This document shows positions 1 through 64,000 of a DNA stretch of 64,000 bases, in pieces. Both the position numbers and the translations under genes were made by a program. The DNA is from an uncultured Tateyamaria sp. Lineage in GTDB: Bacteria > Pseudomonadota > Alphaproteobacteria > Rhodobacterales > Rhodobacteraceae. Every line of letters begins with the position of its first letter. Position 1 is the stretch's first letter. The stretch spans positions 62,001 through 126,000 of the forward strand of contig NZ_CANLAG010000008.1 in assembly GCF_947488715.1 (NCBI RefSeq), written 5' to 3'. A model generated the notes under the pieces. It searched no databases. It worked only from the letters and a program-made list of their open reading frames with translations, and was not told the DNA's origin.

Positions 1-149
1 AAGCCGTGGCCGCCACACAAGAGCGCCGTCAGCGTCAGGTCCACGACGCGTTCCTGGCCGATGAAACGCTTGGTGATCGACGCCTTGGCCTCGGCCAGCT
101 TGCCCCCCAGTGCTTCGATTTCGGTTACCAGGTCCTCGGGAGTGGTCAT
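1..149 (-). CDS. MoxR-family AAA+ ATPase, N-terminal fragment
   Basis: Reading leftward from the ATG at 147-149 gives MTTPEDLVTEIEALGG followed by KRFIGQERVVDLTLTALLCGGHG, which is the start of a MoxR-type AAA+ ATPase just before the Walker A loop. The window edge cuts the gene after about 49 residues, so the ATPase motifs themselves are not visible. MoxR ATPases act as chaperone-like factors, usually with DUF58 and von Willebrand-A proteins, in maturation of metalloenzymes or envelope proteins. It is divergent from the DUF1285 gene, an arrangement I associate with this bacterial family. The family call rests on the short N-terminus only. Confidence 0.8.
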   Translation of the reverse strand, partial: MTTPEDLVTEIEALGGKLAEAKASITKRFIGQERVVDLTLTALLCGGHG

Positions 150-217
150 GACATCTCTTTCATTAGGGATATATGCTAGTTCACAACCTATTGCCTCAGG
201 ATGGAATGGCAAAACAT

Positions 218-793
218 ATGAGTGGACAAAAAACCGTGACACCAGACGCAGAAGGCCTTGTTGCGTCGATCACCGCTGCAAAAACACGCGGTTTACCGCC
301 GGTACATCTGTGGAATCCGCCGTTCTGCGGTGATCTGGATATGCGGATCGCGCGGGACGGGACGTGGTTTTATCAAGGCACACCAATTGGGCGGCCAGGT
401 CTGGTCAAGCTGTTCTCATCGATTCTCAAGCGGGAGGACGGGAAATATTTCCTCGTCACCCCGGTGGAAAAGGTCGGGATCACCGTGGATGACGCGCCGT
501 TTGTGGCGCAGGATTTCGAGGCGGCAGGACAAGGCGATGCGCAGGTGCTGACGTTCAGCACCCACGTGGATGACGTGGCCGTCGCGGGACCGGAGCATCC
601 GATCCGCGTGGTGCGTGATCCCGACACGGGCGAGCCGTCGCCCTATATCCTGATCCGTTCCGATCTGGAGGCGCTGATCGACCGCAAGAGCTTTTACCGG
701 CTGGTGGATCTGGGTGTGCATCACGACGGGTGGTTCGGTGTATGGTCGTCAGGCGCGTTCTTTGGGATCATCCCGTCGGATGAGCTGCCCTGA
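218..793 (+). CDS. DUF1285 domain-containing protein
   Basis: This is a 191-residue protein of the DUF1285 family. The stretch GLPPVHLWNPPFCGDLDMRI followed by GTWFYQGTPIGRPGLVKLFS is the family signature near the N-terminus. No enzymatic role is established for the family. I chose the ATG at 218 because the protein then begins MSGQKTVTPDAE, about the usual distance from the conserved PPVHLW block. In-frame ATGs at 173 and 206 would add 15 or 4 residues and cannot be excluded, since no strong ribosome binding site marks any of them. It is divergent from the moxR gene, sharing a short promoter region of about 70 bp. Confidence 0.85.
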   Translation: MSGQKTVTPDAEGLVASITAAKTRGLPPVHLWNPPFCGDLDMRIARDGTWFYQGTPIGRPGLVKLFSSILKREDGKYFLVTPVEKVGITVDDAPFVAQDFEAAGQGDAQVLTFSTHVDDVAVAGPEHPIRVVRDPDTGEPSPYILIRSDLEALIDRKSFYRLVDLGVHHDGWFGVWSSGAFFGIIPSDELP

Positions 794-889
794 GCGGTTC
801 GGCGGATCGCTGCCCGAATATGTGGCACTGCGCCGGATCGGCCCGAGCTTTTGATGGCGCCGACGAACGGCACCAGCTAGGTTTCAAAC

Positions 890-1642
890 ATGCCGCGATT
901 TGCTGCCAATCTCACGCATCTATGGGCCGAACTGCCCTATCTTGACCGGTTCGATGCTGCGGCAGAGGCCGGGTTTGAGGCGGTCGAGGTTCTGTTTCCC
1001 TATGACGTGCCCGCGCCCGAGACCCAGAAGGCGCTGCGCCGCAACGGGTTGCAGATGGTGCTGCTGAATGCGCCGGGGCCTAACTATACCGGCGGTGCGC
1101 GCGGGTTTGCGGCCCAACCGGGTGGAGAGCGGCGGTTTGACTACGACATGCGGCGCGCCACCCGCTATGCGCAGGCGCTGGGCGCCGGGATCATCCACGT
1201 GATGAGCGGGGATGGCAGCGGCCCGGAGGCGCGGGCCACCATGATCGACAACCTCAGACGTGCGACGGATAATTTGCCCGAGGGCCTGTGCCTGACCCTG
1301 GAGCCGCTGAACGTAGGCATCAATCCAGGGTATTTCATGTCGGATTTCAACCTGGCCGCAGACATCATCGACGCGGTGGATGCGCCCAATCTGGGCCTGC
1401 AATACGACAGCTATCATGCACAGGTGATCACCGGCGACGCGCTGGGCACGTTTCAAGCGATGCGCCCGTTGATCCGCCACATCCAGATCGGCGATGCGCC
1501 GGATCGTTGTCCGCCCGGCAAGGGTGAGATCGATTTTCCAGCCCTTTTCGACGCCATCGACGCCAGCGGCTATGACGGCTGGGTAAGTGCCGAGTACACA
1601 CCCGCAGCCCGCACCGAGAGTGGTCTGGCCTGGATGCGCTGA
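890..1642 (+). CDS. Hydroxypyruvate isomerase / 2-oxo-tetronate isomerase family (Hyi/OtnI-like)
   Basis: A 250-residue TIM-barrel protein of the hydroxypyruvate isomerase family. It has the N-terminal ANLTHLWAELPYLDRF pattern, the LFPYDVPA loop, the LEPLN strand with the catalytic glutamate, HIQIGDAP as a metal-binding segment, and SAEY near the end with the second glutamate. The family interconverts hydroxypyruvate with tartronate semialdehyde, or 2-oxo-tetronates with their isomers (OtnI). Substrate cannot be decided from sequence. It stands alone between DUF1285 and a small membrane protein, with no otn or glyoxylate genes adjacent, although the denD-like gene at 22.0 kb would fit tetronate metabolism. 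Confidence 0.8.
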   Translation: MPRFAANLTHLWAELPYLDRFDAAAEAGFEAVEVLFPYDVPAPETQKALRRNGLQMVLLNAPGPNYTGGARGFAAQPGGERRFDYDMRRATRYAQALGAGIIHVMSGDGSGPEARATMIDNLRRATDNLPEGLCLTLEPLNVGINPGYFMSDFNLAADIIDAVDAPNLGLQYDSYHAQVITGDALGTFQAMRPLIRHIQIGDAPDRCPPGKGEIDFPALFDAIDASGYDGWVSAEYTPAARTESGLAWMR

Positions 1643-1718
1643 CCCTGTGCGTGGGCGCACTTTGCCCGACGACCGGATGGGCGTAGGACAAGGCAACCAA
1701 CGCGACAGGAGCCCCGTG

Positions 1719-1946
1719 ATGATCCCCGCACGATACGCGCATATTGTTTTTGGATTTCTGCTAAGCGGGATGATGTCGTTCATCGTTTCCGGCATTTCGA
1801 CTTTGGTGACCATTGGCATCGTGCCGGGGTTCTTTGGTCAGTGGATGGGCGGCTGGTTGCCCAGTTGGGTGGTGGCGTTTCCCGTGGTGCTGTTCGTGGC
1901 CCCGCTGGCGCGTCGCATGGTCGGGGCATTGACCCGCGCGGACTAG
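1719..1946 (+). CDS. Small DUF2798-like membrane protein
   Basis: A 75-residue protein with two hydrophobic helices: one around residues 8-33 (HIVFGFLLSGMMSFIVSGIS) and one around residues 47-64 (LPSWVVAFPVVLFVAPLA). The pattern of two helices joined by a W-rich loop (GQWMGGWLPSW) matches DUF2798 proteins of unknown function. The ATG at 1719 has an AGGAG 7 bases upstream (1707-1711), which decides the start; the longer open frame from 1587 overlaps the previous gene and is rejected. A GTG at 1716 is a possible alternative. Two copies of the TGTCCCCGCGGGGACA palindrome follow the stop codon. Confidence 0.75.
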   Translation: MIPARYAHIVFGFLLSGMMSFIVSGISTLVTIGIVPGFFGQWMGGWLPSWVVAFPVVLFVAPLARRMVGALTRAD

Positions 1947-1949
1947 CTC

Positions 1950-1990
1950 TGTCCCCGCGGGGAAACTCTGGTGCTGTCCCCGCGGGGACA
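1950..1990. repeat. Tandem palindromes TGTCCCCGCGGGGA(C)A
   Basis: Two copies of a GC-rich palindrome lie just after the small membrane-protein gene. The copy at 1975-1990 is the perfect 16-mer TGTCCCCGCGGGGACA. The copy at 1950-1964 matches it up to the penultimate base, with a perfect 12-base core at 1952-1963. The same 16-mer recurs exactly at 27729-27744 and 28806-28821 inside coding sequence. Each could form a short hairpin, but no T-run follows, so a terminator role is doubtful. Confidence 0.8.
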
Positions 1991-2169
1991 AGGTGCGCGC
2001 CGGGGTCACGCAATATACAGGTTTTCCAGATTGTGCTGCATTTCCAAAGGCATGGGGCGGCGCACGGTCTGGTAGCGGATGTTAACTGTGCGGGCCGCAC
2101 CATGGCGCCTGATGGCAGGCGGTCGCTGAAATGGGCAAGCGCGCACTGCGTTTCGTGGTGGTGGCGTCG

Positions 2170-2832
2170 CTACAAATCCTCAACCAGTTGCAACGCGGCC
2201 GGGCCAAGGTCGGGGCCTGAGATCACCGCCCCATGGCACGGGACAATGGTGGTCAGGCGGTCGAGGCTGGGTTGGGACGCGATCCATGCCTGATATACGG
2301 CCTGATCCTTGATCCCGAACCTTGGAAATGTTCCCGGCATTTCGGGCGTGTCCACAACTGTTCCGGGCGCGCGTTTTGGACCGCAAAAGGCGTCGGTCAC
2401 AATCCAGAGCGCGCCGTCGGCGGTTGTCATCTGAACCCAGATCTCTCCCGTTTTCAGCCCGTCCGGTTCGAGAAAGCTGGCCTGCGCCGGCAGCGCGATG
2501 TCTGCCGTGTCGAGTGGTTCGAACGACAGGCCCGTTTGCTGCTCAAGCCGTGGCATGGCCGCCAGTGTGCAGCACAGTTTTGCATCGGGAAACGTCGCGC
2601 TGCACGCGGCAAGCCCTTTGTTGTGGTAGTGGTTGGGTGCCAGCAGGTGTGTCACCTGTCCGAAGGCGCGCAGGCTTTGCCATGCGGCGGCATCCAGACC
2701 CAGAACGGGGCTATAGAGGCACAGCCCGCCAGACGCCAACCGGATGGCCGTGCAGCGCAGCGTACCCTTTTGGGCGGTGAAAACGTCATCAGACGTGCCG
2801 AGGGGCAGGAAGGTGGCGGGGGCTTTGGTCAT
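2170..2832 (-). CDS. DUF4336-like (MBL-fold related) protein
   Basis: A 220-residue protein starting MTKAPATFLPLGTSDDVFTA. The segments THLLAPNHYHNKGLAA, FPDAKLCCTLAAMPR and TTIVPCHGAVISG resemble DUF4336 proteins, which share the metallo-beta-lactamase fold but usually with a degenerate metal site. The function is unknown. The start at 2832 overlaps the stop of the upstream membrane-protein gene by four bases (ATGA), indicating translational coupling; the open frame continues upstream only because it runs through that gene. It is the last gene of a three-gene operon headed by a TetR regulator. Confidence 0.7.
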   Translation of the reverse strand: MTKAPATFLPLGTSDDVFTAQKGTLRCTAIRLASGGLCLYSPVLGLDAAAWQSLRAFGQVTHLLAPNHYHNKGLAACSATFPDAKLCCTLAAMPRLEQQTGLSFEPLDTADIALPAQASFLEPDGLKTGEIWVQMTTADGALWIVTDAFCGPKRAPGTVVDTPEMPGTFPRFGIKDQAVYQAWIASQPSLDRLTTIVPCHGAVISGPDLGPAALQLVEDL

Positions 2833-3287
2833 GGCGTGATGGCGGTTGGACGGTTGCAGAACCACCAGACCACAAGTGCGGCCACGGTCATTTCCAGCCA
2901 CGCCAGCGGCAGTGCGGTCAGAACAATGGTGGGGGTTGCGAGGTTCATGTTGAACAGGCCCAGCCAGAGAATCCCGAAGACACCGACCCAGACACCCGTT
3001 CCGGCCAGAACTGCCGTTTTGACCGTCCCGCCAAAGGTGGCGAGCGCAAGCCAGGGAATGATCGTGGCGGTGGCCACCAGGATCGTGTCCCACAGCCCCC
3101 AGATCAGAAAGACCGGGAGGTTCATGGGCGCCACATCGGGGATCATGGGAAACGCATCGCGCATCATTGGCATGATCAACGCAAAATAGCGGAAGACCTC
3201 GGACAGGTTGATCCAGATGAAATTGACAATCAGGGCGCTGACCAGAGGCGCGCGCAACGTGGATGGGGGTTGGAGTACGGCGTTCAT
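2829..3287 (-). CDS. Predicted four-helix integral membrane protein
   Basis: A 152-residue protein with about four hydrophobic segments: APLVSALIVNFIWINL, MNLPVFLIWGLWDTILVATA, AVLAGTGVWVGVFGILWLGL and WLEMTVAALVVWWF. I do not recognise a named family. It overlaps by four bases (ATGA) both the TetR gene before it and the DUF4336 gene after it, so the three are almost certainly one transcript. The start at 3287 is set by that overlap. The TetR context suggests that it is induced by a small molecule or stress, which is inference. Confidence 0.75.
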   Translation of the reverse strand: MNAVLQPPSTLRAPLVSALIVNFIWINLSEVFRYFALIMPMMRDAFPMIPDVAPMNLPVFLIWGLWDTILVATATIIPWLALATFGGTVKTAVLAGTGVWVGVFGILWLGLFNMNLATPTIVLTALPLAWLEMTVAALVVWWFCNRPTAITP

Positions 3288-3871
3288 GTGAGGTCGGCCT
3301 TTAGCGTGTCGAGAAAGGTTTTTACGGCGGCACGCAGGGCATCGGCGTCCGTGGTTGTGCGTGACATCGACCAAAGGCCGTTTGTGAAGACCACACAGAC
3401 CTGTGCCAAAGCATCGGTGCGGTCCGACGGGGGTGCCATGCCGGTGTTGCTGAGCGCGTTTTGAAACCCGTTGCGCAGGCGGGCATTGTGCTGTGCCACC
3501 TTTGTTTGTGTGATGGCGTCGTGTGGCGCGGTTTCGGTGCTGGCGTTGGCGACGAAACAGCCGGGTCCGGGCAGGCCGGATTCTGCGCCACGCGCGATCT
3601 GGGTTTCAAAGTACCGCGCAATGGCGGACAGGTCGGCACCGGGTTCTTCGACGCAGGCAAAGGCGGGCGTTACGACGATGTCCTGATACCTTTCGAAACA
3701 GGCGTGAAAGAGCTGTTTCTTGCCACCGAAGGCGGTGTAAATTCCGTGCCTGCTGACATTTGTGGTCTTTACCAGCGTATCCATGGAGGTCGCGTGAAAG
3801 CCGTGGTGCCAAAACTGGAGCAGGGCGCGTTCGGTGAGTTCGTCGTTGGTGTGAGCGGTGGTTCTAGGCAT
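3284..3871 (-). CDS. TetR/AcrR-family transcriptional regulator
   Basis: A 195-residue repressor. The N-terminal helix-turn-helix reads ERALLQFWHHGFHATSMDTL then TNVSRHGIYTAFGGKKQLF, the standard TetR pattern; the C-terminal half would be the ligand-binding and dimerisation domain, with the GPGCFVAN stretch typical of one TetR subgroup. I start it at MPRTTAHTND (3871) rather than the longer frame at 3907, because the 39-bp operator region occupies 3886-3924. It is the first gene of a coupled operon with a membrane protein and a DUF4336 protein, and is likely autoregulated through that operator. Confidence 0.9.
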   Translation of the reverse strand: MPRTTAHTNDELTERALLQFWHHGFHATSMDTLVKTTNVSRHGIYTAFGGKKQLFHACFERYQDIVVTPAFACVEEPGADLSAIARYFETQIARGAESGLPGPGCFVANASTETAPHDAITQTKVAQHNARLRNGFQNALSNTGMAPPSDRTDALAQVCVVFTNGLWSMSRTTTDADALRAAVKTFLDTLKADLT

Positions 3872-3885
3872 AGCGTTGGATTTAA

Positions 3886-3924
3886 CAGAACGATCATTCT
3901 GAATCAAGCAGAATGATCGTTCTG
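3886..3924. promoter_or_regulatory. Double palindromic operator upstream of the tetR operon
   Basis: CAGAACGATCATTCTG (3886-3901) and its exact reverse complement CAGAATGATCGTTCTG (3909-3924) are separated by 7 bases. Each half is itself nearly palindromic around GATC, so the two halves are also tandem operator sites with centres 23 bp apart, close to two helical turns. It lies 15 bp upstream of the regulator's start codon, as expected for autorepression. The binding by TetR is inferred from position and symmetry. Confidence 0.85.
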
Positions 3925-3971
3925 CGTGCTATGTGGTGGTAGTGGTTGGTTTCAACCTGGTGTGTGGAGGG

Positions 3972-6758
3972 TCAGTGCGCCTCGGCCCAGTTCTGGCCCT
4001 GGCCTGCGTCTACGGTCAGTTTCACGTCCAGATGCACTACCGGGTCGTTGGCGTTTTCCATGACTTCGCGGGCGACGCCGATCAGGTCGTCCACTGCGCC
4101 GTCCTCTACTTCGAACAGGAGTTCGTCGTGGACCTGGAGCAGCATGGCGGCGGGGATGTCCTTGATCGCGGCGGGCATGCGGATCATGGCGCGGCGGATG
4201 ACGTCGGCGGCGGTGCCCTGAATGGGCGCGTTGATCGCGGCGCGGGCGGCAAAGCCTGCACGGGGGCCTTTGGACGCAATCTCGGGCGTGTGGATCTTGC
4301 GGCCGAACAGGGTCTGGACGTAGCCGTGTTCCTTTGCGAACGCCTTGGTGTCGTCCATGTAGGTGCGGATGCCGGGGAAGCGTTCGAAGTAGCGGTCGAT
4401 AAAGCCCTGCGCCTCGGCCCGCGGGATGCGCAGGTTGCGGGCGAGGCCAAAGCCCGAGATGCCATAGATGACGCCAAAGTTGATCGCCTTGGCCTGGCGG
4501 CGGACCTCGGGCGTCATTTCGTCCAGCGGGACGTCGAACATTTCGGACGCCGTCAGCGCGTGGATGTCGATGCCGTCGTCAAAGGCCTGTTTCAGTTCCG
4601 GGATTTGCGCGATGTGGGCGAGGATGCGCAATTCGATCTGGGAATAGTCGAGGGCCACGAGGGTTTTGCCCGGCTCGGCCACAAAGGCCTCGCGGATGCG
4701 GCGGCCTTCTTCAGTGCGGATCGGGATATTTTGCAGGTTCGGATCGGTGGAGGCGAGCCGCCCGGTGGACGCGCCCGCGATGGAGTAGGACGTGTGCACG
4801 CGGCCCGTGTCGGGGTTGATGTGGTCCTGTAGCGCGTCGGTGTAGGTGGATTTGAGTTTCGACAGTTGCCGCCAGTCGAGCACGCGACCGGGCAGTTCGT
4901 GTTCGGTGGCGAGGTCTTCGAGCACGTCGGCGCCGGTGGCATAGGCGCCTGTCTTGCCCTTTTTGCCGCCTTCGATGCCCATTTCGTCGAAAAGGATTTC
5001 GCCGAGTTGCTTCGGCGAGCCCACGTTGAATTTGCGGCCTGCCAATTCGTAAATCTCATCCTCCAGCCCCGCCATTTTCTGGGCGAAGGCGTTGGACATG
5101 CGCGACAGGGTATCGCGGTCGACCTTGATGCCGGATCGTTCCATGGCGGCCAGTGTGTGGACCATGGGCCGTTCGAGGGTTTCGTAGACCTTTGTCACCT
5201 GCACGCGGTGCAATTGCGGTTTGAACAGTTGCCAGAGGCGCAGGGTGATGTCGGCGTCCTCGGCGGCGTAGGTCACCGCGTCCTCTATGGGCACCTGATC
5301 GAAGGTTTTCGCCGATTTGCCTGACCCCAGCAGCGGTTTGATCGGGATTGGCGTGTGGCCCAGATAGCGGTCGGACAGGGTGTCCATGCCGTGATTGTGC
5401 AGCCCGCCGTGCATCGCGTAGCTCATCAGCATGGTGTCGTCGATCGGGGCCACGGTGATGCCGATCTGGGCAAAGATCTTGGCGTCGTATTTCATGTTCT
5501 GGCCGATCTTGAGGATGCTGTCATCCTCGAGCACGGGTTTGAGCATCTCGAGCGCCTGTTCGAGCGGCATCTGCCCCGGTGCCAGGTCGTCGGAGCCAAA
5601 GAGGTCATCGCCGCCCTGTTTGTGGGTCAGCGGGATGTAGCAGGCGTGGCCCGCATTCACCGCCAGCGAGATGCCAACCAGACTGGCCGTCATGTCATTG
5701 AGGCCAGTGGTTTCGGTGTCGACGGCGACGTAGCCGCGTTCATAGATCAGGTCGATCCAGGTTTGCAGCGCATCGGCGGTCTGGACGTGTTCGTAGGTGC
5801 TGTTCTCGAAACTTGGCGCTTCGGGGGCGTCGGCGGGCGCGGGGGCCGCGTCCTTGATTTCGGGCGTGTCGACGCCGAGCTTGTCGGCGATGCGTTTGGT
5901 GAGGGTGCGGAACTCCATCTCGGCCAGGAACGGCATGAGCTGTTCTGGGATCGGGTCGCGCACCTCGAGGTCATCGAGGGTGAAGTCGAGCGGCGTGTTT
6001 TCGTCGAGGCGGACGAGGTCGCGGCTGAGGCGGATCTGGTCGGCGTGGTCGATCAGTGTCTGGCGGCGCTTGGGCTGCTTGATCTCGCCCGCGCGTTCGA
6101 GCAGTGCGTCGAGGTCGCCGTATTCGTTAATCAGCAGGGCCGCCGTCTTGATCCCGATACCCGGCGCGCCGGGCACGTTGTCGACGCTGTCGCCGGCCAG
6201 CGCCTGCACGTCCACCACGCGATCAGGATAGACGCCGAATTTCTCGAACACGCCGTCGCGGTCGATGGTCTTGTTCTTCATCGCGTCGAGCATTTCGACG
6301 CCGTCGCCCACCAGCTGCATCAGGTCCTTGTCGGAGCTGATGATGGTGCAGCGCCCACCGGCGGCGCGGGCCTGTACGGCGAGGGTGGCGATGATGTCGT
6401 CGGCCTCGTATCCCTCTTTTTCCTTGCAGGCGATGTTGAACGCCTCGGTCGCCGCCCGTGTCAGGGGGATCTGCGGGCGCAGGTCCTCGGGCATGGCATC
6501 GCGGTTGGCCTTGTATTGGTCGTACATGTCGTTGCGGAACGTGTGGCTGCCCTTGTCAAAGATCACCGCCACATGGGTCGGCGCGTCGGGGCCGTGGTTC
6601 CCTTCGACATAGCGCTGGAGCATGTTGCAAAAGCCGGACACAGCGCCGATGGGCAAGCCGTCGGACTTGCGCGTCAGCGGCGGCAGGGCGTGGTATGCGC
6701 GAAAGATAAATGCCGACCCGTCGATCAGATGCAGGTGATGCCCCTTGCCAAACGCCAT
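3972..6758 (-). CDS. polA: DNA polymerase I
   Basis: A 928-residue DNA polymerase I. The N-terminal part carries the 5'-3' exonuclease (LIDGSAFIFRAYHALPP, SSDKDLMQL, and a helix-hairpin-helix NVPGAPGIGIKTAALL). The middle has a 3'-5' proofreading domain with an intact motif, VAVDTETTGLNDM. The C-terminal polymerase domain has motif A (ALDYSQIELRILAH), motif B (RRQAKAINFGVIYG) and motif C (LLQVHDELLFEV). It fills gaps in repair and replaces Okazaki primers. The start at MAFGKGHHLHLIDGS (6758) fits the family; a longer frame to 6830 adds a non-conserved extension. It is followed by the tetR operon, with the TetR operator in the gap. Confidence 0.98.
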   Translation of the reverse strand: MAFGKGHHLHLIDGSAFIFRAYHALPPLTRKSDGLPIGAVSGFCNMLQRYVEGNHGPDAPTHVAVIFDKGSHTFRNDMYDQYKANRDAMPEDLRPQIPLTRAATEAFNIACKEKEGYEADDIIATLAVQARAAGGRCTIISSDKDLMQLVGDGVEMLDAMKNKTIDRDGVFEKFGVYPDRVVDVQALAGDSVDNVPGAPGIGIKTAALLINEYGDLDALLERAGEIKQPKRRQTLIDHADQIRLSRDLVRLDENTPLDFTLDDLEVRDPIPEQLMPFLAEMEFRTLTKRIADKLGVDTPEIKDAAPAPADAPEAPSFENSTYEHVQTADALQTWIDLIYERGYVAVDTETTGLNDMTASLVGISLAVNAGHACYIPLTHKQGGDDLFGSDDLAPGQMPLEQALEMLKPVLEDDSILKIGQNMKYDAKIFAQIGITVAPIDDTMLMSYAMHGGLHNHGMDTLSDRYLGHTPIPIKPLLGSGKSAKTFDQVPIEDAVTYAAEDADITLRLWQLFKPQLHRVQVTKVYETLERPMVHTLAAMERSGIKVDRDTLSRMSNAFAQKMAGLEDEIYELAGRKFNVGSPKQLGEILFDEMGIEGGKKGKTGAYATGADVLEDLATEHELPGRVLDWRQLSKLKSTYTDALQDHINPDTGRVHTSYSIAGASTGRLASTDPNLQNIPIRTEEGRRIREAFVAEPGKTLVALDYSQIELRILAHIAQIPELKQAFDDGIDIHALTASEMFDVPLDEMTPEVRRQAKAINFGVIYGISGFGLARNLRIPRAEAQGFIDRYFERFPGIRTYMDDTKAFAKEHGYVQTLFGRKIHTPEIASKGPRAGFAARAAINAPIQGTAADVIRRAMIRMPAAIKDIPAAMLLQVHDELLFEVEDGAVDDLIGVAREVMENANDPVVHLDVKLTVDAGQGQNWAEAH

Positions 6759-6860
6759 GTGAAAAACCCCCTGTACCCGCTGTGTCGGGATGATGTGCCA
6801 CGAATCCCCAAGGGGGGAAAGCACAAGCATTTGTTAAACTGATTTTGGCACAACAGCGCC

Positions 6861-7610
6861 ATGAACATGCAATCGCGATTGAGTGACGTCACCGACGTTT
6901 TGGGCCAGCAAGCCGGTGCCACTGGCATTACCGCCTGTATTGAATTGCTGCGCGCGGTAGAGATGATCCGATCGCATTGCGCGCGCGTGGGCCTGTATTG
7001 CGCCGCTGGTATGCTGTTCGAAGGCGAAGAGGATCACGACGCCTGCGTCGCCGGTGTCGATCGTGCGCTGCCGGGGGCGTGGTCCGGCGTGCGGCTGTTG
7101 CAGGGTGCCGGCAACGACCTGGGGATCGATCCGCAGGCATTGGCGTGGTTGCACAGTGTTGTGGCCGACATGCCCGACAGCGTGGCCCAGATGGAGCGGT
7201 TCGTGACCGTGATCGATGGGCTGGCGCGCAAAAACGCCGAAGGGACCTGTACCCCCGCGGATCTACGGGCAATGACACAGATTGCGGCGGGGGATTTCAA
7301 TCTGCACTTTGCCCGCCTCGTCAATCGTCTGAGCGCGGACCTGCAAGACGCCCGTGCGACCCGGCGCAGCGCGGTCCAGAAAACTGGCGATGACACCCGG
7401 CAGGCCCTGCGCGAGATCAGCGAGATTTCCCAAAACGTCGGGCTGATTGCGATCAATGCATCGATCGAGGCGGCGCATGTTGGGGAACAGGGCCGTGGAT
7501 TTGCCATCATCGCCGCAGAGATCCGTGAGCTGTCTGAAAAAATCGAGCTGGCGAATGCACAGGTTCAGACGCAGGTCGATGCCATGATCCGCAAGATGAT
7601 CGACGACTAG
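6861..7610 (+). CDS. Soluble mini chemoreceptor-like protein (MCP signalling tip)
   Basis: A 249-residue protein without a membrane helix or recognisable sensor domain. Near the C-terminus, ISQNVGLIAINASIEAAHVG followed by EQGRGFAIIAAEIRELSEK is a clear match to the hairpin tip of methyl-accepting chemotaxis proteins, where CheA and CheW bind. The C-terminal helix after the tip is only about 40 residues, much shorter than in full receptors. The N-terminal 120 residues are alpha-helical-looking and unassigned. It lies divergently from polA with no che genes in the window. It may be a cytoplasmic receptor or a decayed one; the intact frame favours function. Confidence 0.75.
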   Translation: MNMQSRLSDVTDVLGQQAGATGITACIELLRAVEMIRSHCARVGLYCAAGMLFEGEEDHDACVAGVDRALPGAWSGVRLLQGAGNDLGIDPQALAWLHSVVADMPDSVAQMERFVTVIDGLARKNAEGTCTPADLRAMTQIAAGDFNLHFARLVNRLSADLQDARATRRSAVQKTGDDTRQALREISEISQNVGLIAINASIEAAHVGEQGRGFAIIAAEIRELSEKIELANAQVQTQVDAMIRKMIDD

Positions 7611-7674
7611 GCCGCGCGCCAGAGCGCAGGTTATTTCATGTGTCGGTGATGGCCCTGGTCAACCGGTTGGGTTG

Positions 7675-7851
7675 TCAGTCTGCCGGGCCGCCCTTGAGCA
7701 CGTATTTGCAATCGCAATAGGGGCATTCGACCCAGCCGGAGTCCTCGGGGATCTGGAGCCAGACACGCGGATGACCCAGCGCGCCTTCGCCGCCGTCACA
7801 GGCCACGCGGGTGCTGTCGACTGTTTTGGTTTCCGGCGCATCTATGGTCAT
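7675..7851 (-). CDS. Zinc-finger domain protein (NDUFS6-like CHCC type)
   Basis: A 58-residue protein starting [20 protein letters not shown]. It carries the [17 protein letters not shown] block and a C-terminal [10 protein letters not shown], which together give the C-H-C-C zinc site of small zinc-finger proteins related to the complex I accessory subunit NDUFS6. Such proteins are widespread in Alphaproteobacteria and one is a complex I subunit in Paracoccus, so a respiratory role is possible. I start at 7851 because the conserved family region begins just after it; an upstream ATG at 7899 would add 16 unconserved residues. Confidence 0.8.
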
Positions 7852-7920
7852 GGCGGCGATCCTTGGCTGTGGCGCAATGCAGGCGCGTTTATGGGCCAAG
7901 GGCTGCGGTCAGACAAGGGC

Positions 7921-8388
7921 CTAGTCGTCCCGATCCACGCGCAATTGATAGCAATTGTTGCGTGCCGACCGCACGTGGATATAGGCGACATCGGGTCGGG
8001 CGAATATCTGTTCAAGTTGCGCTGTGATGTGCGGCGTCGGTGTGACGGCGCCGGTGCCATAAACGATCCTGTCGTCTGAGGAGTAGCCCTTGATCAGGTA
8101 ATCCGGCGAGGTGCCGAGGATCTCGGGCAGGTCGGTGCCGCCACCGCGTGTGCAGTCGCTGGCGCACAGGAATATCGGCCCGACTTCGGCATAGGGGTGT
8201 GTGCCGTCAAAGGGTTTGTGCGCGAGGATCAGCATCCCGGCGCCTTTGGGGATGTCGCGCAGGCAGTGACGGCAGGGATTGCCGCCGCCGTCGGACACGG
8301 CCTGTTCCGGCGGGTTGCCAAATGCGTCGGGTCCACCCGCGCGCAAGGCGTGAACGGTATCGGTGGGCAGGGCGGTAAATGTGGGCAT
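7921..8388 (-). CDS. DUF1203 domain-containing protein
   Basis: A 155-residue protein beginning MPTFTALPTDTVHALRAGG. The segments NPCRHCLRDIPKGAGMLILA, FDGTHPYAEVGPIFLC and SDDRIVYGTGAV, with ARNNCYQLRVDRDD at the end, match the DUF1203 family of unknown function; conserved Cys and His residues suggest metal binding. A purine-rich AAAGGAGA lies 7-8 bases upstream of the ATG at 8388 and settles the start against the longer frame at 8463. It is divergent from dnaE2, and the intergenic region holds the dnaE2 promoter. Confidence 0.85.
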   Translation of the reverse strand: MPTFTALPTDTVHALRAGGPDAFGNPPEQAVSDGGGNPCRHCLRDIPKGAGMLILAHKPFDGTHPYAEVGPIFLCASDCTRGGGTDLPEILGTSPDYLIKGYSSDDRIVYGTGAVTPTPHITAQLEQIFARPDVAYIHVRSARNNCYQLRVDRDD

Positions 8389-8492
8389 GGGTTTCTCCTT
8401 TGAGGGGACTTTGCCCTGTGGCGGGCATGTCCGGCGACCCGGATGATGCGCAACCGTGCCCAAAGGGTCTGGGGTTGTGCAAAATCTGGCCG

Positions 8493-8521
8493 TTCAAATG
8501 AGAACAAAAAGTGAATATAAT
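8493..8521 (+). promoter_or_regulatory. dnaE2 promoter with LexA-type SOS box
   Basis: A near-consensus promoter: -35 TTCAAA (8493-8498), 17-bp spacer, -10 TATAAT (8516-8521). GAAC-N7-GAAT at 8502-8516 sits between the hexamers and matches the alphaproteobacterial LexA box (GAAC-N7-GAAC, equivalent to GTTC-N7-GTTC) at 7 of 8 fixed positions. A GTTC-N6-GAAC dyad (8492-8505) overlaps it. Predicted transcription starts near 8528, which excludes a GTG at 8524 as the dnaE2 start. Confidence 0.7.
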
Positions 8522-8553
8522 GGGTGCCTGCCATCACCGAATCTGCGTGTCCC

Positions 8554-11526
8554 ATGTTCACCGAACTGTCGATCACATCGAATTTTACCTTTCTGACGGG
8601 GGCGTCGCACCCTGAGGACTATGTGAACAGGGCCGCGCTTTTGGGCATGGAGGCGCTGGCGATTGCGGATGACAATTCTGTTGCGGGGATTGTGCGGGCG
8701 CACACGCAGGCCCGCGTCATCGCCCGCGCGGTCAAGGAACGGGCCGCGTTCGACGCGCTTCATGGTCTGATTGGGCCGCCACGCCCTGATCATATTTCTG
8801 CCCCGCCGCGTGCATCGGTGACTGTGACACCGCGGCTGATCCCCGCTGCGCGTCTGGTGTTTACGGATGCGCCGCCGATCACGGTGCTGCCGGAAAACCG
8901 CGCGGGCTGGCGCAGCCTGTGCCGCATCCTCTCGGCGGGGCGGTTGCGGGCGGACAAGGGCCACTGCGATATCCAGCTGCGCGACCTTGAGGCGTTTTCC
9001 GACGGGCTTCACCTGCTCCTCTGGCCACATGCGCAAACGGTGCAGGGCGGCGCGGGCGATTGGGTGCAAACGGCGGGACGGCTGACGCGCCGCTTTGCGG
9101 GAAACATCCATGTGCTGATGGTGCCGCACTATGATGGCCGTGACACCGCGCGCTTTGACCGGATCACCGACCAGGCGCAGCGCCTTGGCTTGCCCACGCT
9201 GGCCTCGGCCGGGCCGCGGATGCACCACGGTTCGCGCCGCAAGCTGGCCGATGTGGTCACCGCCATCCGCATGAAATGCCGGGTCGACGCGCTGGGCCGT
9301 GCCGCGCTGAGCAATGGCGAGGGGCGGCTGCGCGGAGAGGCCGAGATGCTGCGCCTGTTTGCCGGGCACGAGGCGGCGGTGCACCGGGCGGGCGCGCTGG
9401 CTCAACGTCTGACGTTCTCTCTGGACCAGCTGCGCTATGAATACCCATCCGAGATCACCGACAACGAGACCCCCGGCCAACGGCTTGAGCGGTTGGCCTA
9501 TGCCGGGCTCAAATGGCGCTATCCCTCCGGCGCGCCCGAAAAGGCGCAGACGCTGCTACGCCACGAACTCACCCTGATCGCCAAGCTGAAATACGAGCCC
9601 TATTTCCTGACCGTCCGCGACATCGTCCATTTCGCGCGCAGCCGGGGCATCCTGTGTCAGGGGCGCGGGTCGGCGGCCAATTCGGTGGTGTGCTACTGCC
9701 TCGGCGTCACGTCCGTTTCGCCCGAGATGGGCACCATGGTGTTCGAGCGTTTCGTGTCCGAGGCGCGGGACGAACCGCCCGACATCGACGTGGATTTCGA
9801 ACATGAACGCCGTGAGGAAGTGATCCAGCACATCTATCAGACCTATGGCCGCCACCGCGCGGGCCTGTGTGCGACCGTGGTGCATTACCGGGGCAAGCGT
9901 GCGATCCGCGAGGTGGGCCGCGCCATGGGCCTGACCGAAGACACGATTTCGGCCCTCAGTTCGCAACTCTGGGGTTTCTTTTCCACCAAGGGGCTGGAGG
10001 CCGAGCGCATGGCTGAGATCGGCCTCGATTTCCGCGACCGCCGCCTGCGCCAAACCATCGAACTGGTGCATGAGATCAACGGCTTTCCCCGACACCTCAG
10101 CCAACATGTGGGCGGGTTCATCATCACCGAGGGGCGTCTGGACGAGTTGGTGCCCATCGAAAACGCCACGATGGAGGACCGCACCGTCATCTGCTGGGAC
10201 AAGGACGACATCGACAGTCTGGGCATCCTCAAGGTCGATGTGCTGTCCCTTGGGATGCTGACTTGTATCCGCAAGGCGTTTGACCTGCTGCGGATGCACC
10301 ACCAGCAGGACTATACCCTCGCCACCCTGCCGCCCGAGGACCCGCGCGTGTACGATATGCTGTGCGCCGCCGACAGTATCGGGGTGTTTCAGGTGGAAAG
10401 CCGGGCGCAGATGAATTTCCTGCCCCGGATGCGGCCGCGCAACTTTTATGATCTGGTGATCGAGGTCGCCATCATCCGCCCCGGCCCCATTCAGGGCGAT
10501 ATGGTCCACCCCTATATCCGCCGCCGGAACGGAGAGGAGGAGGTGAGCTTTCCCTCGGACGAGTTGGGTCAGGTGCTGGGCAAGACGCTGGGCGTGCCGC
10601 TGTTTCAGGAACAGGCGATGCAGATCGCCATTGTGGGCGCTGGGTTCACGCCGGACCAAGCGGACCGGCTGCGCAGGTCGCTGGCCACGTTCAAAAAGCA
10701 TGGCAGCGTCAGCGAATTTCGCGCGCTGTTCCTCAGGGGGATGCGCAGGAACGGGTATGCGGATGATTTTGCCGAGCGGTGTTTCAGCCAGATCGAGGGC
10801 TTTGGCAGCTATGGATTTCCCGAAAGCCACGCGGCGAGCTTTGCGCTGCTGGTCTATGCGTCAAGCTGGATCAAGTGTCACTATCCGGGCATCTTTGCCT
10901 GTGCGCTGCTCAATTCGCAGCCCATGGGGTTTTACGCCCCCGCCCAGATCGTGCGGGATGCGCGTGAACATGGGGTCGAGGTGCGGCCCATCTGTGTGAA
11001 CGCGAGCTTTTGGGACAATGCGATGGAACCCGATGGGCGGGGCGGTCTGGCCCTGCGGCTGGGGTTCCGGCAGATCAAGGGGTTGAGCGAGGAGGACGCC
11101 AGTTGGCTGACCGCCGCGCGGGGCAACGGGTATCAATCCGTGCAGGACATCTGGCGACGCGCGGGTCTGGCCCCTGGCATCATCGTGCGGCTGGCAGAGG
11201 CGGATGCCTTTGCCAGCGCGGGCATCACCCGCCGCGAAGCGCTCTGGGAGGCCAAGGCGATTGCGCCCGGTCCCGTGCTGCCCCTGTTTGCGACCGATCT
11301 GGATGGTGAGGTCGTGGATGAGCCCACCGCGTTGTTGCCCGAGATGACCCTGGGCGAGCAGGTGGTGGAGGATTACGTGTCGACCCGCCTGACGTTGCGG
11401 GCGCATCCCGTGGGCCTGTTGCGTCACATCCTGACCCCCGGCGCCGCCCCGGTCGAGGTCATGCCCACATCGGAACAGGCCCCCGACCTGTCCAAGATCA
11501 GTTTCACCCGCGGCAACCCCGATTGA
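8554..11526 (+). CDS. dnaE2: Error-prone DNA polymerase DnaE2, lacking the C-terminal OB domain
   Basis: A 990-residue C-family polymerase of the DnaE2/ImuC type, used with ImuA and ImuB in damage-induced translesion synthesis. The PHP domain begins FTELSITSNFTFLTGASHPE; the catalytic PDIDVDFEHERRE aspartates and GRGSAANSVVCYCLG loop are intact, as is ESHAASFALLVYASSWIKCH. The protein ends soon after LRAHPVGLLRHIL, where family members normally continue for about 100 residues with an OB-fold domain. The ATG at 8554 is chosen because it matches the family N-terminus and lies downstream of the predicted transcript start. imuA and imuB are not adjacent; the next gene is a YqfO-like protein 12 bp on. 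Confidence 0.92.
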   Translation: MFTELSITSNFTFLTGASHPEDYVNRAALLGMEALAIADDNSVAGIVRAHTQARVIARAVKERAAFDALHGLIGPPRPDHISAPPRASVTVTPRLIPAARLVFTDAPPITVLPENRAGWRSLCRILSAGRLRADKGHCDIQLRDLEAFSDGLHLLLWPHAQTVQGGAGDWVQTAGRLTRRFAGNIHVLMVPHYDGRDTARFDRITDQAQRLGLPTLASAGPRMHHGSRRKLADVVTAIRMKCRVDALGRAALSNGEGRLRGEAEMLRLFAGHEAAVHRAGALAQRLTFSLDQLRYEYPSEITDNETPGQRLERLAYAGLKWRYPSGAPEKAQTLLRHELTLIAKLKYEPYFLTVRDIVHFARSRGILCQGRGSAANSVVCYCLGVTSVSPEMGTMVFERFVSEARDEPPDIDVDFEHERREEVIQHIYQTYGRHRAGLCATVVHYRGKRAIREVGRAMGLTEDTISALSSQLWGFFSTKGLEAERMAEIGLDFRDRRLRQTIELVHEINGFPRHLSQHVGGFIITEGRLDELVPIENATMEDRTVICWDKDDIDSLGILKVDVLSLGMLTCIRKAFDLLRMHHQQDYTLATLPPEDPRVYDMLCAADSIGVFQVESRAQMNFLPRMRPRNFYDLVIEVAIIRPGPIQGDMVHPYIRRRNGEEEVSFPSDELGQVLGKTLGVPLFQEQAMQIAIVGAGFTPDQADRLRRSLATFKKHGSVSEFRALFLRGMRRNGYADDFAERCFSQIEGFGSYGFPESHAASFALLVYASSWIKCHYPGIFACALLNSQPMGFYAPAQIVRDAREHGVEVRPICVNASFWDNAMEPDGRGGLALRLGFRQIKGLSEEDASWLTAARGNGYQSVQDIWRRAGLAPGIIVRLAEADAFASAGITRREALWEAKAIAPGPVLPLFATDLDGEVVDEPTALLPEMTLGEQVVEDYVSTRLTLRAHPVGLLRHILTPGAAPVEVMPTSEQAPDLSKISFTRGNPD

Positions 11527-11538
11527 GAGGCGCAGACC

Positions 11539-11997
11539 ATGACCACACTTGCCAATTACAAGGCCAGATCGGGGCGGTTCGTCCCGGTCTGGACGCTGGA
11601 GATCCAGACCCTGCCCGAGGACACCGATCGCATTCTGGATGCGGTGATGGCGGTGCATCCGCTGGGCTACGGCCGCTATCAGCGCAATGCCAGCATTTCC
11701 GCCGTGGGGTGCGAAACGACACAGCCAGAGGCCGGGTCGACCACCACCACCCATGTGCCGGGGTTCGCGGCGGGCAGCACCGAGACCTATCCCATGGTGG
11801 AGCTGAAGATTTCGGTCGAGCGGGACGTGGATGTGCTGGGCCGGGTGATGGACGCCATTCTGGCGGTGCACCACTATGAGGAACCGGTGATTTTCCTGCG
11901 CGAGGATTGGGCGAGCCGCGCGGCCTATGATCCGAACCGCGACAACCCGCATCGGTGGTGGAACAATGGGCGCGGTCTGCCGGACCGGATCGCGTGA
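11539..11997 (+). CDS. Stand-alone YqfO/NIF3-insert-like (CutA-related) domain protein
   Basis: A 152-residue protein. The pattern VHPLGYGRYQRNASIS, then SAVGCETTQPEAGS, then a second half with VMDAILAVHHYEEPVIF, resembles the CutA/PII-like domain inserted in YqfO (NIF3/GTP cyclohydrolase-I type 2 family), whose hallmark is G-x-GR-x-Y followed by an H-Y/P-YEEP motif. Here the domain occurs without the NIF3 halves. The repeated layout (two similar halves) is consistent with the PII-like fold. The function is unknown. It begins 12 bp after dnaE2, with GAGGCGCAGACC as a weak ribosome site, and may be co-transcribed with it. Confidence 0.55.
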   Translation: MTTLANYKARSGRFVPVWTLEIQTLPEDTDRILDAVMAVHPLGYGRYQRNASISAVGCETTQPEAGSTTTTHVPGFAAGSTETYPMVELKISVERDVDVLGRVMDAILAVHHYEEPVIFLREDWASRAAYDPNRDNPHRWWNNGRGLPDRIA

Positions 11998-12489
11998 TCA
12001 GCCCGGTGGGTCGAACCGCTGTTGCAGGGTAAAGGCGTCAGGCCCCGGCCCGTCCCTGCGCAGCATCTGCATTTTGTCCCACGCCGCCTCGAGCGACACG
12101 CGGGTGCCGCGCGGGGCCCACCACATCACCATGGTCGGCCCCTCGGACCTGTCGACCCAGTCGCGCAGCGTCTTCATCCCGTCGCGGTGCAGCGGTTCGC
12201 GGTAGGTAAAGCGGTGCATCGCCGCCAGATCGCGCCAGCCCGCCATGGTGAGAATGTGGATGTTGTCCTCGGTCCGGTCGGATCTGTGGCCGATGATCCC
12301 GTTTGTGTCGGTATAGCTGCCATCGGGCATCCGCGCGCCGTGGTTGTGCCACAGCAGGTCGTCATCGGCGCGGGCCTGCGCAAAGACCAGCGGCAGCTGG
12401 GCAAAGAAGTACTGTGCATTCGGGTGGTCGATGCTGAACGCACCCACGGGGCGGACGACGTTCAGGTGCACCAGCATGTGTTCGCTCAT
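11998..12489 (-). CDS. DUF3291 domain-containing protein
   Basis: A 163-residue protein of the DUF3291 family, starting MSEHMLVHLNVVRPVGAFS. Family landmarks include IHILTMAGWRDLAAMHRFTY, HRDGMKTLRDWVDR and GPTMVMWWAPRGTRVSLEAA, a ferredoxin-like alpha/beta-barrel related to antibiotic-biosynthesis monooxygenase folds. No activity is established. The start at 12489 is favoured over the frame from 12555 since the conserved block begins within the first ten residues. Its stop codon directly abuts the stop of the convergent YqfO-like gene with no space for a terminator. Confidence 0.85.
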   Translation of the reverse strand: MSEHMLVHLNVVRPVGAFSIDHPNAQYFFAQLPLVFAQARADDDLLWHNHGARMPDGSYTDTNGIIGHRSDRTEDNIHILTMAGWRDLAAMHRFTYREPLHRDGMKTLRDWVDRSEGPTMVMWWAPRGTRVSLEAAWDKMQMLRRDGPGPDAFTLQQRFDPPG

Positions 12490-12612
12490 TCCGTGACCCC
12501 TTTTGCTGCGGATCAGAGTAAACCGTTGCGCGCATGGGGCAAGGCTGCTTCCCATGGTGGCGGCTGCGGGTTAGAACGCAGGACCACTGCGCATTCCAAA
12601 GGTATTCGTTCC

Positions 12613-14127
12613 ATGTCACCTCCGCCCAAACCCGTTGTTCTGTGTATCCTTGACGGCTGGGGTTTGCGCGAAGAGAGCGAAGGCAACGCGCCTGCACTGG
12701 CGCGGACGCCCAATGTGGACCGGATCATGGAGACGTGCCCGAACGCCACCCTGATCACCCATGGGCCGGATGTGGGTCTGCCGCGCGGGCAGATGGGCAA
12801 TTCCGAGGTGGGGCATACGAATATTGGCGCGGGCCGCGTGGTGGCGATGGATCTGGGACAGATTGATCTGGCCATCGAGGACGGCAGTTTCTTTCACAAC
12901 GCGCAGTTGGTTGCATGGATTGCAGCGATCAAAGAGGCTGGGGGCCGCGCGCATCTGATGGGTGTGGTGTCGGATGGTGGGGTGCATGGCCACATCAGCC
13001 ACATGATCGCAGCGGCCAAGGCCTGTGTGGATGCGGGCCTGGAGGTGTTGATCCATGCCGTGACGGACGGGCGGGACGTGGCGCCGAAATCGGCGCTGGG
13101 ATATCTTGAGACGCTGAATGCCGCGCTGCCTGTGGGCGCGCGGATCGTGACGCTGACGGGGCGGTATTTCGCGCTGGACCGGGACAACCGGTGGGACCGG
13201 GTGGAAACGGCGTTTCGCGCCATGGTGCAGGCGGACGGGCCGGTGGCGGAAACGGCCAAGGCCGCCGTCGACGCCGCCTATGCCGCGGACAAGACGGACG
13301 AGTTCATCCCGGCCACGGTCATGGACGGCTATAAGGGGGCCAAGGATGGCGACGGGGTGTTCTGTCTGAACTTCCGGGCCGACCGCGCGCGCGAGATCAT
13401 GGCGGCGCTGGGCGATCCGGGCTTTGACGGGTTTGAAGCTGGCAAGCGGCCCGATTGGGCGGGGGTCATGGGCATGGCCGACTATTCGGAGGCGCACAAA
13501 GCCTACATGACCACCGTGTACCCCAAACCCGAGATCGTGAACACGTTGGGGGCCTGGGTGGCACAGGCCGGGTTGCGGCAGTTCCGGCTGGCCGAGACTG
13601 AGAAGTACCCGCATGTGACATTCTTTCTGAACGGTGGCGAGGAAACGCCCGAGGCGGGCGAGGACCGCGCCATGCCCAAATCGCCGAGCGTGGCCACCTA
13701 TGACCTGCAACCCGAGATGTCGTCGGTCGAGGTCACGGACCGGTTTATCGCGGCGATCGAGGATGGCTATGACCTGATCGTGGTGAATTATGCGAACCCG
13801 GATATGGTGGGCCATACCGGCGATCTGGACGCCGCGATTGCCGCCTGCGAGGCGGTGGATACGGGCCTTGGCCGGGTGCTGCCCGCGCTGGAGGCGGCGG
13901 GGGGTGCCATGATCCTGACGGCGGATCACGGCAATTGCGAAGTGATGATCGACCCCGACACCGGCGCGCCCCACACCGCGCATACGACGAACCTTGTCCC
14001 CGTCGCGCTGATCGGCGCGGGGGGTGAGATCAACAGCGGGCGCTTGGCTGATCTGGCGCCCACAGTGTTGCAGTTGATGGGTTTGGACCAACCCGAAGAG
14101 ATGACAGGGCAGAGCCTGATTGCATGA
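12613..14127 (+). CDS. gpmI: 2,3-bisphosphoglycerate-independent phosphoglycerate mutase
   Basis: A 504-residue cofactor-independent phosphoglycerate mutase that interconverts 3- and 2-phosphoglycerate in glycolysis using two manganese ions. VVLCILDGWGLREES carries the first metal aspartate; MGNSEVGHTNIGAGRVV holds the phosphorylated serine; VSDGGVHGHISHMIA, NFRADRAREI, NPDMVGHTGDL and LTADHGNCEVM supply the other active-site residues. All are intact and the length is normal for the family. The ATG at 12613 begins MSPPPKPVVLCILDGWG. The next gene, envC, overlaps by four bases. The gpmI-envC-ctpA order is the usual one in Alphaproteobacteria. Confidence 0.98.
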   Translation: MSPPPKPVVLCILDGWGLREESEGNAPALARTPNVDRIMETCPNATLITHGPDVGLPRGQMGNSEVGHTNIGAGRVVAMDLGQIDLAIEDGSFFHNAQLVAWIAAIKEAGGRAHLMGVVSDGGVHGHISHMIAAAKACVDAGLEVLIHAVTDGRDVAPKSALGYLETLNAALPVGARIVTLTGRYFALDRDNRWDRVETAFRAMVQADGPVAETAKAAVDAAYAADKTDEFIPATVMDGYKGAKDGDGVFCLNFRADRAREIMAALGDPGFDGFEAGKRPDWAGVMGMADYSEAHKAYMTTVYPKPEIVNTLGAWVAQAGLRQFRLAETEKYPHVTFFLNGGEETPEAGEDRAMPKSPSVATYDLQPEMSSVEVTDRFIAAIEDGYDLIVVNYANPDMVGHTGDLDAAIAACEAVDTGLGRVLPALEAAGGAMILTADHGNCEVMIDPDTGAPHTAHTTNLVPVALIGAGGEINSGRLADLAPTVLQLMGLDQPEEMTGQSLIA

Positions 14128-15260
14128 GGTATCTCGCGGCCCTTGCCCTTTTCTGCCTGTGGACGCTGCAAGCCACAGCCCAAGAGGATGCAGGCGCGCT
14201 GGCACGTGATGCGGGCGCTCAGTTGGGTGCGGCGGCGATCCAGTTGCAAGAGGCCGACAGCGCGCGGGACAGGGTGCGCGCACTGACCAGAACGGTGCAG
14301 GCCTATGAGGCCGGGCTGTCCGCGATGCGCGCCGGGTTGCGCCGTGCGGCGATCCGCGAGGCGCAGTTGCGGGGGCAATTGTCGGCGCGCGATGCCGAGA
14401 TTGCGCAACTGCTGGCCGTGCTTCAGACCATTGCGCCGGGTCAGACGCCCACGGCGTTCCTGCACCCTGATGGGCCAAACGGGACGGCACGTGCGGGCAT
14501 GTTGCTGGCCGAATTGACCCCGGCCCTGAACCAGCGGGCGGACCGGTTGCGCCGTGATCTGGCCGACGTCGAGACACTGCGCCAGCTTCAGGAACAGGCC
14601 GCACAGCAGTTGCAGACCGGACTGGCCGAGGTGCAGACCGCACGGTCAGCCCTGAACCAGGCCATGGCGGAACGCACGGACCTGCCCCGGCGGTTCACCG
14701 AGGACCCGGTGCGCACCGCGATCCTGATTGCATCGTCCGAAACGCTGGATGCCTTTTCCAGCGGTCTGTCCAGCATCACATCTGACGACGTCGGGTGGGC
14801 ACCGCCAAGCCTGGATGAACAGATTGGTGCCCTGCCCATGCCCGCCCGTGGTCTGATCCTGCGTCAGGCGGGTGAGCCGGACGCAGCGGGCATCACCCGT
14901 CCCGGCATCCTGCTGGCGACGCGCCCCGGTGCGCTTGTCACCGCGCCCACGGCGGCGACGTTGCGTTATGTGGGGCCGCTGCTCGATTTCGGCACCGTCA
15001 CGATTCTGGAGCCGCGACCCGGGACGCTGTTTGTGCTGGCGGGCATGGGCGTGACCTATGGACAGGCGGGTCAGATCATCGCTGCGGGCACGCCTTTGGG
15101 CCTGATGGGTGGGCTGCCGGGTCAAAGTAACGAGAGCGCCCTTTCAACAGGTGGTGAAGGGGGTGGCGCTGGGGCTTCGGAAACGCTCTATATAGAAGTA
15201 AGACAGGATAACGTGCCATTGGACCCGCTTACGTGGTTCAGCACCGAACAGGATGGATAG
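14124..15260 (+). CDS. envC: EnvC-family murein hydrolase activator
   Basis: A 378-residue periplasmic protein. A signal peptide (MRYLAALALFCLWTLQATAQ) is followed by a long coiled coil at about residues 30-190 with repeated heptads (RRAAIREAQLRGQL, ADVETLRQLQEQAAQQLQTG). The C-terminal part is a LytM/peptidase M23-like domain (GALVTAPTAATLRYVGPLLD, VTILEPRPGTLFVLAGMG, ETLYIEVRQDNVPLDPLTW). No HxxxD zinc ligands are visible, so it is likely a non-catalytic activator of amidases at the septum, as in EnvC. It is translationally coupled to gpmI by ATGA and lies 6 bp before ctpA. Confidence 0.9.
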   Translation: MRYLAALALFCLWTLQATAQEDAGALARDAGAQLGAAAIQLQEADSARDRVRALTRTVQAYEAGLSAMRAGLRRAAIREAQLRGQLSARDAEIAQLLAVLQTIAPGQTPTAFLHPDGPNGTARAGMLLAELTPALNQRADRLRRDLADVETLRQLQEQAAQQLQTGLAEVQTARSALNQAMAERTDLPRRFTEDPVRTAILIASSETLDAFSSGLSSITSDDVGWAPPSLDEQIGALPMPARGLILRQAGEPDAAGITRPGILLATRPGALVTAPTAATLRYVGPLLDFGTVTILEPRPGTLFVLAGMGVTYGQAGQIIAAGTPLGLMGGLPGQSNESALSTGGEGGGAGASETLYIEVRQDNVPLDPLTWFSTEQDG

Positions 15261-15266
15261 ACAGAA

Positions 15267-16604
15267 ATGAAAAAATTCGTCATGGCCGCGGTTGGCGGTA
15301 CCGTTGCGGGTGTCATTGCGACCACCCAGATTGCGGGGCCGCTGCTGGCACAGGAAAGCGCCAACAACGCGAGCGTCTACGAGCAGCTTGATCTGTTTGG
15401 CGATATCTTTGAGCGGATCCGCAACCAGTACGTCGAAGAAGTCGAGGCCGGAGAGCTGATTGAGGCAGCCATCGACGGGATGCTGACATCGCTTGACCCG
15501 CATTCCAGCTATTTGTCGCCTGACGACGCGGCAGCGATGCAGGTGCAGACGCGCGGCGAATTTGGCGGTCTGGGTATCGAGGTCACGCAGGAAGAAGGCT
15601 TTATCAAAGTGGTGTCGCCGATCGACAGCACACCTGCCGCAGAGGCGGGGATCGAGGCGGGCGACTTCATCACCCATGTGGATGGCGAGTCGATGCTGGG
15701 ATACACGCTGGATGCGGCGGTTGAGCGGATGCGCGGGCCGGTTGGGTCCGAGATCATCATCACCGTGGTGCGCGAAGGCGAGACGGAGCCCTTCGATGTG
15801 TCGATCATCCGTGACACCATTGAATTGCAGGCCGTGCGCAGCCGCAGCGAAGGTGAGACGGTTGTGTTGCGGGTGACGACATTCAACGACAAGACCACGC
15901 CCAACCTTGTGTCCAAGCTGGAAGAAGAGGTGGAGAAGCTGGGCGGCATGGACAATGTCGACGGCTTTGTTCTTGATCTGCGCAACAACCCCGGCGGTTT
16001 GCTGACACAGGCGATCCGGGTGTCGGATGCGTTCCTGGAAGAGGGCGAGATCGTGTCCACCCGTGGCCGCAATCCCGAAGACGGCGACCGGTTCAACGCG
16101 AAGCCCGGCGATCTGGCGCAGGGCAAACCGATTGTCGTTTTGATCAACGGTGGGTCTGCCTCGGCCTCAGAGATTGTGGCGGGTGCGTTGCAGGACCATC
16201 GCCGCGCCATCGTTGTGGGCACCAAGAGTTTCGGCAAGGGGTCGGTCCAGACGGTCATGCCGCTGCGCGGTGAGGGGGCTATGCGCCTGACCACTGCGCG
16301 GTATTACACGCCGTCGGGTCGGTCGATCCAGGCGCTGGGCGTGAGCCCGGACATCGTGGTGGAACAGCCGCGTCGCCGTCCTGATGCCGAAGAGGACGAG
16401 CCTGCAAGCGCCGTGGGCCAGCGGTCCGAAGCGGATCTGCGCGGCAGCCTGAACAACGACTCGCTGAGCGAAGACGAAATCCGTCAGATCGAGGAAGACC
16501 GTGCCAAGGCCGAAGCCGCAGCCGAGCTGCGCGAAGAGGATTACCAGTTGGCCTATGCCATCGACATCCTCAAGGGTCTGAACGCGCTGGGTCCAACCGA
16601 GTAA
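15267..16604 (+). CDS. ctpA: Carboxy-terminal processing peptidase, S41 family
   Basis: A 445-residue periplasmic serine protease. A signal sequence (MKKFVMAAVGGTVAGVIATT) leads to a PDZ domain at about residues 85-170 (GEFGGLGIEVTQEEGFIKVV, AAEAGIEAGDFITHVDG) and a tail-specific protease core. The catalytic Ser-Lys dyad is present: GGSASASEIVAGAL and GTKSFGKGSVQTVMPL. Such proteases trim periplasmic proteins and control cell-wall hydrolases, which fits the adjacent envC. The C-terminal 80 residues are charged and rich in Glu and Asp. Two hairpins follow the stop codon, closing the gpmI-envC-ctpA operon. Confidence 0.96.
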   Translation: MKKFVMAAVGGTVAGVIATTQIAGPLLAQESANNASVYEQLDLFGDIFERIRNQYVEEVEAGELIEAAIDGMLTSLDPHSSYLSPDDAAAMQVQTRGEFGGLGIEVTQEEGFIKVVSPIDSTPAAEAGIEAGDFITHVDGESMLGYTLDAAVERMRGPVGSEIIITVVREGETEPFDVSIIRDTIELQAVRSRSEGETVVLRVTTFNDKTTPNLVSKLEEEVEKLGGMDNVDGFVLDLRNNPGGLLTQAIRVSDAFLEEGEIVSTRGRNPEDGDRFNAKPGDLAQGKPIVVLINGGSASASEIVAGALQDHRRAIVVGTKSFGKGSVQTVMPLRGEGAMRLTTARYYTPSGRSIQALGVSPDIVVEQPRRRPDAEEDEPASAVGQRSEADLRGSLNNDSLSEDEIRQIEEDRAKAEAAAELREEDYQLAYAIDILKGLNALGPTE

Positions 16605-16618
16605 GCATCTAAGGTAGC

Positions 16619-16639
16619 GGTGCGCCGTGAAGGCGCACC
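16619..16639 (+). terminator. Hairpin after ctpA (GGTGCGCC/GGCGCACC)
   Basis: A perfect 8-bp stem (16619-16626 with 16632-16639) around a 5-base loop, 15 bases after the ctpA stop. The same GGTGCGC/GCGCACC design recurs at 48487-48507 after another convergent gene pair. No strong T-run follows, so it may work with the next hairpin. Confidence 0.6.
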
Positions 16640-16650
16640 CTAAGAGTTTC

Positions 16651-16681
16651 AAGGCCAGCCGTCGCGAGACGCGCTGGCCTT
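16651..16681. terminator. Probable bidirectional terminator between ctpA and ghrB-like gene
   Basis: A 9-bp stem AAGGCCAGC (16651-16659) with GCTGGCCTT (16673-16681) and an inner GTC/GAC pairing, followed by TGATGTTTG on the plus strand and TTGAAACTCTT on the minus strand. It sits between two convergent operons and could end both. Confidence 0.7.
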
Positions 16682-16696
16682 GATGTTTGTGGGGCT

Positions 16697-17632
16697 TTAG
16701 CTGCCGTTCAGGTGCGCGGTTTCCGGCACGGGTGTCAGCGTTTTGCCGGTGTCGAGGTGGCTCAGCACATTGTCCACCACCAGCGCGCCCATGGCGGCAC
16801 GGGTTTCGACCGTCGCACTGCCCACATGGGGCAGAAGGACCACGTTAGACATGGTTTTCAGCGCGTCGGGGATCTTGGGCTCTTCCTCGAACACGTCTAG
16901 GGCGGCATAGCCCAGCTTGCCCGATTGCAGCGCCGCGACCATGGCCGCCTCGTCGATCACCGACCCGCGCGAGACGTTGATCAGCGTGCCTTGTGGCCCG
17001 AGCGCTTCCATCACCTCGGCGTTGACGATCTTGTTCGTCGAGGGACCGCCGGGGGTGATGCAGATGATCACCTCGACCGCCTTGGCCATCCCCACGAGCG
17101 TGTCGTGATAGGTGTACGGCACGTCCTTTTGGCTGCGGGTGTGATAGTGGATGTCGGCGTCGAACGCCTTGAGCTTGTCCGCGATGGCCTGACCGATGCG
17201 GCCCAGCCCGAGGATGCCCACGCGGCGGTTGTCGGCACTGCGCGACAGCGGCGCGTTGCCGTCCGTTTCCCACGCGCCGGAGCGGGCGTGCGCCTCGTCC
17301 GCCAGCAGATTGCGGAAGCTGGCGAGCATCAGCATGATCGTGGTGCTCGCGACCTCGGCGTTCAGGACGTCGGGCGTGTGGGTGACGATGATGCCGCGTT
17401 CCACACAGGCGTCAGTGTCGATGGCGTCGTATCCCACGCCATAGCTCGCGGCCATTTTGGCGTTGGTACACTTGGCCAGCACGTCCGCCGGCACCCCGTC
17501 ATGGCCGTTGGTCACGATGTGGGTGATCGCCTCGGCCGGATAGTCGCCCGTGGCCTGGTGGATGGTGAACCGTTCGGACAGGCGGTCGCGCATGGCGTCG
17601 GTGATGCCACCGATTTGCAGCAGATCAGGCAT
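16697..17632 (-). CDS. D-isomer-specific 2-hydroxyacid dehydrogenase (glyoxylate/hydroxypyruvate reductase-like)
   Basis: A 311-residue NAD(P)-dependent dehydrogenase. The nucleotide site is VGILGLGRIGQAIADKLKAF. Catalytic residues are visible: Arg in LINVSRGSVIDEAAMV, Glu in VFEEEPKIPDAL and His in VVLLPHVGSATVET. Family members reduce glyoxylate, hydroxypyruvate or other 2-ketoacids, or oxidise D-2-hydroxyacids. It is the last gene of a leftward operon after an FAH-family hydrolase whose stop it overlaps by 8 bases. Its role may be to handle the 2-keto- or hydroxyacid released by that hydrolase, which is inference. Confidence 0.88.
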   Translation of the reverse strand: MPDLLQIGGITDAMRDRLSERFTIHQATGDYPAEAITHIVTNGHDGVPADVLAKCTNAKMAASYGVGYDAIDTDACVERGIIVTHTPDVLNAEVASTTIMLMLASFRNLLADEAHARSGAWETDGNAPLSRSADNRRVGILGLGRIGQAIADKLKAFDADIHYHTRSQKDVPYTYHDTLVGMAKAVEVIICITPGGPSTNKIVNAEVMEALGPQGTLINVSRGSVIDEAAMVAALQSGKLGYAALDVFEEEPKIPDALKTMSNVVLLPHVGSATVETRAAMGALVVDNVLSHLDTGKTLTPVPETAHLNGS

Positions 17633-18467
17633 CCTGTTTGACCTCCTGGCGCTGGGTGCCCAGGCCTTCGATGGTCAGTTCCATGACGTCGCCCACCTTG
17701 AGGAAGGTCTGCGGTTTCATGCCCATGCCCACGCCGGGGGGTGTGCCTGTGGTGATCACGTCACCGGGGTGCAGCGTCATCAACTGGCTGAGGTGTTCGA
17801 TGATTTCGGCCACTGTAAAGATCATGGTGGACGTGTTGCCCGTCTGCATCCGCTTGCCGTTCACATCGAGCGACATGGCAAGGTTCTGCGGGTCCGGCAC
17901 GTCATCGCGCGTCACGAGGTAGGGGCCGGTCGGCCCGAACGTGTCGCAGGATTTGCCCTTGGTCCACTGACCGGTCAGCTGGGTCTGGAAATGCCGTTCG
18001 GACACGTCGTTGACCACGCAATAGCCCGCCACGTGATCCAGCGCGTTCTCCTTGCTGACGTATTTGGCGGTGGTGCCGATGACGACGCCCAGCTCGACCT
18101 CCCAATCGGTTTTCTCGGACCCGCGCGGCATGACCACGTCGTCATTGGGGCCAACGATTGCCGAGTTCGCCTTGAAGAACAGGATGGGGTGTTCGGGGAT
18201 GTCCGCGCCGGTTTCGGCGGCGTGGTCCGAATAGTTCAGGCCGATGCACAGGAACTTGCCGATGTTGCCGACACAAGCGCCGATGCGGGGGTTGCCACCC
18301 ACGGCAGGCAGGCTGGCGGGGTCGATGCCGCGCAGTTTGGCGAGGCTGTCATCGCCCAGCGTCGTGCCGTCGATGTCGTCGATCACACCCGACAGATCAC
18401 GCAGCGTATCGCCATCCATCAGGCCGGGTTTTTCGGCGCCCATATCGCCGAAGCGTACAAGTTTCAT
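17625..18467 (-). CDS. Fumarylacetoacetate hydrolase-family protein (2,4-diketo-3-deoxy sugar-acid hydrolase-like)
   Basis: A 280-residue FAH-superfamily enzyme. FLCIGLNYSDHAAETGADIP, PILFFKANSAIVGPNDD and KTDWEVELGVVIGTTAKYVS carry the metal ligands and catalytic residues; VITTGTPPGVGMGMKPQTFL closes the active site. The closest described role for this subgroup is hydrolysis of 2,4-diketo-3-deoxy-L-fuconate or rhamnonate to pyruvate and lactate. Its operon partners, an SDR similar to 2-keto-3-deoxy-fuconate dehydrogenase and an IlvD/Edd dehydratase, support this class of reaction. The exact sugar acid cannot be read from sequence. Confidence 0.85.
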   Translation of the reverse strand: MKLVRFGDMGAEKPGLMDGDTLRDLSGVIDDIDGTTLGDDSLAKLRGIDPASLPAVGGNPRIGACVGNIGKFLCIGLNYSDHAAETGADIPEHPILFFKANSAIVGPNDDVVMPRGSEKTDWEVELGVVIGTTAKYVSKENALDHVAGYCVVNDVSERHFQTQLTGQWTKGKSCDTFGPTGPYLVTRDDVPDPQNLAMSLDVNGKRMQTGNTSTMIFTVAEIIEHLSQLMTLHPGDVITTGTPPGVGMGMKPQTFLKVGDVMELTIEGLGTQRQEVKQDA

Positions 18468-18495
18468 TGCAAAAGTCCTTTGTTCGTCTCGAAAT

Positions 18496-20295
18496 TCAGT
18501 GGTTGTCGCGTGGCATGTGACGACGCGAAATATCCTGGTAGGCGTCCGCCCCGCGCAGGGTCATGCCCTCGTCAAAGCGGCCGACGCGGTCGCGGAAGAT
18601 CTCTTGCCACGGGCTTTGGCTGTCTGGCGTGCCAAAGCCACCGGCATCGGCCAGCGCGACAGAGCGTGCCGCCAGTTCCGATGCGTCGATCAGCATGTCG
18701 GCCGTGCATTTCTTGAGGTCGATCCGCACGCGGTCGCCGTTTTGCAACAGGGCCAGACCGCCGCCATCCGCCGCCTCGGGCGAGGCGTTGAGGATGGAGG
18801 GCGAGCCGGAGGTGCCCGATTGCCGCCCGTCACCGACGCAGGGCAGCGCGTCGATGCCCTTTTTCAGCAGGTAGGAGGGCGCGCGCATGTTCACGACCTC
18901 TGCCCCGCCGGGATAGCCCTTGGGGCCTGCGCCGCGCATGAACAGGATACAGTTTTCGTCGATGTTCTCCGCCGGATCGTCGATGCGGTGGTGGAAATCC
19001 TCTGGCCCGTCGAACACCACGGCGCGACCCTCGAACGCTTCGGGGTCGTCGGGGTTCGACAGATAACGCGCGCGGAAATCGGGCGAGATCACGGATGTCT
19101 TCATGATCGCGCTGTCAAAGAGGTTGCCCTTGAGGTTGATGAACCCGGCATGTTCCTTGAGCGGATCAGAGGCGGAGCGGATCACGCGGGTGTCCTCGGA
19201 CCGGACGTGGCCGCAGTTCTCGCGCATGGTCTTGCCGTTTGCGGTGACGATATCGGGGTGCGGCAGCAGGTCGGCGGCGATCAATTCGCCAATGACTGCA
19301 GGCACACCGCCCGCATGTTGGTAATCCTCGCCCAGATATTCGCCCGCAGGCTGCATGTTCACGATCAGCGGGACCTCGTGACCGACGCTTTGCCAGTCGT
19401 CATTGTTCAGCGGCACGTCGAGATGCTTGGCGATGCCGTTCAGGTGGATCGGCGCGTTGGTTGACCCGCCGATGGCGGAGTTGATGACAATCGTGTTCTC
19501 GAACGCCTCGCGCGTCATGATGTCGGAGGGGCGCAGGTCTTCCCACACCATGTCGACGATGCGGCGGCCGGTCTCGTAACTGATCTGGCCACGCTCGCGG
19601 TAAGGGGCGGGGATGGCGGCAGCGCCGGGCAGTTGCATGCCCAGGGCTTCGGCAAGCGAGTTCATCGTCGTGGCCGTGCCCATCGTGTTGCAATAGCCGA
19701 CGGAGGGCGCGGAGGACGCGACGAGTTCCATGAACCCATCGTCGTCAATCTCGCCCGCGGCCAGCATTTCGCGGGCCTTCCAGACGATTGTGCCGGACCC
19801 GGTACGCTCACCCCGGAACCAGCCGTTCAGCATGGGACCAACCGACAGGGCGATGGCGGGGATGTTCACGGTGGCGGCGGCCATCAGCAGGGCGGGTGTG
19901 GTCTTGTCACAGCCGATGTTCAGCACAACGCCGTCGAGCGGATAGCCAAAGAGCGTTTCGACAAGGCTGAGGTAGGCGAGGTTGCGGTCCAGCATGGCCG
20001 TGGGGCGTTTGCCGGTCTCCTGAATGGGGTGCACGGGCACCTCAATGCAGGTGCCGCCCGCCGCGATGATGCCGTCGCGCACCCGCTTGGTCAGCTCAAG
20101 GTGGTGGCGGTTGCAGGGCGACAGGTCGCTGCCGGTCTGTGCGATCCCGATGATCGGCTTGCCGGATTGCAGTTCCTCACGTGTGAGGCCGTAGTTCAGG
20201 TAGCGTTCCAGGTAGAGCGCGGTCATCTCCGGGTTGTCCGGGTTCATGAACCATTTGCGCGAGCGTAGATCTTCTATTCCGATGCGTTTGGTCAT
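18496..20295 (-). CDS. IlvD/Edd-family sugar-acid dehydratase
   Basis: A 599-residue Fe-S dehydratase resembling D-xylonate and L-arabinonate dehydratases rather than dihydroxyacid dehydratase. The N-terminus [20 protein letters not shown] and [20 protein letters not shown] are typical of that branch. Candidate cluster cysteines are in [19 protein letters not shown] and [14 protein letters not shown]. The conserved [20 protein letters not shown] segment is intact. It removes water from an aldonate to give a 2-keto-3-deoxy acid. The upstream SDR gene overlaps its start by four bases and the FAH gene follows 28 bp later, together making a non-phosphorylating sugar-acid route. Confidence 0.93.
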
Positions 20296-21035
20296 TGTCC
20301 TGACCAGCCTCCGTCGATGATGTGGGGATGTCCTGTGGTGAAACCGCTGTCGTCGCTGGCGAGATAGACAACGAGGTTGGCGATTTCCTGTGCGGTGGCC
20401 ACGCGGCCCATGGGCTGGCGTGACACGAATTGTTTGAGGGCTTCTTCGTAGCTGCCGACCTGTTCGCCAAGTGCTTTGACGCGGTCATGCCAGCTTGGGC
20501 TTTCGACTGTGCCGGGGCAGATGCAGTTGCAGCGGATGCCCTTGGTCACATAGTCGACGGCCACGGATTTGGTCATGCCGATCACGGCGGCCTTGGTGGT
20601 GCCGTAGATGAAGCGGTTGGGCGCGCCGATCACGGACGAGCAGGCGGACGACATGTTGATGATCGATCCGGTGCCGCGCTCGACCATGCCGGGCAGGGCC
20701 GCGCGCATTGTGCGGAACATGGACCGCACGTTGAGGTCAAAGGCGAAATCCCATTCGTCATCCGTCGCCGTCATCACATCACCGTGGTGCACAAACCCGG
20801 CGCAGTTGAACAGCACGTCAGGTGCCGCGCGTTCGACGCCTGCGATGATGCTGTCCGGGTCCATCGCATTGAGTGCAAAGGTTTCGATGCCGTCGGACAT
20901 GCCCGCCAGCAAGTCAGCGTTGACGTCGGTGGCAAAGACCTGTGCGCCCTCTGCGGCCATTGCTTCGGCGCTGGCGCGGCCAATCCCTTGGCCTGCCGCG
21001 GTCACAAGCGCGCGCTTTCCGTCTAAACGGCCCAT
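20292..21035 (-). CDS. SDR-family dehydrogenase (2-keto-3-deoxy-L-fuconate dehydrogenase-like)
   Basis: A 247-residue short-chain dehydrogenase. The cofactor motif is [20 protein letters not shown], the acidic residue in ATDVNAD indicates NAD preference, NCAG is present, and the catalytic residues are Ser in INMSSACSS and Tyr-Lys in [12 protein letters not shown]. The start [20 protein letters not shown] is typical of the branch that includes 2-keto-3-deoxy-L-fuconate 4-dehydrogenase and BDH2-like enzymes. It would produce the 2,4-diketo acid cleaved by the FAH enzyme in the same operon. It heads the leftward operon, sharing a 113-bp divergent promoter region with the gene at 21149. Confidence 0.88.
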
Positions 21036-21148
21036 GTGGTCCCCCCATCCTGATCAGGTGTTGCGCTGGCCCGTGACCTGCGTTCGGTGTTAGCGTAGGA
21101 CATGGCGGAACTGTTGACCAGACGTCACGGCAAATTGGAGGACACGCG

Positions 21149-22027
21149 ATGGCGTTTGAGAAGGTGGCCCTGCTGGGCACGGGTTTGATGGGGTTCCCTA
21201 TGGCGCGCAATCTGGCGCAGGCCGGGGTCGTTGTGACCGCCTGGAACCGGACGCAGGCCAAGGCCGATCCCCTGACGGCCAATGGGGCAAAGGTTGTCGC
21301 CAAGGCGTCAGATGCCGTGACCGACGCCGACATCATCATCACCATGATGAGCGACGGCCCCACCGTTCTTGCGATGATCAAAGAGGTGTCCTGGGCCTTG
21401 GGCGCCGGGGCGCTTTGGATCGATATGTCATCCACCAAACCCGCTGAGGCGCGCGATGCCCGCGCCTTGCTCGAGGCCGAGGGCGTCGCCTTTCTTGATG
21501 CGCCTGTGTCCGGTGGCACAAAGGGCGCAGAGGCCGCGTCGCTGGCGATCATGGCGGGCGGTGAGGCGGCGGACTTCGACCGTGCCGCACCCGTGCTGGG
21601 GGTGATGGGCCGCCCCGTGCATGTGGGTCCAACCGGCACCGGGCAGCTGTCGAAATTGTGCAACCAGACCATCGTGGCCGTGACCATCGGCGCGGTGGCC
21701 GAGGCGATGTTGCTGGCCGAAGAAGGCGGTGCAGATCCCGCTGCCCTGCGCGCAGCACTCAAGGGAGGATTCGCCGATTCGGTGATCCTGCAACAGCACG
21801 GCGAACGCATGACGACCGGAAATTTCGAACCTGGCGGACTCTCGAAATTCCAGCTCAAGGATTTGGACAACGTGCTGGGCGAAGCCGAATCAGTGGGCCT
21901 GAGCCTGCCGATGACCCAGGGCGTCCGGGACCGATTTGCGCATTTCGTGGATCACATGGACGGGGCGGACCGGGATCACTCGGGCCTCTACCTTGAACTC
22001 AAGGCCCAGCAGGAGGGCGGCGCATGA
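21149..22027 (+). CDS. Beta-hydroxyacid dehydrogenase (3-hydroxyisobutyrate/L-threonate dehydrogenase family)
   Basis: A 292-residue NAD-dependent enzyme. VALLGTGLMGFPMARNLAQA is the Rossmann motif, FLDAPVSGGTKGAEAASLAI is the substrate-binding signature, and GQLSKLCNQTIVA has the catalytic lysine. Family members oxidise 3-hydroxyisobutyrate, tartronate semialdehyde, L-threonate or D-glycerate-type acids. AATTGGAGGA upstream of the ATG is a good ribosome site. It overlaps the following denD-like gene by four bases, and the pair faces the sugar-acid operon divergently. A threonate/erythronate role is plausible because LtnD and DenD enzymes occur together in tetronate pathways. Confidence 0.88.
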   Translation: MAFEKVALLGTGLMGFPMARNLAQAGVVVTAWNRTQAKADPLTANGAKVVAKASDAVTDADIIITMMSDGPTVLAMIKEVSWALGAGALWIDMSSTKPAEARDARALLEAEGVAFLDAPVSGGTKGAEAASLAIMAGGEAADFDRAAPVLGVMGRPVHVGPTGTGQLSKLCNQTIVAVTIGAVAEAMLLAEEGGADPAALRAALKGGFADSVILQQHGERMTTGNFEPGGLSKFQLKDLDNVLGEAESVGLSLPMTQGVRDRFAHFVDHMDGADRDHSGLYLELKAQQEGGA

Positions 22028-22995
22028 CCCGTGTTCTGATCCTGGGTGGCGGCGGCATGGTCGGCCAGAAACTGGCGCAGAAGCTGGAGGCCGAAGGGCT
22101 GGACGGCACGCCCGTCACGCTGACCCTGCACGACATCGCATTCCCCGACGGCGGCGTCGGCACGGACCGGCGTGTGGGCAACCTGTCGGTGCAGGCCGAG
22201 GGGGCCGCGCTGGCCGCCGAACGGTTCGACGTGATCTATTTCCTCGCGTCTATCGTGTCGGGCGAGGCCGAGACCAATTTCGATCTGGGTTGGCAGGTGA
22301 ACATGCTGCCCATGTGGCATTTCCTCGAGGCCCTGCGCGCTCAGCACCGCGCCACCGGCGGGGCCTATGTGCCGCGCGTGGTGTTCACCTCTTCCATCGC
22401 CGTGTTTGGCGGGCCTTACCCGGACAAGATCGGGGACGAATTCCTGACCTCGCCGCAGACCAGCTATGGCGCGCAAAAGGCCGCGTGCGAGCTGATGGTG
22501 CAGGATTTCAGCCGCAAGGGGTTCATCGACGGACTGTCGTTGCGCCTGCCGACGATCTGCGTGCGACCGGGTAAGGCGAACCTCGCCGCGTCGTCGTTCT
22601 TTTCCGGCATCATCCGCGAGCCGCTGAACGGGCAAGAGGCGATTTTGCCGGTGGCCGACACCGTTCGACACTGGCATGCCTCGCCCCGGTCGGCGGCGGG
22701 GTTCCTGACCCATGCGGGCACGCTGGATACCGAACGCCTTGAGGGACGGCGGGCGCTGAACCTGCCGGGGCTGTCCTGCACGGTTGCCGAACAGATCGAA
22801 GCGCTGCGCGACGTTGCGGGAAACAATGTGGTGGCGTTGATCAAGCCCGAACCGAACCCTGCCATTGCCAAGATCGTAGATGGATGGCCGCGTAATTTCG
22901 CACCGGACCGCGCGACGGCGTTGGGGTTCAAGGCGGAAGCGTCGTTCCGCGATATTATCGATGTCTACATCGAAGAGGACCTGAACGACCGGTAG
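22024..22995 (+). CDS. denD: DenD-like D-erythronate dehydrogenase (NAD-dependent epimerase/dehydratase fold)
   Basis: A 323-residue extended-SDR protein. VLILGGGGMVGQKLAQKLEA is the glycine-rich site, VIYFLASIVSGEAETNFDLG, VFTSSIAVFGG and TSYGAQKAACELMV carry the catalytic Ser and Tyr-x3-Lys. The overall pattern, including SLRLPTICVRPGKANLAAS, fits the D-erythronate dehydrogenase (DenD) branch, which oxidises D-erythronate to 2-oxo-tetronate before isomerisation by OtnI and phosphorylation by OtnK. No OtnK or OtnC gene is nearby; an OtnI/Hyi-like gene is at 890-1642. The gene symbol is from family resemblance. It overlaps the upstream dehydrogenase by ATGA. Confidence 0.75.
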   Translation: MTRVLILGGGGMVGQKLAQKLEAEGLDGTPVTLTLHDIAFPDGGVGTDRRVGNLSVQAEGAALAAERFDVIYFLASIVSGEAETNFDLGWQVNMLPMWHFLEALRAQHRATGGAYVPRVVFTSSIAVFGGPYPDKIGDEFLTSPQTSYGAQKAACELMVQDFSRKGFIDGLSLRLPTICVRPGKANLAASSFFSGIIREPLNGQEAILPVADTVRHWHASPRSAAGFLTHAGTLDTERLEGRRALNLPGLSCTVAEQIEALRDVAGNNVVALIKPEPNPAIAKIVDGWPRNFAPDRATALGFKAEASFRDIIDVYIEEDLNDR

Positions 22996-23024
22996 TCAGG
23001 TGCGCTATGTTGGTGCGCCTTAAT

Positions 23025-23681
23025 CTAGACGCTTTCGAGGTCCGCGGGCATGATCAAATGGCGCGCCAGGTGGTCGTGGATTTTCCGGCGCGTCAACGCT
23101 TCATCACCTGACATGGCGGCATCCAGGATCTGCTGGTGGTGTTTGATGTTGTTCGAGATAAAGTCGAATTGCCGGTCCTCGACCATCAATTGCTGCCGGA
23201 AACGACAGTAGATTTGGTGGTGCGCCGCACGCAGCGCATCCGAACCACAGGCGGAAATCAGTGTTTCGTGAAAATGCCGTTCCGCGTCGAACCATAGATC
23301 GACAAACGGGTCGGTATCCGGTGCGGATTGCAGACGCATCTCGAGGTGGCTGAGTTGGTGATGTGCGGCGGTCAGGCGGGCCTCCCAGGCGACGCCGCCC
23401 AGCCGGATGGACATCGCCGTACCTTCCGCTTCCAGCAGGACGCGCATGTGGGTCAGTTCATGCACAACCTTGCGCGACCGCTCCGGCACACGGAACCCGC
23501 GCTGTTCGCGAAACTCGACCAGACCCAGGGTCGAAAGGCGGAACAACACTTCGCGAATCGTGCTGGCGGAACAGCCGAATTCCAGCCGCAAATGCTCTGC
23601 CCGCACCTTTTGCCCATGCTCGAATCCATTCGTCATCAGCCTGTGGCGCAAGGTCTCGAAAATGTCGGCATCATAGGACAT
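23025..23681 (-). CDS. GntR-family (FCD-domain) transcriptional regulator
   Basis: A 218-residue regulator with an N-terminal winged helix (KVRAEHLRLEFGCSASTIRE VLFRLSTLGLVEF) and a C-terminal all-helical FCD ligand domain containing the metal-binding histidines in FHETLISACGS and HHQQILDAAMSGD. Regulators of this kind usually sense a carboxylic or sugar acid. It is divergent from the TRAP-dioxygenase-UxaA operon and probably controls it from the AATTTCGAAATT-type sites in the 200-bp intergenic region. The N-terminus MSYDADIFETLRHRLM is consistent with the family start. Confidence 0.9.
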   Translation of the reverse strand: MSYDADIFETLRHRLMTNGFEHGQKVRAEHLRLEFGCSASTIREVLFRLSTLGLVEFREQRGFRVPERSRKVVHELTHMRVLLEAEGTAMSIRLGGVAWEARLTAAHHQLSHLEMRLQSAPDTDPFVDLWFDAERHFHETLISACGSDALRAAHHQIYCRFRQQLMVEDRQFDFISNNIKHHQQILDAAMSGDEALTRRKIHDHLARHLIMPADLESV

Positions 23682-23726
23682 GGCAGTGCAACTTGGTCAG
23701 CGTGATGCAGAAACGGTAAGTTACAA

Positions 23727-23770
23727 AATTTCGAAATTCCATCAAAATCTCGAAATTACCTCGAATTTCA
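23727..23770. promoter_or_regulatory. Cluster of TCGA-centred palindromes, candidate GntR operators
   Basis: AATTTCGAAATT at 23727-23738 is a perfect 12-base palindrome. AATCTCGAAATT at 23746-23757 is the same with one change, and CCTCGAATTT follows at 23759-23768. The TCGA cores are at 23731, 23750 and 23761. The surrounding sequence is unusually AT-rich for this genome. The position between the divergent gntR gene and dctP suggests operator sites for the GntR regulator. Confidence 0.6.
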
Positions 23771-23881
23771 TTTTTTTGTTGTCGAACGGGGGCCTCTGCG
23801 CATAGCCTTTCTTTACCGAGCGTCAAACGGGGCAACCAAGACCTCTGTTCGTGCGCACACAAGTTTGTCTGGGAGGAAAAC

Positions 23882-24907
23882 ATGACATTCATGAAGAAGG
23901 CGGCCAGTGTCGCCGCCGCCGCTACGCTTGCGGCAACAGGAGCGATGGCCGACGGCCACGCCGAAACCAAGCTGCGGATCCAAACGCACTATGCCCCTGA
24001 AACTGTGTCGGGCAAGCTGGCCGCACAGTATGTCGAAGACATCCAGACGATGTCCGGTGGCGGTATCCAGGTCGAGATGTTCTACAGCTCGTCCGTTGTG
24101 AAATCGGTCGAGACGTTTGACGCGGCTGCGACAGGTATCCTGGACTGCGACATGACCGGTGGCGGTTATCAGACCGGCAAGAACTCCGCGTTCCAATTCG
24201 TGGGCGACATCATGGGTGGCTATGAAACACCCTACCAACAGCTGAGCTGGCTGTATTTCGGTGGCGGTCGTGAAGCGGCGGCACCTCTGTACAACAAGTA
24301 CGGCATGGAGCTGATCGGCTGGTGGGTCTACGGCCAGGAATCCTTCGCCTCGTCCAAGCCAATCGAAAAGGTTGCCGACTTCAAAGACTGGAAATTCCGG
24401 TCGCCCCCCGGCATGGAAACCAAGATCTTTGAAAAGCTGGGCGCCTCGCCCATCGTGATGGACTTCACCGAGATCTTTACCGCTCTGGAAACAGGCATCA
24501 TCGACGGTGCGGACGCATCGGGCCTCGCCAACAACGTTGGCCTGGGTCTCTATGACATCGTCAAGTACGCCAACTTCCCCGGCTTCCACTCGATGCCTTC
24601 GGATCACCTCGCGTGCAACAAGGCCGTGTTCGACGCGATGCCCGAAGCGCACCAGACCATCATGAAGGTCGCCATGGAAGCACTCGCACTGCGCACCGCC
24701 CTGACGTTCGAGAAGAAGAACGCCGAAGCGGCTGCTCAACTGCGCGCCGATGGTGTGACGCTGTCCCAGTGGGCACCTGATGAGCTGCAGAAGTTCCGCA
24801 ACGCGGCACAGGCCACATGGCCCGAGTTCGCCGACACACCAGAAGCCAAGGCTCTGGTTGAAGCGCACCTGAGCTATCTGACTCAGCTGGGCCTCGTGTC
24901 CGAGTAA
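23882..24907 (+). CDS. TRAP transporter substrate-binding protein, DctP family
   Basis: A 341-residue periplasmic binding protein. The signal peptide is about residues 1-24 (KKAASVAAAATLAATGAMAD). The mature part has the DctP pattern, including KFRSPPGMETKIFEKLGASP with the arginine that binds the ligand carboxylate, and FTALETGIIDGADASGLANN. It would capture an organic or sugar acid for the DctQM permease encoded next. GGGAGGAAAAC precedes the ATG at 23882. Two hairpins separate it from dctQ, consistent with the higher expression usual for binding proteins. Confidence 0.95.
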   Translation: MTFMKKAASVAAAATLAATGAMADGHAETKLRIQTHYAPETVSGKLAAQYVEDIQTMSGGGIQVEMFYSSSVVKSVETFDAAATGILDCDMTGGGYQTGKNSAFQFVGDIMGGYETPYQQLSWLYFGGGREAAAPLYNKYGMELIGWWVYGQESFASSKPIEKVADFKDWKFRSPPGMETKIFEKLGASPIVMDFTEIFTALETGIIDGADASGLANNVGLGLYDIVKYANFPGFHSMPSDHLACNKAVFDAMPEAHQTIMKVAMEALALRTALTFEKKNAEAAAQLRADGVTLSQWAPDELQKFRNAAQATWPEFADTPEAKALVEAHLSYLTQLGLVSE

Positions 24908-24913
24908 GCGATC

Positions 24914-24977
24914 TTGGGGTCCTGCCTTGCGCGGGGCCCCAACCATCCCGAAGGCGACGGCAAGACCGGCTCGGGAT
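24914..24977 (+). terminator. Two hairpins between dctP and dctQ (attenuator or mRNA-stability element)
   Basis: Hairpin one pairs TTGGGGTCC (24914-24922) with GGGCCCCAA (24934-24942). Hairpin two pairs ATCCCGA (24945-24951) with TCGGGAT (24971-24977) and is followed by TTT. Partial termination or protection of the dctP message here would give more binding protein than permease. Confidence 0.6.
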
Positions 24978-24996
24978 TTTCAAGAAACAGGGGGAT

Positions 24997-25845
24997 ATGA
25001 CGATGCAGGTGCGCTCCGGCACTCCGGTCGAATGGCTTGTGCCACTGGCTTTCATTCTATGTGCGGGCTGGGTGATCTGGCATATGCCTGCCTTTACCCT
25101 CACATTCTATCCACCCACAGATGCGTCCCAGTTCGACAAGCTGTTGGCCCTGTTCAACCGCGTGGACGTCAGTGGCGGCCTCGGCGGTCTGTTTGGTGGC
25201 TACGCTGACATTGTTGACTGGCTTGCCCTGATCGGTATCCCCATCACCGCCTATTTCGGCGTCCGCACCGTGCAACGCGCGGGCATGGAGTTCGAAAGCT
25301 GGAAGCCCGCCGACCGTCTGGCCGTGTTCATCGGCCGCGTCACCATGATGCTGATCGTGTTGTTGACCGGTGTGATGCTGTTCGAGGTGCTGCTGCGCTA
25401 CGTGTTCGAGGCGCCGACGCTCTGGGCCAACGAGATGTCGCTGTGGCTCGCCGGGTTCGTGTTCCTGTGTGCGGGCCTCTATGCCATGCAACAGCGCAGC
25501 CACATCCGCATTGTCCTGCTGTACGATGTCGTGCCGCGTTGGGTGCAGCGGATCTTTGACGTGATCTCGACCACATGCATCCTGACCTTTGCCTTTTTCC
25601 TCTGCTACGGCGGCTATGGCGAGGCGTTCGACAAATTCTACCGCTGGGAAACCTTCGGCACCGCCTTTGACCCGCCGATCCCTGCCACGATGAAACCGAT
25701 GGTTCTGCTGATCGTGTCGCTGGTCGCGGTGCAGGCCGTGGTCAACCTGATCTCGGACTGGAACAAGGACGAGGTGCATTACGGCGGCGAAGACCTCGAC
25801 GAAGAAGAAATTGAGCGCATCAAAGCGCAAGTGGCAGGGGACTAA
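24997..25845 (+). CDS. TRAP transporter small permease, DctQ family (extended)
   Basis: A 282-residue inner-membrane protein. The DctQ core spans about residues 110-250, with MLIVLLTGVMLFEVLLRYVF and LWANEMSLWLAGFVFLCAGL being the typical first helices. It is longer than usual DctQ proteins (about 160-200 residues): the extra N-terminal 90 residues hold two more hydrophobic segments (WLVPLAFILCAGWVIWHMPA; VDWLALIGIPITAYFGV). The C-terminus is acidic (GGEDLDEEEIERIKAQ). GGGGGATATG provides a weak ribosome site. It ends 3 bp before dctM. Confidence 0.9.
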   Translation: MTMQVRSGTPVEWLVPLAFILCAGWVIWHMPAFTLTFYPPTDASQFDKLLALFNRVDVSGGLGGLFGGYADIVDWLALIGIPITAYFGVRTVQRAGMEFESWKPADRLAVFIGRVTMMLIVLLTGVMLFEVLLRYVFEAPTLWANEMSLWLAGFVFLCAGLYAMQQRSHIRIVLLYDVVPRWVQRIFDVISTTCILTFAFFLCYGGYGEAFDKFYRWETFGTAFDPPIPATMKPMVLLIVSLVAVQAVVNLISDWNKDEVHYGGEDLDEEEIERIKAQVAGD

Positions 25846-25848
25846 GTC

Positions 25849-27570
25849 ATGGACGTCGGTACAATTTCACTGGTCCTGATGCTGGGCCTGATCCTGCTGC
25901 TCGCCATCGGTATGCCGCTTGGCTTTGCCTCGGCCTTTATGGCTGTCGCGGTTCTGTTCATGAAGTTCGAGCCCGCCCTGCTGATGAACCCCAGCCTCTG
26001 GGGTGAGGGACTGCTGACCGGGCGACCCGGTTCGGGGCCGCTCAACATCTTACCCCAGCGCATATACGGGGACGTCTTAACCAGTTACGTCCTCATATCC
26101 ATTCCGCTCTTCATCTTCATGGCGGCCCTGCTGGAACGGTCCGGCATCGCCAAAGAGATGTATTCATCCCTGAACGTCTGGCTGAACCGCACCCGTGGTG
26201 GCATCGCCATCGTGACGTCGATCATGGCTGTGATCATGGCCGCGATGTCGGGCATCATCGGGGGCGAGGTTGTCCTCTTGGGCCTGATCGCGCTGCCGCA
26301 GATGTTGCGGCTGGGCTATAATCAGAACCTCGCCATCGGGGTGATCTGTGCCTCTGGTAGCTTGGGGACAATGATCCCGCCGTCCATCGTTCTCATCATT
26401 TACGGTTTGATCACAGAAACTTCGATCAAGGCGCTGTTCACCGCCGCCTTTATCCCCGGTTTCATGCTGGCGTCGTTCATCATCATCTACATCATCATCC
26501 GCACAACCCTGAAACCCGAGGACGCGCCTCTGCCCGAGGAAACCATCGCCCGGAAACTCGCCGTCTTTGATGCGCGCAGTGGCCTGAGCCCTTCGGAAAT
26601 CCAGGAGCGGGACGAGCTGCTGGCCGAACAGGCGGACCTCGAATCGCAACCGCGCGGGGGCGAAAAGTGGGCGCTGTTCGGGGCCTTTATGAACGTGGTT
26701 TTTGCCGGGTTCACAGCGGCCTTGTTCCTGCGCGCGTCGTTCTTTGAATTCTCAGGCTCGAATGCGGCCAACACAGGCGACGCGGCCTTTTGGGGTACGG
26801 CGGAGTATATCGGCTATTTCGCAGTGATGTTTGGCATCTCGATGGCGCTGATGTTCTTTGTCTTTGGCCGGGCGCGCACTGCGCTGGGCTGGTCGATGGG
26901 CAAGGGGCTTGTGCCGCCCATCGTCGTGATCGGCGTTGTCATGGGGTCGATCTATGGTGGCATCACCGGCATCACCGAGGCGGCTGGCATGGGTGCCATG
27001 GCTGTGTTCGTGATCGCGGTGCTGCGCGGCGAAGCGTCGCCCGAATTGGTCTGGGATTCGCTGATGCGGACGCTGAAATCCACCGGCACAATTGTGTGGG
27101 TGACCATCGGTGCCACCGCCTTGGCCGGGGCCTACACCATTGCGGGCGGTCCGACCTATGTGGCGGATTTCATCGTGGGGTCTGAACTGCCCACCATGGT
27201 TGTGATCCTGTTCATGATGCTGATCCTGCTGTTCATGGGTGCGTTCATGGATTGGGTTGGCATCGTGTTGCTGATCATTCCGGTCTTCCTGCCCATCGTG
27301 CTGAAACTGCCGCTGGACGAGATTGGCCTCTTTGGAGAGTTGAACCCGCGCCACGTGGCGATCTGGTTCGGGGTGGTGTTCTGTATGAACATGCAGGTGT
27401 CATTCCTCAGCCCGCCTTTTGGTCCTGCGGCGTTCTATCTGAAATCGGTGGCACCGCCGCACATCACGCTGACGGACATCTTTAAAGGGTTCCTGCCGTT
27501 CATTGCGATCCAGTTGATTGCGCTGTCCGTGTTGCTGATCTGGCCGCCGATCATTTCGATCCTGCTCTAG
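25849..27570 (+). CDS. TRAP transporter large permease, DctM family
   Basis: A 573-residue membrane protein with more than ten hydrophobic segments. IGGEVVLLGLIALPQMLRLG, GSLGTMIPPSIVLIIYGLIT and GITGITEAAGMGAMAVFVIA are the DctM signatures for the two elevator halves. It is longer than the usual 430 residues because of a central insertion at about residues 215-310 (charged linker ARKLAVFDARSGLSPSEIQE and extra helices), a layout seen in a large-permease TRAP subgroup. With DctP and DctQ it forms a sodium-driven acid importer. The dioxygenase gene follows 9 bp later. Confidence 0.95.
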   Translation: MDVGTISLVLMLGLILLLAIGMPLGFASAFMAVAVLFMKFEPALLMNPSLWGEGLLTGRPGSGPLNILPQRIYGDVLTSYVLISIPLFIFMAALLERSGIAKEMYSSLNVWLNRTRGGIAIVTSIMAVIMAAMSGIIGGEVVLLGLIALPQMLRLGYNQNLAIGVICASGSLGTMIPPSIVLIIYGLITETSIKALFTAAFIPGFMLASFIIIYIIIRTTLKPEDAPLPEETIARKLAVFDARSGLSPSEIQERDELLAEQADLESQPRGGEKWALFGAFMNVVFAGFTAALFLRASFFEFSGSNAANTGDAAFWGTAEYIGYFAVMFGISMALMFFVFGRARTALGWSMGKGLVPPIVVIGVVMGSIYGGITGITEAAGMGAMAVFVIAVLRGEASPELVWDSLMRTLKSTGTIVWVTIGATALAGAYTIAGGPTYVADFIVGSELPTMVVILFMMLILLFMGAFMDWVGIVLLIIPVFLPIVLKLPLDEIGLFGELNPRHVAIWFGVVFCMNMQVSFLSPPFGPAAFYLKSVAPPHITLTDIFKGFLPFIAIQLIALSVLLIWPPIISILL

Positions 27571-27579
27571 GATGGGATC

Positions 27580-28524
27580 ATGCTGAGCGAGGTCCAAGTC
27601 ACGCAGTTCAACACCCAAGGGTATCTGGTGATCGAAGACGTCATTCCGTCTTTGGTCATCGATGCTGTGAGGGGGGAATATTCGGAGCTACTGGATGGTC
27701 TTTATGCCGATTGGCACGCGCAGGGGCGTGTCCCCGCGGGGACAGGTCTGGATTTCTGGGGCAAGCTGAGCGCGTCCTATGCCACCGGGTGCGATTGGTT
27801 TCAGCCAATGGACATCAGCCTGCCGGGGGACGAGATTGCGCCCGATTGCCCGATGCACTTTGGTCCTGCGATTTTTGATCTGGTGGTGCAGGACCGGCTG
27901 CTTGACGCGGTCCAGAGCCTGATCGGACCCGAGATCACGTCGAACCCGATCCAGCATGTGCGGATCAAACCGCCTGCGCCTCAACTGGCCGAGGACGAGG
28001 TGCGCGCGCATATCACGCGCACCGACTGGCATCAGGATCGGGGCGTGGGTCACGAGACGGCGGACACGACGGACATGGTCACCGCCTGGGTCGCGATCAC
28101 CGATGCCACGGTCGAAAATGGTTGTTTGCAAGTTGTACCGGGCATCGATGACGGGCTGCTGCCGCATTGTCCGCAGGTGCAGACGGCGATTGCGCCCCAG
28201 CATCTGGATACGGGCCGCGCGGTGCCGCTGCCGGTGCGGTCGGGCGGCGTGGTTCTGTTTCACCCGCTGGTGCCACATGCGTCCCTGCCCAACCTGTCGG
28301 ATGGGTTCCGATGGTCGTTTGACCTGCGGTTCAACGTGACGGGGCAACCCACGGGCCGTGACCATTTCCCCAGCTTTGTCGCCCGCAGCCGTGCCGCGCC
28401 CGAGACCGAATTGCGCGACTGGCGCGTCTGGCGCGATGCGTGGTTTGCCGCGCGCGACCGGCTGGCCATGACCCCTCACATTCCTATTCACCGTTGGGAC
28501 GCAGACAGCCCTGTCTGCGCGTAA
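27580..28524 (+). CDS. Phytanoyl-CoA dioxygenase-family protein (Fe(II)/2-oxoglutarate type), copy 1
   Basis: A 314-residue non-haem iron dioxygenase-like protein. The N-terminal FNTQGYLVIEDVIPSLVIDA is typical of the PhyH family. The iron ligands are visible as H-x-D in RTDWHQDRGVG and a distal His in VLFHPLVPHASLPN, with Arg in GFRWSFDLRFN for 2-oxoglutarate. Such enzymes hydroxylate or demethylate small molecules. Substrate is unknown. It lies in the TRAP operon immediately before a UxaA-family dehydratase gene, and a second PhyH gene follows that. One copy of the TGTCCCCGCGGGGACA palindrome lies inside the gene at 27729-27744, encoding VPAGT. Confidence 0.85.
   Translation: MLSEVQVTQFNTQGYLVIEDVIPSLVIDAVRGEYSELLDGLYADWHAQGRVPAGTGLDFWGKLSASYATGCDWFQPMDISLPGDEIAPDCPMHFGPAIFDLVVQDRLLDAVQSLIGPEITSNPIQHVRIKPPAPQLAEDEVRAHITRTDWHQDRGVGHETADTTDMVTAWVAITDATVENGCLQVVPGIDDGLLPHCPQVQTAIAPQHLDTGRAVPLPVRSGGVVLFHPLVPHASLPNLSDGFRWSFDLRFNVTGQPTGRDHFPSFVARSRAAPETELRDWRVWRDAWFAARDRLAMTPHIPIHRWDADSPVCA
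27729..27744. repeat. 16-bp palindrome inside the first PhyH gene
   Basis: Exact copy of TGTCCCCGCGGGGACA, identical to 1975-1990 and 28806-28821. In frame it encodes VPAGT in a surface-like segment (HAQGRVPAGTGLDFWG). Confidence 0.85.
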
Positions 28525-28527
28525 GCC

Positions 28528-30027
28528 ATGGATTTCATTCGACTAGACCCCAGTGACACCGTGGTGACCGCCACCCGCGCCCTTGAGGTGGGCGTGATGG
28601 TGGACGGCGTGGCGACGCGCGCGCTGATCCCGTCGGGCCACAAGATCGCGACGCGCGCCATGGCAACGGGTGAGGCGATCCGCAAATACGCGCAGGTGAT
28701 CGGATATGCGGCGACTGACATCGCGGCGGGTGACCATGTGCACACGCACAATGTGGCGTTCCGTGGGACCGACGTGGCCTATGAATTTGCCACCAACCTG
28801 CGCCCTGTCCCCGCGGGGACACCCGACACGTTCATGGGCTACCGGCGCGAAAACGGGTCCGTGGGCACGCGGAACTACATCGCGATTGTCACCTCGGTGA
28901 ACTGTTCGGCGACGGCGGCGCGCATGATTGCCGCACATTTCACGCCCGAGTTGTTGGCCGACTATCCGAACGTCGACGGGGTTGTGGCGTTCGTCCACGG
29001 CACCGGCTGCGGCATGGCTGACAGCGGTGACGGCTTCGAGGCGTTGCAGCGCGTCATGTGGGGCTATGCCGCGCATCCCAACCACGCGGCGGTGCTGATG
29101 GTTGGGCTGGGCTGCGAGATGAACCAAATCGACTGGCTGCTCGAGGCGTGGGGCCTGAAACAAGGGCCAACGTTCCAAACAATGAACATCCAGTCGGTCG
29201 CGGGGCTGCGCCGCACGGTCGAGAAGGGGATCGAGAAGGTTGCCGCGATGCTGCCCATCGCAAACCAGGCGCAGCGCACGCCGTGTCCGGCGTCGGAGTT
29301 GAAGGTCGCGCTGCAATGCGGCGGGTCGGATGCGTGGTCGGGGATCACGGCGAACCCCGCCTTGGGATATGCGACGGACCTGTTGGTCGCGCAGGGCGGC
29401 ACCGGTGTGCTGGCCGAAACGCCCGAGATCTACGGGGCCGAGCACCTGCTGACCGCCCGCGCGGTGGATCAGGCAACGGGTGAGCGGCTGATCGGTCTGA
29501 TCAAATGGTGGGAGGATTACACAGCGCGCAACAAGGGCAGCATGGACAACAACCCAAGCCCCGGCAACAAGGCCGGCGGGCTGACCACGATCCTTGAAAA
29601 GTCGTTGGGCGCTGCGGCCAAGGGGGGGACCACCCCGCTGACCGGTGTCTACAAATACGCCGAGATCGTGCGGGCGCGCGGTTTCACCTTTATGGACTCG
29701 CCCGGATATGACCCGGCGTCCGTCACCGGGCAGATCGCGGGGGGCTGCAACCTTGTGTGCTTTACCACCGGGCGGGGGTCGGCCTTTGGCTCAAAACCCG
29801 CCCCCACGATCAAGGTCGCGACCAATACGGAGATGTATGGCCGCATGATCGAGGATATGGACGTCAACGCGGGCGCGATGCTGTCGGACGGTGTCAGCCT
29901 CGAGGAAAAGGGTCGCGAGATTTACGAGCTGTTCCTGCGCGTGGCCTCGGGCGAGATGTCGAAATCCGAGGCGCAGGGGCTGGGCGACTACGAGTTCGTG
30001 CCCTGGCAGATCGGGGCGGTGATGTGA
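28528..30027 (+). CDS. UxaA-family dehydratase (altronate/galactarate dehydratase-like)
   Basis: A 499-residue fused UxaA protein: an N-terminal SAF domain (about residues 1-95) and the C-terminal catalytic domain. RRENGSVGTRNYIAIVTSVN, VHGTGCGMADSGD, LGCEMNQ, CGGSDAWSGITANPALGYAT and GSMDNNPSPGNKAGGLTTI are the family motifs, with cysteines and acids for the iron site. Family members dehydrate D-altronate or D-galactarate to 2-keto-3-deoxy acids. Context, with kdgK downstream in the same operon, suggests production of 2-keto-3-deoxygluconate or a relative. It sits 3 bp after one PhyH gene and overlaps the next by one base. Confidence 0.88.
   Translation: MDFIRLDPSDTVVTATRALEVGVMVDGVATRALIPSGHKIATRAMATGEAIRKYAQVIGYAATDIAAGDHVHTHNVAFRGTDVAYEFATNLRPVPAGTPDTFMGYRRENGSVGTRNYIAIVTSVNCSATAARMIAAHFTPELLADYPNVDGVVAFVHGTGCGMADSGDGFEALQRVMWGYAAHPNHAAVLMVGLGCEMNQIDWLLEAWGLKQGPTFQTMNIQSVAGLRRTVEKGIEKVAAMLPIANQAQRTPCPASELKVALQCGGSDAWSGITANPALGYATDLLVAQGGTGVLAETPEIYGAEHLLTARAVDQATGERLIGLIKWWEDYTARNKGSMDNNPSPGNKAGGLTTILEKSLGAAAKGGTTPLTGVYKYAEIVRARGFTFMDSPGYDPASVTGQIAGGCNLVCFTTGRGSAFGSKPAPTIKVATNTEMYGRMIEDMDVNAGAMLSDGVSLEEKGREIYELFLRVASGEMSKSEAQGLGDYEFVPWQIGAVM
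28806..28821. repeat. 16-bp palindrome inside the UxaA-family gene
   Basis: Exact copy of TGTCCCCGCGGGGACA. It encodes PVPAGT at the junction of the SAF domain and the catalytic domain, a linker that could tolerate an insertion. Identical to 1975-1990 and 27729-27744. Confidence 0.85.
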
Positions 30028-30929
30028 TGGAGTGTCTGACTCCCGCACAAAAGGCGCAGTTCGAGGAACACGGCTTTCTTCTGGTCGAAAACCAGATCCC
30101 GCCCGACTGGTTGCAAAAGATAAGGGACGAGATCACCCGGTTCGAGGCCGAAGCGGCGACGATGACCACAAGCAATGAGCGTCTGGATCTGGAGGACAGC
30201 CATACCGCCGACGACCCGCGCCTGCGGCGGATCAAGCTGCCGCATATGATTTCTGATGTGGTGCGGGAGCTGATGTATTCGGATCATGTGTTGGACCCTG
30301 CGCGTGACCTGATCGGGCCGGACCTGCGGCTGCACACCACAAAGCTGAACATGAAATCAGCGGGTTACGGCGCGGCGGTGGAATGGCATCAGGACTATGC
30401 GTTCTATCCTCACACCAATGACGACATTCTGGCCATTGGCATTTGCATCGACGACATGGCCGAGGAAAACGGGCCGCTGATGGTGTATCCGGGATCGCAC
30501 AAAGGGCCGGTGTTCGATCACCATGTGGACGGCGTGTTTGCCGGTGCGATGCTGCCCGAGGAGAACGGGCTGAACCCGGCGGATGCGGTGGCCCTGACGG
30601 GGCCTGCGGGGTCGGTCAGCATCCATCACGGGCGGATCGTGCATGGGTCCGCTCTGAACACCAGCGACCGAGCGCGGCGCATTCTGTTTTATGAGATGAT
30701 GGCGGCGGATGCGTTTCCGATCATGGGCAGCATGACGAAATGGGACGGTATCGAAGACTACAACACCCGCATGCTGTGCGGTGAGCCGACGCTGACGCCG
30801 CGCCTCAAGGACATTCCGATCCGCATTCCGCAACCACAGCCGGATGTGCCGATCTCGATCTATGAAATCCAGAAGGGGCTGAAAACACGCGCCTTTGATA
30901 CCATTCCCGGAAAAGGAAACGACAGATGA
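30027..30929 (+). CDS. Phytanoyl-CoA dioxygenase-family protein, copy 2
   Basis: A 300-residue PhyH-type enzyme with the N-terminal FEEHGFLLVENQIPPDWLQK, iron-binding H-x-D in AVEWHQDYAFYPHTNDD, the EENGPLMVYPGSHKGPV turn typical of the family, and distal His and Arg in SIHHGRIVHGSALNTSDRAR. It is only distantly similar to copy 1, so the two probably act on different substrates or steps. Its ATG overlaps the UxaA stop codon (TGATG) and its own end overlaps the next gene by ATGA, so it is strongly coupled in the operon. Confidence 0.88.
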   Translation: MECLTPAQKAQFEEHGFLLVENQIPPDWLQKIRDEITRFEAEAATMTTSNERLDLEDSHTADDPRLRRIKLPHMISDVVRELMYSDHVLDPARDLIGPDLRLHTTKLNMKSAGYGAAVEWHQDYAFYPHTNDDILAIGICIDDMAEENGPLMVYPGSHKGPVFDHHVDGVFAGAMLPEENGLNPADAVALTGPAGSVSIHHGRIVHGSALNTSDRARRILFYEMMAADAFPIMGSMTKWDGIEDYNTRMLCGEPTLTPRLKDIPIRIPQPQPDVPISIYEIQKGLKTRAFDTIPGKGNDR

Positions 30930-31813
30930 GCAAGCCAACAATCGGATTTATCGGCCTGGGCCTGATGGGCGGCGCCATGGTGGGGCGGTTGCAGGATCAG
31001 GGCTATGGCCTGACGGTGGTCGCGAACCGGACGCGCACCTATGTGGACCGCGCTGTGGAACGCGGGGCGGCAGAGGTCACGACTGCCAAGGCCTTGGCCG
31101 AGGCGAGCGATATCGTGATGCTGTGCATGGACACCTCTGCCAATGTCGAGGCGCGGATGCGGGGCGATGATGGTGTGATCGCGGGCCTGAAACCCGGTGC
31201 GGTGGTGATTGATTTCGGCACGTCCCTGCCGGGGTCCACACGGACGCTGGGTGAAGAGGTCGCTGCAGCGGGCGGGCATTACCTGGATGCGCCCTTGGGG
31301 CGGACCCCGTCCCATGCGGTCGATGGGCTGCTGAATATCATGTGTTCGGGAGACGAGGGTGCCTTTGCCACTGTGCGCCCGGTGCTGGATGATCTGGGCG
31401 AGAACGTGTTCCATCTGGGCGCGCTGGGGTCCGGGCATACGATCAAGCTGATCAACAACTTTTTCGGCATGACTGTCGCCAATGCCATGGCCGAAGCCTT
31501 TGCCATGGCGGATGTCATGGGCGTCGACCGGCAGCAGGCCTATGACGTGATGGCGGCGGGGCCGCTCAAGTCCGGGATGATGGATTTCGTCAAAGGCTAC
31601 GGTGTGGACGGTGACCCGAACCAACTGGCCTTTGCCATCAAGAACGCAGCCAAGGATGTCGGATACTACGCACAAATGGCGTCGGATGCGGGCGCAGAGT
31701 CTGTCATGTCGAAATGTGCGCTGGGCGCGCTGAGCGATGCGCGCGACAACGGGCGCGCCGACGACATGGTGTCGCAAATGGTCGACTACTACGCCGACCG
31801 CTTCAAAAAATAG
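30926..31813 (+). CDS. NAD-dependent beta-hydroxyacid dehydrogenase
   Basis: A 295-residue 3-hydroxyisobutyrate dehydrogenase-family enzyme. IGFIGLGLMGGAMVGRLQDQ is the cofactor motif, YLDAPLGRTPSHAVDG is at the substrate signature (the usual PVSGG reads PLGRT, a noticeable variant), and SGHTIKLINNFFGMT carries the catalytic lysine. The altered substrate loop suggests a substrate different from that of the other two family members in this window (21149 and 41643). It is coupled by ATGA to the second PhyH gene. The operon context points to oxidation of a hydroxyacid intermediate. Confidence 0.87.
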   Translation: MSKPTIGFIGLGLMGGAMVGRLQDQGYGLTVVANRTRTYVDRAVERGAAEVTTAKALAEASDIVMLCMDTSANVEARMRGDDGVIAGLKPGAVVIDFGTSLPGSTRTLGEEVAAAGGHYLDAPLGRTPSHAVDGLLNIMCSGDEGAFATVRPVLDDLGENVFHLGALGSGHTIKLINNFFGMTVANAMAEAFAMADVMGVDRQQAYDVMAAGPLKSGMMDFVKGYGVDGDPNQLAFAIKNAAKDVGYYAQMASDAGAESVMSKCALGALSDARDNGRADDMVSQMVDYYADRFKK

Positions 31814-31827
31814 CTGGGGTCAAATTG

Positions 31828-32721
31828 ATGGCCATCGCGGCACATCCACAACAGGACCGCGCCGCGCTGGGCATCGTTATGACGCTGGCGGCCTATGCCT
31901 TTTTCAGCGTCATCGACACGTCGGTGAAGTGGCTGGTGCTGGCCGGGCTGCCTGCGTTTCAGTTGGCGTTCATGCGCTATGCGCCGCATTTCGTCATCTC
32001 AACCCTTTTGGTGCTGCGGCAGGGGGTCAGTTGGTCGAGTTTTCAGACCGATCACCTGGGCCTCGTTTTGGCGCGGGGGTTCCTGCTGGCTTCGGCCACA
32101 TTGTTCAACTTTATCACGTTGAACTACCTGTCGCTGACGGTGACCGGGTCGATCATGTTCTCGGCCCCGATCATCGTTTGCGCGCTGAGCTGGCCGCTTT
32201 TGGGCGAACGGGTGGGGCCGTGGCGGTGGTTTGCGATCATTCTGGGGTTCATGGGCGTGCTGGTGGTGATCCGGCCCTTTGATGCGGCGTTTCACTGGAT
32301 TGCGCTGCTCAACGTCTACAATGCGTTTTCGCTGGCGCTGTACTCGATCATCACGCGCAAGATTGCGGGCGTGGTCGCCGCCGAGACGATGCAGTTCTAC
32401 ATGGGCGCCTTTGGTGCGCTGACGCTGGCGCCGTTTGCGGTTTGGGTCTGGGTGCCTCCGGCCAGCGGGCTGGAATGGGGGCTGTTGATTGGGTTGGGGA
32501 TTGCCGGGTGGGCCGGGCACGAGATTTTCTCGCGGGCGCATACCTACGCGCCGGCCAACACGCTGATGCCTTACACCTATAGTTTCCTGTTGTATCTCGC
32601 GGTTGCGAGTTATGTGGTTTTCAATGATGTACCGGACCAGTGGACGCTGCTTGGGGCGTCGATCATTGTGGTGTCCGGACTGATCATCTGGCGGCGCACG
32701 GCGCGAAAGGAATTGCCATGA
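31828..32721 (+). CDS. EamA/DMT-family transporter
   Basis: A 297-residue membrane protein with about ten helices and two EamA repeats (for example AAYAFFSVIDTSVKWLVLAG and LTVTGSIMFSAPIIVCALSW in the first half, LNVYNAFSLALYSIITRKIA and PYTYSFLLYLAVASYVVFND in the second). It would move a metabolite across the inner membrane; direction and substrate are unknown. The ATG at 31828 follows the previous stop by 14 bases. It overlaps kdgK by four bases, keeping it within the operon. Confidence 0.9.
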   Translation: MAIAAHPQQDRAALGIVMTLAAYAFFSVIDTSVKWLVLAGLPAFQLAFMRYAPHFVISTLLVLRQGVSWSSFQTDHLGLVLARGFLLASATLFNFITLNYLSLTVTGSIMFSAPIIVCALSWPLLGERVGPWRWFAIILGFMGVLVVIRPFDAAFHWIALLNVYNAFSLALYSIITRKIAGVVAAETMQFYMGAFGALTLAPFAVWVWVPPASGLEWGLLIGLGIAGWAGHEIFSRAHTYAPANTLMPYTYSFLLYLAVASYVVFNDVPDQWTLLGASIIVVSGLIIWRRTARKELP

Positions 32722-33599
32722 AAGTTGGAGCGATCGGCGAGGCGATGGTCGAGCTGTCGATGGACGGTGCGACCGCGGCCAAGGTGGGCGTGGCGGGGGA
32801 TACTCTGAACACGGCGATCTATCTGAAACGGTCCGCGCCGGAGATCGAGGTGGATTACATCACGCGGTTGGGCACGGACCAGTTTTCCGATCAGATCGAA
32901 AAGTTCATTCGGTCGGAGTGGATTGGGACAGGCAATATCGAGCGCGATCCGGAGCGGATGCCGGGCCTTTATGCCATCACCACCGACGACGCGGGGGAGC
33001 GGTCGTTCAGCTATTGGCGCGACAGTTCCGCCGCGCGGCGCATGTTCGCGACGGATCAGGGCGCGGATTTCAGCGGGCTTGAAGGCTATGACGTTCTGTA
33101 CTTGTCGGGGATCACGCTGGCCATCATGTCGGCGGGGATCCGAACGGCGCTGATGCGGTTCCTGCAGGGGTTCCGCAAAAAGGGTGGGCGGGTCTGCTAT
33201 GATAGCAACTATCGTCCGCAGTTGTGGATTGATCAGGACACGGCGATTGCCGCCAATGCTGCGATCTGGTCGCTGACTGACATCGCCTTGCCGTCGATTG
33301 ACGATGAACAGGCATTGACCGGCGAAGATGACAAAACCATCGCCATGCGGTTTCGCATGATGGAGCGCACTGGCGCTCTGAAACGAGGCGCGTCGGGGCC
33401 GCTGTGTCTCAAGACCGGGTCAGAACATCCATATGCCGCTGCCGAGACGGTTGTCGACACCACCGCCGCCGGGGACAGTTTCAACGGTGGCTATCTGGGT
33501 GCGCTGTTGACCGGAGGGTCACAGGCCGAGGCGTTGAAGGCGGGGCATAACCTCGCCTCCAAGGTCATTGGTCACAAGGGGGCGATCCTGCCACGCTAG
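32718..33599 (+). CDS. kdgK: 2-keto-3-deoxygluconate kinase (PfkB family)
   Basis: A 293-residue PfkB-type sugar kinase. GEAMVELSMDG and GVAGDTLNTAIYLKR form the substrate site, RVCYDSNYRPQLW is typical of 2-keto-3-deoxygluconate kinases, and VDTTAAGDSFNGGYLGALL carries the catalytic aspartate and anion hole. It makes 2-keto-3-deoxy-6-phosphogluconate for cleavage by KDPG aldolase, which is not in the window. It joins the TRAP/UxaA operon to the neighbouring uxuB-uxaC-uxuA genes functionally. Its stop TAG shares the CTAG at 33596-33599 with the convergent uxuB stop, so no intergenic terminator exists. Confidence 0.93.
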   Translation: MKVGAIGEAMVELSMDGATAAKVGVAGDTLNTAIYLKRSAPEIEVDYITRLGTDQFSDQIEKFIRSEWIGTGNIERDPERMPGLYAITTDDAGERSFSYWRDSSAARRMFATDQGADFSGLEGYDVLYLSGITLAIMSAGIRTALMRFLQGFRKKGGRVCYDSNYRPQLWIDQDTAIAANAAIWSLTDIALPSIDDEQALTGEDDKTIAMRFRMMERTGALKRGASGPLCLKTGSEHPYAAAETVVDTTAAGDSFNGGYLGALLTGGSQAEALKAGHNLASKVIGHKGAILPR

Positions 33600-34786
33600 G
33601 GTGCGCCGATCACTGCCTTGAGCGCGGCACCGGGATCAGCGGTGCCGCATGCGGATTGCAGGTCGGACGCCATGGGATCATCCAGCGTGCGCCCGTCTGC
33701 GACCTCTGTTCTGACAAAGTCGCACCAGGCGTCGATGGCCGCGGCCAGGGCTGGGCTGTTTTGTCCTTTGCGCTGGCGCAGGGTGTCGACGATCCGTATG
33801 GGCATCTTTTGGCTGCCATCCATCGCGATCTGGCGCAGCCGGTGATGCAGCGCGGGGTTCTCGAACCGGTCCAGCAGCGCGTCGGCGTAACTCTCCGCCT
33901 GCGCACGCACGGCATCGGGCAGTGTCGCCGCCGCCTCTTGCATCAGTGTGCGGGCCGTATTGCGCAGGGTCGGATCCGCGATTGCCTCGTGGACATAGGT
34001 ATGGCCACGCAGAGTGCCAGCATAGGCGAGGAATGAATGCGCGCCGTTCAGCATCCGCAGCTTGCGCATTTCATGGGGTTCAACGTCTTGCACCCATTGC
34101 GCGCCGGGCCAGTCGGGTCGTGCGGCGGCAAAGTCGTCTTGGATCACCCATTCGCTGAACGCTTCGGTGGGGACGGCCATCGGGTCTGACGCTTCGGCGC
34201 GGATGGTGTCGGTGGTGGCGGGTGTGATCCGGTCAACCATGGACGCGGGGAATGTCACCGGTGCGGTGATGGTCAGCCCGACAAGGCGCGCAAAGTCGAT
34301 GACGGCGGATTGCAGCTTGGGGCCATTGTTCGGCAGGTTGTCACAGGACAGAACCGTCACCGGTGTTGTGCGTCGGGCGAGCCCACGGGCCAACGCGCCC
34401 ACGGGCGTCAAAGCGCCCCCGTTCAGGTCGCTGCGCACGGCGTCGGCTTGCGTGTCCAGCTTGCCGTCCGGGCCGAGGTGATACCCTTTCTCGGTCACGG
34501 TTACTGTGATCACTGCGACGTCGGGGTCGGCAATGGCGCCAATCAGGCTATCAGGGTTTTCGGGCACCACGAGCATCCGGTCCAGCACGTCGATCTTGCG
34601 CAATGTGCTGCCGCTGCGATCCTTGATCAACAGAGTGTAGCCATAGTCCTGCGCCGCCAGACCGTCGCGTATGGTCGGGCTGCGAAAACTGACGCCGGTG
34701 ATGCGCCAGCCGGGGCTGGATTGCGTATAGTCCGCCTGATGCGCGCGAAAGAAGTTGCCGACGCCAAGGTGTAGAATGCGTGGCAT
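33596..34786 (-). CDS. uxuB: Mannitol dehydrogenase-family oxidoreductase (fructuronate reductase, UxuB-like)
   Basis: A 396-residue long-chain mannitol dehydrogenase-type enzyme. ILHLGVGNFFRAHQADYTQ is the N-terminal cofactor motif, VTEKGYHLG and VLSCDNLPNNGPKLQSAVID with FPASMVDRITPAT are the conserved active-site segments, and KLRMLNGAHSFLAYAG carries the catalytic Lys. In uronate catabolism it reduces D-fructuronate to D-mannonate. It follows uxaC by 3 bp on the same strand, and uxuA for the next step is encoded in the divergent operon, so the assignment to fructuronate is well supported, although tagaturonate reductase cannot be excluded by sequence alone. Confidence 0.88.
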   Translation of the reverse strand: MPRILHLGVGNFFRAHQADYTQSSPGWRITGVSFRSPTIRDGLAAQDYGYTLLIKDRSGSTLRKIDVLDRMLVVPENPDSLIGAIADPDVAVITVTVTEKGYHLGPDGKLDTQADAVRSDLNGGALTPVGALARGLARRTTPVTVLSCDNLPNNGPKLQSAVIDFARLVGLTITAPVTFPASMVDRITPATTDTIRAEASDPMAVPTEAFSEWVIQDDFAAARPDWPGAQWVQDVEPHEMRKLRMLNGAHSFLAYAGTLRGHTYVHEAIADPTLRNTARTLMQEAAATLPDAVRAQAESYADALLDRFENPALHHRLRQIAMDGSQKMPIRIVDTLRQRKGQNSPALAAAIDAWCDFVRTEVADGRTLDDPMASDLQSACGTADPGAALKAVIGAP

Positions 34787-34789
34787 GGT

Positions 34790-36145
34790 CTAGTCCAACC
34801 TGTATGTGCTGCGCGCCAGATCGGTGGCCAGAAGCCCGGCAATCTCGGCGGCGGTTGAGGTGTCGAAATACCCGCGCGCGACCTGCGCATCGAGGTGAAC
34901 AGCAACGGCGCGTCGCCACAGATCGTGACGCGCGGGGATCGACAGAAAGGCCCGCGTGTCGTCGTTGAACCCGGCAAGGTTCCAATAGCCCGCCGTTTCG
35001 ACAACCTGGTCCAGATAGCGAGCGATGCCTGCCGCGCTGTCGTGGAACCACCAGGGCGGGCCAATTCGCAGGCAGGGCCAGTGCCCGGCCATCGGGGCCA
35101 ATTCGCGCGCATAGGTCGTTTCGTCCAAGGTAAAGAGGATCAGCGTCAGGCGCGGGTCATTGCCCACACGGTTCAGCAACGGCTCTAGCCCGCGGACCCA
35201 GTCCACAGCGACGGGGATGTCCGCGCCTTTGTCGCGTCCAAACTGGTCAAGCACCGCGCGATTGGTGTTGCGGCGGCTGCCGGCGTGCAGTTGCATGACC
35301 AGCCCGTCTTCCAGCGACATTTGTGCCATTTCGATCAGCATATGGCCGTGGAACGCCGCAGCCTCGGTCAGGTCACCCGCGCGTAGGCGGTTAAACACGG
35401 CAGCCGGATCATCGAGCCATATGGTTTGCGGGTCTTCGATGGCGTGATCCGTGGCGGTTGCGCCCATTGTCCTAAACGCGGCGCGGCGTGCGCGCAAGGC
35501 TGTCAGGAATCCGTCGAACGTCCCCGTATCCGTGTTCGTCATCGCACCCAGTGCCGTGATTGATGCCGTCCATCCCGGAGCGTGGGGGTCCAGCACTGCG
35601 TCCGGTCGAAAGGTCGGCACCACGCGCCCGGTCCAGCCGCTGTCGCGGATTGCTGCGTGATGGTGCAGATCGTCGAGTGCGGCATCGGTTGTGGCAAGCA
35701 ATTCGATCCCGAACCGTTCAAAGAGGCTGCGCGGCTTGTTTTCGAGCGCTGCCAGCCAGGTCGCTACATGGTCATAAACCGCGTCGGCCGTGTCCTGGCC
35801 AAGGTCATGCGGGCAGCCCAGTGTTTCTTGCAAAACATAGGTGATCCAGGTGCGGCTCGGTGTGCCGAGAAAGAGGTGCCAATGGGATGCAAATAGCCGA
35901 AAGATCGCGCGCGGGTCGCGGTCCTCGGCGGGAACACCTATGCCTAGATCGGCCAGCGGAACCCCTTGCGAATAGAGCATGCGAAACACGTAGTGGTCAG
36001 GGATCACCAACAGCTCTGCCGGGTCTGCAAAGGCTGTGTCATCTGCGAACCAGGACGGGTCGCAATGCCCATGCGGAGACACGATTGGCGCGTCCTTTAT
36101 CCCGGCATAAAGCGTTTCTGCGACACCCGATAATTTCAGAACCAT
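34790..36145 (-). CDS. uxaC: Glucuronate isomerase
   Basis: A 451-residue uronate isomerase of the amidohydrolase superfamily. PIVSPHGHCDPSWFADD carries the first metal histidines; RSLFERFGIELLATTDAALD, VVPTFRPDAV and MVLIEMAQMS-type segments follow, with MQLHAGSRRNTN and WWFHDSAAGIARY near the C-terminus. It converts D-glucuronate to D-fructuronate, or D-galacturonate to D-tagaturonate. The start at 36145 (MVLKLSGVAETLYAG) is preceded by GGGAGAGGGC and matches the family; the longer frame would overlap the divergent promoter. It leads the short leftward operon with uxuB. Confidence 0.95.
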   Translation of the reverse strand: MVLKLSGVAETLYAGIKDAPIVSPHGHCDPSWFADDTAFADPAELLVIPDHYVFRMLYSQGVPLADLGIGVPAEDRDPRAIFRLFASHWHLFLGTPSRTWITYVLQETLGCPHDLGQDTADAVYDHVATWLAALENKPRSLFERFGIELLATTDAALDDLHHHAAIRDSGWTGRVVPTFRPDAVLDPHAPGWTASITALGAMTNTDTGTFDGFLTALRARRAAFRTMGATATDHAIEDPQTIWLDDPAAVFNRLRAGDLTEAAAFHGHMLIEMAQMSLEDGLVMQLHAGSRRNTNRAVLDQFGRDKGADIPVAVDWVRGLEPLLNRVGNDPRLTLILFTLDETTYARELAPMAGHWPCLRIGPPWWFHDSAAGIARYLDQVVETAGYWNLAGFNDDTRAFLSIPARHDLWRRAVAVHLDAQVARGYFDTSTAAEIAGLLATDLARSTYRLD

Positions 36146-36234
36146 TCCGCCCTCTCCCTTTTTGCGCAGACTAGCACGAATGCCCCTTGGCGCATGTGAT
36201 AAATGCCGCCACTCTGCAAATCGGGAGGACAAGA

Positions 36235-37278
36235 ATGAACGTGTTGCTGATCGGGATGGGCATGGTTGCCCAGACCCATGTTTGTGCATTGCGGGATGCC
36301 GGAAACGGTGTGCGGTTAAGTGGTGTTCTGGGTCGCGACCCTGACCGAACGTCGGCGTTTTGCGCCGCTGCGTCCGAGACGGTTGGGCATCCGGTTTCTG
36401 CGTTCACAGATAGTGCGGCGGCGTTGGCATCAGAGCCGGATATGGCGATCCTGATCACGCCACCCGATGCGCGTGCCCCGTTTGCGGATGCGCTGGCCCA
36501 CGCGGGCATTCCCACTCTCATGGAGAAACCGATTGAGCGCACGTTGGAGGCCGCACGCGGGATTGTTGCGACCTATGTGCAGGCCAATGTGCCGCTCGCT
36601 CTCTGTTTCCAGCATCGCACCCGTGCGGCGGCGCAGGATTTGCGGACGCGTTTGGCCACTGGCGCGCTGGGCGAGATTGTCCATGTGGACATTCGGGTGC
36701 CGTGGTGGCGGGATCAAGCGTATTACGATGCGCCCGGTCGCGGCAGCTATGCCCGTGATGGCGGTGGTGTGATGATCAACCAGGCCATCCACACGCTCGA
36801 TCTCGCGCTTTGGATTGCCGGGCCTGTTGCGCGCGTTCAGGCGCAGATGCAGACCAGCCCGCTGCACCACATGGAGGCCGAAGACATTGCATCTGCGCTG
36901 TTGCGTTTTGCATCGGGTGCGACAGGTGTCCTGAGTGCGACGACGTGCGCCTATCCCGGCACCACAGAGAGCATTGCGCTGACCACGACACGCGCGCAGG
37001 TGCATCTGTCTGGCGACACGCTGCGCATCGACTGGCATGATGGCGCGACAGAGACGCGCGCACCTGCCGCGGATGCGGGAACGGGTGGGGGTGCTGATCC
37101 GATGGCGTTCACCCATGCGTGGCATCAGGCGGTGATCGAGGATTTTGCGGCGGCGCTGCGCGATGATCGCCCACCTCTTGCGCCGCCTTCTGACGCGCTG
37201 CACGTGCACGCCGTCATTCACGCCATGGAGCAAGCCGCCCGGCGCGGCACAACCGAAGAGGTACCCACATGTCCCTGA
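36235..37278 (+). CDS. Gfo/Idh/MocA-family oxidoreductase 1
   Basis: A 347-residue NAD(P)-dependent sugar oxidoreductase. VLLIGMGMVAQTHVCALRDA is the dinucleotide site, LMEKPIERT holds the conserved Glu-Lys-Pro, and GGGVMINQAIHTLDLALWIA holds the catalytic histidine. GGGAGGACAAGA is a strong ribosome site for the ATG at 36235, setting this start over the longer frame. Substrate is unknown; relatives oxidise inositols, glucosides and other sugars at one carbon. It is first in a rightward operon with three more members of the family and uxuA, divergent from uxaC. Confidence 0.9.
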   Translation: MNVLLIGMGMVAQTHVCALRDAGNGVRLSGVLGRDPDRTSAFCAAASETVGHPVSAFTDSAAALASEPDMAILITPPDARAPFADALAHAGIPTLMEKPIERTLEAARGIVATYVQANVPLALCFQHRTRAAAQDLRTRLATGALGEIVHVDIRVPWWRDQAYYDAPGRGSYARDGGGVMINQAIHTLDLALWIAGPVARVQAQMQTSPLHHMEAEDIASALLRFASGATGVLSATTCAYPGTTESIALTTTRAQVHLSGDTLRIDWHDGATETRAPAADAGTGGGADPMAFTHAWHQAVIEDFAAALRDDRPPLAPPSDALHVHAVIHAMEQAARRGTTEEVPTCP

Positions 37279-38276
37279 GTTTCATTGCGCTGGGGTTGGA
37301 CCACCGCCACATCTACGGCATGACCGAAAACATGCAGCGCGTCGGCGCGCGGTGTCTGGGGTACTGGACAGAGGGTGATCCGCAGCCATTGGAAGGCTAT
37401 GTGAAACGGTTCCCCGATATGCCGCGTTTTGACACGCTCGAGGCGACCTTGGGGGCCGGGGCGGATTTGGCGCTGGTGTCGGCGGTGCCTGCGGACCGTG
37501 CCACGCTTGCGGTGCGTGCCATGCAGGCGGGCCACGACGTGATGACGGACAAGCCGGGGTGTACAACCCACGCGCAACTGGATCAAATCAAGGCCTGTGT
37601 GGCCGAAACTGGCCGCATCTGGTCCATCAACTTTTCCGAACGGTTCGAGGTGCCAAGCGTCACGCTGGCGGACCAATTGGTGCAGGACGGTGCCATTGGT
37701 CGTGTTGTGCATACGACGGGTCTGGGGCCGCATCGGTTGAACCGTGCGACACGGCCCGACTGGTTTTTTGAGCGTCAAAGATACGGCGGCGTCTTGACCG
37801 ACATCGCGTCGCATCAGATTGACCAGTTCCTGCATTTTACCGGGTCTGACGCTGCCGAGGTGACAATGGCGCACGTGGCCAACCATGCGAACCTAGCCGA
37901 TGCGGGATTGCAGGACTTTGGCGAACTTAGCCTGCGGTCTGACCGCGCCTCCGGGTATATCCGGGTTGACTGGTATACGCCCGATGCCCTGCCCAATTGG
38001 GGGGACGGGCGGCTGACCCTGCTCGGGACAGAGGGCTATATCGAGCTGCGCAAATACATCGATGTTGGCGGGCGCGACGGCACCGACAGCGTTGTCCTTG
38101 TGAATAGAGACCGATGCGAGGTGCTGGATGGGCGCGACGCGGGCCTGCCCTATTTCGGACGGTTGGCAGATGATATCGCGCACCGAACTGAGACGGCGAT
38201 GACGCAGGCGCATTGCTTTCGCGTGATGGAACTGGCGCTGGACGCACAGGCTCTGGCCGAACGGAGTGACGCATGA
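37269..38276 (+). CDS. Gfo/Idh/MocA-family oxidoreductase 2 (atypical cofactor motif)
   Basis: A 335-residue Gfo/Idh/MocA-like protein. The usual GxGxxG is replaced by IALGLDHRHIYGMTENM, a variant found in one branch of the family. MTDKPGCTT replaces the common EKP with DKP, and GVLTDIASHQIDQFLHF retains the histidine region. LGPHRLNRATRPDWFFERQR is a substrate-loop candidate. It overlaps the preceding gene by 10 bases and the following one by four. The altered dinucleotide motif may mean a different cofactor geometry; activity is unproven. Confidence 0.85.
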   Translation: MSLSFIALGLDHRHIYGMTENMQRVGARCLGYWTEGDPQPLEGYVKRFPDMPRFDTLEATLGAGADLALVSAVPADRATLAVRAMQAGHDVMTDKPGCTTHAQLDQIKACVAETGRIWSINFSERFEVPSVTLADQLVQDGAIGRVVHTTGLGPHRLNRATRPDWFFERQRYGGVLTDIASHQIDQFLHFTGSDAAEVTMAHVANHANLADAGLQDFGELSLRSDRASGYIRVDWYTPDALPNWGDGRLTLLGTEGYIELRKYIDVGGRDGTDSVVLVNRDRCEVLDGRDAGLPYFGRLADDIAHRTETAMTQAHCFRVMELALDAQALAERSDA

Positions 38277-39316
38277 TCCGGGTTGCCATTCTGGGCGGCG
38301 GCATCGGTGCGCAGCATCTGGACGGTTACCGCGCGCTGGATGATTTCCAAGTCACGCATCTGGTGGATCAGGATGCAGACCGGCTGGCGGCCCTGTGTGA
38401 TGGCGACATCGTTGGGCTGACAGAGATTGACGATGCACTGGCTTCGGATGTCGACGTGATCGACATTTGTCTGCCTCCGCATTTGCACGTCCCGATCACC
38501 CTTGCAGCACTTGCAGCCGGTAAACACGTGATCTGTGAAAAGCCGCTGGCAACGTCCATGGCCCAGATTGCCGAGATGCGTGCAGCAGCGCAAGACGCAG
38601 GTCGGCACGTCTTTCCAGTGTTCCAGTACAGGTTTGGACCCGCCTTTTCCGCTTTGGCGCAATTGCGCGCGGCGGGCCTGTTGGGCGTGCCTCGGGCGGC
38701 GGCGATTGAAACCCATTGGAACCGTGGCGTGGATTATTATGCGATACCGTGGCGCGGCACCTGGCCCGGAGAGCAGGGGGGTGCCGTGTTGGGTCACGCG
38801 ATCCATGCGCACGATCTGTTGTCACATGTGATGGCGCCGGTGTCTGGCGTGACCGCGCGGCTGGGGACGTTGATCAACCCGATCGAGACCGAGGATACCG
38901 CCGCCATACTGTTTGATCTGGAAGGGGGTGGCCTGGCCACCAGTTCGATCACCCTGGGTGCTGCGACGGATGAAACGCGGTTGCGTCTGGTCTATGAGCA
39001 CCTGACAGCAACGTCAGATACGCACCCGTACAGCCCGTCCGAAGGTACATGGCGTTTTGACGCCCGCGACTCCGCACAACAGGCGCAGGTGGATAAGATC
39101 GTAGCGGGTTGCGCTGATGCGCCCATAGGTTTCGTGGGTGGTCTGGCGGAAATCGCCAAGGCATTGCGCGGTGAGGCCAATCAGGCTGTTACATTTGAGG
39201 ACGGGGCGAGGTCGATTGCGCTGGTCACCGCGATTTATGCATCGCATCGCACAGGCGCACGCATTGAACTGCCTCTGCCAGATACGCACCCGATGACAAA
39301 AGGATGGCAACCATGA
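38273..39316 (+). CDS. Gfo/Idh/MocA-family oxidoreductase 3
   Basis: A 347-residue NAD(P)-dependent oxidoreductase. VAILGGGIGAQHLDGYRALD is the cofactor site, ICEKPLATSMAQ the EKP motif, and GGAVLGHAIHAHDLLSHVMA the catalytic histidine region. FNPIETEDTAAILFDL-type strands complete the C-terminal barrel half. It overlaps its neighbours on both sides by ATGA, so translation is coupled through genes 2, 3 and uxuA. Substrate unknown; the context suggests a uronate derivative or glycoside. Confidence 0.88.
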   Translation: MIRVAILGGGIGAQHLDGYRALDDFQVTHLVDQDADRLAALCDGDIVGLTEIDDALASDVDVIDICLPPHLHVPITLAALAAGKHVICEKPLATSMAQIAEMRAAAQDAGRHVFPVFQYRFGPAFSALAQLRAAGLLGVPRAAAIETHWNRGVDYYAIPWRGTWPGEQGGAVLGHAIHAHDLLSHVMAPVSGVTARLGTLINPIETEDTAAILFDLEGGGLATSSITLGAATDETRLRLVYEHLTATSDTHPYSPSEGTWRFDARDSAQQAQVDKIVAGCADAPIGFVGGLAEIAKALRGEANQAVTFEDGARSIALVTAIYASHRTGARIELPLPDTHPMTKGWQP

Positions 39317-40494
39317 TCGAATGCTGGCGCTGGTTCGGCCCTGATGACCCGACACAATTGTCAGACCTGCCGCAGGTGGGCGCGACTGGTGTGGTCACCG
39401 CCTTGCATCAATTTGCGCCCGGAGAGATCTGGCCACGCAAGGCTGTGGCGGAACGCAAGACATTGATCGAGGCAGCTGGTTTGCGCTGGGAAGTGGTCGA
39501 AAGCCTGCCCGTGTCGGAGGCGATCAAGACCCAAGGGCCAGACATGGCAGCGCATCTTGATGCGTACAAGGAAAGCCTTGCCGCGCTGGCCGCCGAAGGC
39601 ATCGAAACGGTGTGCTACAATTTCATGCCGATCCTCGACTGGACCCGCACCGAGATGCGCGCGCCACAAGCCCACGGTGGTACCGCGATGCTGTTCGATT
39701 TGCCCACCTTTGCGGCGTTCGACATGCACATCCTGGGCCGTGCTAATGCGCGGGACGACTATCCAGAGGATGTGCACGAAGCAGCGACAGAGGTTTTAGC
39801 GTCACTGGATGAAAACGCACGGGCGCGTTTGACACGCACGATCATTGCGGGCCTTCCGGGGGCCAATGACGGTTGGACGCTAGACGATGTGCGCGCCCGG
39901 TTGTCGACCTATGATGGTATCACTGCGGATCGGTTACGGCAGAACCTGATCGACTTTTTGTCCGAGGTGGCACCGGTGGCTGATCGCCTTGGCATGCGTC
40001 TGTGTTGCCATCCGGACGACCCGCCGTTTTCGTTGTTGGGGTTACCGAGGGTCATGTCCACGACGGATGATTACGCGCGCATTATCGAAGCAGTGGATAC
40101 GCCTGCGAATGGTGCGACGCTGTGCACAGGGTCCATGGGGGTTGATCCCGGATTTGATGCGTCTGACTTTGTCCGTCGGCTGGGGCCGCGCATTCACTTT
40201 GCCCATCTGCGCAACACCAAGCGGTTGCCGTCCCCGGACCCATCGCGGGCCAGCTTTTTCGAAGCGCCGCATTTGCAGGGCGACACCGATATGGTGGCGA
40301 CGTTGCGCGCGCTGATGGCTGAAGAGGCGCGCCGCCGGGCGGAGGGTCGTGATGACCATGCCATCCCAATGCGGCCTGATCATGGGCAGGAATTGTTGAT
40401 GGACCGTACACGCGACAGCCTGCCGGGCTATCCGCTGATCGGCCGTATGCGCGGGTTGGCTGAGCTGCGCGGCATCATGGCGGCACTTGCATGA
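39313..40494 (+). CDS. uxuA: Mannonate dehydratase
   Basis: A 393-residue mannonate dehydratase. It starts MIECWRWFGPDDPTQLSDLP, with GATGVVTALHQFAPGEIWP, VCYNFMPILDWTRTEMRAP, RLCCHPDDPPFSLLGLPR, CTGSMGVDPGF and FAHLRNTKRL, the last three supplying Cys, His and Arg of the manganese site. It dehydrates D-mannonate to 2-keto-3-deoxygluconate, the substrate of the KdgK encoded at 32718. The ATG at 39313 overlaps the previous stop by four bases, which is preferred over the ATG at 39304. Confidence 0.97.
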   Translation: MIECWRWFGPDDPTQLSDLPQVGATGVVTALHQFAPGEIWPRKAVAERKTLIEAAGLRWEVVESLPVSEAIKTQGPDMAAHLDAYKESLAALAAEGIETVCYNFMPILDWTRTEMRAPQAHGGTAMLFDLPTFAAFDMHILGRANARDDYPEDVHEAATEVLASLDENARARLTRTIIAGLPGANDGWTLDDVRARLSTYDGITADRLRQNLIDFLSEVAPVADRLGMRLCCHPDDPPFSLLGLPRVMSTTDDYARIIEAVDTPANGATLCTGSMGVDPGFDASDFVRRLGPRIHFAHLRNTKRLPSPDPSRASFFEAPHLQGDTDMVATLRALMAEEARRRAEGRDDHAIPMRPDHGQELLMDRTRDSLPGYPLIGRMRGLAELRGIMAALA

Positions 40495-41495
40495 TACGGG
40501 TTGGGGTGGCCGGTGCCGGGTTGATCGGCAAGCAACATATCGCCGCCATTGAACGCGCGCCAGGGGTGCAACTGTCGGCGGTGTTCGACCCGGTGGTCGA
40601 GGATGGGCCGTGGCCACGTGCGGGCAGTTTGGCGGAACTGGCAGGGATGTCGGACGGGGTGATCCTTGCCGTGCCCAATGCGCTGCATGCGCCCATGGCG
40701 ATGGAGTTGATCGGGCTGGGTACACCTATGCTGATCGAAAAGCCGCTGACCGGGACCGCCGCCGAAGGGGCGGAGATCGTGGCGGCGTCTGCGCAGTCAG
40801 GTGTCCCTGTACTGGTCGGGCATCACCGGCGGCACAATCCGATCGTTGCCAAGGCGCGTGAGATCATCACCTCGGGGGCTTTGGGACAGATCACGACGGT
40901 GCATGGGCAGTGCTGGTTGCCCAAGCCGGACCACTATTATGACGCGGCGTGGCGGCAGGGGGCGGGGGCCGGGCCGCTGTTCATCAACCTGATCCATGAC
41001 GTCGATGTGTTGATGCACCTGTGTGGCCCTGTTTCGCAGGTGCAGGCCTTTGAAAGCAACGCAGTGCGCGAGGCCGAAGCCGAGGAGGTGAGCGTGGCGA
41101 TCCTGCGCTTTGCCAGCGGCGCGCTGGGGACGCTGAACCTGTCGGACGTGGCGCTTGGGCCGTGGAGCTGGGAGCTGACGGCGGGGGAAAACCCGGCCTA
41201 TCCCAAGACGGATCAATCCGCCTATCTGATCGGGGGGCGGCAGGGGTCACTGGCGCTGCCAAACCTGACCGTATGGTCACAGGCCGAGGGGCCGGATTGG
41301 TGGGCGCCGATTGATCAGACGCGCGTGCCCCTGCCGTTGGCGGATTCGCTTGCTGCGCAGATCGGCCATTTCGCGCACGTGATCGAAGGCAAGGCCGCGC
41401 CGCTGGTGTCTGCGGCGGACGGATTGCGCGCGGTGCAGGTGATCGAGGCGATCAAGGCCGCCGCCCGCACCGGCACGCCGGTGGACATCGAATAA
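40491..41495 (+). CDS. Gfo/Idh/MocA-family oxidoreductase 4
   Basis: A 334-residue family member. VGVAGAGLIGKQHIAAIERA is the cofactor site, MLIEKPLTGTAAEG the EKP motif, VGHHRRHNPIVAKAREI and GAGPLFINLIHDVDVLMHLC the active-site regions with the catalytic His. It is similar to enzymes annotated as inositol or glucose-type dehydrogenases, but substrate is not decided. Coupled to uxuA by ATGA. It is the last gene of the five-gene run; a 147-bp gap with its own ribosome site follows before the next dehydrogenase. Confidence 0.9.
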   Translation: MIRVGVAGAGLIGKQHIAAIERAPGVQLSAVFDPVVEDGPWPRAGSLAELAGMSDGVILAVPNALHAPMAMELIGLGTPMLIEKPLTGTAAEGAEIVAASAQSGVPVLVGHHRRHNPIVAKAREIITSGALGQITTVHGQCWLPKPDHYYDAAWRQGAGAGPLFINLIHDVDVLMHLCGPVSQVQAFESNAVREAEAEEVSVAILRFASGALGTLNLSDVALGPWSWELTAGENPAYPKTDQSAYLIGGRQGSLALPNLTVWSQAEGPDWWAPIDQTRVPLPLADSLAAQIGHFAHVIEGKAAPLVSAADGLRAVQVIEAIKAAARTGTPVDIE

Positions 41496-41642
41496 ACGCT
41501 CGTTTTGCAGCAATCCTGTGCTAGCGTGGACCCGCGCGCACTGCGCGCCGCGATAGGGCAGGGGGTGTCTTTTGGACCTGCTCGGCGTCCGCGCATGACG
41601 TGAAACCCCACCCTGAAAACGAACCACAAAGAGGAGCAGCTG

Positions 41643-42554
41643 ATGCCGTCAGTTGGTGTGATCGGATTGGGTGACATGGGCAGCGGGCTTGCCAAGAACC
41701 TGATCGCAAATGGATTTGAGACATGGGGCCGTGACTTGCTGGACCACCGGCAGCGCGCGTTCGAAGAGATGGGCGGCCATACGGCTACGTCTACGGCGGA
41801 GGTGGGCCGCAATGCGCAGGCCGTTTTCGTGATGGTGATGAAGGGCGCGGAGGCACATGAGGTGATCCTTGGCCCCGACGGGCTGGCCGAGACGATGGCG
41901 CCGGGCGGCGTCATCCTGCTGACCGCGACGGTGAAACCGGCCGAGGCGCGGGCGATTGCCCATGGCCTTGGGGGCCGAGACCTGCACCTGATCGACAGCC
42001 CGGTATCGGGCGGATTTCCGGGCGCGCAGGCGGGAACGCTTACCATGATGGCGGCGGGTACAAATGTGGCGATGGACATCGCTCGCCCTGTGATGGAGGC
42101 GGTGTCCGCCAATATCCACCGCGTGGGCACGGATGCGGGCGATGGTCAGACCGTCAAGGCGTGCCTGCAATCGCTGATCGGCGCGCAGTTTTCGGCGACG
42201 TTTGAAGCGGCGGCATTGGCGGCCAAGGCGGGCGTGCCGGGGCAGGTGATCCTCGATGTCTTCTCCACCTCGTCCGCGGGGTGCGGGGTCGTGAACAACG
42301 CGTTGGAAAAGATCATCGATCGGCAGTTTGAGGGCACGGGCAGCCACATAAACACGATGCACAAGGATCTGACGATCTCGATGGCTTTGGGCGAGGAGTT
42401 GGGCGTGCCGCTCCATACGGCGGCGTCGGCGATGCAGGTGTTTCATGCCGGGCGCACGCGCTATCCCGACGGTGACAATTGGACCTGTACGCAGGTGATC
42501 GAAGAGATCGTGGGCGCGGAGCTGCACCGCGACGCGGCCAAGGTGACGCGATGA
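41643..42554 (+). CDS. Beta-hydroxyacid dehydrogenase (L-threonate/3-hydroxyisobutyrate dehydrogenase family)
   Basis: A 303-residue enzyme. VGVIGLGDMGSGLAKNLIAN is the cofactor motif, LIDSPVSGGFPGAQAGTLTM the substrate signature and DGQTVKACLQSLIGAQ the catalytic lysine. The GAGTLTMMAAG and CGVVNNALEKI pattern resembles the L-threonate dehydrogenase (LtnD) branch. AAGAGGAGCAGCTG gives a strong ribosome site. It is coupled by ATGA to a TIM-barrel isomerase gene, a pairing seen in tetronate and related acid pathways. Confidence 0.88.
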   Translation: MPSVGVIGLGDMGSGLAKNLIANGFETWGRDLLDHRQRAFEEMGGHTATSTAEVGRNAQAVFVMVMKGAEAHEVILGPDGLAETMAPGGVILLTATVKPAEARAIAHGLGGRDLHLIDSPVSGGFPGAQAGTLTMMAAGTNVAMDIARPVMEAVSANIHRVGTDAGDGQTVKACLQSLIGAQFSATFEAAALAAKAGVPGQVILDVFSTSSAGCGVVNNALEKIIDRQFEGTGSHINTMHKDLTISMALGEELGVPLHTAASAMQVFHAGRTRYPDGDNWTCTQVIEEIVGAELHRDAAKVTR

Positions 42555-43417
42555 AGCTGGGGGTCATTACCGACGGGATCAGCCGCGATCTGACCCATGC
42601 CGTCGATGTGATGGATGAGTTTGGTCTGGACTATGCAGAGCTGCAATTCGTCGGCGATACCGAGGTAGGCGATCACAGCGCAGGCGAGATCCGCGAGATC
42701 GACGCGCTGTTGCGTGATCGGGGCAAGCCGGTGTCCTGCCTCAGCCGCCATATCTTTGCCGGGACCACCAGCGCCAATCGCGCGGGCGACGCGCTGCACA
42801 CACAGCACATGGATGCGCTGAAACGGGTGATCGACATGGCGCATGTGGTGGGCAGTCCGCTGGTGCGGATCATGACCCAGAAAAAGGAACAGATCCTGTG
42901 GGGGTCGCATGGCGCGGAAAAGTGGAACGTGGCGCATGGCGCGTGGGACACGATGGCGCCGATGATCGCCCCCGCGGTCGAGCTGGCCCGCGCCGAGGGT
43001 ATCACGCTGGTGGTCGAGACGGGCAATGGCACGATGGTCAACTCGAACTACACCGCGCGGCGTTTGATTGATGAGCTGGACGCCCGCGACGCGCTGAAGG
43101 TGCTGTGGGATCCGGCCAACAATTGCTGGTGTCACGAGCTGGCCTATCCCGACGGGTACGAAGAGGTGCGCGGCGGTTATCTGGGGCACGTCCATGTCAA
43201 GGATGTGCAGGTGGACACACCCCGCGCCATGCTTGAGGTGCGCGAGTTGGGGCAGGGCCAATTGGGGCCGCTGTTTGCGCCCATGGCCGATGCGCTGCGT
43301 GCGGATGGCTACGATGGTGTGATCAGTTTCGAGAGCGTCTATCACCCCGGCAATGGCGACTTTGAGGCGGGGTTTCGGGCCTGTGTGGATCGGTTCAAGG
43401 CAATTTTTGGCGATTGA
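42551..43417 (+). CDS. Sugar phosphate isomerase/epimerase family TIM-barrel protein
   Basis: A 288-residue AP-endonuclease-2-like TIM barrel. It starts MKLGVITDGISRDLTHAVDV, with YAELQFVGDTEVGDHSAGEI, ITLVVETGNGTMVNSNYTAR (metal Glu), LWDPANNCWCHELAYP, GYLGHVHVKDVQVD (metal His) and GVISFESVYHPGNGDFEAGF (last Glu). Such enzymes isomerise or epimerise ketoses and keto acids using a divalent metal. The start overlaps the upstream dehydrogenase by four bases. The two genes are probably one functional unit downstream of the uronate operon. Confidence 0.87.
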   Translation: MKLGVITDGISRDLTHAVDVMDEFGLDYAELQFVGDTEVGDHSAGEIREIDALLRDRGKPVSCLSRHIFAGTTSANRAGDALHTQHMDALKRVIDMAHVVGSPLVRIMTQKKEQILWGSHGAEKWNVAHGAWDTMAPMIAPAVELARAEGITLVVETGNGTMVNSNYTARRLIDELDARDALKVLWDPANNCWCHELAYPDGYEEVRGGYLGHVHVKDVQVDTPRAMLEVRELGQGQLGPLFAPMADALRADGYDGVISFESVYHPGNGDFEAGFRACVDRFKAIFGD

Positions 43418-43528
43418 GCCTCACGCTGTTGTGCGCCTTGCCCCCTTCAATATGCGCGGGGTGCCCTCATATTGCGCCTGCCTGCCCGCGCGGTTAGGCA
43501 GGACTAACGCAATAAACAGGTGCCCGCG

Positions 43529-44821
43529 ATGACTGCTGCCCCCCTTCCTGCCCTGGATGATATGCGCGTGGCCGTGATCGGGCTGGGCTATGTCGGGCTG
43601 CCGCTGGCTGTGGCCTTTGGTCACCAAAGACACACCGTGGGCTATGATCTGAACGCTGCGCGTGTGGCCGAGTTGGCCGGGGGGAATGACAGCACCGGAG
43701 AGGTCGACGACCTGAGCGGCGCGGCCCATCTGACATTCACCAGTGCGCTGGACGATATCGCGGACTGCAATGTCTACATCGTCGCCGTGCCCACGCCGAT
43801 CGACAACCAGCGCCAGCCGAACCTTGGGCCGTTGCTGTCCGCATCGCGGGCGATTGGGCAGGTGATCAAGCGGGGTGACATCGTCATCTACGAGAGCACC
43901 GTTTATCCGGGTGCTACCGAAGACGATTGTTTGCCGCTGGTCGAGGCGGGATCGGGTCTGGTGCTGAACACCGATTTTTACGCGGGCTACAGCCCGGAGC
44001 GGATCAATCCGGGCGATAAGGAACGGCCACTGACCAAGATCTGCAAAGTCACGTCGGGATCGACCCCGGAGGCAGGCGCGGTCATTGACGCGCTATATCG
44101 CACGATCATCACGGCGGGCACGCATCTGGCCCCATCCATCCGCGTGGCCGAGGCGTCGAAGGTGATCGAGAACACGCAACGGGACGTGTCCATTGCGCTG
44201 ATCAACGAGTTGTCGATCATCTTTTCGCATCTGGGGCTGGATACTGCCGCGGTGCTCGACGCGGCGGCGACCAAGTGGAATTTCAACCGCCTTTCGCCGG
44301 GATTGGTCGGCGGGCACTGCATCGGCGTTGACCCGTATTACCTCGTGCACAAGTCGATCAGTGCGGGGCATATCCCCGACATCATACGCATGGCGCGCGA
44401 GATCAACGACGGGATGGCGCGGCACGCGGTGTCGCTGTTGATCAAGGCGATGATCCGACGTGAGGCGCGCGTGCATGGAGGGCGGATTCTGTTGCTGGGG
44501 ATCACGTTCAAACAGAATTGCGCCGACATTCGCAACACCAAGGTCGTCGACATGCTGGGCGAACTGGACAGCTATGGCCTGACCGTGGACCTGCACGATC
44601 CGTGGGCGGATGCGGACGAAGTGCGCGCGGTGCATGGCATTGACCTGTTGCCGGACATGCCCGTGGCGCAGGGGGCATATGATGCCGTTATCCTCGCGGT
44701 GTCGCATGACAATCTGGTCGCGCTTGGGGCAGATGGTTTGCGGGCGCAATTGACAGAGAACGGTGTCTTTTTCGACATGAAGGCCGTTTTTGATCAGGAC
44801 CAAAGTGATTTGCGTCTGTGA
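43529..44821 (+). CDS. Nucleotide-sugar dehydrogenase (UDP-HexNAc/UDP-glucose dehydrogenase family, TviB/WbpO-like)
   Basis: A 430-residue UDP-sugar dehydrogenase. VAVIGLGYVGLPLAVAFGHQ is the NAD site, IVAVPTPIDNQRQPNLGPLL and YESTVYPGATEDDCLPLVE the family motifs, and LVGGHCIGVDPYYLVHK carries the catalytic cysteine. RINPGDKERPLTKICKVTSG indicates the UDP-N-acetylglucosamine/galactosamine branch. It makes a uronic acid donor for surface polysaccharide. No glycosyltransferases are adjacent, so it is isolated from any polysaccharide cluster here. ATG 43529 is preferred over GTG 43520, which lies in frame 9 bases upstream. Confidence 0.9.
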   Translation: MTAAPLPALDDMRVAVIGLGYVGLPLAVAFGHQRHTVGYDLNAARVAELAGGNDSTGEVDDLSGAAHLTFTSALDDIADCNVYIVAVPTPIDNQRQPNLGPLLSASRAIGQVIKRGDIVIYESTVYPGATEDDCLPLVEAGSGLVLNTDFYAGYSPERINPGDKERPLTKICKVTSGSTPEAGAVIDALYRTIITAGTHLAPSIRVAEASKVIENTQRDVSIALINELSIIFSHLGLDTAAVLDAAATKWNFNRLSPGLVGGHCIGVDPYYLVHKSISAGHIPDIIRMAREINDGMARHAVSLLIKAMIRREARVHGGRILLLGITFKQNCADIRNTKVVDMLGELDSYGLTVDLHDPWADADEVRAVHGIDLLPDMPVAQGAYDAVILAVSHDNLVALGADGLRAQLTENGVFFDMKAVFDQDQSDLRL

Positions 44822-44864
44822 CAGGGTCAAAGGGCTGAAATTGTGATGTGATTTCTGATGCCGC

Positions 44865-44888
44865 ATGTGTCAGTTTCGGCGGACACAT
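44865..44888. promoter_or_regulatory. Inverted repeat ATGTGTC-N10-GACACAT before the Rieske operon
   Basis: Perfect 7-base arms at 44865-44871 and 44882-44888, 10-base spacer, ending 17 bases before the chosen start at 44906. It is a candidate operator or leader hairpin and argues against the in-frame ATG at 44858 as the start. Confidence 0.55.
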
Positions 44889-44905
44889 CAATTCAGGACG
44901 CCTTC

Positions 44906-46516
44906 ATGACACCACACGTCGTTGCCCAACTTTCTGCCCTTCCGGACCGAAGCCCGGCCTATGCCATTGTTGGCGAAGTCGATCTGGTGGTTGTCCGGTT
45001 TGATGACGACATATCGGTGTTCTACGGACGGTGTCTGCACCGCGGGGCGCTGATGTCGGACGGGTTTGTGCGCGGCGATAACCTGATCTGTGGGGTGCAT
45101 GACTGGGACTACCGCCTCGACAGCGGGGTCAGCGAATACGCCAATGACGAGGCGCTGCCCAAGTTCAAAAGCTGGTTGGATGGCGGTGACATCTGTGTCG
45201 ATGCGGACGAAATCAATGCGTGGGGCCACGCCAACCCTCAACCGTTCAACCGCGATGATTACCTGGGTCTTTATGCCGACACGGCGCATGGCACCGAGGA
45301 GGAACCCTATGCCGGGTTGATCCGGCAATACGCCCGCGACGGGTTGTCCAAGACGGGCCACCACGGTGCGGTCGATGCGATGGGCGTGCCGCGCGTGCAA
45401 CTGCCCGATTGGGATGACATTCAGCTGCTGACCGCGCAGCTGCACAAGCCGCCGCTCTTGGACGACGATCCGGTCGGGACAGAAGTGGTGATTGGCCCCA
45501 ACGCGCAGAAACCGCTAAAGCTGGATATCCCGTTGTTCGTGTCCGACATGTCCTATGGCGCGCTGTCGGAGCCGGCCAAGATCGCGCTGGCGCGGGGCGC
45601 CGAACTGGCCGGGACGGGCATCTGTTCGGGCGAGGGCGGGATGCTGCCCGAAGAGCAGGAGGCGAACTCGCGCTACTTCTACGAACTGGCGTCGGCGCGG
45701 TTCGGGTTTTCTTGGGACAAGGTACAGAAGTGCCAGGCGTTCCATTTCAAAGGCGGACAAGGGGCCAAGACGGGCACGGGCGGGCACCTGCCCGGCAACA
45801 AGGTGCATGGCAAGATTGCCGACGTCCGAGGGCTGGACGAGGGCGAAGATGCGATTTCACCGTCGCGGTTCCCGGACTGGACGGACACCGCACAGATCAA
45901 GGATTTCGCGGACGAGGTGCGGGATCGGACAGGGGGTATTCCTGTCGGGTACAAGCTGTCGGCCCAGCATATTGAGAAAGACATCGACGCGGCCCTTGAG
46001 GTCGGCGTCGACTACATCATTCTGGACGGACGTGGCGGGGGAACCGGCGCGGCCCCGATCATCTTCCGCGACAATATCTCGGTGCCGACGATCCCCGCGC
46101 TGGCCCGCGCCCGCGCGCATCTGGACCGGTTGGAGCGGCACGACGTGTCGCTGGTGATCACCGGCGGGTTGCGCAAACCGGCGGATTTCATCAAGGCGCT
46201 GGCGCTGGGTGCGGATGCGGTGGCATTGTCGAACTCGGCCATGCAGGCCATTGGCTGCATCGCGATGCGGGCGTGTCATACCAACAATTGCCCCGTGGGC
46301 ATCGCCAGCCAGAAACCGCATCTGGTCAATCGGCTGGTGGTCGAGAAATCTGCGCGGCAACTGGCCAACTTCTTTGAGGCGTCGACCGAGCTGATGCAGG
46401 TGATGGCGCGGGCCTGTGGCCACGATCACCTGTCGAAATTCAATATCGATGACCTGACCACGTGGAAAAAGGACATGTCCGAAATCTCGGGTGTCCCGTT
46501 TGGAGGTGTAGCATGA
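44906..46516 (+). CDS. Rieske domain fused to glutamate synthase-type FMN/Fe-S domain
   Basis: A 536-residue fusion. Residues 1-95 form a Rieske domain with complete ligands: C43-x-H45 in CLHRGAL and C62-x2-H65 in ICGVHDW. From about residue 150 it is a glutamate synthase FMN-domain barrel: PLFVSDMSYGALSEPAKIAL, CSGEGGMLPEEQ, GGQGAKTGTGGHLPG, DGRGGGTGAAPII and the three-cysteine cluster motif CIAMRACHTNNCPVGIAS. No glutaminase domain is present. ATG 44906 has AGGACG 9 bases upstream and is chosen over 44858. It overlaps the next gene, another Rieske fusion, by ATGA. Electron flow between the Rieske centre, Fe-S cluster and FMN is inferred; reaction unknown. Confidence 0.85.
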   Translation: MTPHVVAQLSALPDRSPAYAIVGEVDLVVVRFDDDISVFYGRCLHRGALMSDGFVRGDNLICGVHDWDYRLDSGVSEYANDEALPKFKSWLDGGDICVDADEINAWGHANPQPFNRDDYLGLYADTAHGTEEEPYAGLIRQYARDGLSKTGHHGAVDAMGVPRVQLPDWDDIQLLTAQLHKPPLLDDDPVGTEVVIGPNAQKPLKLDIPLFVSDMSYGALSEPAKIALARGAELAGTGICSGEGGMLPEEQEANSRYFYELASARFGFSWDKVQKCQAFHFKGGQGAKTGTGGHLPGNKVHGKIADVRGLDEGEDAISPSRFPDWTDTAQIKDFADEVRDRTGGIPVGYKLSAQHIEKDIDAALEVGVDYIILDGRGGGTGAAPIIFRDNISVPTIPALARARAHLDRLERHDVSLVITGGLRKPADFIKALALGADAVALSNSAMQAIGCIAMRACHTNNCPVGIASQKPHLVNRLVVEKSARQLANFFEASTELMQVMARACGHDHLSKFNIDDLTTWKKDMSEISGVPFGGVA

Positions 46517-48486
46517 CCGATCAACTCGACTGGATCCGCGTGGGTCAAACCGGCGACCTGCCCGAAGGCCGCGTGAAAACCGTGACGGCGCGTACTGTGT
46601 CCATCTGTCTGTCGCATTTCGACGGGCAATGGGCTGCGATGGACAACCACTGCCCGCACCAGCGTGGACCCTTGGGCGAGGGGTCGATCGAAGTTGGCGA
46701 AGAAGGCAAATGCTGGATCCGTTGCCCGTGGCACGGCTGGGATTTTGATCCGCTGACAGGGGCGCCTCCGGGCGGGCATGAGGATACGGGTCAGAAGATC
46801 TATCCGCTCAAGATCGAGGGCGACGAGATTTTTGTGGGCCTTGAGCCCGAGCCGCCGCATGAGCGCACCGTGTCCGACCAGATGGCCGAGAGCATGGTGA
46901 ACTGGGGCATCAAGCACGTGTTCGGCATGGTCGGCCACTCGAACCTCGGCCTGGCGGATGCGATCCGTATGCGGGTCGAGGCGGGCGAGATGAAGTATGT
47001 GGGCATCCGGCACGAAGGGGCCGCCGCCTTTGCCGCATCGGCCTATGGCAAGCTGACGGGGCATCCCGCGGGCTGTCTGACCATTGCGGGGCCGGGGGCG
47101 ACCAACCTGCTCACCGGACTCTGGGATGCCAAGGTGGACCGCGCGCCGGTGCTGGCGCTGACCGGGCAGGTACAAACGCAGGTCTTTGGCCCCGGTGCGT
47201 TCCAGGACATCGATCTGGCGTCGGCCTTTGATGCGGTCAGCCGATTCAGCCAGACGGTGCTGAGCACGTCGAAACATTCTGAACTGGTGTCGCTGGCGAT
47301 GAAGAACGCGCTGGTCGAGCGAGACGTGTCGCACCTGATCTTTCCTGATGACATGCAGACCAACGCGTCGGACGCGCCCGCATCGGCGCCGGATGGGCGT
47401 ATGGGCCGCGCGGTGGTCAAGCCGTCGGACGATGATGTTGCCGATGCGCTCAAGATGCTGAACGGGGCCAAGCGGCCTATTCTGGTGATCGGCCACGGCG
47501 CTTGGGATCATATGGAGGCCATCGAGAAACTGGCCGTGGATCTGGGCGCGCCCGTGCTGACCACGTTCAAGGGCAAGGGGCTGATCGCGGATGATCACCC
47601 CAACGCCGCCGGTGTGCTGGGCCGTTCCGGTACGCCGATTGCGTCGTGGTTCATGAACGAGGCGGACCTGATCCTGACCCTTGGCACGTCGTTCTCAAAC
47701 CACACAGGGATCGAGCCATCCAAGCCGATCATCCAGGTGGATTTTGAACGGATGCAACTGGGCAAGTTCCACCCCGTCGACCTGCCCATCTGGGCCGAGA
47801 TCGGCGCGTTCTGCGATGCGATCAAGGGCGGGTTGTCCCGACCCGCCGATGCGCCAGACCAAATCGCCGAACTGGCGGGCCGCTGGGACATCTGGCGGCG
47901 CGAGAAACGCTCCCGCATGGAGGAGGAAACGGCCAAGGGCATCCACGCCTTTGCCATCTTTGACGCGCTCAGCCGCGTGGCTCCGGCGGATGCGATCATC
48001 GCTGTGGACGTGGGCAATAACACCTACTCCTTTGGCCGCTATTTCGAAACCAAGGGCCAGCGCGTGCTGATGTCAGGATATCTCGGATCCATTGGTTTCG
48101 GCCTGCCTGCGGCCATGGGTGCGTGGGCGGCGACACAGGATTTCGACTGGCTCAAGGGCCGCAAGATCATCTCGATCTCGGGTGACGGTGGCTTTGGTCA
48201 ATACGCGATGGAACTGACCACGGCTGTCAAATACGGCATGGATATCACCCATGTCCTCTTGCACAACGGCGAGCTGGGCAAGATCACCAAAGAGCAGAAA
48301 TCCGGCGAATGGCCGGTGTGGGAAACGTCCCTGCACAACCCGTCCTTTGCCGCCTTTGCCAAGATTTGCGGCGCGCATGGGGAAAAGGTCGTGTCGTCGG
48401 ATGCGATCCAAGCCGCGTTGCAAAAAGCGTTGGACGTCGATGGCCCGGCGCTTGTCGAAATCATGACAGATGCAGAGCTGGTGTAG
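46513..48486 (+). CDS. Rieske domain fused to pyruvate-oxidase-like ThDP enzyme
   Basis: A 657-residue fusion. Residues 1-112 are a Rieske domain with C47-x-H49 (NHCPHQRGPLG) and C71-x2-H74 (RCPWHGWDFDP). The rest is a complete ThDP-dependent enzyme resembling PoxB/acetolactate synthase: catalytic Glu168 in GIRHEGAAAFAASAYG, GPGATNLLTGLWDAKVDRAP, a central domain, and the cofactor motif GDGGFGQY (557) to N585 in LLHN. It would decarboxylate a 2-ketoacid and pass electrons or carbanion to an acceptor. It is translationally coupled to the Rieske-FMN gene. A hairpin follows. Substrate unknown. Confidence 0.87.
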   Translation: MTDQLDWIRVGQTGDLPEGRVKTVTARTVSICLSHFDGQWAAMDNHCPHQRGPLGEGSIEVGEEGKCWIRCPWHGWDFDPLTGAPPGGHEDTGQKIYPLKIEGDEIFVGLEPEPPHERTVSDQMAESMVNWGIKHVFGMVGHSNLGLADAIRMRVEAGEMKYVGIRHEGAAAFAASAYGKLTGHPAGCLTIAGPGATNLLTGLWDAKVDRAPVLALTGQVQTQVFGPGAFQDIDLASAFDAVSRFSQTVLSTSKHSELVSLAMKNALVERDVSHLIFPDDMQTNASDAPASAPDGRMGRAVVKPSDDDVADALKMLNGAKRPILVIGHGAWDHMEAIEKLAVDLGAPVLTTFKGKGLIADDHPNAAGVLGRSGTPIASWFMNEADLILTLGTSFSNHTGIEPSKPIIQVDFERMQLGKFHPVDLPIWAEIGAFCDAIKGGLSRPADAPDQIAELAGRWDIWRREKRSRMEEETAKGIHAFAIFDALSRVAPADAIIAVDVGNNTYSFGRYFETKGQRVLMSGYLGSIGFGLPAAMGAWAATQDFDWLKGRKIISISGDGGFGQYAMELTTAVKYGMDITHVLLHNGELGKITKEQKSGEWPVWETSLHNPSFAAFAKICGAHGEKVVSSDAIQAALQKALDVDGPALVEIMTDAELV

Positions 48487-48507
48487 GGTGCGCATTCACT
48501 GCGCACC
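48487..48507. terminator. Bidirectional hairpin GGTGCGCA/TGCGCACC
   Basis: An 8-bp perfect stem (48487-48494 with 48500-48507) and a 5-base loop between the convergent Rieske-ThDP and pxpA genes, starting right after the stop codon. It has the same stem sequence family as the hairpin at 16619-16639. Confidence 0.65.
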
Positions 48508-48516
48508 TCTGTGATC

Positions 48517-49284
48517 TCAACCGGTGCGCCCGTCAAAGGTGCGCACCGCGATCCCTTCGGCCTCGAGCGTGCGGCGGACGCTTGCGGCGATGTCCACGGC
48601 CTCAGGGGTGTCGCCGTGACAGCAGATGCTGTCGATGGGCGTGTCGATCCGGGTGCCGTCTTCGGTGATGATCGCCTGTGCCTTGACCATTTCGACCATC
48701 CGTTTGCCTGCAAGTTCCGCGTCGTGGATGACCGCGCCCGGCAACCGACGATCCACAAGGGTTGCATCAGAGTTATAGGCCCGGTCGGCAAAAATCTCGC
48801 AGGCAAATGCCGCGCCAAGGCTGCGTGCCGCACGTTCCTGTGCCGTGGCGGCCAACACCATCAGGATCGCGCCGGGATGTGCAGATAGCGCGGCTTCGTA
48901 GCAGGCGCGCGCCATCTCTTCGTTTTCCGAGGTCATGTTGCCAAGAGCACCGTGCAGCTTGATATGCCGGACCTCGGCACCCAGCGCACGGGCCATCCCC
49001 AGTGTGGCGCCAACCTGGCATCGGATCGAGTTTTGCAGTGACGCAATCGGCATGTCGATCCGGCGACGGCCAAAGCCCTGGATGTCCGCAAAACCGGGAT
49101 GCGACCCGACGCCGACACCGTTTTCGATTGCCATCGACATGGTGCTCGCCATCACGTCGGGGTCCCCGGCATGCGCACCACAAGCAATATTCGCGGACGT
49201 CACCGTTTTGAGCAACGCCGCGTCATCCCCCATCTTCCAGGGGCCAAAGCTTTCGCCCATATCCGCGTTCAGATCGACCTGCAT
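48517..49284 (-). CDS. pxpA: 5-oxoprolinase subunit A (LamB/YcsF family)
   Basis: A 255-residue LamB/YcsF protein. MQVDLNADMGESFGPWKMGD, SANIACGAHAGDPDVMASTM, GVGSHPGFADIQGFGRRRID, VRHIKLHGALGNM and SICCHGDTPEAVDIA are diagnostic. With PxpB and PxpC it forms the ATP-dependent prokaryotic 5-oxoprolinase, opening pyroglutamate to glutamate in the cytoplasm. The start at 49284 matches the family exactly; an open frame to 49335 adds an unconserved lead. It is the third gene of a pxpB-pxpC-pxpA order, 4 bp after pxpC. Confidence 0.96.
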   Translation of the reverse strand: MQVDLNADMGESFGPWKMGDDAALLKTVTSANIACGAHAGDPDVMASTMSMAIENGVGVGSHPGFADIQGFGRRRIDMPIASLQNSIRCQVGATLGMARALGAEVRHIKLHGALGNMTSENEEMARACYEAALSAHPGAILMVLAATAQERAARSLGAAFACEIFADRAYNSDATLVDRRLPGAVIHDAELAGKRMVEMVKAQAIITEDGTRIDTPIDSICCHGDTPEAVDIAASVRRTLEAEGIAVRTFDGRTG

Positions 49285-49288
49285 ATGT

Positions 49289-50311
49289 TCATCCTTCGTC
49301 AAGTGGCGCGTCAGCGGCGGATACAACACCGCCAATCAATTGATAGGACAGCAAATCCTGCATCGTGGCAGGATCCCGGACCAAAGGTGCAACCTGTTGC
49401 GACAGCTTGCGTTCCTCGGCGGTGGCGCGGGCCTGTTGTGCGGCCCCTTCCTCAAGCGTCAGGAAGGTAAATCGAATTTCAGCACCCGCGGGTGCCTGCG
49501 CGATGCGGGGCAAATCACAGGGCAATACCGTTCCGATGCGTGGATAACCCCCGGTGGTCTGGCTTTCGGCCATCAAGACAAACGGGGTGCCGTCGCCAGT
49601 GACCTGAATGTCGCCCGGCACAATCACTTCGCTGACGATGCTGAGCGCCTTGGGGTTAGAGAACCCTTCGCCGTCGCTGTCCATGCGCACGCCCTGGCGA
49701 TTGGCGCGCGGGTCTCTGCGGAACGTAGTGTCTTCGAACCGCGCGCGGATGGCGGGGTCAAAGTCCTCGGTTTGCATGCTGGGTACAATGCGCACCGTCC
49801 CGCCGGTGAACCGTGCATCGGGCGTCAAAGTCATGCCGGTGTCCCGGCCCTTGTCTGCGCCAATGGCGAGCGTGTTACCTGTGCTGACAAGAGCGCCCAG
49901 GCCGACCGATTGATGCGTTGCACGTGACCCCAGCGCGGCATCCGTCGCGAACCCGCCGCCGACATGCAGGTATCCATAGGTCCCCGACCGCGTTGGCCCG
50001 ATCACCAGTTTCGCACCTTTTGGCACCAAGTGGCTTGCGTTCCAGGCTGCCGTCTCGCCGTCAATTTGCGCGGTCATCACAGCCCCGGTCAGGGCGATGC
50101 GGATGTCCTCGGTGGCTTCGAACGTGCCGCCGGTCCCGACCATTTCCAGAACGGCACACTCGACGCTCTGGCGCAACAGGGCCGCCCCCTCGTGAACGGC
50201 GCGCAGATCGGCGGCCCCTCCTTGGGTCAGGCCCATAGCGAGGTAACCGGGACGACCAAGATCCTGTACCGCGACGCCCGGACCCGCGTGATGTACGATC
50301 AGCGCCCTCAT
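49289..50311 (-). CDS. pxpC: 5-oxoprolinase subunit C (biotin-dependent carboxylase-like, KipA)
   Basis: A 340-residue PxpC/KipA protein. ALIVHHAGPGVAVQDLGRPG and YLAMGLTQGGAADLRAV are the N-terminal signature; LTGAVMTAQIDGE, GYLHVGGGFAT, LGSRATHQSVGLG and the C-terminal MAESQTTGGYPRIGTVLPCD with LPRIAQAPAGAEIRF complete the cyclophilin-like fold. It pairs with PxpB to phosphorylate or activate 5-oxoproline. Its start overlaps the pxpB stop by four bases (ATGA). Length is normal. Confidence 0.95.
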   Translation of the reverse strand: MRALIVHHAGPGVAVQDLGRPGYLAMGLTQGGAADLRAVHEGAALLRQSVECAVLEMVGTGGTFEATEDIRIALTGAVMTAQIDGETAAWNASHLVPKGAKLVIGPTRSGTYGYLHVGGGFATDAALGSRATHQSVGLGALVSTGNTLAIGADKGRDTGMTLTPDARFTGGTVRIVPSMQTEDFDPAIRARFEDTTFRRDPRANRQGVRMDSDGEGFSNPKALSIVSEVIVPGDIQVTGDGTPFVLMAESQTTGGYPRIGTVLPCDLPRIAQAPAGAEIRFTFLTLEEGAAQQARATAEERKLSQQVAPLVRDPATMQDLLSYQLIGGVVSAADAPLDEG

Positions 50312-51054
50312 GCCAGCACCTCTTGCACAGCACCGCCCGCACCGTCGCTATTGTGCGCCTCGATCCGGGCCAGTTCAGCTTCGGACACATCGGTGAACTG
50401 GATTTCGTCACCGGGGGAGAGCGGAAAAGGGGTCGCGCCGTTAGGCCGGAAACAGGCGAATGCGGTCTGGCCAACATGGCGCCACCCGGTTGGCGTATCT
50501 TTGGCAAAGAGGCAAACCTGGCGCACAGCGGCAACGAGCGCACCAGCCGGTACGTTGGGGGTTAGCCCGACTTGGCGCGGAATGTTCCACGCCTCGCCCA
50601 ATGTTCCAAGGTACGGTTGACCCGGCGCAAAACCAAGCGTCAGAACCCGCAGTCGCGCCGCTGTCAAATCGGCCAGCGCCTGCGCTTCGTCCAGTCCGGC
50701 GGCCTCTGCGGCTTCGGCCAGTTGCGGCGCGCGGCTGCCACCAAAGGCGGCGGGAATGGTCCACAGCGAGCGACCGGCGGGCAAGGGCGCATTGCTCCAG
50801 TCCTGACCGGCCAACATGTCCGCCAGTTGATCACGTATGCCGTCAAACCGATGCTCTGCCAGATCGACGCGAAAGAACGCGGATACCAACGTGCTGCTGC
50901 TTTCCGTCACCTCGGTCCAACCCTGATCATCAACAGCGCCGCGGAATGCGATGGCGGCACGATTGGCCGCGTCCGTTGCCCGTTCACCAAAGGTGACAAG
51001 CACGCCATTCAGCCCAACGGACTGGATCTTGGGGGTGTAGGTTGGGTTAGTCAT
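50308..51054 (-). CDS. pxpB: 5-oxoprolinase subunit B (KipI-like)
   Basis: A 248-residue PxpB/KipI protein. GLNGVLVTFGERATDAANRA, the central VESSSTLVSAFFRVD-type strand, and LTLGFAPGQPYLGTLGEAWN with PRQVGLTPNVPAGALVAAV are typical, as is GWRHVGQTAFACFRPN near the C-terminus. It is first in the pxpBCA set. The ycaQ-like gene ends 39 bp upstream on the same strand, so these genes may be transcribed from the LacI gene's promoter. Confidence 0.94.
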   Translation of the reverse strand: MTNPTYTPKIQSVGLNGVLVTFGERATDAANRAAIAFRGAVDDQGWTEVTESSSTLVSAFFRVDLAEHRFDGIRDQLADMLAGQDWSNAPLPAGRSLWTIPAAFGGSRAPQLAEAAEAAGLDEAQALADLTAARLRVLTLGFAPGQPYLGTLGEAWNIPRQVGLTPNVPAGALVAAVRQVCLFAKDTPTGWRHVGQTAFACFRPNGATPFPLSPGDEIQFTDVSEAELARIEAHNSDGAGGAVQEVLA

Positions 51055-51093
51055 GCGCGCAGCCTAGCGTTTCTTTTGCCGGGTGCAATCGGA

Positions 51094-52296
51094 CTAAACC
51101 GGTGTGCGCAACCAATTGTCGTCAAAGGCTGTTTGCGTGACCCCGGCCAATCGCTTCACCCGCTCCAACTCGACTTCCAACGCGGCTTGCCGTCTTTTGC
51201 CCCATCGCACTTTGTGTTCCGGCCAGAGCGCGCGGACCCGCAGAGTGTCTTCGTTGCGGAACGCTTTCATGTCGATCCGTCCAACCAGTCGGTCGCCTTC
51301 CATCAGTGGAAAGACATAGTACCCATAGGTGCGTTTCGGCTCGGGGACAAAAATCTCGATACGGTATGCGAACCCAAAGAGCCGTTCCGCCCGTTTCCGG
51401 TCGCGCAGTGCAGGATCAAAGGGGCTGAGAACACGCAGACGGCTGGTTGGTGCAATGTGCAGCGCGGGATCATCCGGCAAGTTCGGCCACGCAAAGGCAG
51501 GGCGCACTGACCCATCCACCCCAGTGATGCCCACCTGAATGATACGCCCTTGATCAAGGGCCGCAGTGCACCACGCCTTCGCCTCTGCTGGTGAAATATG
51601 GTCCCAGAATGCGGCAAGCTCTCCGTGGGTGGCAGAACCCAAACGGTCAAGCGCCTCGCGGCAGCACCAGTCGATGCTTTCTTCGGTGTCGGGTGCATTG
51701 CCTTGGGTCGTGCGGTCCAGCACCCGCTCTGTCAGGTCATAGTATTTCTGAAACCCTTCGCGGCGGACCACCTGCAACGCGCCGCTGCGCCACAGATACT
51801 CCAGTGCGGTTTTCGAGGGATGCCAGTCCCACCATCCGCCCGAGCCGCGCTTTTCGCCTTCGCCCACATCGCCGGAACAACAGGGGCCATGATCGCGAAT
51901 TTGGTCCAGAACGGGTTGGAATTTGGCCTCGAACCCTTCCCGCCGCCATTCTGACCATTTCTCGCGCAGACGTGCGGCATCCCGTTCGCGGCGCAAATGC
52001 CAATAGGGGTAGAATTTGAGCGGAACTATCGCGGCATCATGGGTCCAGTGTTCGAACAGGCCCCGGTCATGTTCATAGAGCCGTTTGAGCGCCTTGGGTC
52101 GGTAACGCGGCCTGCGCGAGAACAGGATCATGTCATGCGCGCGCGCCACTGTGTTGATGCTGTCCAGTTGGACAAAACCCAACCGCTCAATCAGGTCCAG
52201 CAGTGCGCCACCGTTTGCGGGTCCCTGTGGCGTTTCCGACAAGGCGTGCCGATCCAGAAACACGCGCCGCGCGGCTTGGTTCGACAGGATGAACAT
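51094..52296 (-). CDS. YcaQ/AlkX-family DNA glycosylase (winged-helix, interstrand-crosslink type)
   Basis: A 400-residue HTH_42 protein. GFVQLDSINTVARAHDMILF contains the Q-x-D motif that is catalytic in E. coli YcaQ, which unhooks DNA interstrand crosslinks. FEHWTHDAAIVPLKFYPYW, WDWHPSKTALEYLWRSGALQ (winged helix) and LSPFDPALRDRKRAERLFGF with TYGYYVFPLMEGDRLVGRID are family blocks. The start at MFILSNQAARRVFLDRHAL (52296) matches the family; the longer frame to 52335 crosses into the LacI gene. It lies 4 bp after the LacI gene, an unusual partner for a repair enzyme. Confidence 0.88.
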   Translation of the reverse strand: MFILSNQAARRVFLDRHALSETPQGPANGGALLDLIERLGFVQLDSINTVARAHDMILFSRRPRYRPKALKRLYEHDRGLFEHWTHDAAIVPLKFYPYWHLRRERDAARLREKWSEWRREGFEAKFQPVLDQIRDHGPCCSGDVGEGEKRGSGGWWDWHPSKTALEYLWRSGALQVVRREGFQKYYDLTERVLDRTTQGNAPDTEESIDWCCREALDRLGSATHGELAAFWDHISPAEAKAWCTAALDQGRIIQVGITGVDGSVRPAFAWPNLPDDPALHIAPTSRLRVLSPFDPALRDRKRAERLFGFAYRIEIFVPEPKRTYGYYVFPLMEGDRLVGRIDMKAFRNEDTLRVRALWPEHKVRWGKRRQAALEVELERVKRLAGVTQTAFDDNWLRTPV

Positions 52297-52300
52297 CGGC

Positions 52301-53335
52301 CTAGGTGCGCAATGCGCGGCGCAGCGTGTCACCAAACGAGATTTTGGGCGTCAGCGTGATGTGGCTGGGCGTTGCATCCGCATCGGGCCCTGACTTGTCC
52401 CTGATGATCTCTGCGGCAGCGCGCCCGATCTCGAGACGGCAGGCATCTGTTGTGGCGAGTTGGCGTGGCAGCCCTTGCAGCAATTCAACACCGTTGAACC
52501 CGGCAAGCCCGATTTGCCCAGGGACATCAATGCCTTCGTCCAGCAGGTACAACAAGCCACCCGCGCCAATCATGTCGTTCGAGTAGTACAGGAAATCCAG
52601 ATCGGGGTTGCTGTCCAGCATCGTTTTGGTCATCTCGCGACCCTTGGCCAGCGCCGATCCGCCGTCATAGAAATCCCGGGCTTCGATCTCGACACCTGCT
52701 TTGGCCAAACCTTCGGTCAGACCTTCGAACCGTTTGCGCGCCCGGTGATCGCGCGGCATGGAGGTCCCCATAAACCCGATGCGGGAATACCCTTGTTTGA
52801 GAATGGCCTTTGCCATGTCCAATCCGGCCTGACGGTGCGAGATACCAACCATGTTGTCGACGGGGTTACCGTCTGTGTCCATGATCTCAACCACAGGGAT
52901 GCCCGCGTTCTTGAGCATTGCTTGCGCGGCATCCGAATGCTCGAGCCCTGCGATGATGACACCGGAGGGGCGCCAGGACAGCATTTCGTAAAGCACGCGC
53001 TCTTCCTTGTCGCGCATATAGTCTGTGACACCAAACACCGGTTGCAGCGGCGTGTCCTCTAACACCTGATTGATGCCGGTCAGCACTTCTGGAAACACCA
53101 TGTTGCTCAGTGATGGCACGATAACAGCCACCAGATTGACGTGCTGTGATGCCAGTGAACCGGCAATCTGGTTGGGCACATAGCCCAGCTCTTGCGCGGC
53201 CTTGAGCACCTTTTGCCGGGTCGTTTCAGACACATCGCCCCGGTTGCGTAGCACACGGCTGACGGTCATTTCTGATACGCCGGATGCGGCGGATACATCG
53301 CGCAGTGTCAGCGGGCGTTGGGCGCGATCAGTCAA
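52301..53335 (-). CDS. LacI-family transcriptional regulator
   Basis: A 344-residue LacI-type repressor. The N-terminal helix-turn-helix and hinge read TLRDVSAASGVSEMTVSRVL, DVSETTRQKVLKAAQELGYV and PNQIAGSLASQ. The effector domain follows, with VAVIVPSLSNMVFPEVLTGI, GVIIAGLEHSD and DFLYYSNDMIGAGGLLYLLD. The pattern resembles gluconate- and sugar-acid-responsive LacI proteins (GntR-Ec type), so it might control the uronate genes at a distance, but no matching operator was found there. Adjacent genes downstream are ycaQ-like and pxpBCA. Confidence 0.9.
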   Translation of the reverse strand: MTDRAQRPLTLRDVSAASGVSEMTVSRVLRNRGDVSETTRQKVLKAAQELGYVPNQIAGSLASQHVNLVAVIVPSLSNMVFPEVLTGINQVLEDTPLQPVFGVTDYMRDKEERVLYEMLSWRPSGVIIAGLEHSDAAQAMLKNAGIPVVEIMDTDGNPVDNMVGISHRQAGLDMAKAILKQGYSRIGFMGTSMPRDHRARKRFEGLTEGLAKAGVEIEARDFYDGGSALAKGREMTKTMLDSNPDLDFLYYSNDMIGAGGLLYLLDEGIDVPGQIGLAGFNGVELLQGLPRQLATTDACRLEIGRAAAEIIRDKSGPDADATPSHITLTPKISFGDTLRRALRT

Positions 53336-53465
53336 TGGCTGTCCTCGAAATTACCTATGCACTGAGTTACCGCCAATTTCGCCCGGAGTTCAAGCGCGAC
53401 CGCACAAGACGCCTTGCCGAAAAAGGTGACAATTGCGTGCAGGAGCGGTAGATCAGTTTTCGCGC

Positions 53466-53542
53466 GGCCCCGTGGCTCAACTGGATAGAGCAGCCCCCTC
53501 CTAAGGGGCAGGTTGCAGGTTCGAATCCTGCCGGGGTCGCCA
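53466..53542 (+). tRNA. tRNA-Arg (anticodon CCT)
   Basis: A 77-nt tRNA with an encoded CCA end (53540-53542). The acceptor stem pairs GGCCCCG (53466-53472) with CGGGGTC (53532-53538), including one G-T pair. The D arm is GCTC/GAGC, the anticodon stem GCCCC/GGGGC with loop CTCCTAA giving anticodon CCT, and the T arm is GCAGG-TTCGAAT-CCTGC. It reads AGG arginine codons. A tyrosine integrase gene begins about 105 bp downstream, so its 3' end is the probable attachment site of the island. Confidence 0.96.
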
Positions 53543-53648
53543 AAAACCTCATGAAATCAAATGCTAGAAGCTCCTCTTGACTGGCGAAATTGCGGCGGAT
53601 ACCCTTTCACATAACTTACACACTTTCACAGTTTTGGGCGTTTGATCT

Positions 53649-54800
53649 GTGGGAACAGAAAAACACACGATTCTGGGCGGGAAAGTCCACGTTTACAGGC
53701 GGGAAAACAGCCCTTTTTGGCAATGCTCGTCATACATGAACAGCAAGAACCGTCGCACTTCCACAAAGGAAGAAAGCCTTCGACTTGCCAAAGAATTTGC
53801 CGAAGACTGGTACCTGACACTTCGCGGAAAACAGGCGCGGGGCGAGCTCCCGAATGACCGAACTTTTGCGTTTGCTGCCGAAAAATTCTTAGTCGAGTTT
53901 GAAGCAGATACGTTGGGAGAGCGAAATCCCAAGTGTCTAAAGAACCATCAAAATCATGTGCGGCTACATCTCTCACCATTTTTCGGGCGGATGAGATTGG
54001 CGGAAATCTCGACCACAACCATCCAAGAGTACCGACTTGCCAGAATGCAATCGAGTTATCGTGGCAAGCCGCCCGCAGCTGCTACGATCCAAAAAGAAAT
54101 TGTCACGCTTCGAATGACACTCAAGGCAGCGGTTCGGCACGGATGGTTGTCGCACATGCCAGACATGTCTGCTCCCTACCGAAGCACATCGAAAGTGTCG
54201 CACCGCGCATGGTTTTCGCCAGATGAGTACAAGCAACTGTACACCGCGACGCGGGCAAACATTAGGGCGATGGTCAATAGCAAACATCGCCACCTTGCCG
54301 AGCAGCTGCACGACAAAGTTTTGTTCATGGCCAATACCGGTATTCGTCCTGATGAAGCCAACTGGCTTGAATACCGGGATGTCGAGATCGTTGAAGACGA
54401 CGCCACCGGCGAAACGATCCTCGAAATCGAAGTGCGCGGTAAGCGCGGGGTAGGATATTGCAAAAGCACCACCGGTGCTGTTCGACCTTATGAAAGGATG
54501 GTTGAACGTAATCAGCCGGAGCCGACCGACCGTCTCTTCCCTGCTGATCACAAAAAGCAGTTCAACCGGATACTAGAAGAGCAAGGCTTGAAGTTCGACC
54601 GCCAAGGCAACAGGCGTACGCTCTATTCCTTGAGGCACAGTTACATCTCGTTCCGCTTGCTTGAAGGGGCGGACATCTATCAGATTGCCAAAAACTGCCG
54701 GACGAGCGTTGAGATGATTGAAAAGCACTATGCAGTTCATCTCAAGAACAGCTTGGATGCGGCGGCGATCAACGTGCGCAAACCAAGACCAGCCAAGTGA
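53649..54800 (+). CDS. int: Tyrosine-type site-specific integrase
   Basis: A 383-residue tyrosine recombinase. An N-terminal arm-binding part (residues 1-60, VHVYRRENSPFWQCSSYMNS) and a SAM-like core-binding domain (about 75-180) precede the catalytic domain. Active-site residues visible are Arg in ANTGIRPDEANWLEYRD, the His-x-x-Arg box as LYSLRHSYISF, and the Tyr in EMIEKHYAVHL. The start is a GTG at 53649; the first internal ATG (MNSKNRR) would delete the arm-binding part. It directs integration at the adjacent tRNA-Arg gene. Codon use and composition are lower in G+C than the upstream genes. Confidence 0.93.
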   Translation: MGTEKHTILGGKVHVYRRENSPFWQCSSYMNSKNRRTSTKEESLRLAKEFAEDWYLTLRGKQARGELPNDRTFAFAAEKFLVEFEADTLGERNPKCLKNHQNHVRLHLSPFFGRMRLAEISTTTIQEYRLARMQSSYRGKPPAAATIQKEIVTLRMTLKAAVRHGWLSHMPDMSAPYRSTSKVSHRAWFSPDEYKQLYTATRANIRAMVNSKHRHLAEQLHDKVLFMANTGIRPDEANWLEYRDVEIVEDDATGETILEIEVRGKRGVGYCKSTTGAVRPYERMVERNQPEPTDRLFPADHKKQFNRILEEQGLKFDRQGNRRTLYSLRHSYISFRLLEGADIYQIAKNCRTSVEMIEKHYAVHLKNSLDAAAINVRKPRPAK

Positions 54801-54850
54801 CCAACGGGTTAGGAAGGAAAATTCACCCTCCTCATTTTTGAAAAATTATT

Positions 54851-54964
54851 AGATATTAATATCTTAGTATTTTTCCCTGGGTGTTCTTAGTGTCACAATT
54901 TGAGACAACTAGCGGCCCTATTTTGTTACATCTAGATGTCATGATTTGTGACATCTGCATGTCA
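54851..54964. promoter_or_regulatory. Dyad-rich intergenic segment behind the integrase gene
   Basis: AGATATTAATATCT (54851-54864) is a perfect 14-base palindrome. TTACATCTAGATGTCA (54926-54941) and TGACATCTGCATGTCA (54949-54964) are two near-identical palindromic 16-mers with centres 23 bp apart. They also create AGATGTCA-N7-TGACATCT (54934-54956). TGTCACAA (54891-54898) is inverted as TTGTGACA (54946-54953). This could be a site for an excisionase, a partition or replication protein, or a terminator. Confidence 0.6.
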
Positions 54965-55315
54965 TCGCCTTTTGCCCAATACACGTGCTTTTAGGTTCAG
55001 CTCGTAGACATTGGCTCGGCCCTGACCTTTTCGTGTAATCTTGATGAACCCCTTTTCTGCAAGCTCTTGCACATGCCGGTTCACTGTTCCACGCGCGATC
55101 CCAATGTCTCTTGCCAAAGTCTCCTGACCAGGAAAACAAAAGTCATTGTGCCAAGCGTAAGACAACAACAATGCGTACACTAGCTTCGCTCCGGATGAAA
55201 TTTCCTCGCTCTTGAGGACTGCGTTAGGCACTTGTGTAAAGCCGCGCAGAGACAGCGCGTCACCGCCCTTGATGATGATGTTCCTTTCGCGGATCGACTG
55301 GCCGATTTGCTTCAT
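54962..55315 (-). CDS. Helix-turn-helix (HTH_36-type) DNA-binding protein
   Basis: A 117-residue basic protein with a winged-helix core: SSGAKLVYALLLSYAWHNDF, CFPGQETLARDIGIARGTVN RHVQELAEKGFIKI and TRKGQGRANVYELN. This pattern matches HTH_36/replication-initiator-like DNA-binding domains often found in plasmids and integrative elements. It probably regulates island genes or takes part in excision or replication. It lies 22 bp after the coiled-coil protein gene on the same strand, and its 3' end overlaps the second palindrome of the dyad cluster. Confidence 0.8.
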   Translation of the reverse strand: MKQIGQSIRERNIIIKGGDALSLRGFTQVPNAVLKSEEISSGAKLVYALLLSYAWHNDFCFPGQETLARDIGIARGTVNRHVQELAEKGFIKITRKGQGRANVYELNLKARVLGKRR

Positions 55316-55337
55316 AATTCCTTGTCGGAATTATACA

Positions 55338-56015
55338 CTAGCGCGCGTCCTCCTGCTGAGTGTTGCGCACAATGTCGTGGTGGGACGAATGCTGCCAAGA
55401 GCCGTTTTCGCGCCCGCCCCCTTCTTTCAACGCTTGCGACTGATTTGCCTCAGAGTTTAGACGAAACGCTTCAATCACACTGCCCAACGCTTCGTCCGTC
55501 TTTCGGCGATGCCTGAGTTCATCACGCAAGAATTCAACCTCTTGCTGCGTCTGCTCAAGCCGTGCACGTAGCTCCTCCTCGATACGTGAGTTACCTTCGG
55601 AAATGTCAGTACCTGTTTGAACTGGTTCCGGCTGGTTCGCACGTGGTTCGTCTAGATTTTGCAGCATATCAATCTCAGGAACTGGTGCGGAAGCCTTGGC
55701 ACCGGTGTCCACCCGTTTGCCGGATTTGCGCGCTTCGAACTCTAACTCCTCATTTATTTTTCGATCCAATGACGCTTGTTCAACTGACCAGCGAAAACCA
55801 TTGTCTGTATCTTCTCGCCGAACCGAGATGTCGGCGTTTTCGGGCGACGAAAATGATCGCGCGGCCCATTTTCGAACTGTCTTTGGAGTGCGGGGAAGAC
55901 CACGATCTGTACAACGTAAAACGGCTTCGGAAACAGTAAGCCAAACACTTTGATCGTCGTTTGTTTCGGCCACCGGTTGCAAACGGTGCGCACCTGTACT
56001 GTGTGGTTCTATCAT
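55338..56015 (-). CDS. Hypothetical island protein with HTH-like N-terminus and coiled coil
   Basis: A 225-residue protein of unrecognised family. The N-terminal part (WLTVSEAVLRCTDRGLPRTP KTVRKWAARSF) resembles a MerR-like/excisionase helix-turn-helix, and RREDTDNGFRWSVEQASLDR is typical of the wing and linker in such proteins. A coiled coil at about residues 145-200 (RIEEELRARLEQTQQEVEFL RDELRHRRKTDEAL) suggests dimerisation. I start at MIEPHSTGAHRL (56015); the frame is open to an ATG at 56096. It is co-oriented with the HTH gene downstream. A role in island regulation or DNA maintenance is inference. Confidence 0.6.
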   Translation of the reverse strand: MIEPHSTGAHRLQPVAETNDDQSVWLTVSEAVLRCTDRGLPRTPKTVRKWAARSFSSPENADISVRREDTDNGFRWSVEQASLDRKINEELEFEARKSGKRVDTGAKASAPVPEIDMLQNLDEPRANQPEPVQTGTDISEGNSRIEEELRARLEQTQQEVEFLRDELRHRRKTDEALGSVIEAFRLNSEANQSQALKEGGGRENGSWQHSSHHDIVRNTQQEDAR

Positions 56016-56117
56016 TCCAATAATTGTAGCACGGCCACTTTGCCATATGGTGTGGCGGCAAGCTAAATTGCACGTCTTCACAGAAAACGGGCACATTTGA
56101 ATGTGCCCGTCATAAGG

Positions 56118-57095
56118 TCAAAAGAGCGAAAGTTGCCTGGGCTTTCCATCGTCCGCGACCCGCAACCATGCCAAAACGTAAGCAACGGGCCCACCAGCTT
56201 CCTCTACCTGTTGAAGCTGTACAAAGTGCGATTTGTATCCAGTGTCAGAAATGGGGTGGGGCGTTCGATCCTCGGTTAGTATTTCGAGATGAGCAGTCTC
56301 TTCTCCAAGCCAAGCTGGGCAAAATCGAATGGTTAGATTTTGCCCGTGCCAATCGATGATGTGCTCAGAAAAATCGGCACTTTCATTGGTCGGCGGTTCA
56401 GCTAGTTTGATCTGTGCGTCGACACGTTGTCTTAGCTTGCTGCTCCAGCCCCCAAGAAGGTGAGCTGGAGTGTGCCAGACTTCCCGCATCTCTAGGGTAA
56501 GTGTGTTGCCGACAATCACCTCTGCAGGAACGTTCCAAAGTGCGAGCTGCACATAGCACATCAACGCGGCCAAGCGATCTACATCGATGCACTGAACCCA
56601 CAGCTTTTCGGCTGGGTTGTGACCGGCATCAATCAGGACTTTGACCAATGCTAAGACCATACCGCCAGCTCCACATGCAGGCTCTTGCACAGTTATGAAG
56701 CGCCGAGCTTTAAGCGCGTCGAGGTGCTCACCGAAAGTCAGCCGAGCCATAACTTCAGAAAGCTCCGGCGGAGTGAAGAATTGACCAATGTCTTTGTTGG
56801 CGGTTTCCAACTCCATGTAGATCGACCCCAGCACGTCGCGAGGGTCGTCGTCCAGCATTGTAACCAAGCAAGCCATTAGCTCTGGAAAAACCAATTGTTC
56901 TTGGGGTTGGTAGCGCCCGATGATCTCTAGGTATTCGTGCTCTCGCCTCTGATCTTTTTGTATTCCGTTGTGCAGCGAACATGCCGCCATGCATACAAAG
57001 TCCCGCCATACTTCGTAGCGATGTCTGCCGGGCGCGATTTGTTTGAAAGAACGAAGGAAGACCTCACGGGCCTCCCGTGGGTCGGCAAAGGCCAT
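56118..57095 (-). CDS. Orphan N-6 DNA methylase-like protein without visible NPPY/F motif
   Basis: A 325-residue protein related to HsdM-type N-6 adenine methylases. DIGQFFTPPELSEVMARLTF (about 102-121) and the SAM-binding motif EPACGAGGMVLALVKVLI (138-155) are clear, with VQCIDVDRLAALMCYVQLAL and EVIVGNTL following. After GNTL, where HsdM has the catalytic NPPF, the sequence reads TLEMREVWHTPAHLLGGWSS, so the catalytic motif IV is absent. The C-terminal 90 residues are unrecognised. Proteins like this are common on plasmids and integrative elements; function is uncertain. It is opposite in orientation to the complete hsd operon. Confidence 0.75.
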   Translation of the reverse strand: MAFADPREAREVFLRSFKQIAPGRHRYEVWRDFVCMAACSLHNGIQKDQRREHEYLEIIGRYQPQEQLVFPELMACLVTMLDDDPRDVLGSIYMELETANKDIGQFFTPPELSEVMARLTFGEHLDALKARRFITVQEPACGAGGMVLALVKVLIDAGHNPAEKLWVQCIDVDRLAALMCYVQLALWNVPAEVIVGNTLTLEMREVWHTPAHLLGGWSSKLRQRVDAQIKLAEPPTNESADFSEHIIDWHGQNLTIRFCPAWLGEETAHLEILTEDRTPHPISDTGYKSHFVQLQQVEEAGGPVAYVLAWLRVADDGKPRQLSLF

Positions 57096-57133
57096 AGCCT
57101 CGTCTCCTAGAATGAGTTGGGATCGAGACTGGC

Positions 57134-57172
57134 CGCACCAGTCTCAAGAACTGGTGCGCAACACCTTGTTGC
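57134..57172. promoter_or_regulatory. Two adjacent inverted repeats upstream of the orphan methylase gene
   Basis: CGCACCAGT (57134-57142) pairs with ACTGGTGCG (57150-57158) around a 7-base spacer, and GCAACA (57158-57163) pairs with TGTTGC (57167-57172) around 3 bases. They lie 40-75 bases upstream of the methylase start. They may be an operator or an upstream terminator. Confidence 0.5.
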
Positions 57173-57177
57173 TCGGT

Positions 57178-57369
57178 CTATGGTGCCAGAGATGCGAAGT
57201 GTGTCAATTCACCAATGATACGAGGCTGCATTCGAATAACTCCCGTTCGAATGGTGTAGGCTTCGTGCCCTAGTTCCCAAACCCGCTCGGACTGATCCCA
57301 GCATCCTCTAATCAGGCATTGATCGTGGTGACGTAGGCGGCCCTTTCCAGACCTTCGACGTGCCTCCAA
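57178..57369 (-). CDS. Small hypothetical protein (low confidence)
   Basis: A 63-residue basic open frame (MEARRRSGKGRLRHHDQCLI to the end ELTHFASLAP) in the same orientation as, and 82 bp upstream of, the orphan methylase gene. No family is recognised and there is no strong ribosome site. It may be real or chance; it is the only plausible coding frame in a 667-bp stretch. Low reliability. Confidence 0.25.
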   Translation of the reverse strand: MEARRRSGKGRLRHHDQCLIRGCWDQSERVWELGHEAYTIRTGVIRMQPRIIGELTHFASLAP

Positions 57370-57762
57370 GATGCCACGAGCACGCTCGCTTACCGGACAT
57401 TCTTTGCAAATGCACGGTTCAACGCTGGTCTAACTTGCGGATCGCGGACAAACCGGACTTGAGAACCGCGACATTTACTGGCGCAGCATTCGTTCGGACC
57501 CGTTGCGAAAAAAATTCTGTTACCCAGTGGACGCCACAAGACCGGACATTCACGATTTAGATTGTGGTTAGAACCATAGCCCAATTTCCGCAGCTACACC
57601 TCTAGAAAGGTTGATGTTGTTGGCATGTTACGCGCGCACTAGCAGACAGGCATCTGGACTAGATCCGGGTCCATGCCTAAGCCCAAGTTTCGACTAGCGA
57701 ATTTGAACCGATAGGTTACTCTGTCCGCATCACCTAAACTGAAGCTCCGCAGGGTCGCTGTC
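57370..57762. other. Non-coding stretch before hsdR
   Basis: About 390 bp with no convincing gene. It holds an 11-base direct repeat ACCGGACATTC at 57392-57402 and 57541-57551 and a related ACCGGACTT near 57452. It presumably includes the hsdR promoter at its right end; no clear -35/-10 pair could be chosen. Confidence 0.5.
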
Positions 57763-60114
57763 ATGGATGAAAGCGAAAAGAAGAAATTGAGCGAAAGCGA
57801 TATCTGCGATCTCTTCATTTCGCCATCAATTCGTAATGCCGGGTGGGACCCTTTCACACAAATTCGGCGCGAAGTGACTCTTACACCGGGCCCTGTTGTT
57901 GTGCGCGGAAATATGTCTTCTCGAAACAAGAAGAAGAAAAAATTCGCAGACTATGTTTTGTCGTGGGAACCATCGGTGCCCGTCGCTGTGGTTGAAGCGA
58001 AAGACAACAAAGTAGGCGTGAGTCACGGCATTCAGCAAGCGCTTGGTTATGCAGAGTTGCTGGAAGTACCGAGTGCATTCAGTTCGAATGGTGACGCCTT
58101 TGCAGGCCACAATAAGGTTCCGAATGCTGGAGAAGACATAGAGACAGAGTTTCCTCTTGATCAGTTTCCCGCGCCCACCGAGCTCTGGCGCAGATACAAG
58201 GAATTTCGCGGGATTGCAGACGAAGACCAAAGCCTTGTTCTTGAGCCCTATCACGAAGACTCCTCAGGCAAAGAGCCTCGTTATTATCAGGTGGAGGCAA
58301 TTAATCGCACGATTGAAGCGATTGTCAAAGACCAGCGCCGGGTGCTGCTCGTTATGGCAACTGGCACCGGAAAAACATACACGACCTTCCAGATTATTTG
58401 GCGCTTGTGGAAGGCGGGTGAAGCCAAGCGCATACTGTTTTTGGCGGACCGAAATGTCCTAGTCGACCAAACTCTGGTCAATGACTTCAAGCCCTTTGGT
58501 TCCGTCATGACCAAGGTCAGAAACCGCAAGATCGATCCTTCCTACGAGATACATCTTGGCCTCTACCAAGCGCTCACTGGCCCCGATCAGAGTGACAAAA
58601 TATTCAAAAGTGTAACGCCTGATTTCTTCGACCTGGTAGTCATCGATGAGTGCCACCGGGGCAGCGCCGCAGCTGATGCTGCTTGGCGAGAAATCCTCGA
58701 ATACTTCTCGGGTGCCATCCAGATCGGTTTAACCGCTACACCTAAGGAGACGAAGTATGTCTCTAGCACTGAATACTTCGGAGAGCCAGTTTACACGTAC
58801 AGCCTAAAACAGGGCATCGATGATGGCTTTCTAGCGCCATACAAGGTCGTCAAGATTGACATCGATCGGGACGTCGAAGGTTGGAGACCGCCACCCGGTA
58901 TGACCGATGACCTGGGCGCAGAAATCGATGATCGCGAGTACAATCGGCAGGATATGGACAGAATTCTCGTCCTAAACCAGCGGACGAAACTCGTTGCCAA
59001 TCGCGTAATGCAGCTTCTAAGGGCTACCGATCCGTTCTCCAAAACGATCATATTTTGCGAGGACATTGACCACGCAGAACGAATGCGAAAAGCAATTGTT
59101 AACGCAGCCGGTGAGCTAGCTCTCGACAATCCAAAATATGTGATGCGCATCACTGGAGACAGTGTGGAGGGCAAGGCAGAGCTGGACAATTTCATCGATC
59201 CAGAAAGCAAGTTCCCAGTTATCGCAACAACCTCAGAACTCCTAACCACAGGCGTGGACGCCAAGACCTGCAAGGTCATCGTGCTGGACAAAACCATCAC
59301 TTCGATGACCACCTTTAAACAGATTATCGGACGGGGGACGCGGATCGATGAGGAGCACAACAAGTATTTCTTCACGATTATGGATTTCAAAGGGGCGACC
59401 GATCTATTTCGAGACCCTGATTTTGATGGTGACCCTGTAGTTATTTACACACCAGGCGACGATGACGATCCTGTTCCGCCTGATCCACCAAATGGTCCCG
59501 ACGACGATGACGACGGTCCTGGCGGCGACGACCCAGTTGGCACAACCAAGATTCGCGTCAGTGGCGTCGACGCAAATATCATTGCCGAACGGATTGAGTA
59601 TTTAGGGCCAGATGGAAACCTGATCACAGAATCCTACAAGGACTTCGCGCGGAAACAGGTACTTTCGGAATACGCGTCTCTCCACGACTTCATCCGGACT
59701 TGGAATGATGCTGACAAGAAAAAGGCCATCATCGAAGAACTCGAAGAACATGGCGTGCTTCTCGAGAACCTTGCAGCTGAGGTTGGTAAGGATTTTGGTG
59801 ACTTCGATCTATTGTGCCACATCGCGTATGAACAGCCGCCGCTGACGCGGAAGGAGCGTGCCACAAACGTGAAGAAGCGGGACTATTTCACGAAGTATGG
59901 TGAACAAGCTCGGGCTGTCTTGTCGGCGTTGTTGGACAAGTATGCAGACGAAGGCATCACCACCATCGAAAGTGCGAAAGTGCTACGCCTTCAGCCCTTC
60001 GATTCAATCGGAACACCCGTTGAAATCATCAATGATGTGTTCGGAGGTAAAGACGAGTACGAACAAGCCCTGAGAGAGCTTGAACAAGAAATCTACAAAC
60101 AGGCAGACGTATAA
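57763..60114 (+). CDS. hsdR: Type I restriction enzyme R subunit
   Basis: A 783-residue restriction subunit. The nuclease domain shows D63 in KFADYVLSW and E78-A-K80 in AVVEAKDNKVG. The helicase motor has Walker A ATGTGKTYTTFQ (about 199), DEAD-box motif DECHRGSAAADAAW (295), GLTATPKETKYVSS and QIIGRGTRIDEEH. It translocates DNA and cuts unmodified foreign DNA in complex with HsdM and HsdS. An acidic, proline-rich linker at residues 565-592 separates the motor from the C-terminal HsdM-binding helical part. It is the first gene of the hsdR-hsdM-hsdS operon and ends at the base before hsdM. Confidence 0.95.
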   Translation: MDESEKKKLSESDICDLFISPSIRNAGWDPFTQIRREVTLTPGPVVVRGNMSSRNKKKKKFADYVLSWEPSVPVAVVEAKDNKVGVSHGIQQALGYAELLEVPSAFSSNGDAFAGHNKVPNAGEDIETEFPLDQFPAPTELWRRYKEFRGIADEDQSLVLEPYHEDSSGKEPRYYQVEAINRTIEAIVKDQRRVLLVMATGTGKTYTTFQIIWRLWKAGEAKRILFLADRNVLVDQTLVNDFKPFGSVMTKVRNRKIDPSYEIHLGLYQALTGPDQSDKIFKSVTPDFFDLVVIDECHRGSAAADAAWREILEYFSGAIQIGLTATPKETKYVSSTEYFGEPVYTYSLKQGIDDGFLAPYKVVKIDIDRDVEGWRPPPGMTDDLGAEIDDREYNRQDMDRILVLNQRTKLVANRVMQLLRATDPFSKTIIFCEDIDHAERMRKAIVNAAGELALDNPKYVMRITGDSVEGKAELDNFIDPESKFPVIATTSELLTTGVDAKTCKVIVLDKTITSMTTFKQIIGRGTRIDEEHNKYFFTIMDFKGATDLFRDPDFDGDPVVIYTPGDDDDPVPPDPPNGPDDDDDGPGGDDPVGTTKIRVSGVDANIIAERIEYLGPDGNLITESYKDFARKQVLSEYASLHDFIRTWNDADKKKAIIEELEEHGVLLENLAAEVGKDFGDFDLLCHIAYEQPPLTRKERATNVKKRDYFTKYGEQARAVLSALLDKYADEGITTIESAKVLRLQPFDSIGTPVEIINDVFGGKDEYEQALRELEQEIYKQADV

Positions 60115-61593
60115 ATGAGTGACGTATCCGGCATCATAAAATCTATTCAAGACATCATGCGCAAAGACGTGGGTGTTGATGGCGATGCACAGCGCATCGG
60201 GCAAATGGTTTGGATGTTTTTCCTCAAGATTTTTGATGATCGCGAAGCCGAGATGGAGTTGTTGGAGGATGATTTCCAATCACCTCTTCCCGAACATATC
60301 CGCTGGCGCTCGTGGGCAAAGGACCCGGAGGGTATCACTGGCGACGCAATGTCAGATTTCGTTAACCTTCAGCTGTTTCCCACGCTGAAAGAAAAATTAC
60401 CTGCACATGGGCCGCAAGCCGCGCGAGCCCAGGTGATACGCGGGGTGTTTGAGGATGCCTACAACTATATGAAGTCCGGTACATTGATGCGTCAGGTCGT
60501 TAACAAGATCTGTGAAATCAACTTCAACAACACTGCAGACCGGCACACCTTCGGCAGCATCTACGAACAGATTTTGAAGGACCTGCAAAGCGCCGGTAAC
60601 GCAGGCGAGTTCTATACTCCCAGAGCCGTCACCCGGTTTATTGTGAACCGAGTAGACCCTCAACTTGATGAAACCGTACTTGATCCCGCATGTGGGACGG
60701 GTGGCTTCTTGGCCTGCGTCGTGGATCACAAGCGTGAGAACTACGTCAAATCCGGAGCCGATGAAGAAGTTTTGCAAGGTTCAATAAGGGGCGTCGAAAA
60801 GAAGGCCCTTCCTCACATGCTCTGCGTGACAAACATGATCCTACACGGGATCGACACGCCCTCTAGCATCGTTCACGGGAACACCCTGGAACGCCCGTAT
60901 AAGGACTACAGCGAAAAGGACCGCGTGAACGTCATCGTCACCAACCCACCGTTCGGTGGGATGGAAGAAGATGGAATCGAAAACAACTTCCCCTCCCACT
61001 ACCGTACGCGCGAAACGGCCGATTTGTTCATGGCGTTGATCCTGCGACTGCTGAAAACACATGGGCGGGCTGCCGTCGTCTTGCCAGACGGGTTCTTCTT
61101 TGGCGAGGGGATGAAATCACGGCTCAAACAGGCCCTTCTGGAAGAGGCGAACCTGCACACCATCGTTCGCCTGCCAAACGGTGTCTTTGCTCCCTATACC
61201 GGCATCAAGACCAACATCTTGTTCTTCACCAAAGGCACGCCGACCAAAGATGTCTGGTTCTACGAGCACCCATATCCAGAGGGTGTGAGCAGCTACAACA
61301 AAACCAAGCCGATGAAGTTTGAGGAATTCCAGACAGAGATCGACTGGTGGGGCGATGAGGCTGACGGTTTTAAGTCGCGGATCGAAACAGAACAGGCTTG
61401 GAAAATCAGCGCCGAAGATCTCGCGGCCCGGGGCTACAACTTCGACCTAAAGAACCCGCACGTTGGCGATGCGATCAATCACGACCCGGACGAACTGCTG
61501 GAAAACTTCGCCACCACGCAAAATGAAATCCAAGCGCTACGCGACCAACTGAAGACGATCTTGTCCGACGCACTGAACGGGGCGCGCGCATGA
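60115..61593 (+). CDS. hsdM: Type I DNA methyltransferase M subunit
   Basis: A 492-residue N-6 adenine methyltransferase. The N-terminal helical domain (GQMVWMFFLKIFDDREAEME) leads to AGEFYTPRAVTRFIVNRVDP, the SAM motif LDPACGTGGFLACVVDHKRE and the catalytic motif NVIVTNPPFGGMEEDGIEN. RETADLFMALILRLLKTHGR and NGVFAPYTGIKTNILFF are typical. It methylates adenine in the sequence chosen by HsdS and is also needed for restriction. The start directly follows the hsdR stop and its stop overlaps hsdS by four bases. Confidence 0.97.
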   Translation: MSDVSGIIKSIQDIMRKDVGVDGDAQRIGQMVWMFFLKIFDDREAEMELLEDDFQSPLPEHIRWRSWAKDPEGITGDAMSDFVNLQLFPTLKEKLPAHGPQAARAQVIRGVFEDAYNYMKSGTLMRQVVNKICEINFNNTADRHTFGSIYEQILKDLQSAGNAGEFYTPRAVTRFIVNRVDPQLDETVLDPACGTGGFLACVVDHKRENYVKSGADEEVLQGSIRGVEKKALPHMLCVTNMILHGIDTPSSIVHGNTLERPYKDYSEKDRVNVIVTNPPFGGMEEDGIENNFPSHYRTRETADLFMALILRLLKTHGRAAVVLPDGFFFGEGMKSRLKQALLEEANLHTIVRLPNGVFAPYTGIKTNILFFTKGTPTKDVWFYEHPYPEGVSSYNKTKPMKFEEFQTEIDWWGDEADGFKSRIETEQAWKISAEDLAARGYNFDLKNPHVGDAINHDPDELLENFATTQNEIQALRDQLKTILSDALNGARA

Positions 61594-63302
61594 CGGACGT
61601 AAGTCAGCTGATCACCGATCATTTGGACATCTGGACCTCAGCCATCGAGAAGAAGTCCGGGGCCGGGCGCGGGAATGGTGGAGGGATCAGCCTATACGGC
61701 ATCAAGAAGTTGCGGGACCTGGTCTTGGAACTTGCGGTGCAAGGCAAACTGGTGCCCCAAGATCCTGAAGAGGGTAATTCGACCGATCTGCTCGAGGCCA
61801 TCGAGCAAGCCCGCCTAGACCTTGTGAAGCAAAAGAAAGTAAAAAATCAAAAGGGGGCCTCGCCAGTCGCAGAGGAAGAATTTCGGTTCTTGCTGCCAAA
61901 TGGGTGGGCATGGACACGCCTCAGCTCATTGGCTGAAATCAGCCCGCGCAACGATGTCGAAGACAGTACTCTCGCCTCATTTGTCCCGATGCCAGATATC
62001 CATACAAGCCATACCGGCGAACATCATCATGCCGAAAGGCGCTGGGGCGAGATCAAGAAGTCATACACGCACTTTGCTGATGGTGATATCGCCTTGGCAA
62101 AGATCACGCCCTGTTTCGAGAACAGCAAAGCCGCGGTATTCTCGAATTTGCATAATGGCGTTGGAGCCGGCACAACTGAACTTCATGTCGCCAGACCTTA
62201 TTACCAAGAAATCGTTCCGCGGTTTATCCTGCTTCATCTGAAGGCCCCGTCCTTTTTAGAGAACGGGAAGGCCGTGATGACCGGCTCAGCCGGTCAAAAG
62301 CGCGTTCCGCGATGGTATTTCGCTGACACTCCAATTGCTCTTCCTCCAACCGCTGAACAGCACCGCATCGTGGCCAAGGTTGATGAGCTGATGGGGCTTT
62401 GCGATACGTTGGAGGCGCAAGCCGCAGACAGTCTCAAGGCGCATCAGACCCTCGTGGAAACCTGCCTTGCGGCTCTCACAAACAGCCAAACTCCCGAGGA
62501 CCTCACCCAGAACTGGGCCCGCCTAGAAGCCAATTTCGATTCTCTGTTCACGACTGAAGAGAGCATCAGAAAGCTGAAACTAACAGTGCTCAAGCTCGCC
62601 ACGACCGGACAGCTTGTCGCACAATCATCTGAAGATCAACCTGCCTCCAATTTCATAAGCGCAACCCGAACGGCGAAAGAGGAGTTTGAAAACTCGAGTC
62701 GTCGCAGGTCTAGAAAGGGCATCGACAAAAGGGCATCACTAGGCGACTTGACCAATCTTCCAGCAGGTTGGGGAGCTGATTTTTTTGGGAACTTGGTCTT
62801 TTCCCGAGACTCGGAGCGTGTCCCGCTTTCGGTGAGTGAACGGCAGAAGCGGCAAGGGTGTTATGATTACTATGGCGCGTCAGGAGTCATTGATAGCATT
62901 GACGACTATCTTTTCGACGAACCCCTTCTCTTAATTGGAGAGGATGGCGCAAATTTGATCAATCGCTCCACACCAATTGCATTTATTGCCAGAGGTAAAT
63001 TCTGGGTAAACAATCATGCACATGTTTTAGGCGCAAAAACTGAGATCTTTCTTCAGTATTTGGAGATCTACATCAATTCTATTTCACTGGAGCCATACGT
63101 CACAGGCACAGCCCAACCAAAGATGAACCAGGCCAAAATGAACACGATTCCAGTTTGGGTTCCACCGGAGGCAGAACAAGGGAGAATTGTAATTCGAGTG
63201 CATCAGTTGCTAGCAATCTGCGATCAATTGCTAGCCAAATTGCCAGTCGCTCACAGAACACAGCGACAGTTGGCGAACAGTCTAGCCGATCAAGTACATT
63301 AA
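61590..63302 (+). CDS. hsdS: Type I specificity S subunit
   Basis: A 570-residue DNA-recognition subunit with two target-recognition domains. The first spans about residues 90-250 and ends in the conserved helix AEQHRIVAKVDELMGLCDTL; the second spans about 380-540 and ends in EQGRIVIRVHQLLAICDQLL. Conserved repeats SAGQKRVPRWYFADTPIALP and GTAQPKMNQAKMNTIPVWVP close each domain. It defines the bipartite target; the sequence cannot be predicted here. Overlap with hsdM by ATGA. Composition falls further in G+C in the second domain, as usual for exchanged target-recognition regions. Confidence 0.95.
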   Translation: MTDVSQLITDHLDIWTSAIEKKSGAGRGNGGGISLYGIKKLRDLVLELAVQGKLVPQDPEEGNSTDLLEAIEQARLDLVKQKKVKNQKGASPVAEEEFRFLLPNGWAWTRLSSLAEISPRNDVEDSTLASFVPMPDIHTSHTGEHHHAERRWGEIKKSYTHFADGDIALAKITPCFENSKAAVFSNLHNGVGAGTTELHVARPYYQEIVPRFILLHLKAPSFLENGKAVMTGSAGQKRVPRWYFADTPIALPPTAEQHRIVAKVDELMGLCDTLEAQAADSLKAHQTLVETCLAALTNSQTPEDLTQNWARLEANFDSLFTTEESIRKLKLTVLKLATTGQLVAQSSEDQPASNFISATRTAKEEFENSSRRRSRKGIDKRASLGDLTNLPAGWGADFFGNLVFSRDSERVPLSVSERQKRQGCYDYYGASGVIDSIDDYLFDEPLLLIGEDGANLINRSTPIAFIARGKFWVNNHAHVLGAKTEIFLQYLEIYINSISLEPYVTGTAQPKMNQAKMNTIPVWVPPEAEQGRIVIRVHQLLAICDQLLAKLPVAHRTQRQLANSLADQVH

Positions 63303-63373
63303 AGAATGCGGAACCTCAGACTTCAACATGTTGAATTGAAAGATTCATTCCAGCGGCTTGTTTGGAGCTAGTT

Positions 63374-64000
63374 GTGATCGCGAATGAGAAAATTTGGTGT
63401 GATGAAGATCACCATAGTCATTTCGAAAAGTTTGTAGACTTCAATGAATGGCTGAACGGCGACGACGGCGAGAAAATCCGAGATGAATTTGGGCTTGCCA
63501 AACTAACCGACCCCAGCAAGGCGTTCTTTGCCGGAGACCGCGAAGCCTATGACCAAGCGTTCCGGGAATACAGAAAGGAAAGGCGGCACGAAGTCCTGTG
63601 CGAGCAGTTCTTCGCAGACGCCTTTCCTGCCGAGGGTGACGACAACCACTGGTTCGAACTGAACCAGCGGCGCTTTGATCAACTCCTGGGCCGTTTGGCG
63701 ACAATGGACACACTTCCTTTCGTTGGCGCAGGGCTTTCCGTGCCCGGTGGTTTTTCGTCCTGGGAGGGGCATTTGTGGCACCAGGCGGAAACGGCCGGTC
63801 TGGAACGCGAAGCCGTTAAGGAACTTCTCAAAGAGGGCCAGTACGAGAGCGTCATCGAGCAAATCGTAGGCCTGCGCGGCCGAGACGTGTTCGTGCAGGA
63901 CATTCGCGACGAGTTTGACCGCAACGGCACAATACCGGACGTTGTCTTTCGGCTGGCGGAACTTTTCTCGGACACTGTCGTCACAACAAATTACGACCGA
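63374..64000 (+). CDS. SIR2-domain protein, N-terminal part (candidate anti-phage NADase)
   Basis: An open frame of 209 codons from a GTG start at 63374 to the window end, preceded by GGAG 6 bases upstream. Residues 115-127 read PFVGAGLSVPGGF and residues 202-208 VVTTNYD, the NAD-binding GAG and TTNYD motifs of SIR2-like domains found in bacterial defence proteins (ThsA/DSR/Avs-like). The N-terminal 105 residues (DEDHHSHFEKFVDFNEWLNG) are unrecognised and may be a fused recognition segment. It follows hsdS on the same strand by 71 bp, within the island. Complete domain content and partner genes lie beyond the window. Confidence 0.8.
   Translation, partial: MIANEKIWCDEDHHSHFEKFVDFNEWLNGDDGEKIRDEFGLAKLTDPSKAFFAGDREAYDQAFREYRKERRHEVLCEQFFADAFPAEGDDNHWFELNQRRFDQLLGRLATMDTLPFVGAGLSVPGGFSSWEGHLWHQAETAGLEREAVKELLKEGQYESVIEQIVGLRGRDVFVQDIRDEFDRNGTIPDVVFRLAELFSDTVVTTNYDR

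What the first reader, a model, noticed from the sequence alone, without database searches (positions are those of the whole stretch)
44906..48486. Two-gene operon with a Rieske domain fused to both proteins: Rieske-GltS(FMN/Fe-S) and Rieske-ThDP
Seen: two translationally coupled genes, each with a complete N-terminal Rieske ligand set (C-x-H ... C-x2-H). One is fused to a glutamate-synthase-type FMN barrel with its 3-Cys cluster but no glutaminase domain; the other to a full ThDP enzyme with catalytic Glu and GDG...N motif. Known: glutamate synthase FMN domains move electrons from Fe-S to an imine; PoxB-like ThDP enzymes decarboxylate 2-ketoacids and pass electrons on. Inference: the pair may form one redox complex, for example oxidative 2-ketoacid or amino-sugar-acid conversion coupled to reductive amination, with Rieske centres as relays. 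I do not know of a described system of this form.
Basis: partly seen in the sequence, partly recalled or inferred. Interest (0 to 1): 0.85.

Follow-up and report, generated by a model that had tools for sequence, protein, structure and literature searches.

The report
Three-Rieske membrane-linked redox gene system
Two neighbouring bacterial enzymes each carry an added iron-sulfur electron-relay domain; they belong to a larger conserved gene set that looks like a membrane-linked electron-transfer system of unknown substrate, for which the literature searched here gave no description.

Summary
Window 44906-46516 encodes Rieske + FMN-barrel glutamate-synthase core without glutaminase domain; 46513-48486 encodes Rieske + complete ThDP enzyme; they overlap by ATGA. 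Both fusions are conserved: of 248 family genomes, 24 have Rieske-GltS and 14 Rieske-ThDP, 13 of the 14 having both. Three haloarchaeal plasmids carry both. The pair is not the whole set: a third Rieske protein, fused to a ferric-reductase-type (MsrQ-like) membrane domain, is in 13 of the 14 ThDP genomes, next to a four-Cys membrane-anchored protein. One genome of another family holds antiporter, Rieske-GltS, small membrane protein, ferric-reductase-Rieske, four-Cys protein, small membrane protein and Rieske-ThDP in one line. In this Tateyamaria genome the membrane part lies elsewhere. In a sister GltS clade two CDGSH domains, also His-ligated 2Fe-2S, replace the Rieske. Best reading: a PoxB-like ThDP enzyme and an FMN dehydrogenase pass electrons through His-ligated 2Fe-2S domains to a membrane cytochrome b, possibly under stress control. 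Substrates, direction and cofactors are untested. The sugar-acid neighbours are almost confined to Tateyamaria.

The parts
44906..46516 (+). Rieske-GltS gene (536 aa from the conserved start; open frame from 44858)
44915..45136 (+). Rieske [2Fe-2S] domain, ligands C59, H61, C78, H81 (552-aa numbering)
45494..46420 (+). Glu_synthase FMN-barrel domain; no glutaminase domain
46256..46291 (+). 3Fe-4S cysteine motif C467-x5-C473-x4-C478, aligned to A. brasilense GltS C1102/C1108/C1113
46513..48486 (+). Rieske-ThDP gene (657 aa), ATGA overlap with gene 1
46531..46764 (+). Rieske [2Fe-2S] domain, ligands C47, H49, C71, H74
46867..48462 (+). complete ThDP enzyme (N, M, C domains), closest solved structure E. 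coli PoxB; E168, F230/Q231, I591, E594 as in pyruvate oxidase, K590 in place of LpPOX F479 (LpPOX names recalled)

Best explanation
The two genes encode the soluble dehydrogenases of a conserved membrane-linked redox system, possibly under stress control. Shown: both carry complete Rieske ligand sets; they co-occur with each other and with a ferric-reductase-domain/Rieske membrane protein whose gene is next to that of a membrane-anchored four-Cys protein; a seven-gene line with all parts exists. Inferred: the ThDP protein oxidatively decarboxylates a 2-oxo acid like PoxB, but passes electrons from ThDP/FAD to its own N-terminal Rieske cluster instead of using PoxB's C-terminal membrane segment; that Rieske hands electrons to the related Rieske domain of the membrane heme-b protein, and so to quinone or to the extracytoplasmic four-Cys protein. 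The GltS-type FMN/3Fe-4S protein is a second electron entry (or exit) of the same chain, most likely an FMN amino- or hydroxy-acid dehydrogenase that can supply the 2-oxo acid. The antiporter balances protons and cations.
For: Co-occurrence in 248 family genomes: Rieske-ThDP 14, Rieske-GltS 24, FRD-Rieske 23; overlaps 13 (ThDP/GltS), 13 (ThDP/FRD) and 15 (FRD/GltS). Seven genes in line in G294, another family; of 80 ThDP loci, 27 hold both FRD-Rieske and a gene-1 homologue in the fetched stretch (21 by gene calls), and in 11 the GltS and ThDP genes are about 2.5 kb apart with the membrane genes between them. Both fusions on haloarchaeal plasmids. ThDP domain: best structure match PoxB by sequence (E 1.4e-64) and by fold (3eya, E 6e-43), model pLDDT 84.5. 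ThDP-Rieske and FRD-Rieske domains are related (34.5% over 110 aa, E 8e-20). A His-ligated 2Fe-2S module is kept when the N-terminal domain differs: CDGSH-GltS directly before Rieske-ThDP in L071 and L082. Stress control: ECF sigma gene in 6 and anti-sigma gene in 4 of 80 loci and beside the G294 set; redox genes around haloarchaeal copies.
Against: Of 24 genomes with Rieske-GltS, 11 have no Rieske-ThDP, and of 23 with FRD-Rieske, 10 have none, so the parts also act apart. In 43 of 80 ThDP loci no FRD-Rieske lies in the fetched stretch. No FRD-Rieske was found on haloarchaeal plasmids; their chromosomes were not searched. The Rieske domain of gene 1 shows no significant match to that of FRD-Rieske (E 3.6). 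ECF sigma genes are near only a small minority of loci. FAD, heme, Fe-S and FMN content are unmeasured. The P0001 model is poor (pLDDT 65). The p values ignore shared ancestry. A catabolic role is not excluded: 13 of 67 system loci have a TRAP/TTT carboxylate transporter in the stretch, against 1 of 25 shorter control loci, weak either way.
Confidence: 0.42

Rival explanations
1. A soluble bifunctional complex: the ThDP enzyme oxidises a 2-oxo acid and its electrons reduce an imine on the GltS FMN (reductive amination), with the Rieske centres as relays.
For: ATGA overlap in the window; GltS and ThDP genes within 150 bp in 42 of 55 loci that hold both (leaving out L108, whose match is a distant GltS-like protein); FMN-barrel and 3Fe-4S motifs of GltS kept; haloarchaeal plasmids have the pair without a detected FRD-Rieske gene.
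Against: The membrane module co-occurs with the ThDP protein as strongly as GltS does. Rieske-GltS without Rieske-ThDP in 11 of 24 genomes. Reported A. brasilense GltS potentials with 2-oxoglutarate are -270 mV (FMN) and -190 mV (3Fe-4S) (PMC8097209, passages seen); Rieske and CDGSH clusters are usually higher (recalled), so reduction of FMN through them would be uphill. No glutaminase domain, and residues in several GltS-conserved motifs differ.
Confidence: 0.15
2. A redox-stress or electrophile-defence system: the enzymes detoxify a reactive carbonyl or quinone, or keep extracytoplasmic thiols reduced through the membrane cytochrome (MsrQ-like), with the Rieske/CDGSH clusters partly acting as redox sensors.
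For: ECF sigma in 6 and anti-sigma in 4 of 80 loci and beside the G294 set. CDGSH-GltS loci hold a GST of the glutathionyl-hydroquinone reductase (YqjG) kind in 10 of 15 (one a partial match) and hemerythrin in 8 of 15. Of four haloarchaeal plasmid stretches, four have a quinol-monooxygenase-type gene, three a merA-annotated gene and a GST-N gene, two a redoxin-domain gene. Of two Rhizobium plasmids inspected (five hits), one has a chlorite-dismutase-family gene and one has Dsb and peroxiredoxin-like genes near FRD-Rieske.
Against: None of the GST or hemerythrin genes was found in the 80 Rieske-ThDP loci, the three with CDGSH-GltS included. A PoxB-like active site needs a 2-oxo acid. No expression data.
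Confidence: 0.28
3. Catabolism of a compound from the surrounding sugar-acid cluster (uxuA, altronate dehydratase, uronate isomerase-like, KDG kinase-like, TRAP transporter).
For: Same strand, 84 nt after the nucleotide-sugar dehydrogenase gene in the window.
Against: The five upstream genes tested are near the pair in 6 to 11 of 11 Tateyamaria loci and in none of 69 others, apart from a 52% uxuA in L063.
Confidence: 0.05

Closest known systems
E. coli PoxB / C. glutamicum PQO (pyruvate:quinone oxidoreductase)
   Same: ThDP domain order and fold, catalytic Glu, F-Q and I..E active-site residues
   Different: N-terminal Rieske domain added, no sequence beyond the ThDP C domain for PoxB's C-terminal membrane segment, K590 at the LpPOX F479 position, 25-28% identity
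Glutamate synthase alpha subunit (GltB) FMN/3Fe-4S domain
   Same: FMN barrel and C-x5-C-x4-C cluster motif
   Different: No glutaminase domain; N-terminal Rieske; changed motifs (HH of PPPHH lost, C256 and H310 in place of D and Q)
Type 5 CISD (two CDGSH motifs fused to GltS FMN domain; Lin 2011 PMC3174974, passages seen; also PMC5859297, passages seen)
   Same: Sister GltS core, 67-71% identical over residues ~140-551 in 12 checked proteins; N-terminal His-ligated 2Fe-2S module
   Different: Unrelated N-terminal domain; often beside GST and hemerythrin genes instead of Rieske-ThDP
MsrQ/YedZ and the FRD superfamily (Zhang 2013 PMC3591440, passages and section 12 seen; its figure legend lists a Rieske module in model M4)
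   Same: FRD membrane domain of the partner protein, which scores below cut-off against MsrQ (E 4e-8)
   Different: C-terminal Rieske; adjacent four-Cys membrane-anchored protein; linked to Rieske-ThDP and Rieske-GltS

Membership tests
PoxB-like ThDP oxidoreductase | complete TPP N/M/C domains with catalytic Glu and GDG motif | tested here: met
PoxB-like ThDP oxidoreductase | match to a curated pyruvate oxidase/dehydrogenase model above its cut-off | tested here: not met
   best is PRK08611, 371 bits against cut-off 742; none of the 25 shown of 56 models reached its cut-off
PoxB-like ThDP oxidoreductase | FAD bound and pyruvate oxidised | not testable with these tools
   needs purified protein
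Glutamate synthase | FMN barrel with 3Fe-4S Cys motif | tested here: met
Glutamate synthase | glutaminase domain supplying ammonia | tested here: not met
   no such Pfam domain; Rieske instead
Type 5 CISD | two CDGSH motifs fused to GltS FMN domain | tested here: not met
   P0001 has Rieske, no CDGSH
Rieske protein | C-x-H ... C-x2-H ligands in both proteins | tested here: met
Rieske protein | 2Fe-2S cluster present | not testable with these tools
   needs EPR/UV-vis
FRD/MsrQ (partner protein, outside the window) | ferric-reductase transmembrane domain | tested here: met
   Ferric_reduct E 8.5e-11 above cut-off for a relative; own-genome copy below the MsrQ cut-off

The most novel reading that the evidence does not exclude
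An undescribed electron-wiring system in which Rieske domains (or, in a sister clade, CDGSH domains) serve as interchangeable His-ligated 2Fe-2S plugs that connect an FMN dehydrogenase and a ThDP oxidative decarboxylase to a Rieske-carrying transmembrane cytochrome b, giving proton-coupled electron export from 2-oxo or amino acids under stress.
Probability: 0.35. Interest if true: 0.85.

Novelty: new variant of a known kind. Interest (0 to 1): 0.68.

Why it matters
If true, a ThDP decarboxylase and a glutamate-synthase-type flavoenzyme would be joined to the membrane through Rieske clusters, a use of Rieske domains for which I saw no report in the searches made. It would give a role to the Rieske-GltS and type 5 CISD proteins, for which the passages I saw state no function, and to FRD-Rieske fusions noted in 2013.

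Tried and rejected
Sugar-acid operon membership was rejected because the upstream genes are near the pair almost only in Tateyamaria. A role as the cell's ordinary glutamate synthase was rejected because the genome has a separate GltS-like 1510-aa frame. An orthologue of the bacterial antiporter in the haloarchaeal stretches was sought with cl4 and not found at E 1e-4, although other antiporter genes are annotated there. Carboxylate transporters as a substrate clue were counted and are too weak. The four-Cys protein has no Pfam, NCBIfam or convincing PDB match. The 2-oxoglutarate contact residues of GltS could not be checked because the paper was not held. No genome search centred on archaea was possible.

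In two Rhizobium plasmids and genomes G641/G759 the membrane module lies near another ThDP gene without a Rieske domain and a CoA transferase gene. I note this but did not follow it.

Rows dropped or classed by hand: the genome scan kept the best 80 of 175 relatives. Rieske-GltS genomes were classed by the part of the query matched (22 long matches, G157 partial, G184 split). L105 was left out of alignment A2 because its translation holds a stop codon; truncated or duplicate loci were left out of the conservation counts; of the 49 and 80 references printed, 35 and 43 were used beside the window proteins for A1 and A2. My simple gene caller hid some genes behind antisense frames, so gene-cluster counts are lower bounds; several were redone by tblastn.
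Full report
OBSERVATION. Both genes are as described. Gene 1 (44906-46516; open frame from 44858) holds a Rieske domain and a glutamate-synthase FMN-barrel domain with its 3-Cys motif and no glutaminase domain; gene 2 (46513-48486) holds a Rieske domain and a complete ThDP enzyme. Start of gene 2 and stop of gene 1 share ATGA. Ligand residues are invariant in alignments of 36 and 44 sequences, so the features are not chance. No NCBIfam model listed for either protein reached its cut-off (9 for gene 1; 25 shown of 56 for gene 2); annotated plasmid records name the relatives only 'glutamate synthase-related protein' and 'thiamine pyrophosphate-binding protein'.

WHERE IT IS FOUND. The window is from a Tateyamaria-like Rhodobacteraceae genome, judged by the nearest loci. 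Of 248 genomes of the family, 44 have a match to gene 1 at E 1e-100 or better; by the part of the query matched I class 24 as Rieske-GltS and 20 as matching only the GltS core or a fragment. Gene 2 is in 14 of 248 at E 1e-140 or better, 13 of them with Rieske-GltS; the exception, G194, has gene 2 near a contig end. In a phylum sample gene 2 is in 5 of 398 genomes, the window's own included. A scan of GTDB genomes gave 175 relatives of gene 2, of which the best 80 were kept. In 55 of the 80 a gene-1 homologue lies in the fetched stretch: 49 Rieske type, 3 CDGSH type, 3 cut by contig ends; in 42 of the 55 it is within 150 bp of gene 2, in 11 about 2.5 kb away with the membrane genes between, and L119 and L129 differ. 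Among 72,556 plasmid records, three haloarchaeal plasmids hold both fusions, 1.4, 4 and 17 kb apart; one Haloferax and one Mycobacteroides plasmid hold only the ThDP fusion.

A THIRD RIESKE PROTEIN. Near the ThDP gene the commonest further neighbours by gene clusters are a protein with a ferric-reductase membrane domain and a C-terminal Rieske domain (32 of 80 loci), a 250-aa membrane-anchored protein with four conserved Cys and no Pfam family (33), a Na/H-exchanger-family antiporter (22), and two small membrane proteins (15 and 11). By tblastn FRD-Rieske is in 37 of 80 stretches, in 36 of them within 320 bp of the four-Cys gene; the exception, L129, is a short contig. FRD-Rieske is in 23 of 248 family genomes at E 1e-50 or better and in 13 of the 14 with Rieske-ThDP; Fisher p is 2e-14 (ThDP with GltS), 1e-14 (ThDP with FRD) and 1e-12 (FRD with GltS), uncorrected for relatedness. 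In the window's own genome four membrane genes form a separate cluster on contig C2, about 46733-49186, minus strand. G294, of another family, has all seven genes in line next to an ECF sigma/anti-sigma pair. Among 21 further stretches, 20 had FRD-Rieske and in all 20 the four-Cys gene was adjacent, mostly without GltS or Rieske-ThDP nearby.

WHAT THE PROTEINS LOOK LIKE. Gene 2's model (pLDDT 84.5) matches E. coli PoxB and C. glutamicum pyruvate:quinone oxidoreductase best. By alignment it keeps L. plantarum pyruvate oxidase E59, F121, Q122, I480 and E483 (E168, F230, Q231, I591, E594), while F479 is replaced by the invariant K590 (LpPOX residue names and the numbering offset of 8 are recalled). 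Gene 1's model is poor (pLDDT 65) but its four best matches are glutamate synthases. The Rieske domains of the ThDP and FRD proteins are close (34.5%, E 8e-20); that of gene 1 matches the ThDP one weakly (19.5%, E 6e-5) and the FRD one not significantly. Hydropathy gives five membrane segments in FRD-Rieske and one at the N-terminus of the four-Cys protein; that the Rieske faces the cytosol and the Cys domain the periplasm is inference.

CDGSH SWAP. A sister clade (12 of 12 monophyletic, support 0.967) of the GltS core carries two CDGSH domains instead of Rieske; three haloarchaeal Rieske forms branch outside both, although the root (0.29) and the bacterial Rieske clade (0.10) are weakly supported. 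CDGSH-GltS is known as type 5 CISD (PMC3174974, PMC5859297; passages seen). In L071 and L082 a CDGSH-GltS sits directly before Rieske-ThDP. Both domain types bind 2Fe-2S with His ligands (established knowledge), so that kind of cluster seems to be what is needed there. Fifteen CDGSH-GltS stretches from the family hold a GST in 10 (one partial match) and hemerythrin in 8; one such GST matches YqjG at E 8e-130; none of 80 Rieske-ThDP loci shows these genes.

HOW IT PROBABLY WORKS. I take the ThDP protein as the main electron source (2-oxo acid decarboxylation), the Rieske as its outlet in place of PoxB's membrane segment, FRD-Rieske as the membrane acceptor, and the GltS-type protein as a second FMN dehydrogenase on the same line. 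Domain content and co-occurrence are shown; electron flow, direction, substrates and physical contacts are inferred. Sigma-factor genes (6 of 80 loci) and redox-stress neighbours in haloarchaea suggest, weakly, conditional expression.

KNOWN OR NEW. Searches of the held full-text library with Rieske, glutamate synthase, thiamine pyrophosphate, pyruvate oxidase, acetolactate synthase, CDGSH and MsrQ in several combinations gave no title or abstract on Rieske-GltS, Rieske-ThDP or this operon (two searches listed 20 of 110 and 10 of 52 papers); subscription papers are mostly not held. The FRD-Rieske architecture is listed in a 2013 figure legend (PMC3591440). I file the finding as a new variant: known enzyme types joined in a set for which I saw no description.

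Noticed in passing
window 53466-54800 and 57763-63302: tRNA-Arg followed by an integrase-like ORF (Pfam matches just below cut-off) and a type I restriction-modification set (R, M and S domains by Pfam): looks like an island inserted at the tRNA.
   Followed up: partly
window 48517-51054 (-): Convergent three-gene set LamB_YcsF / CT_A_B / CT_C_D, i.e. the 5-oxoprolinase PxpABC type (name recalled); present in 11 of 11 Tateyamaria loci and none of 69 others beside the pair.
   Followed up: partly
window 23813-43414: Large sugar-acid catabolic region: TRAP transporter, altronate and mannonate dehydratases, uronate isomerase-like, KDG kinase-like, several GFO/IDH and two phytanoyl-CoA dioxygenase-like ORFs (by Pfam UxuA, PhyH and altronate dehydratase, rest by eye).
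   Followed up: no
L186, L188, L193-L195, L199: Recurrent cassette LysR / YqjG-type GST / CDGSH-GltS / hemerythrin / second GST in Rhodobacteraceae, in part of 15 stretches.
   Followed up: partly
L176, L177, L200, L201: FRD-Rieske plus four-Cys module near a non-Rieske ThDP gene and a CaiB-type CoA transferase; the ThDP proteins are 46% identical between a Rhizobium plasmid and G759.
   Followed up: partly
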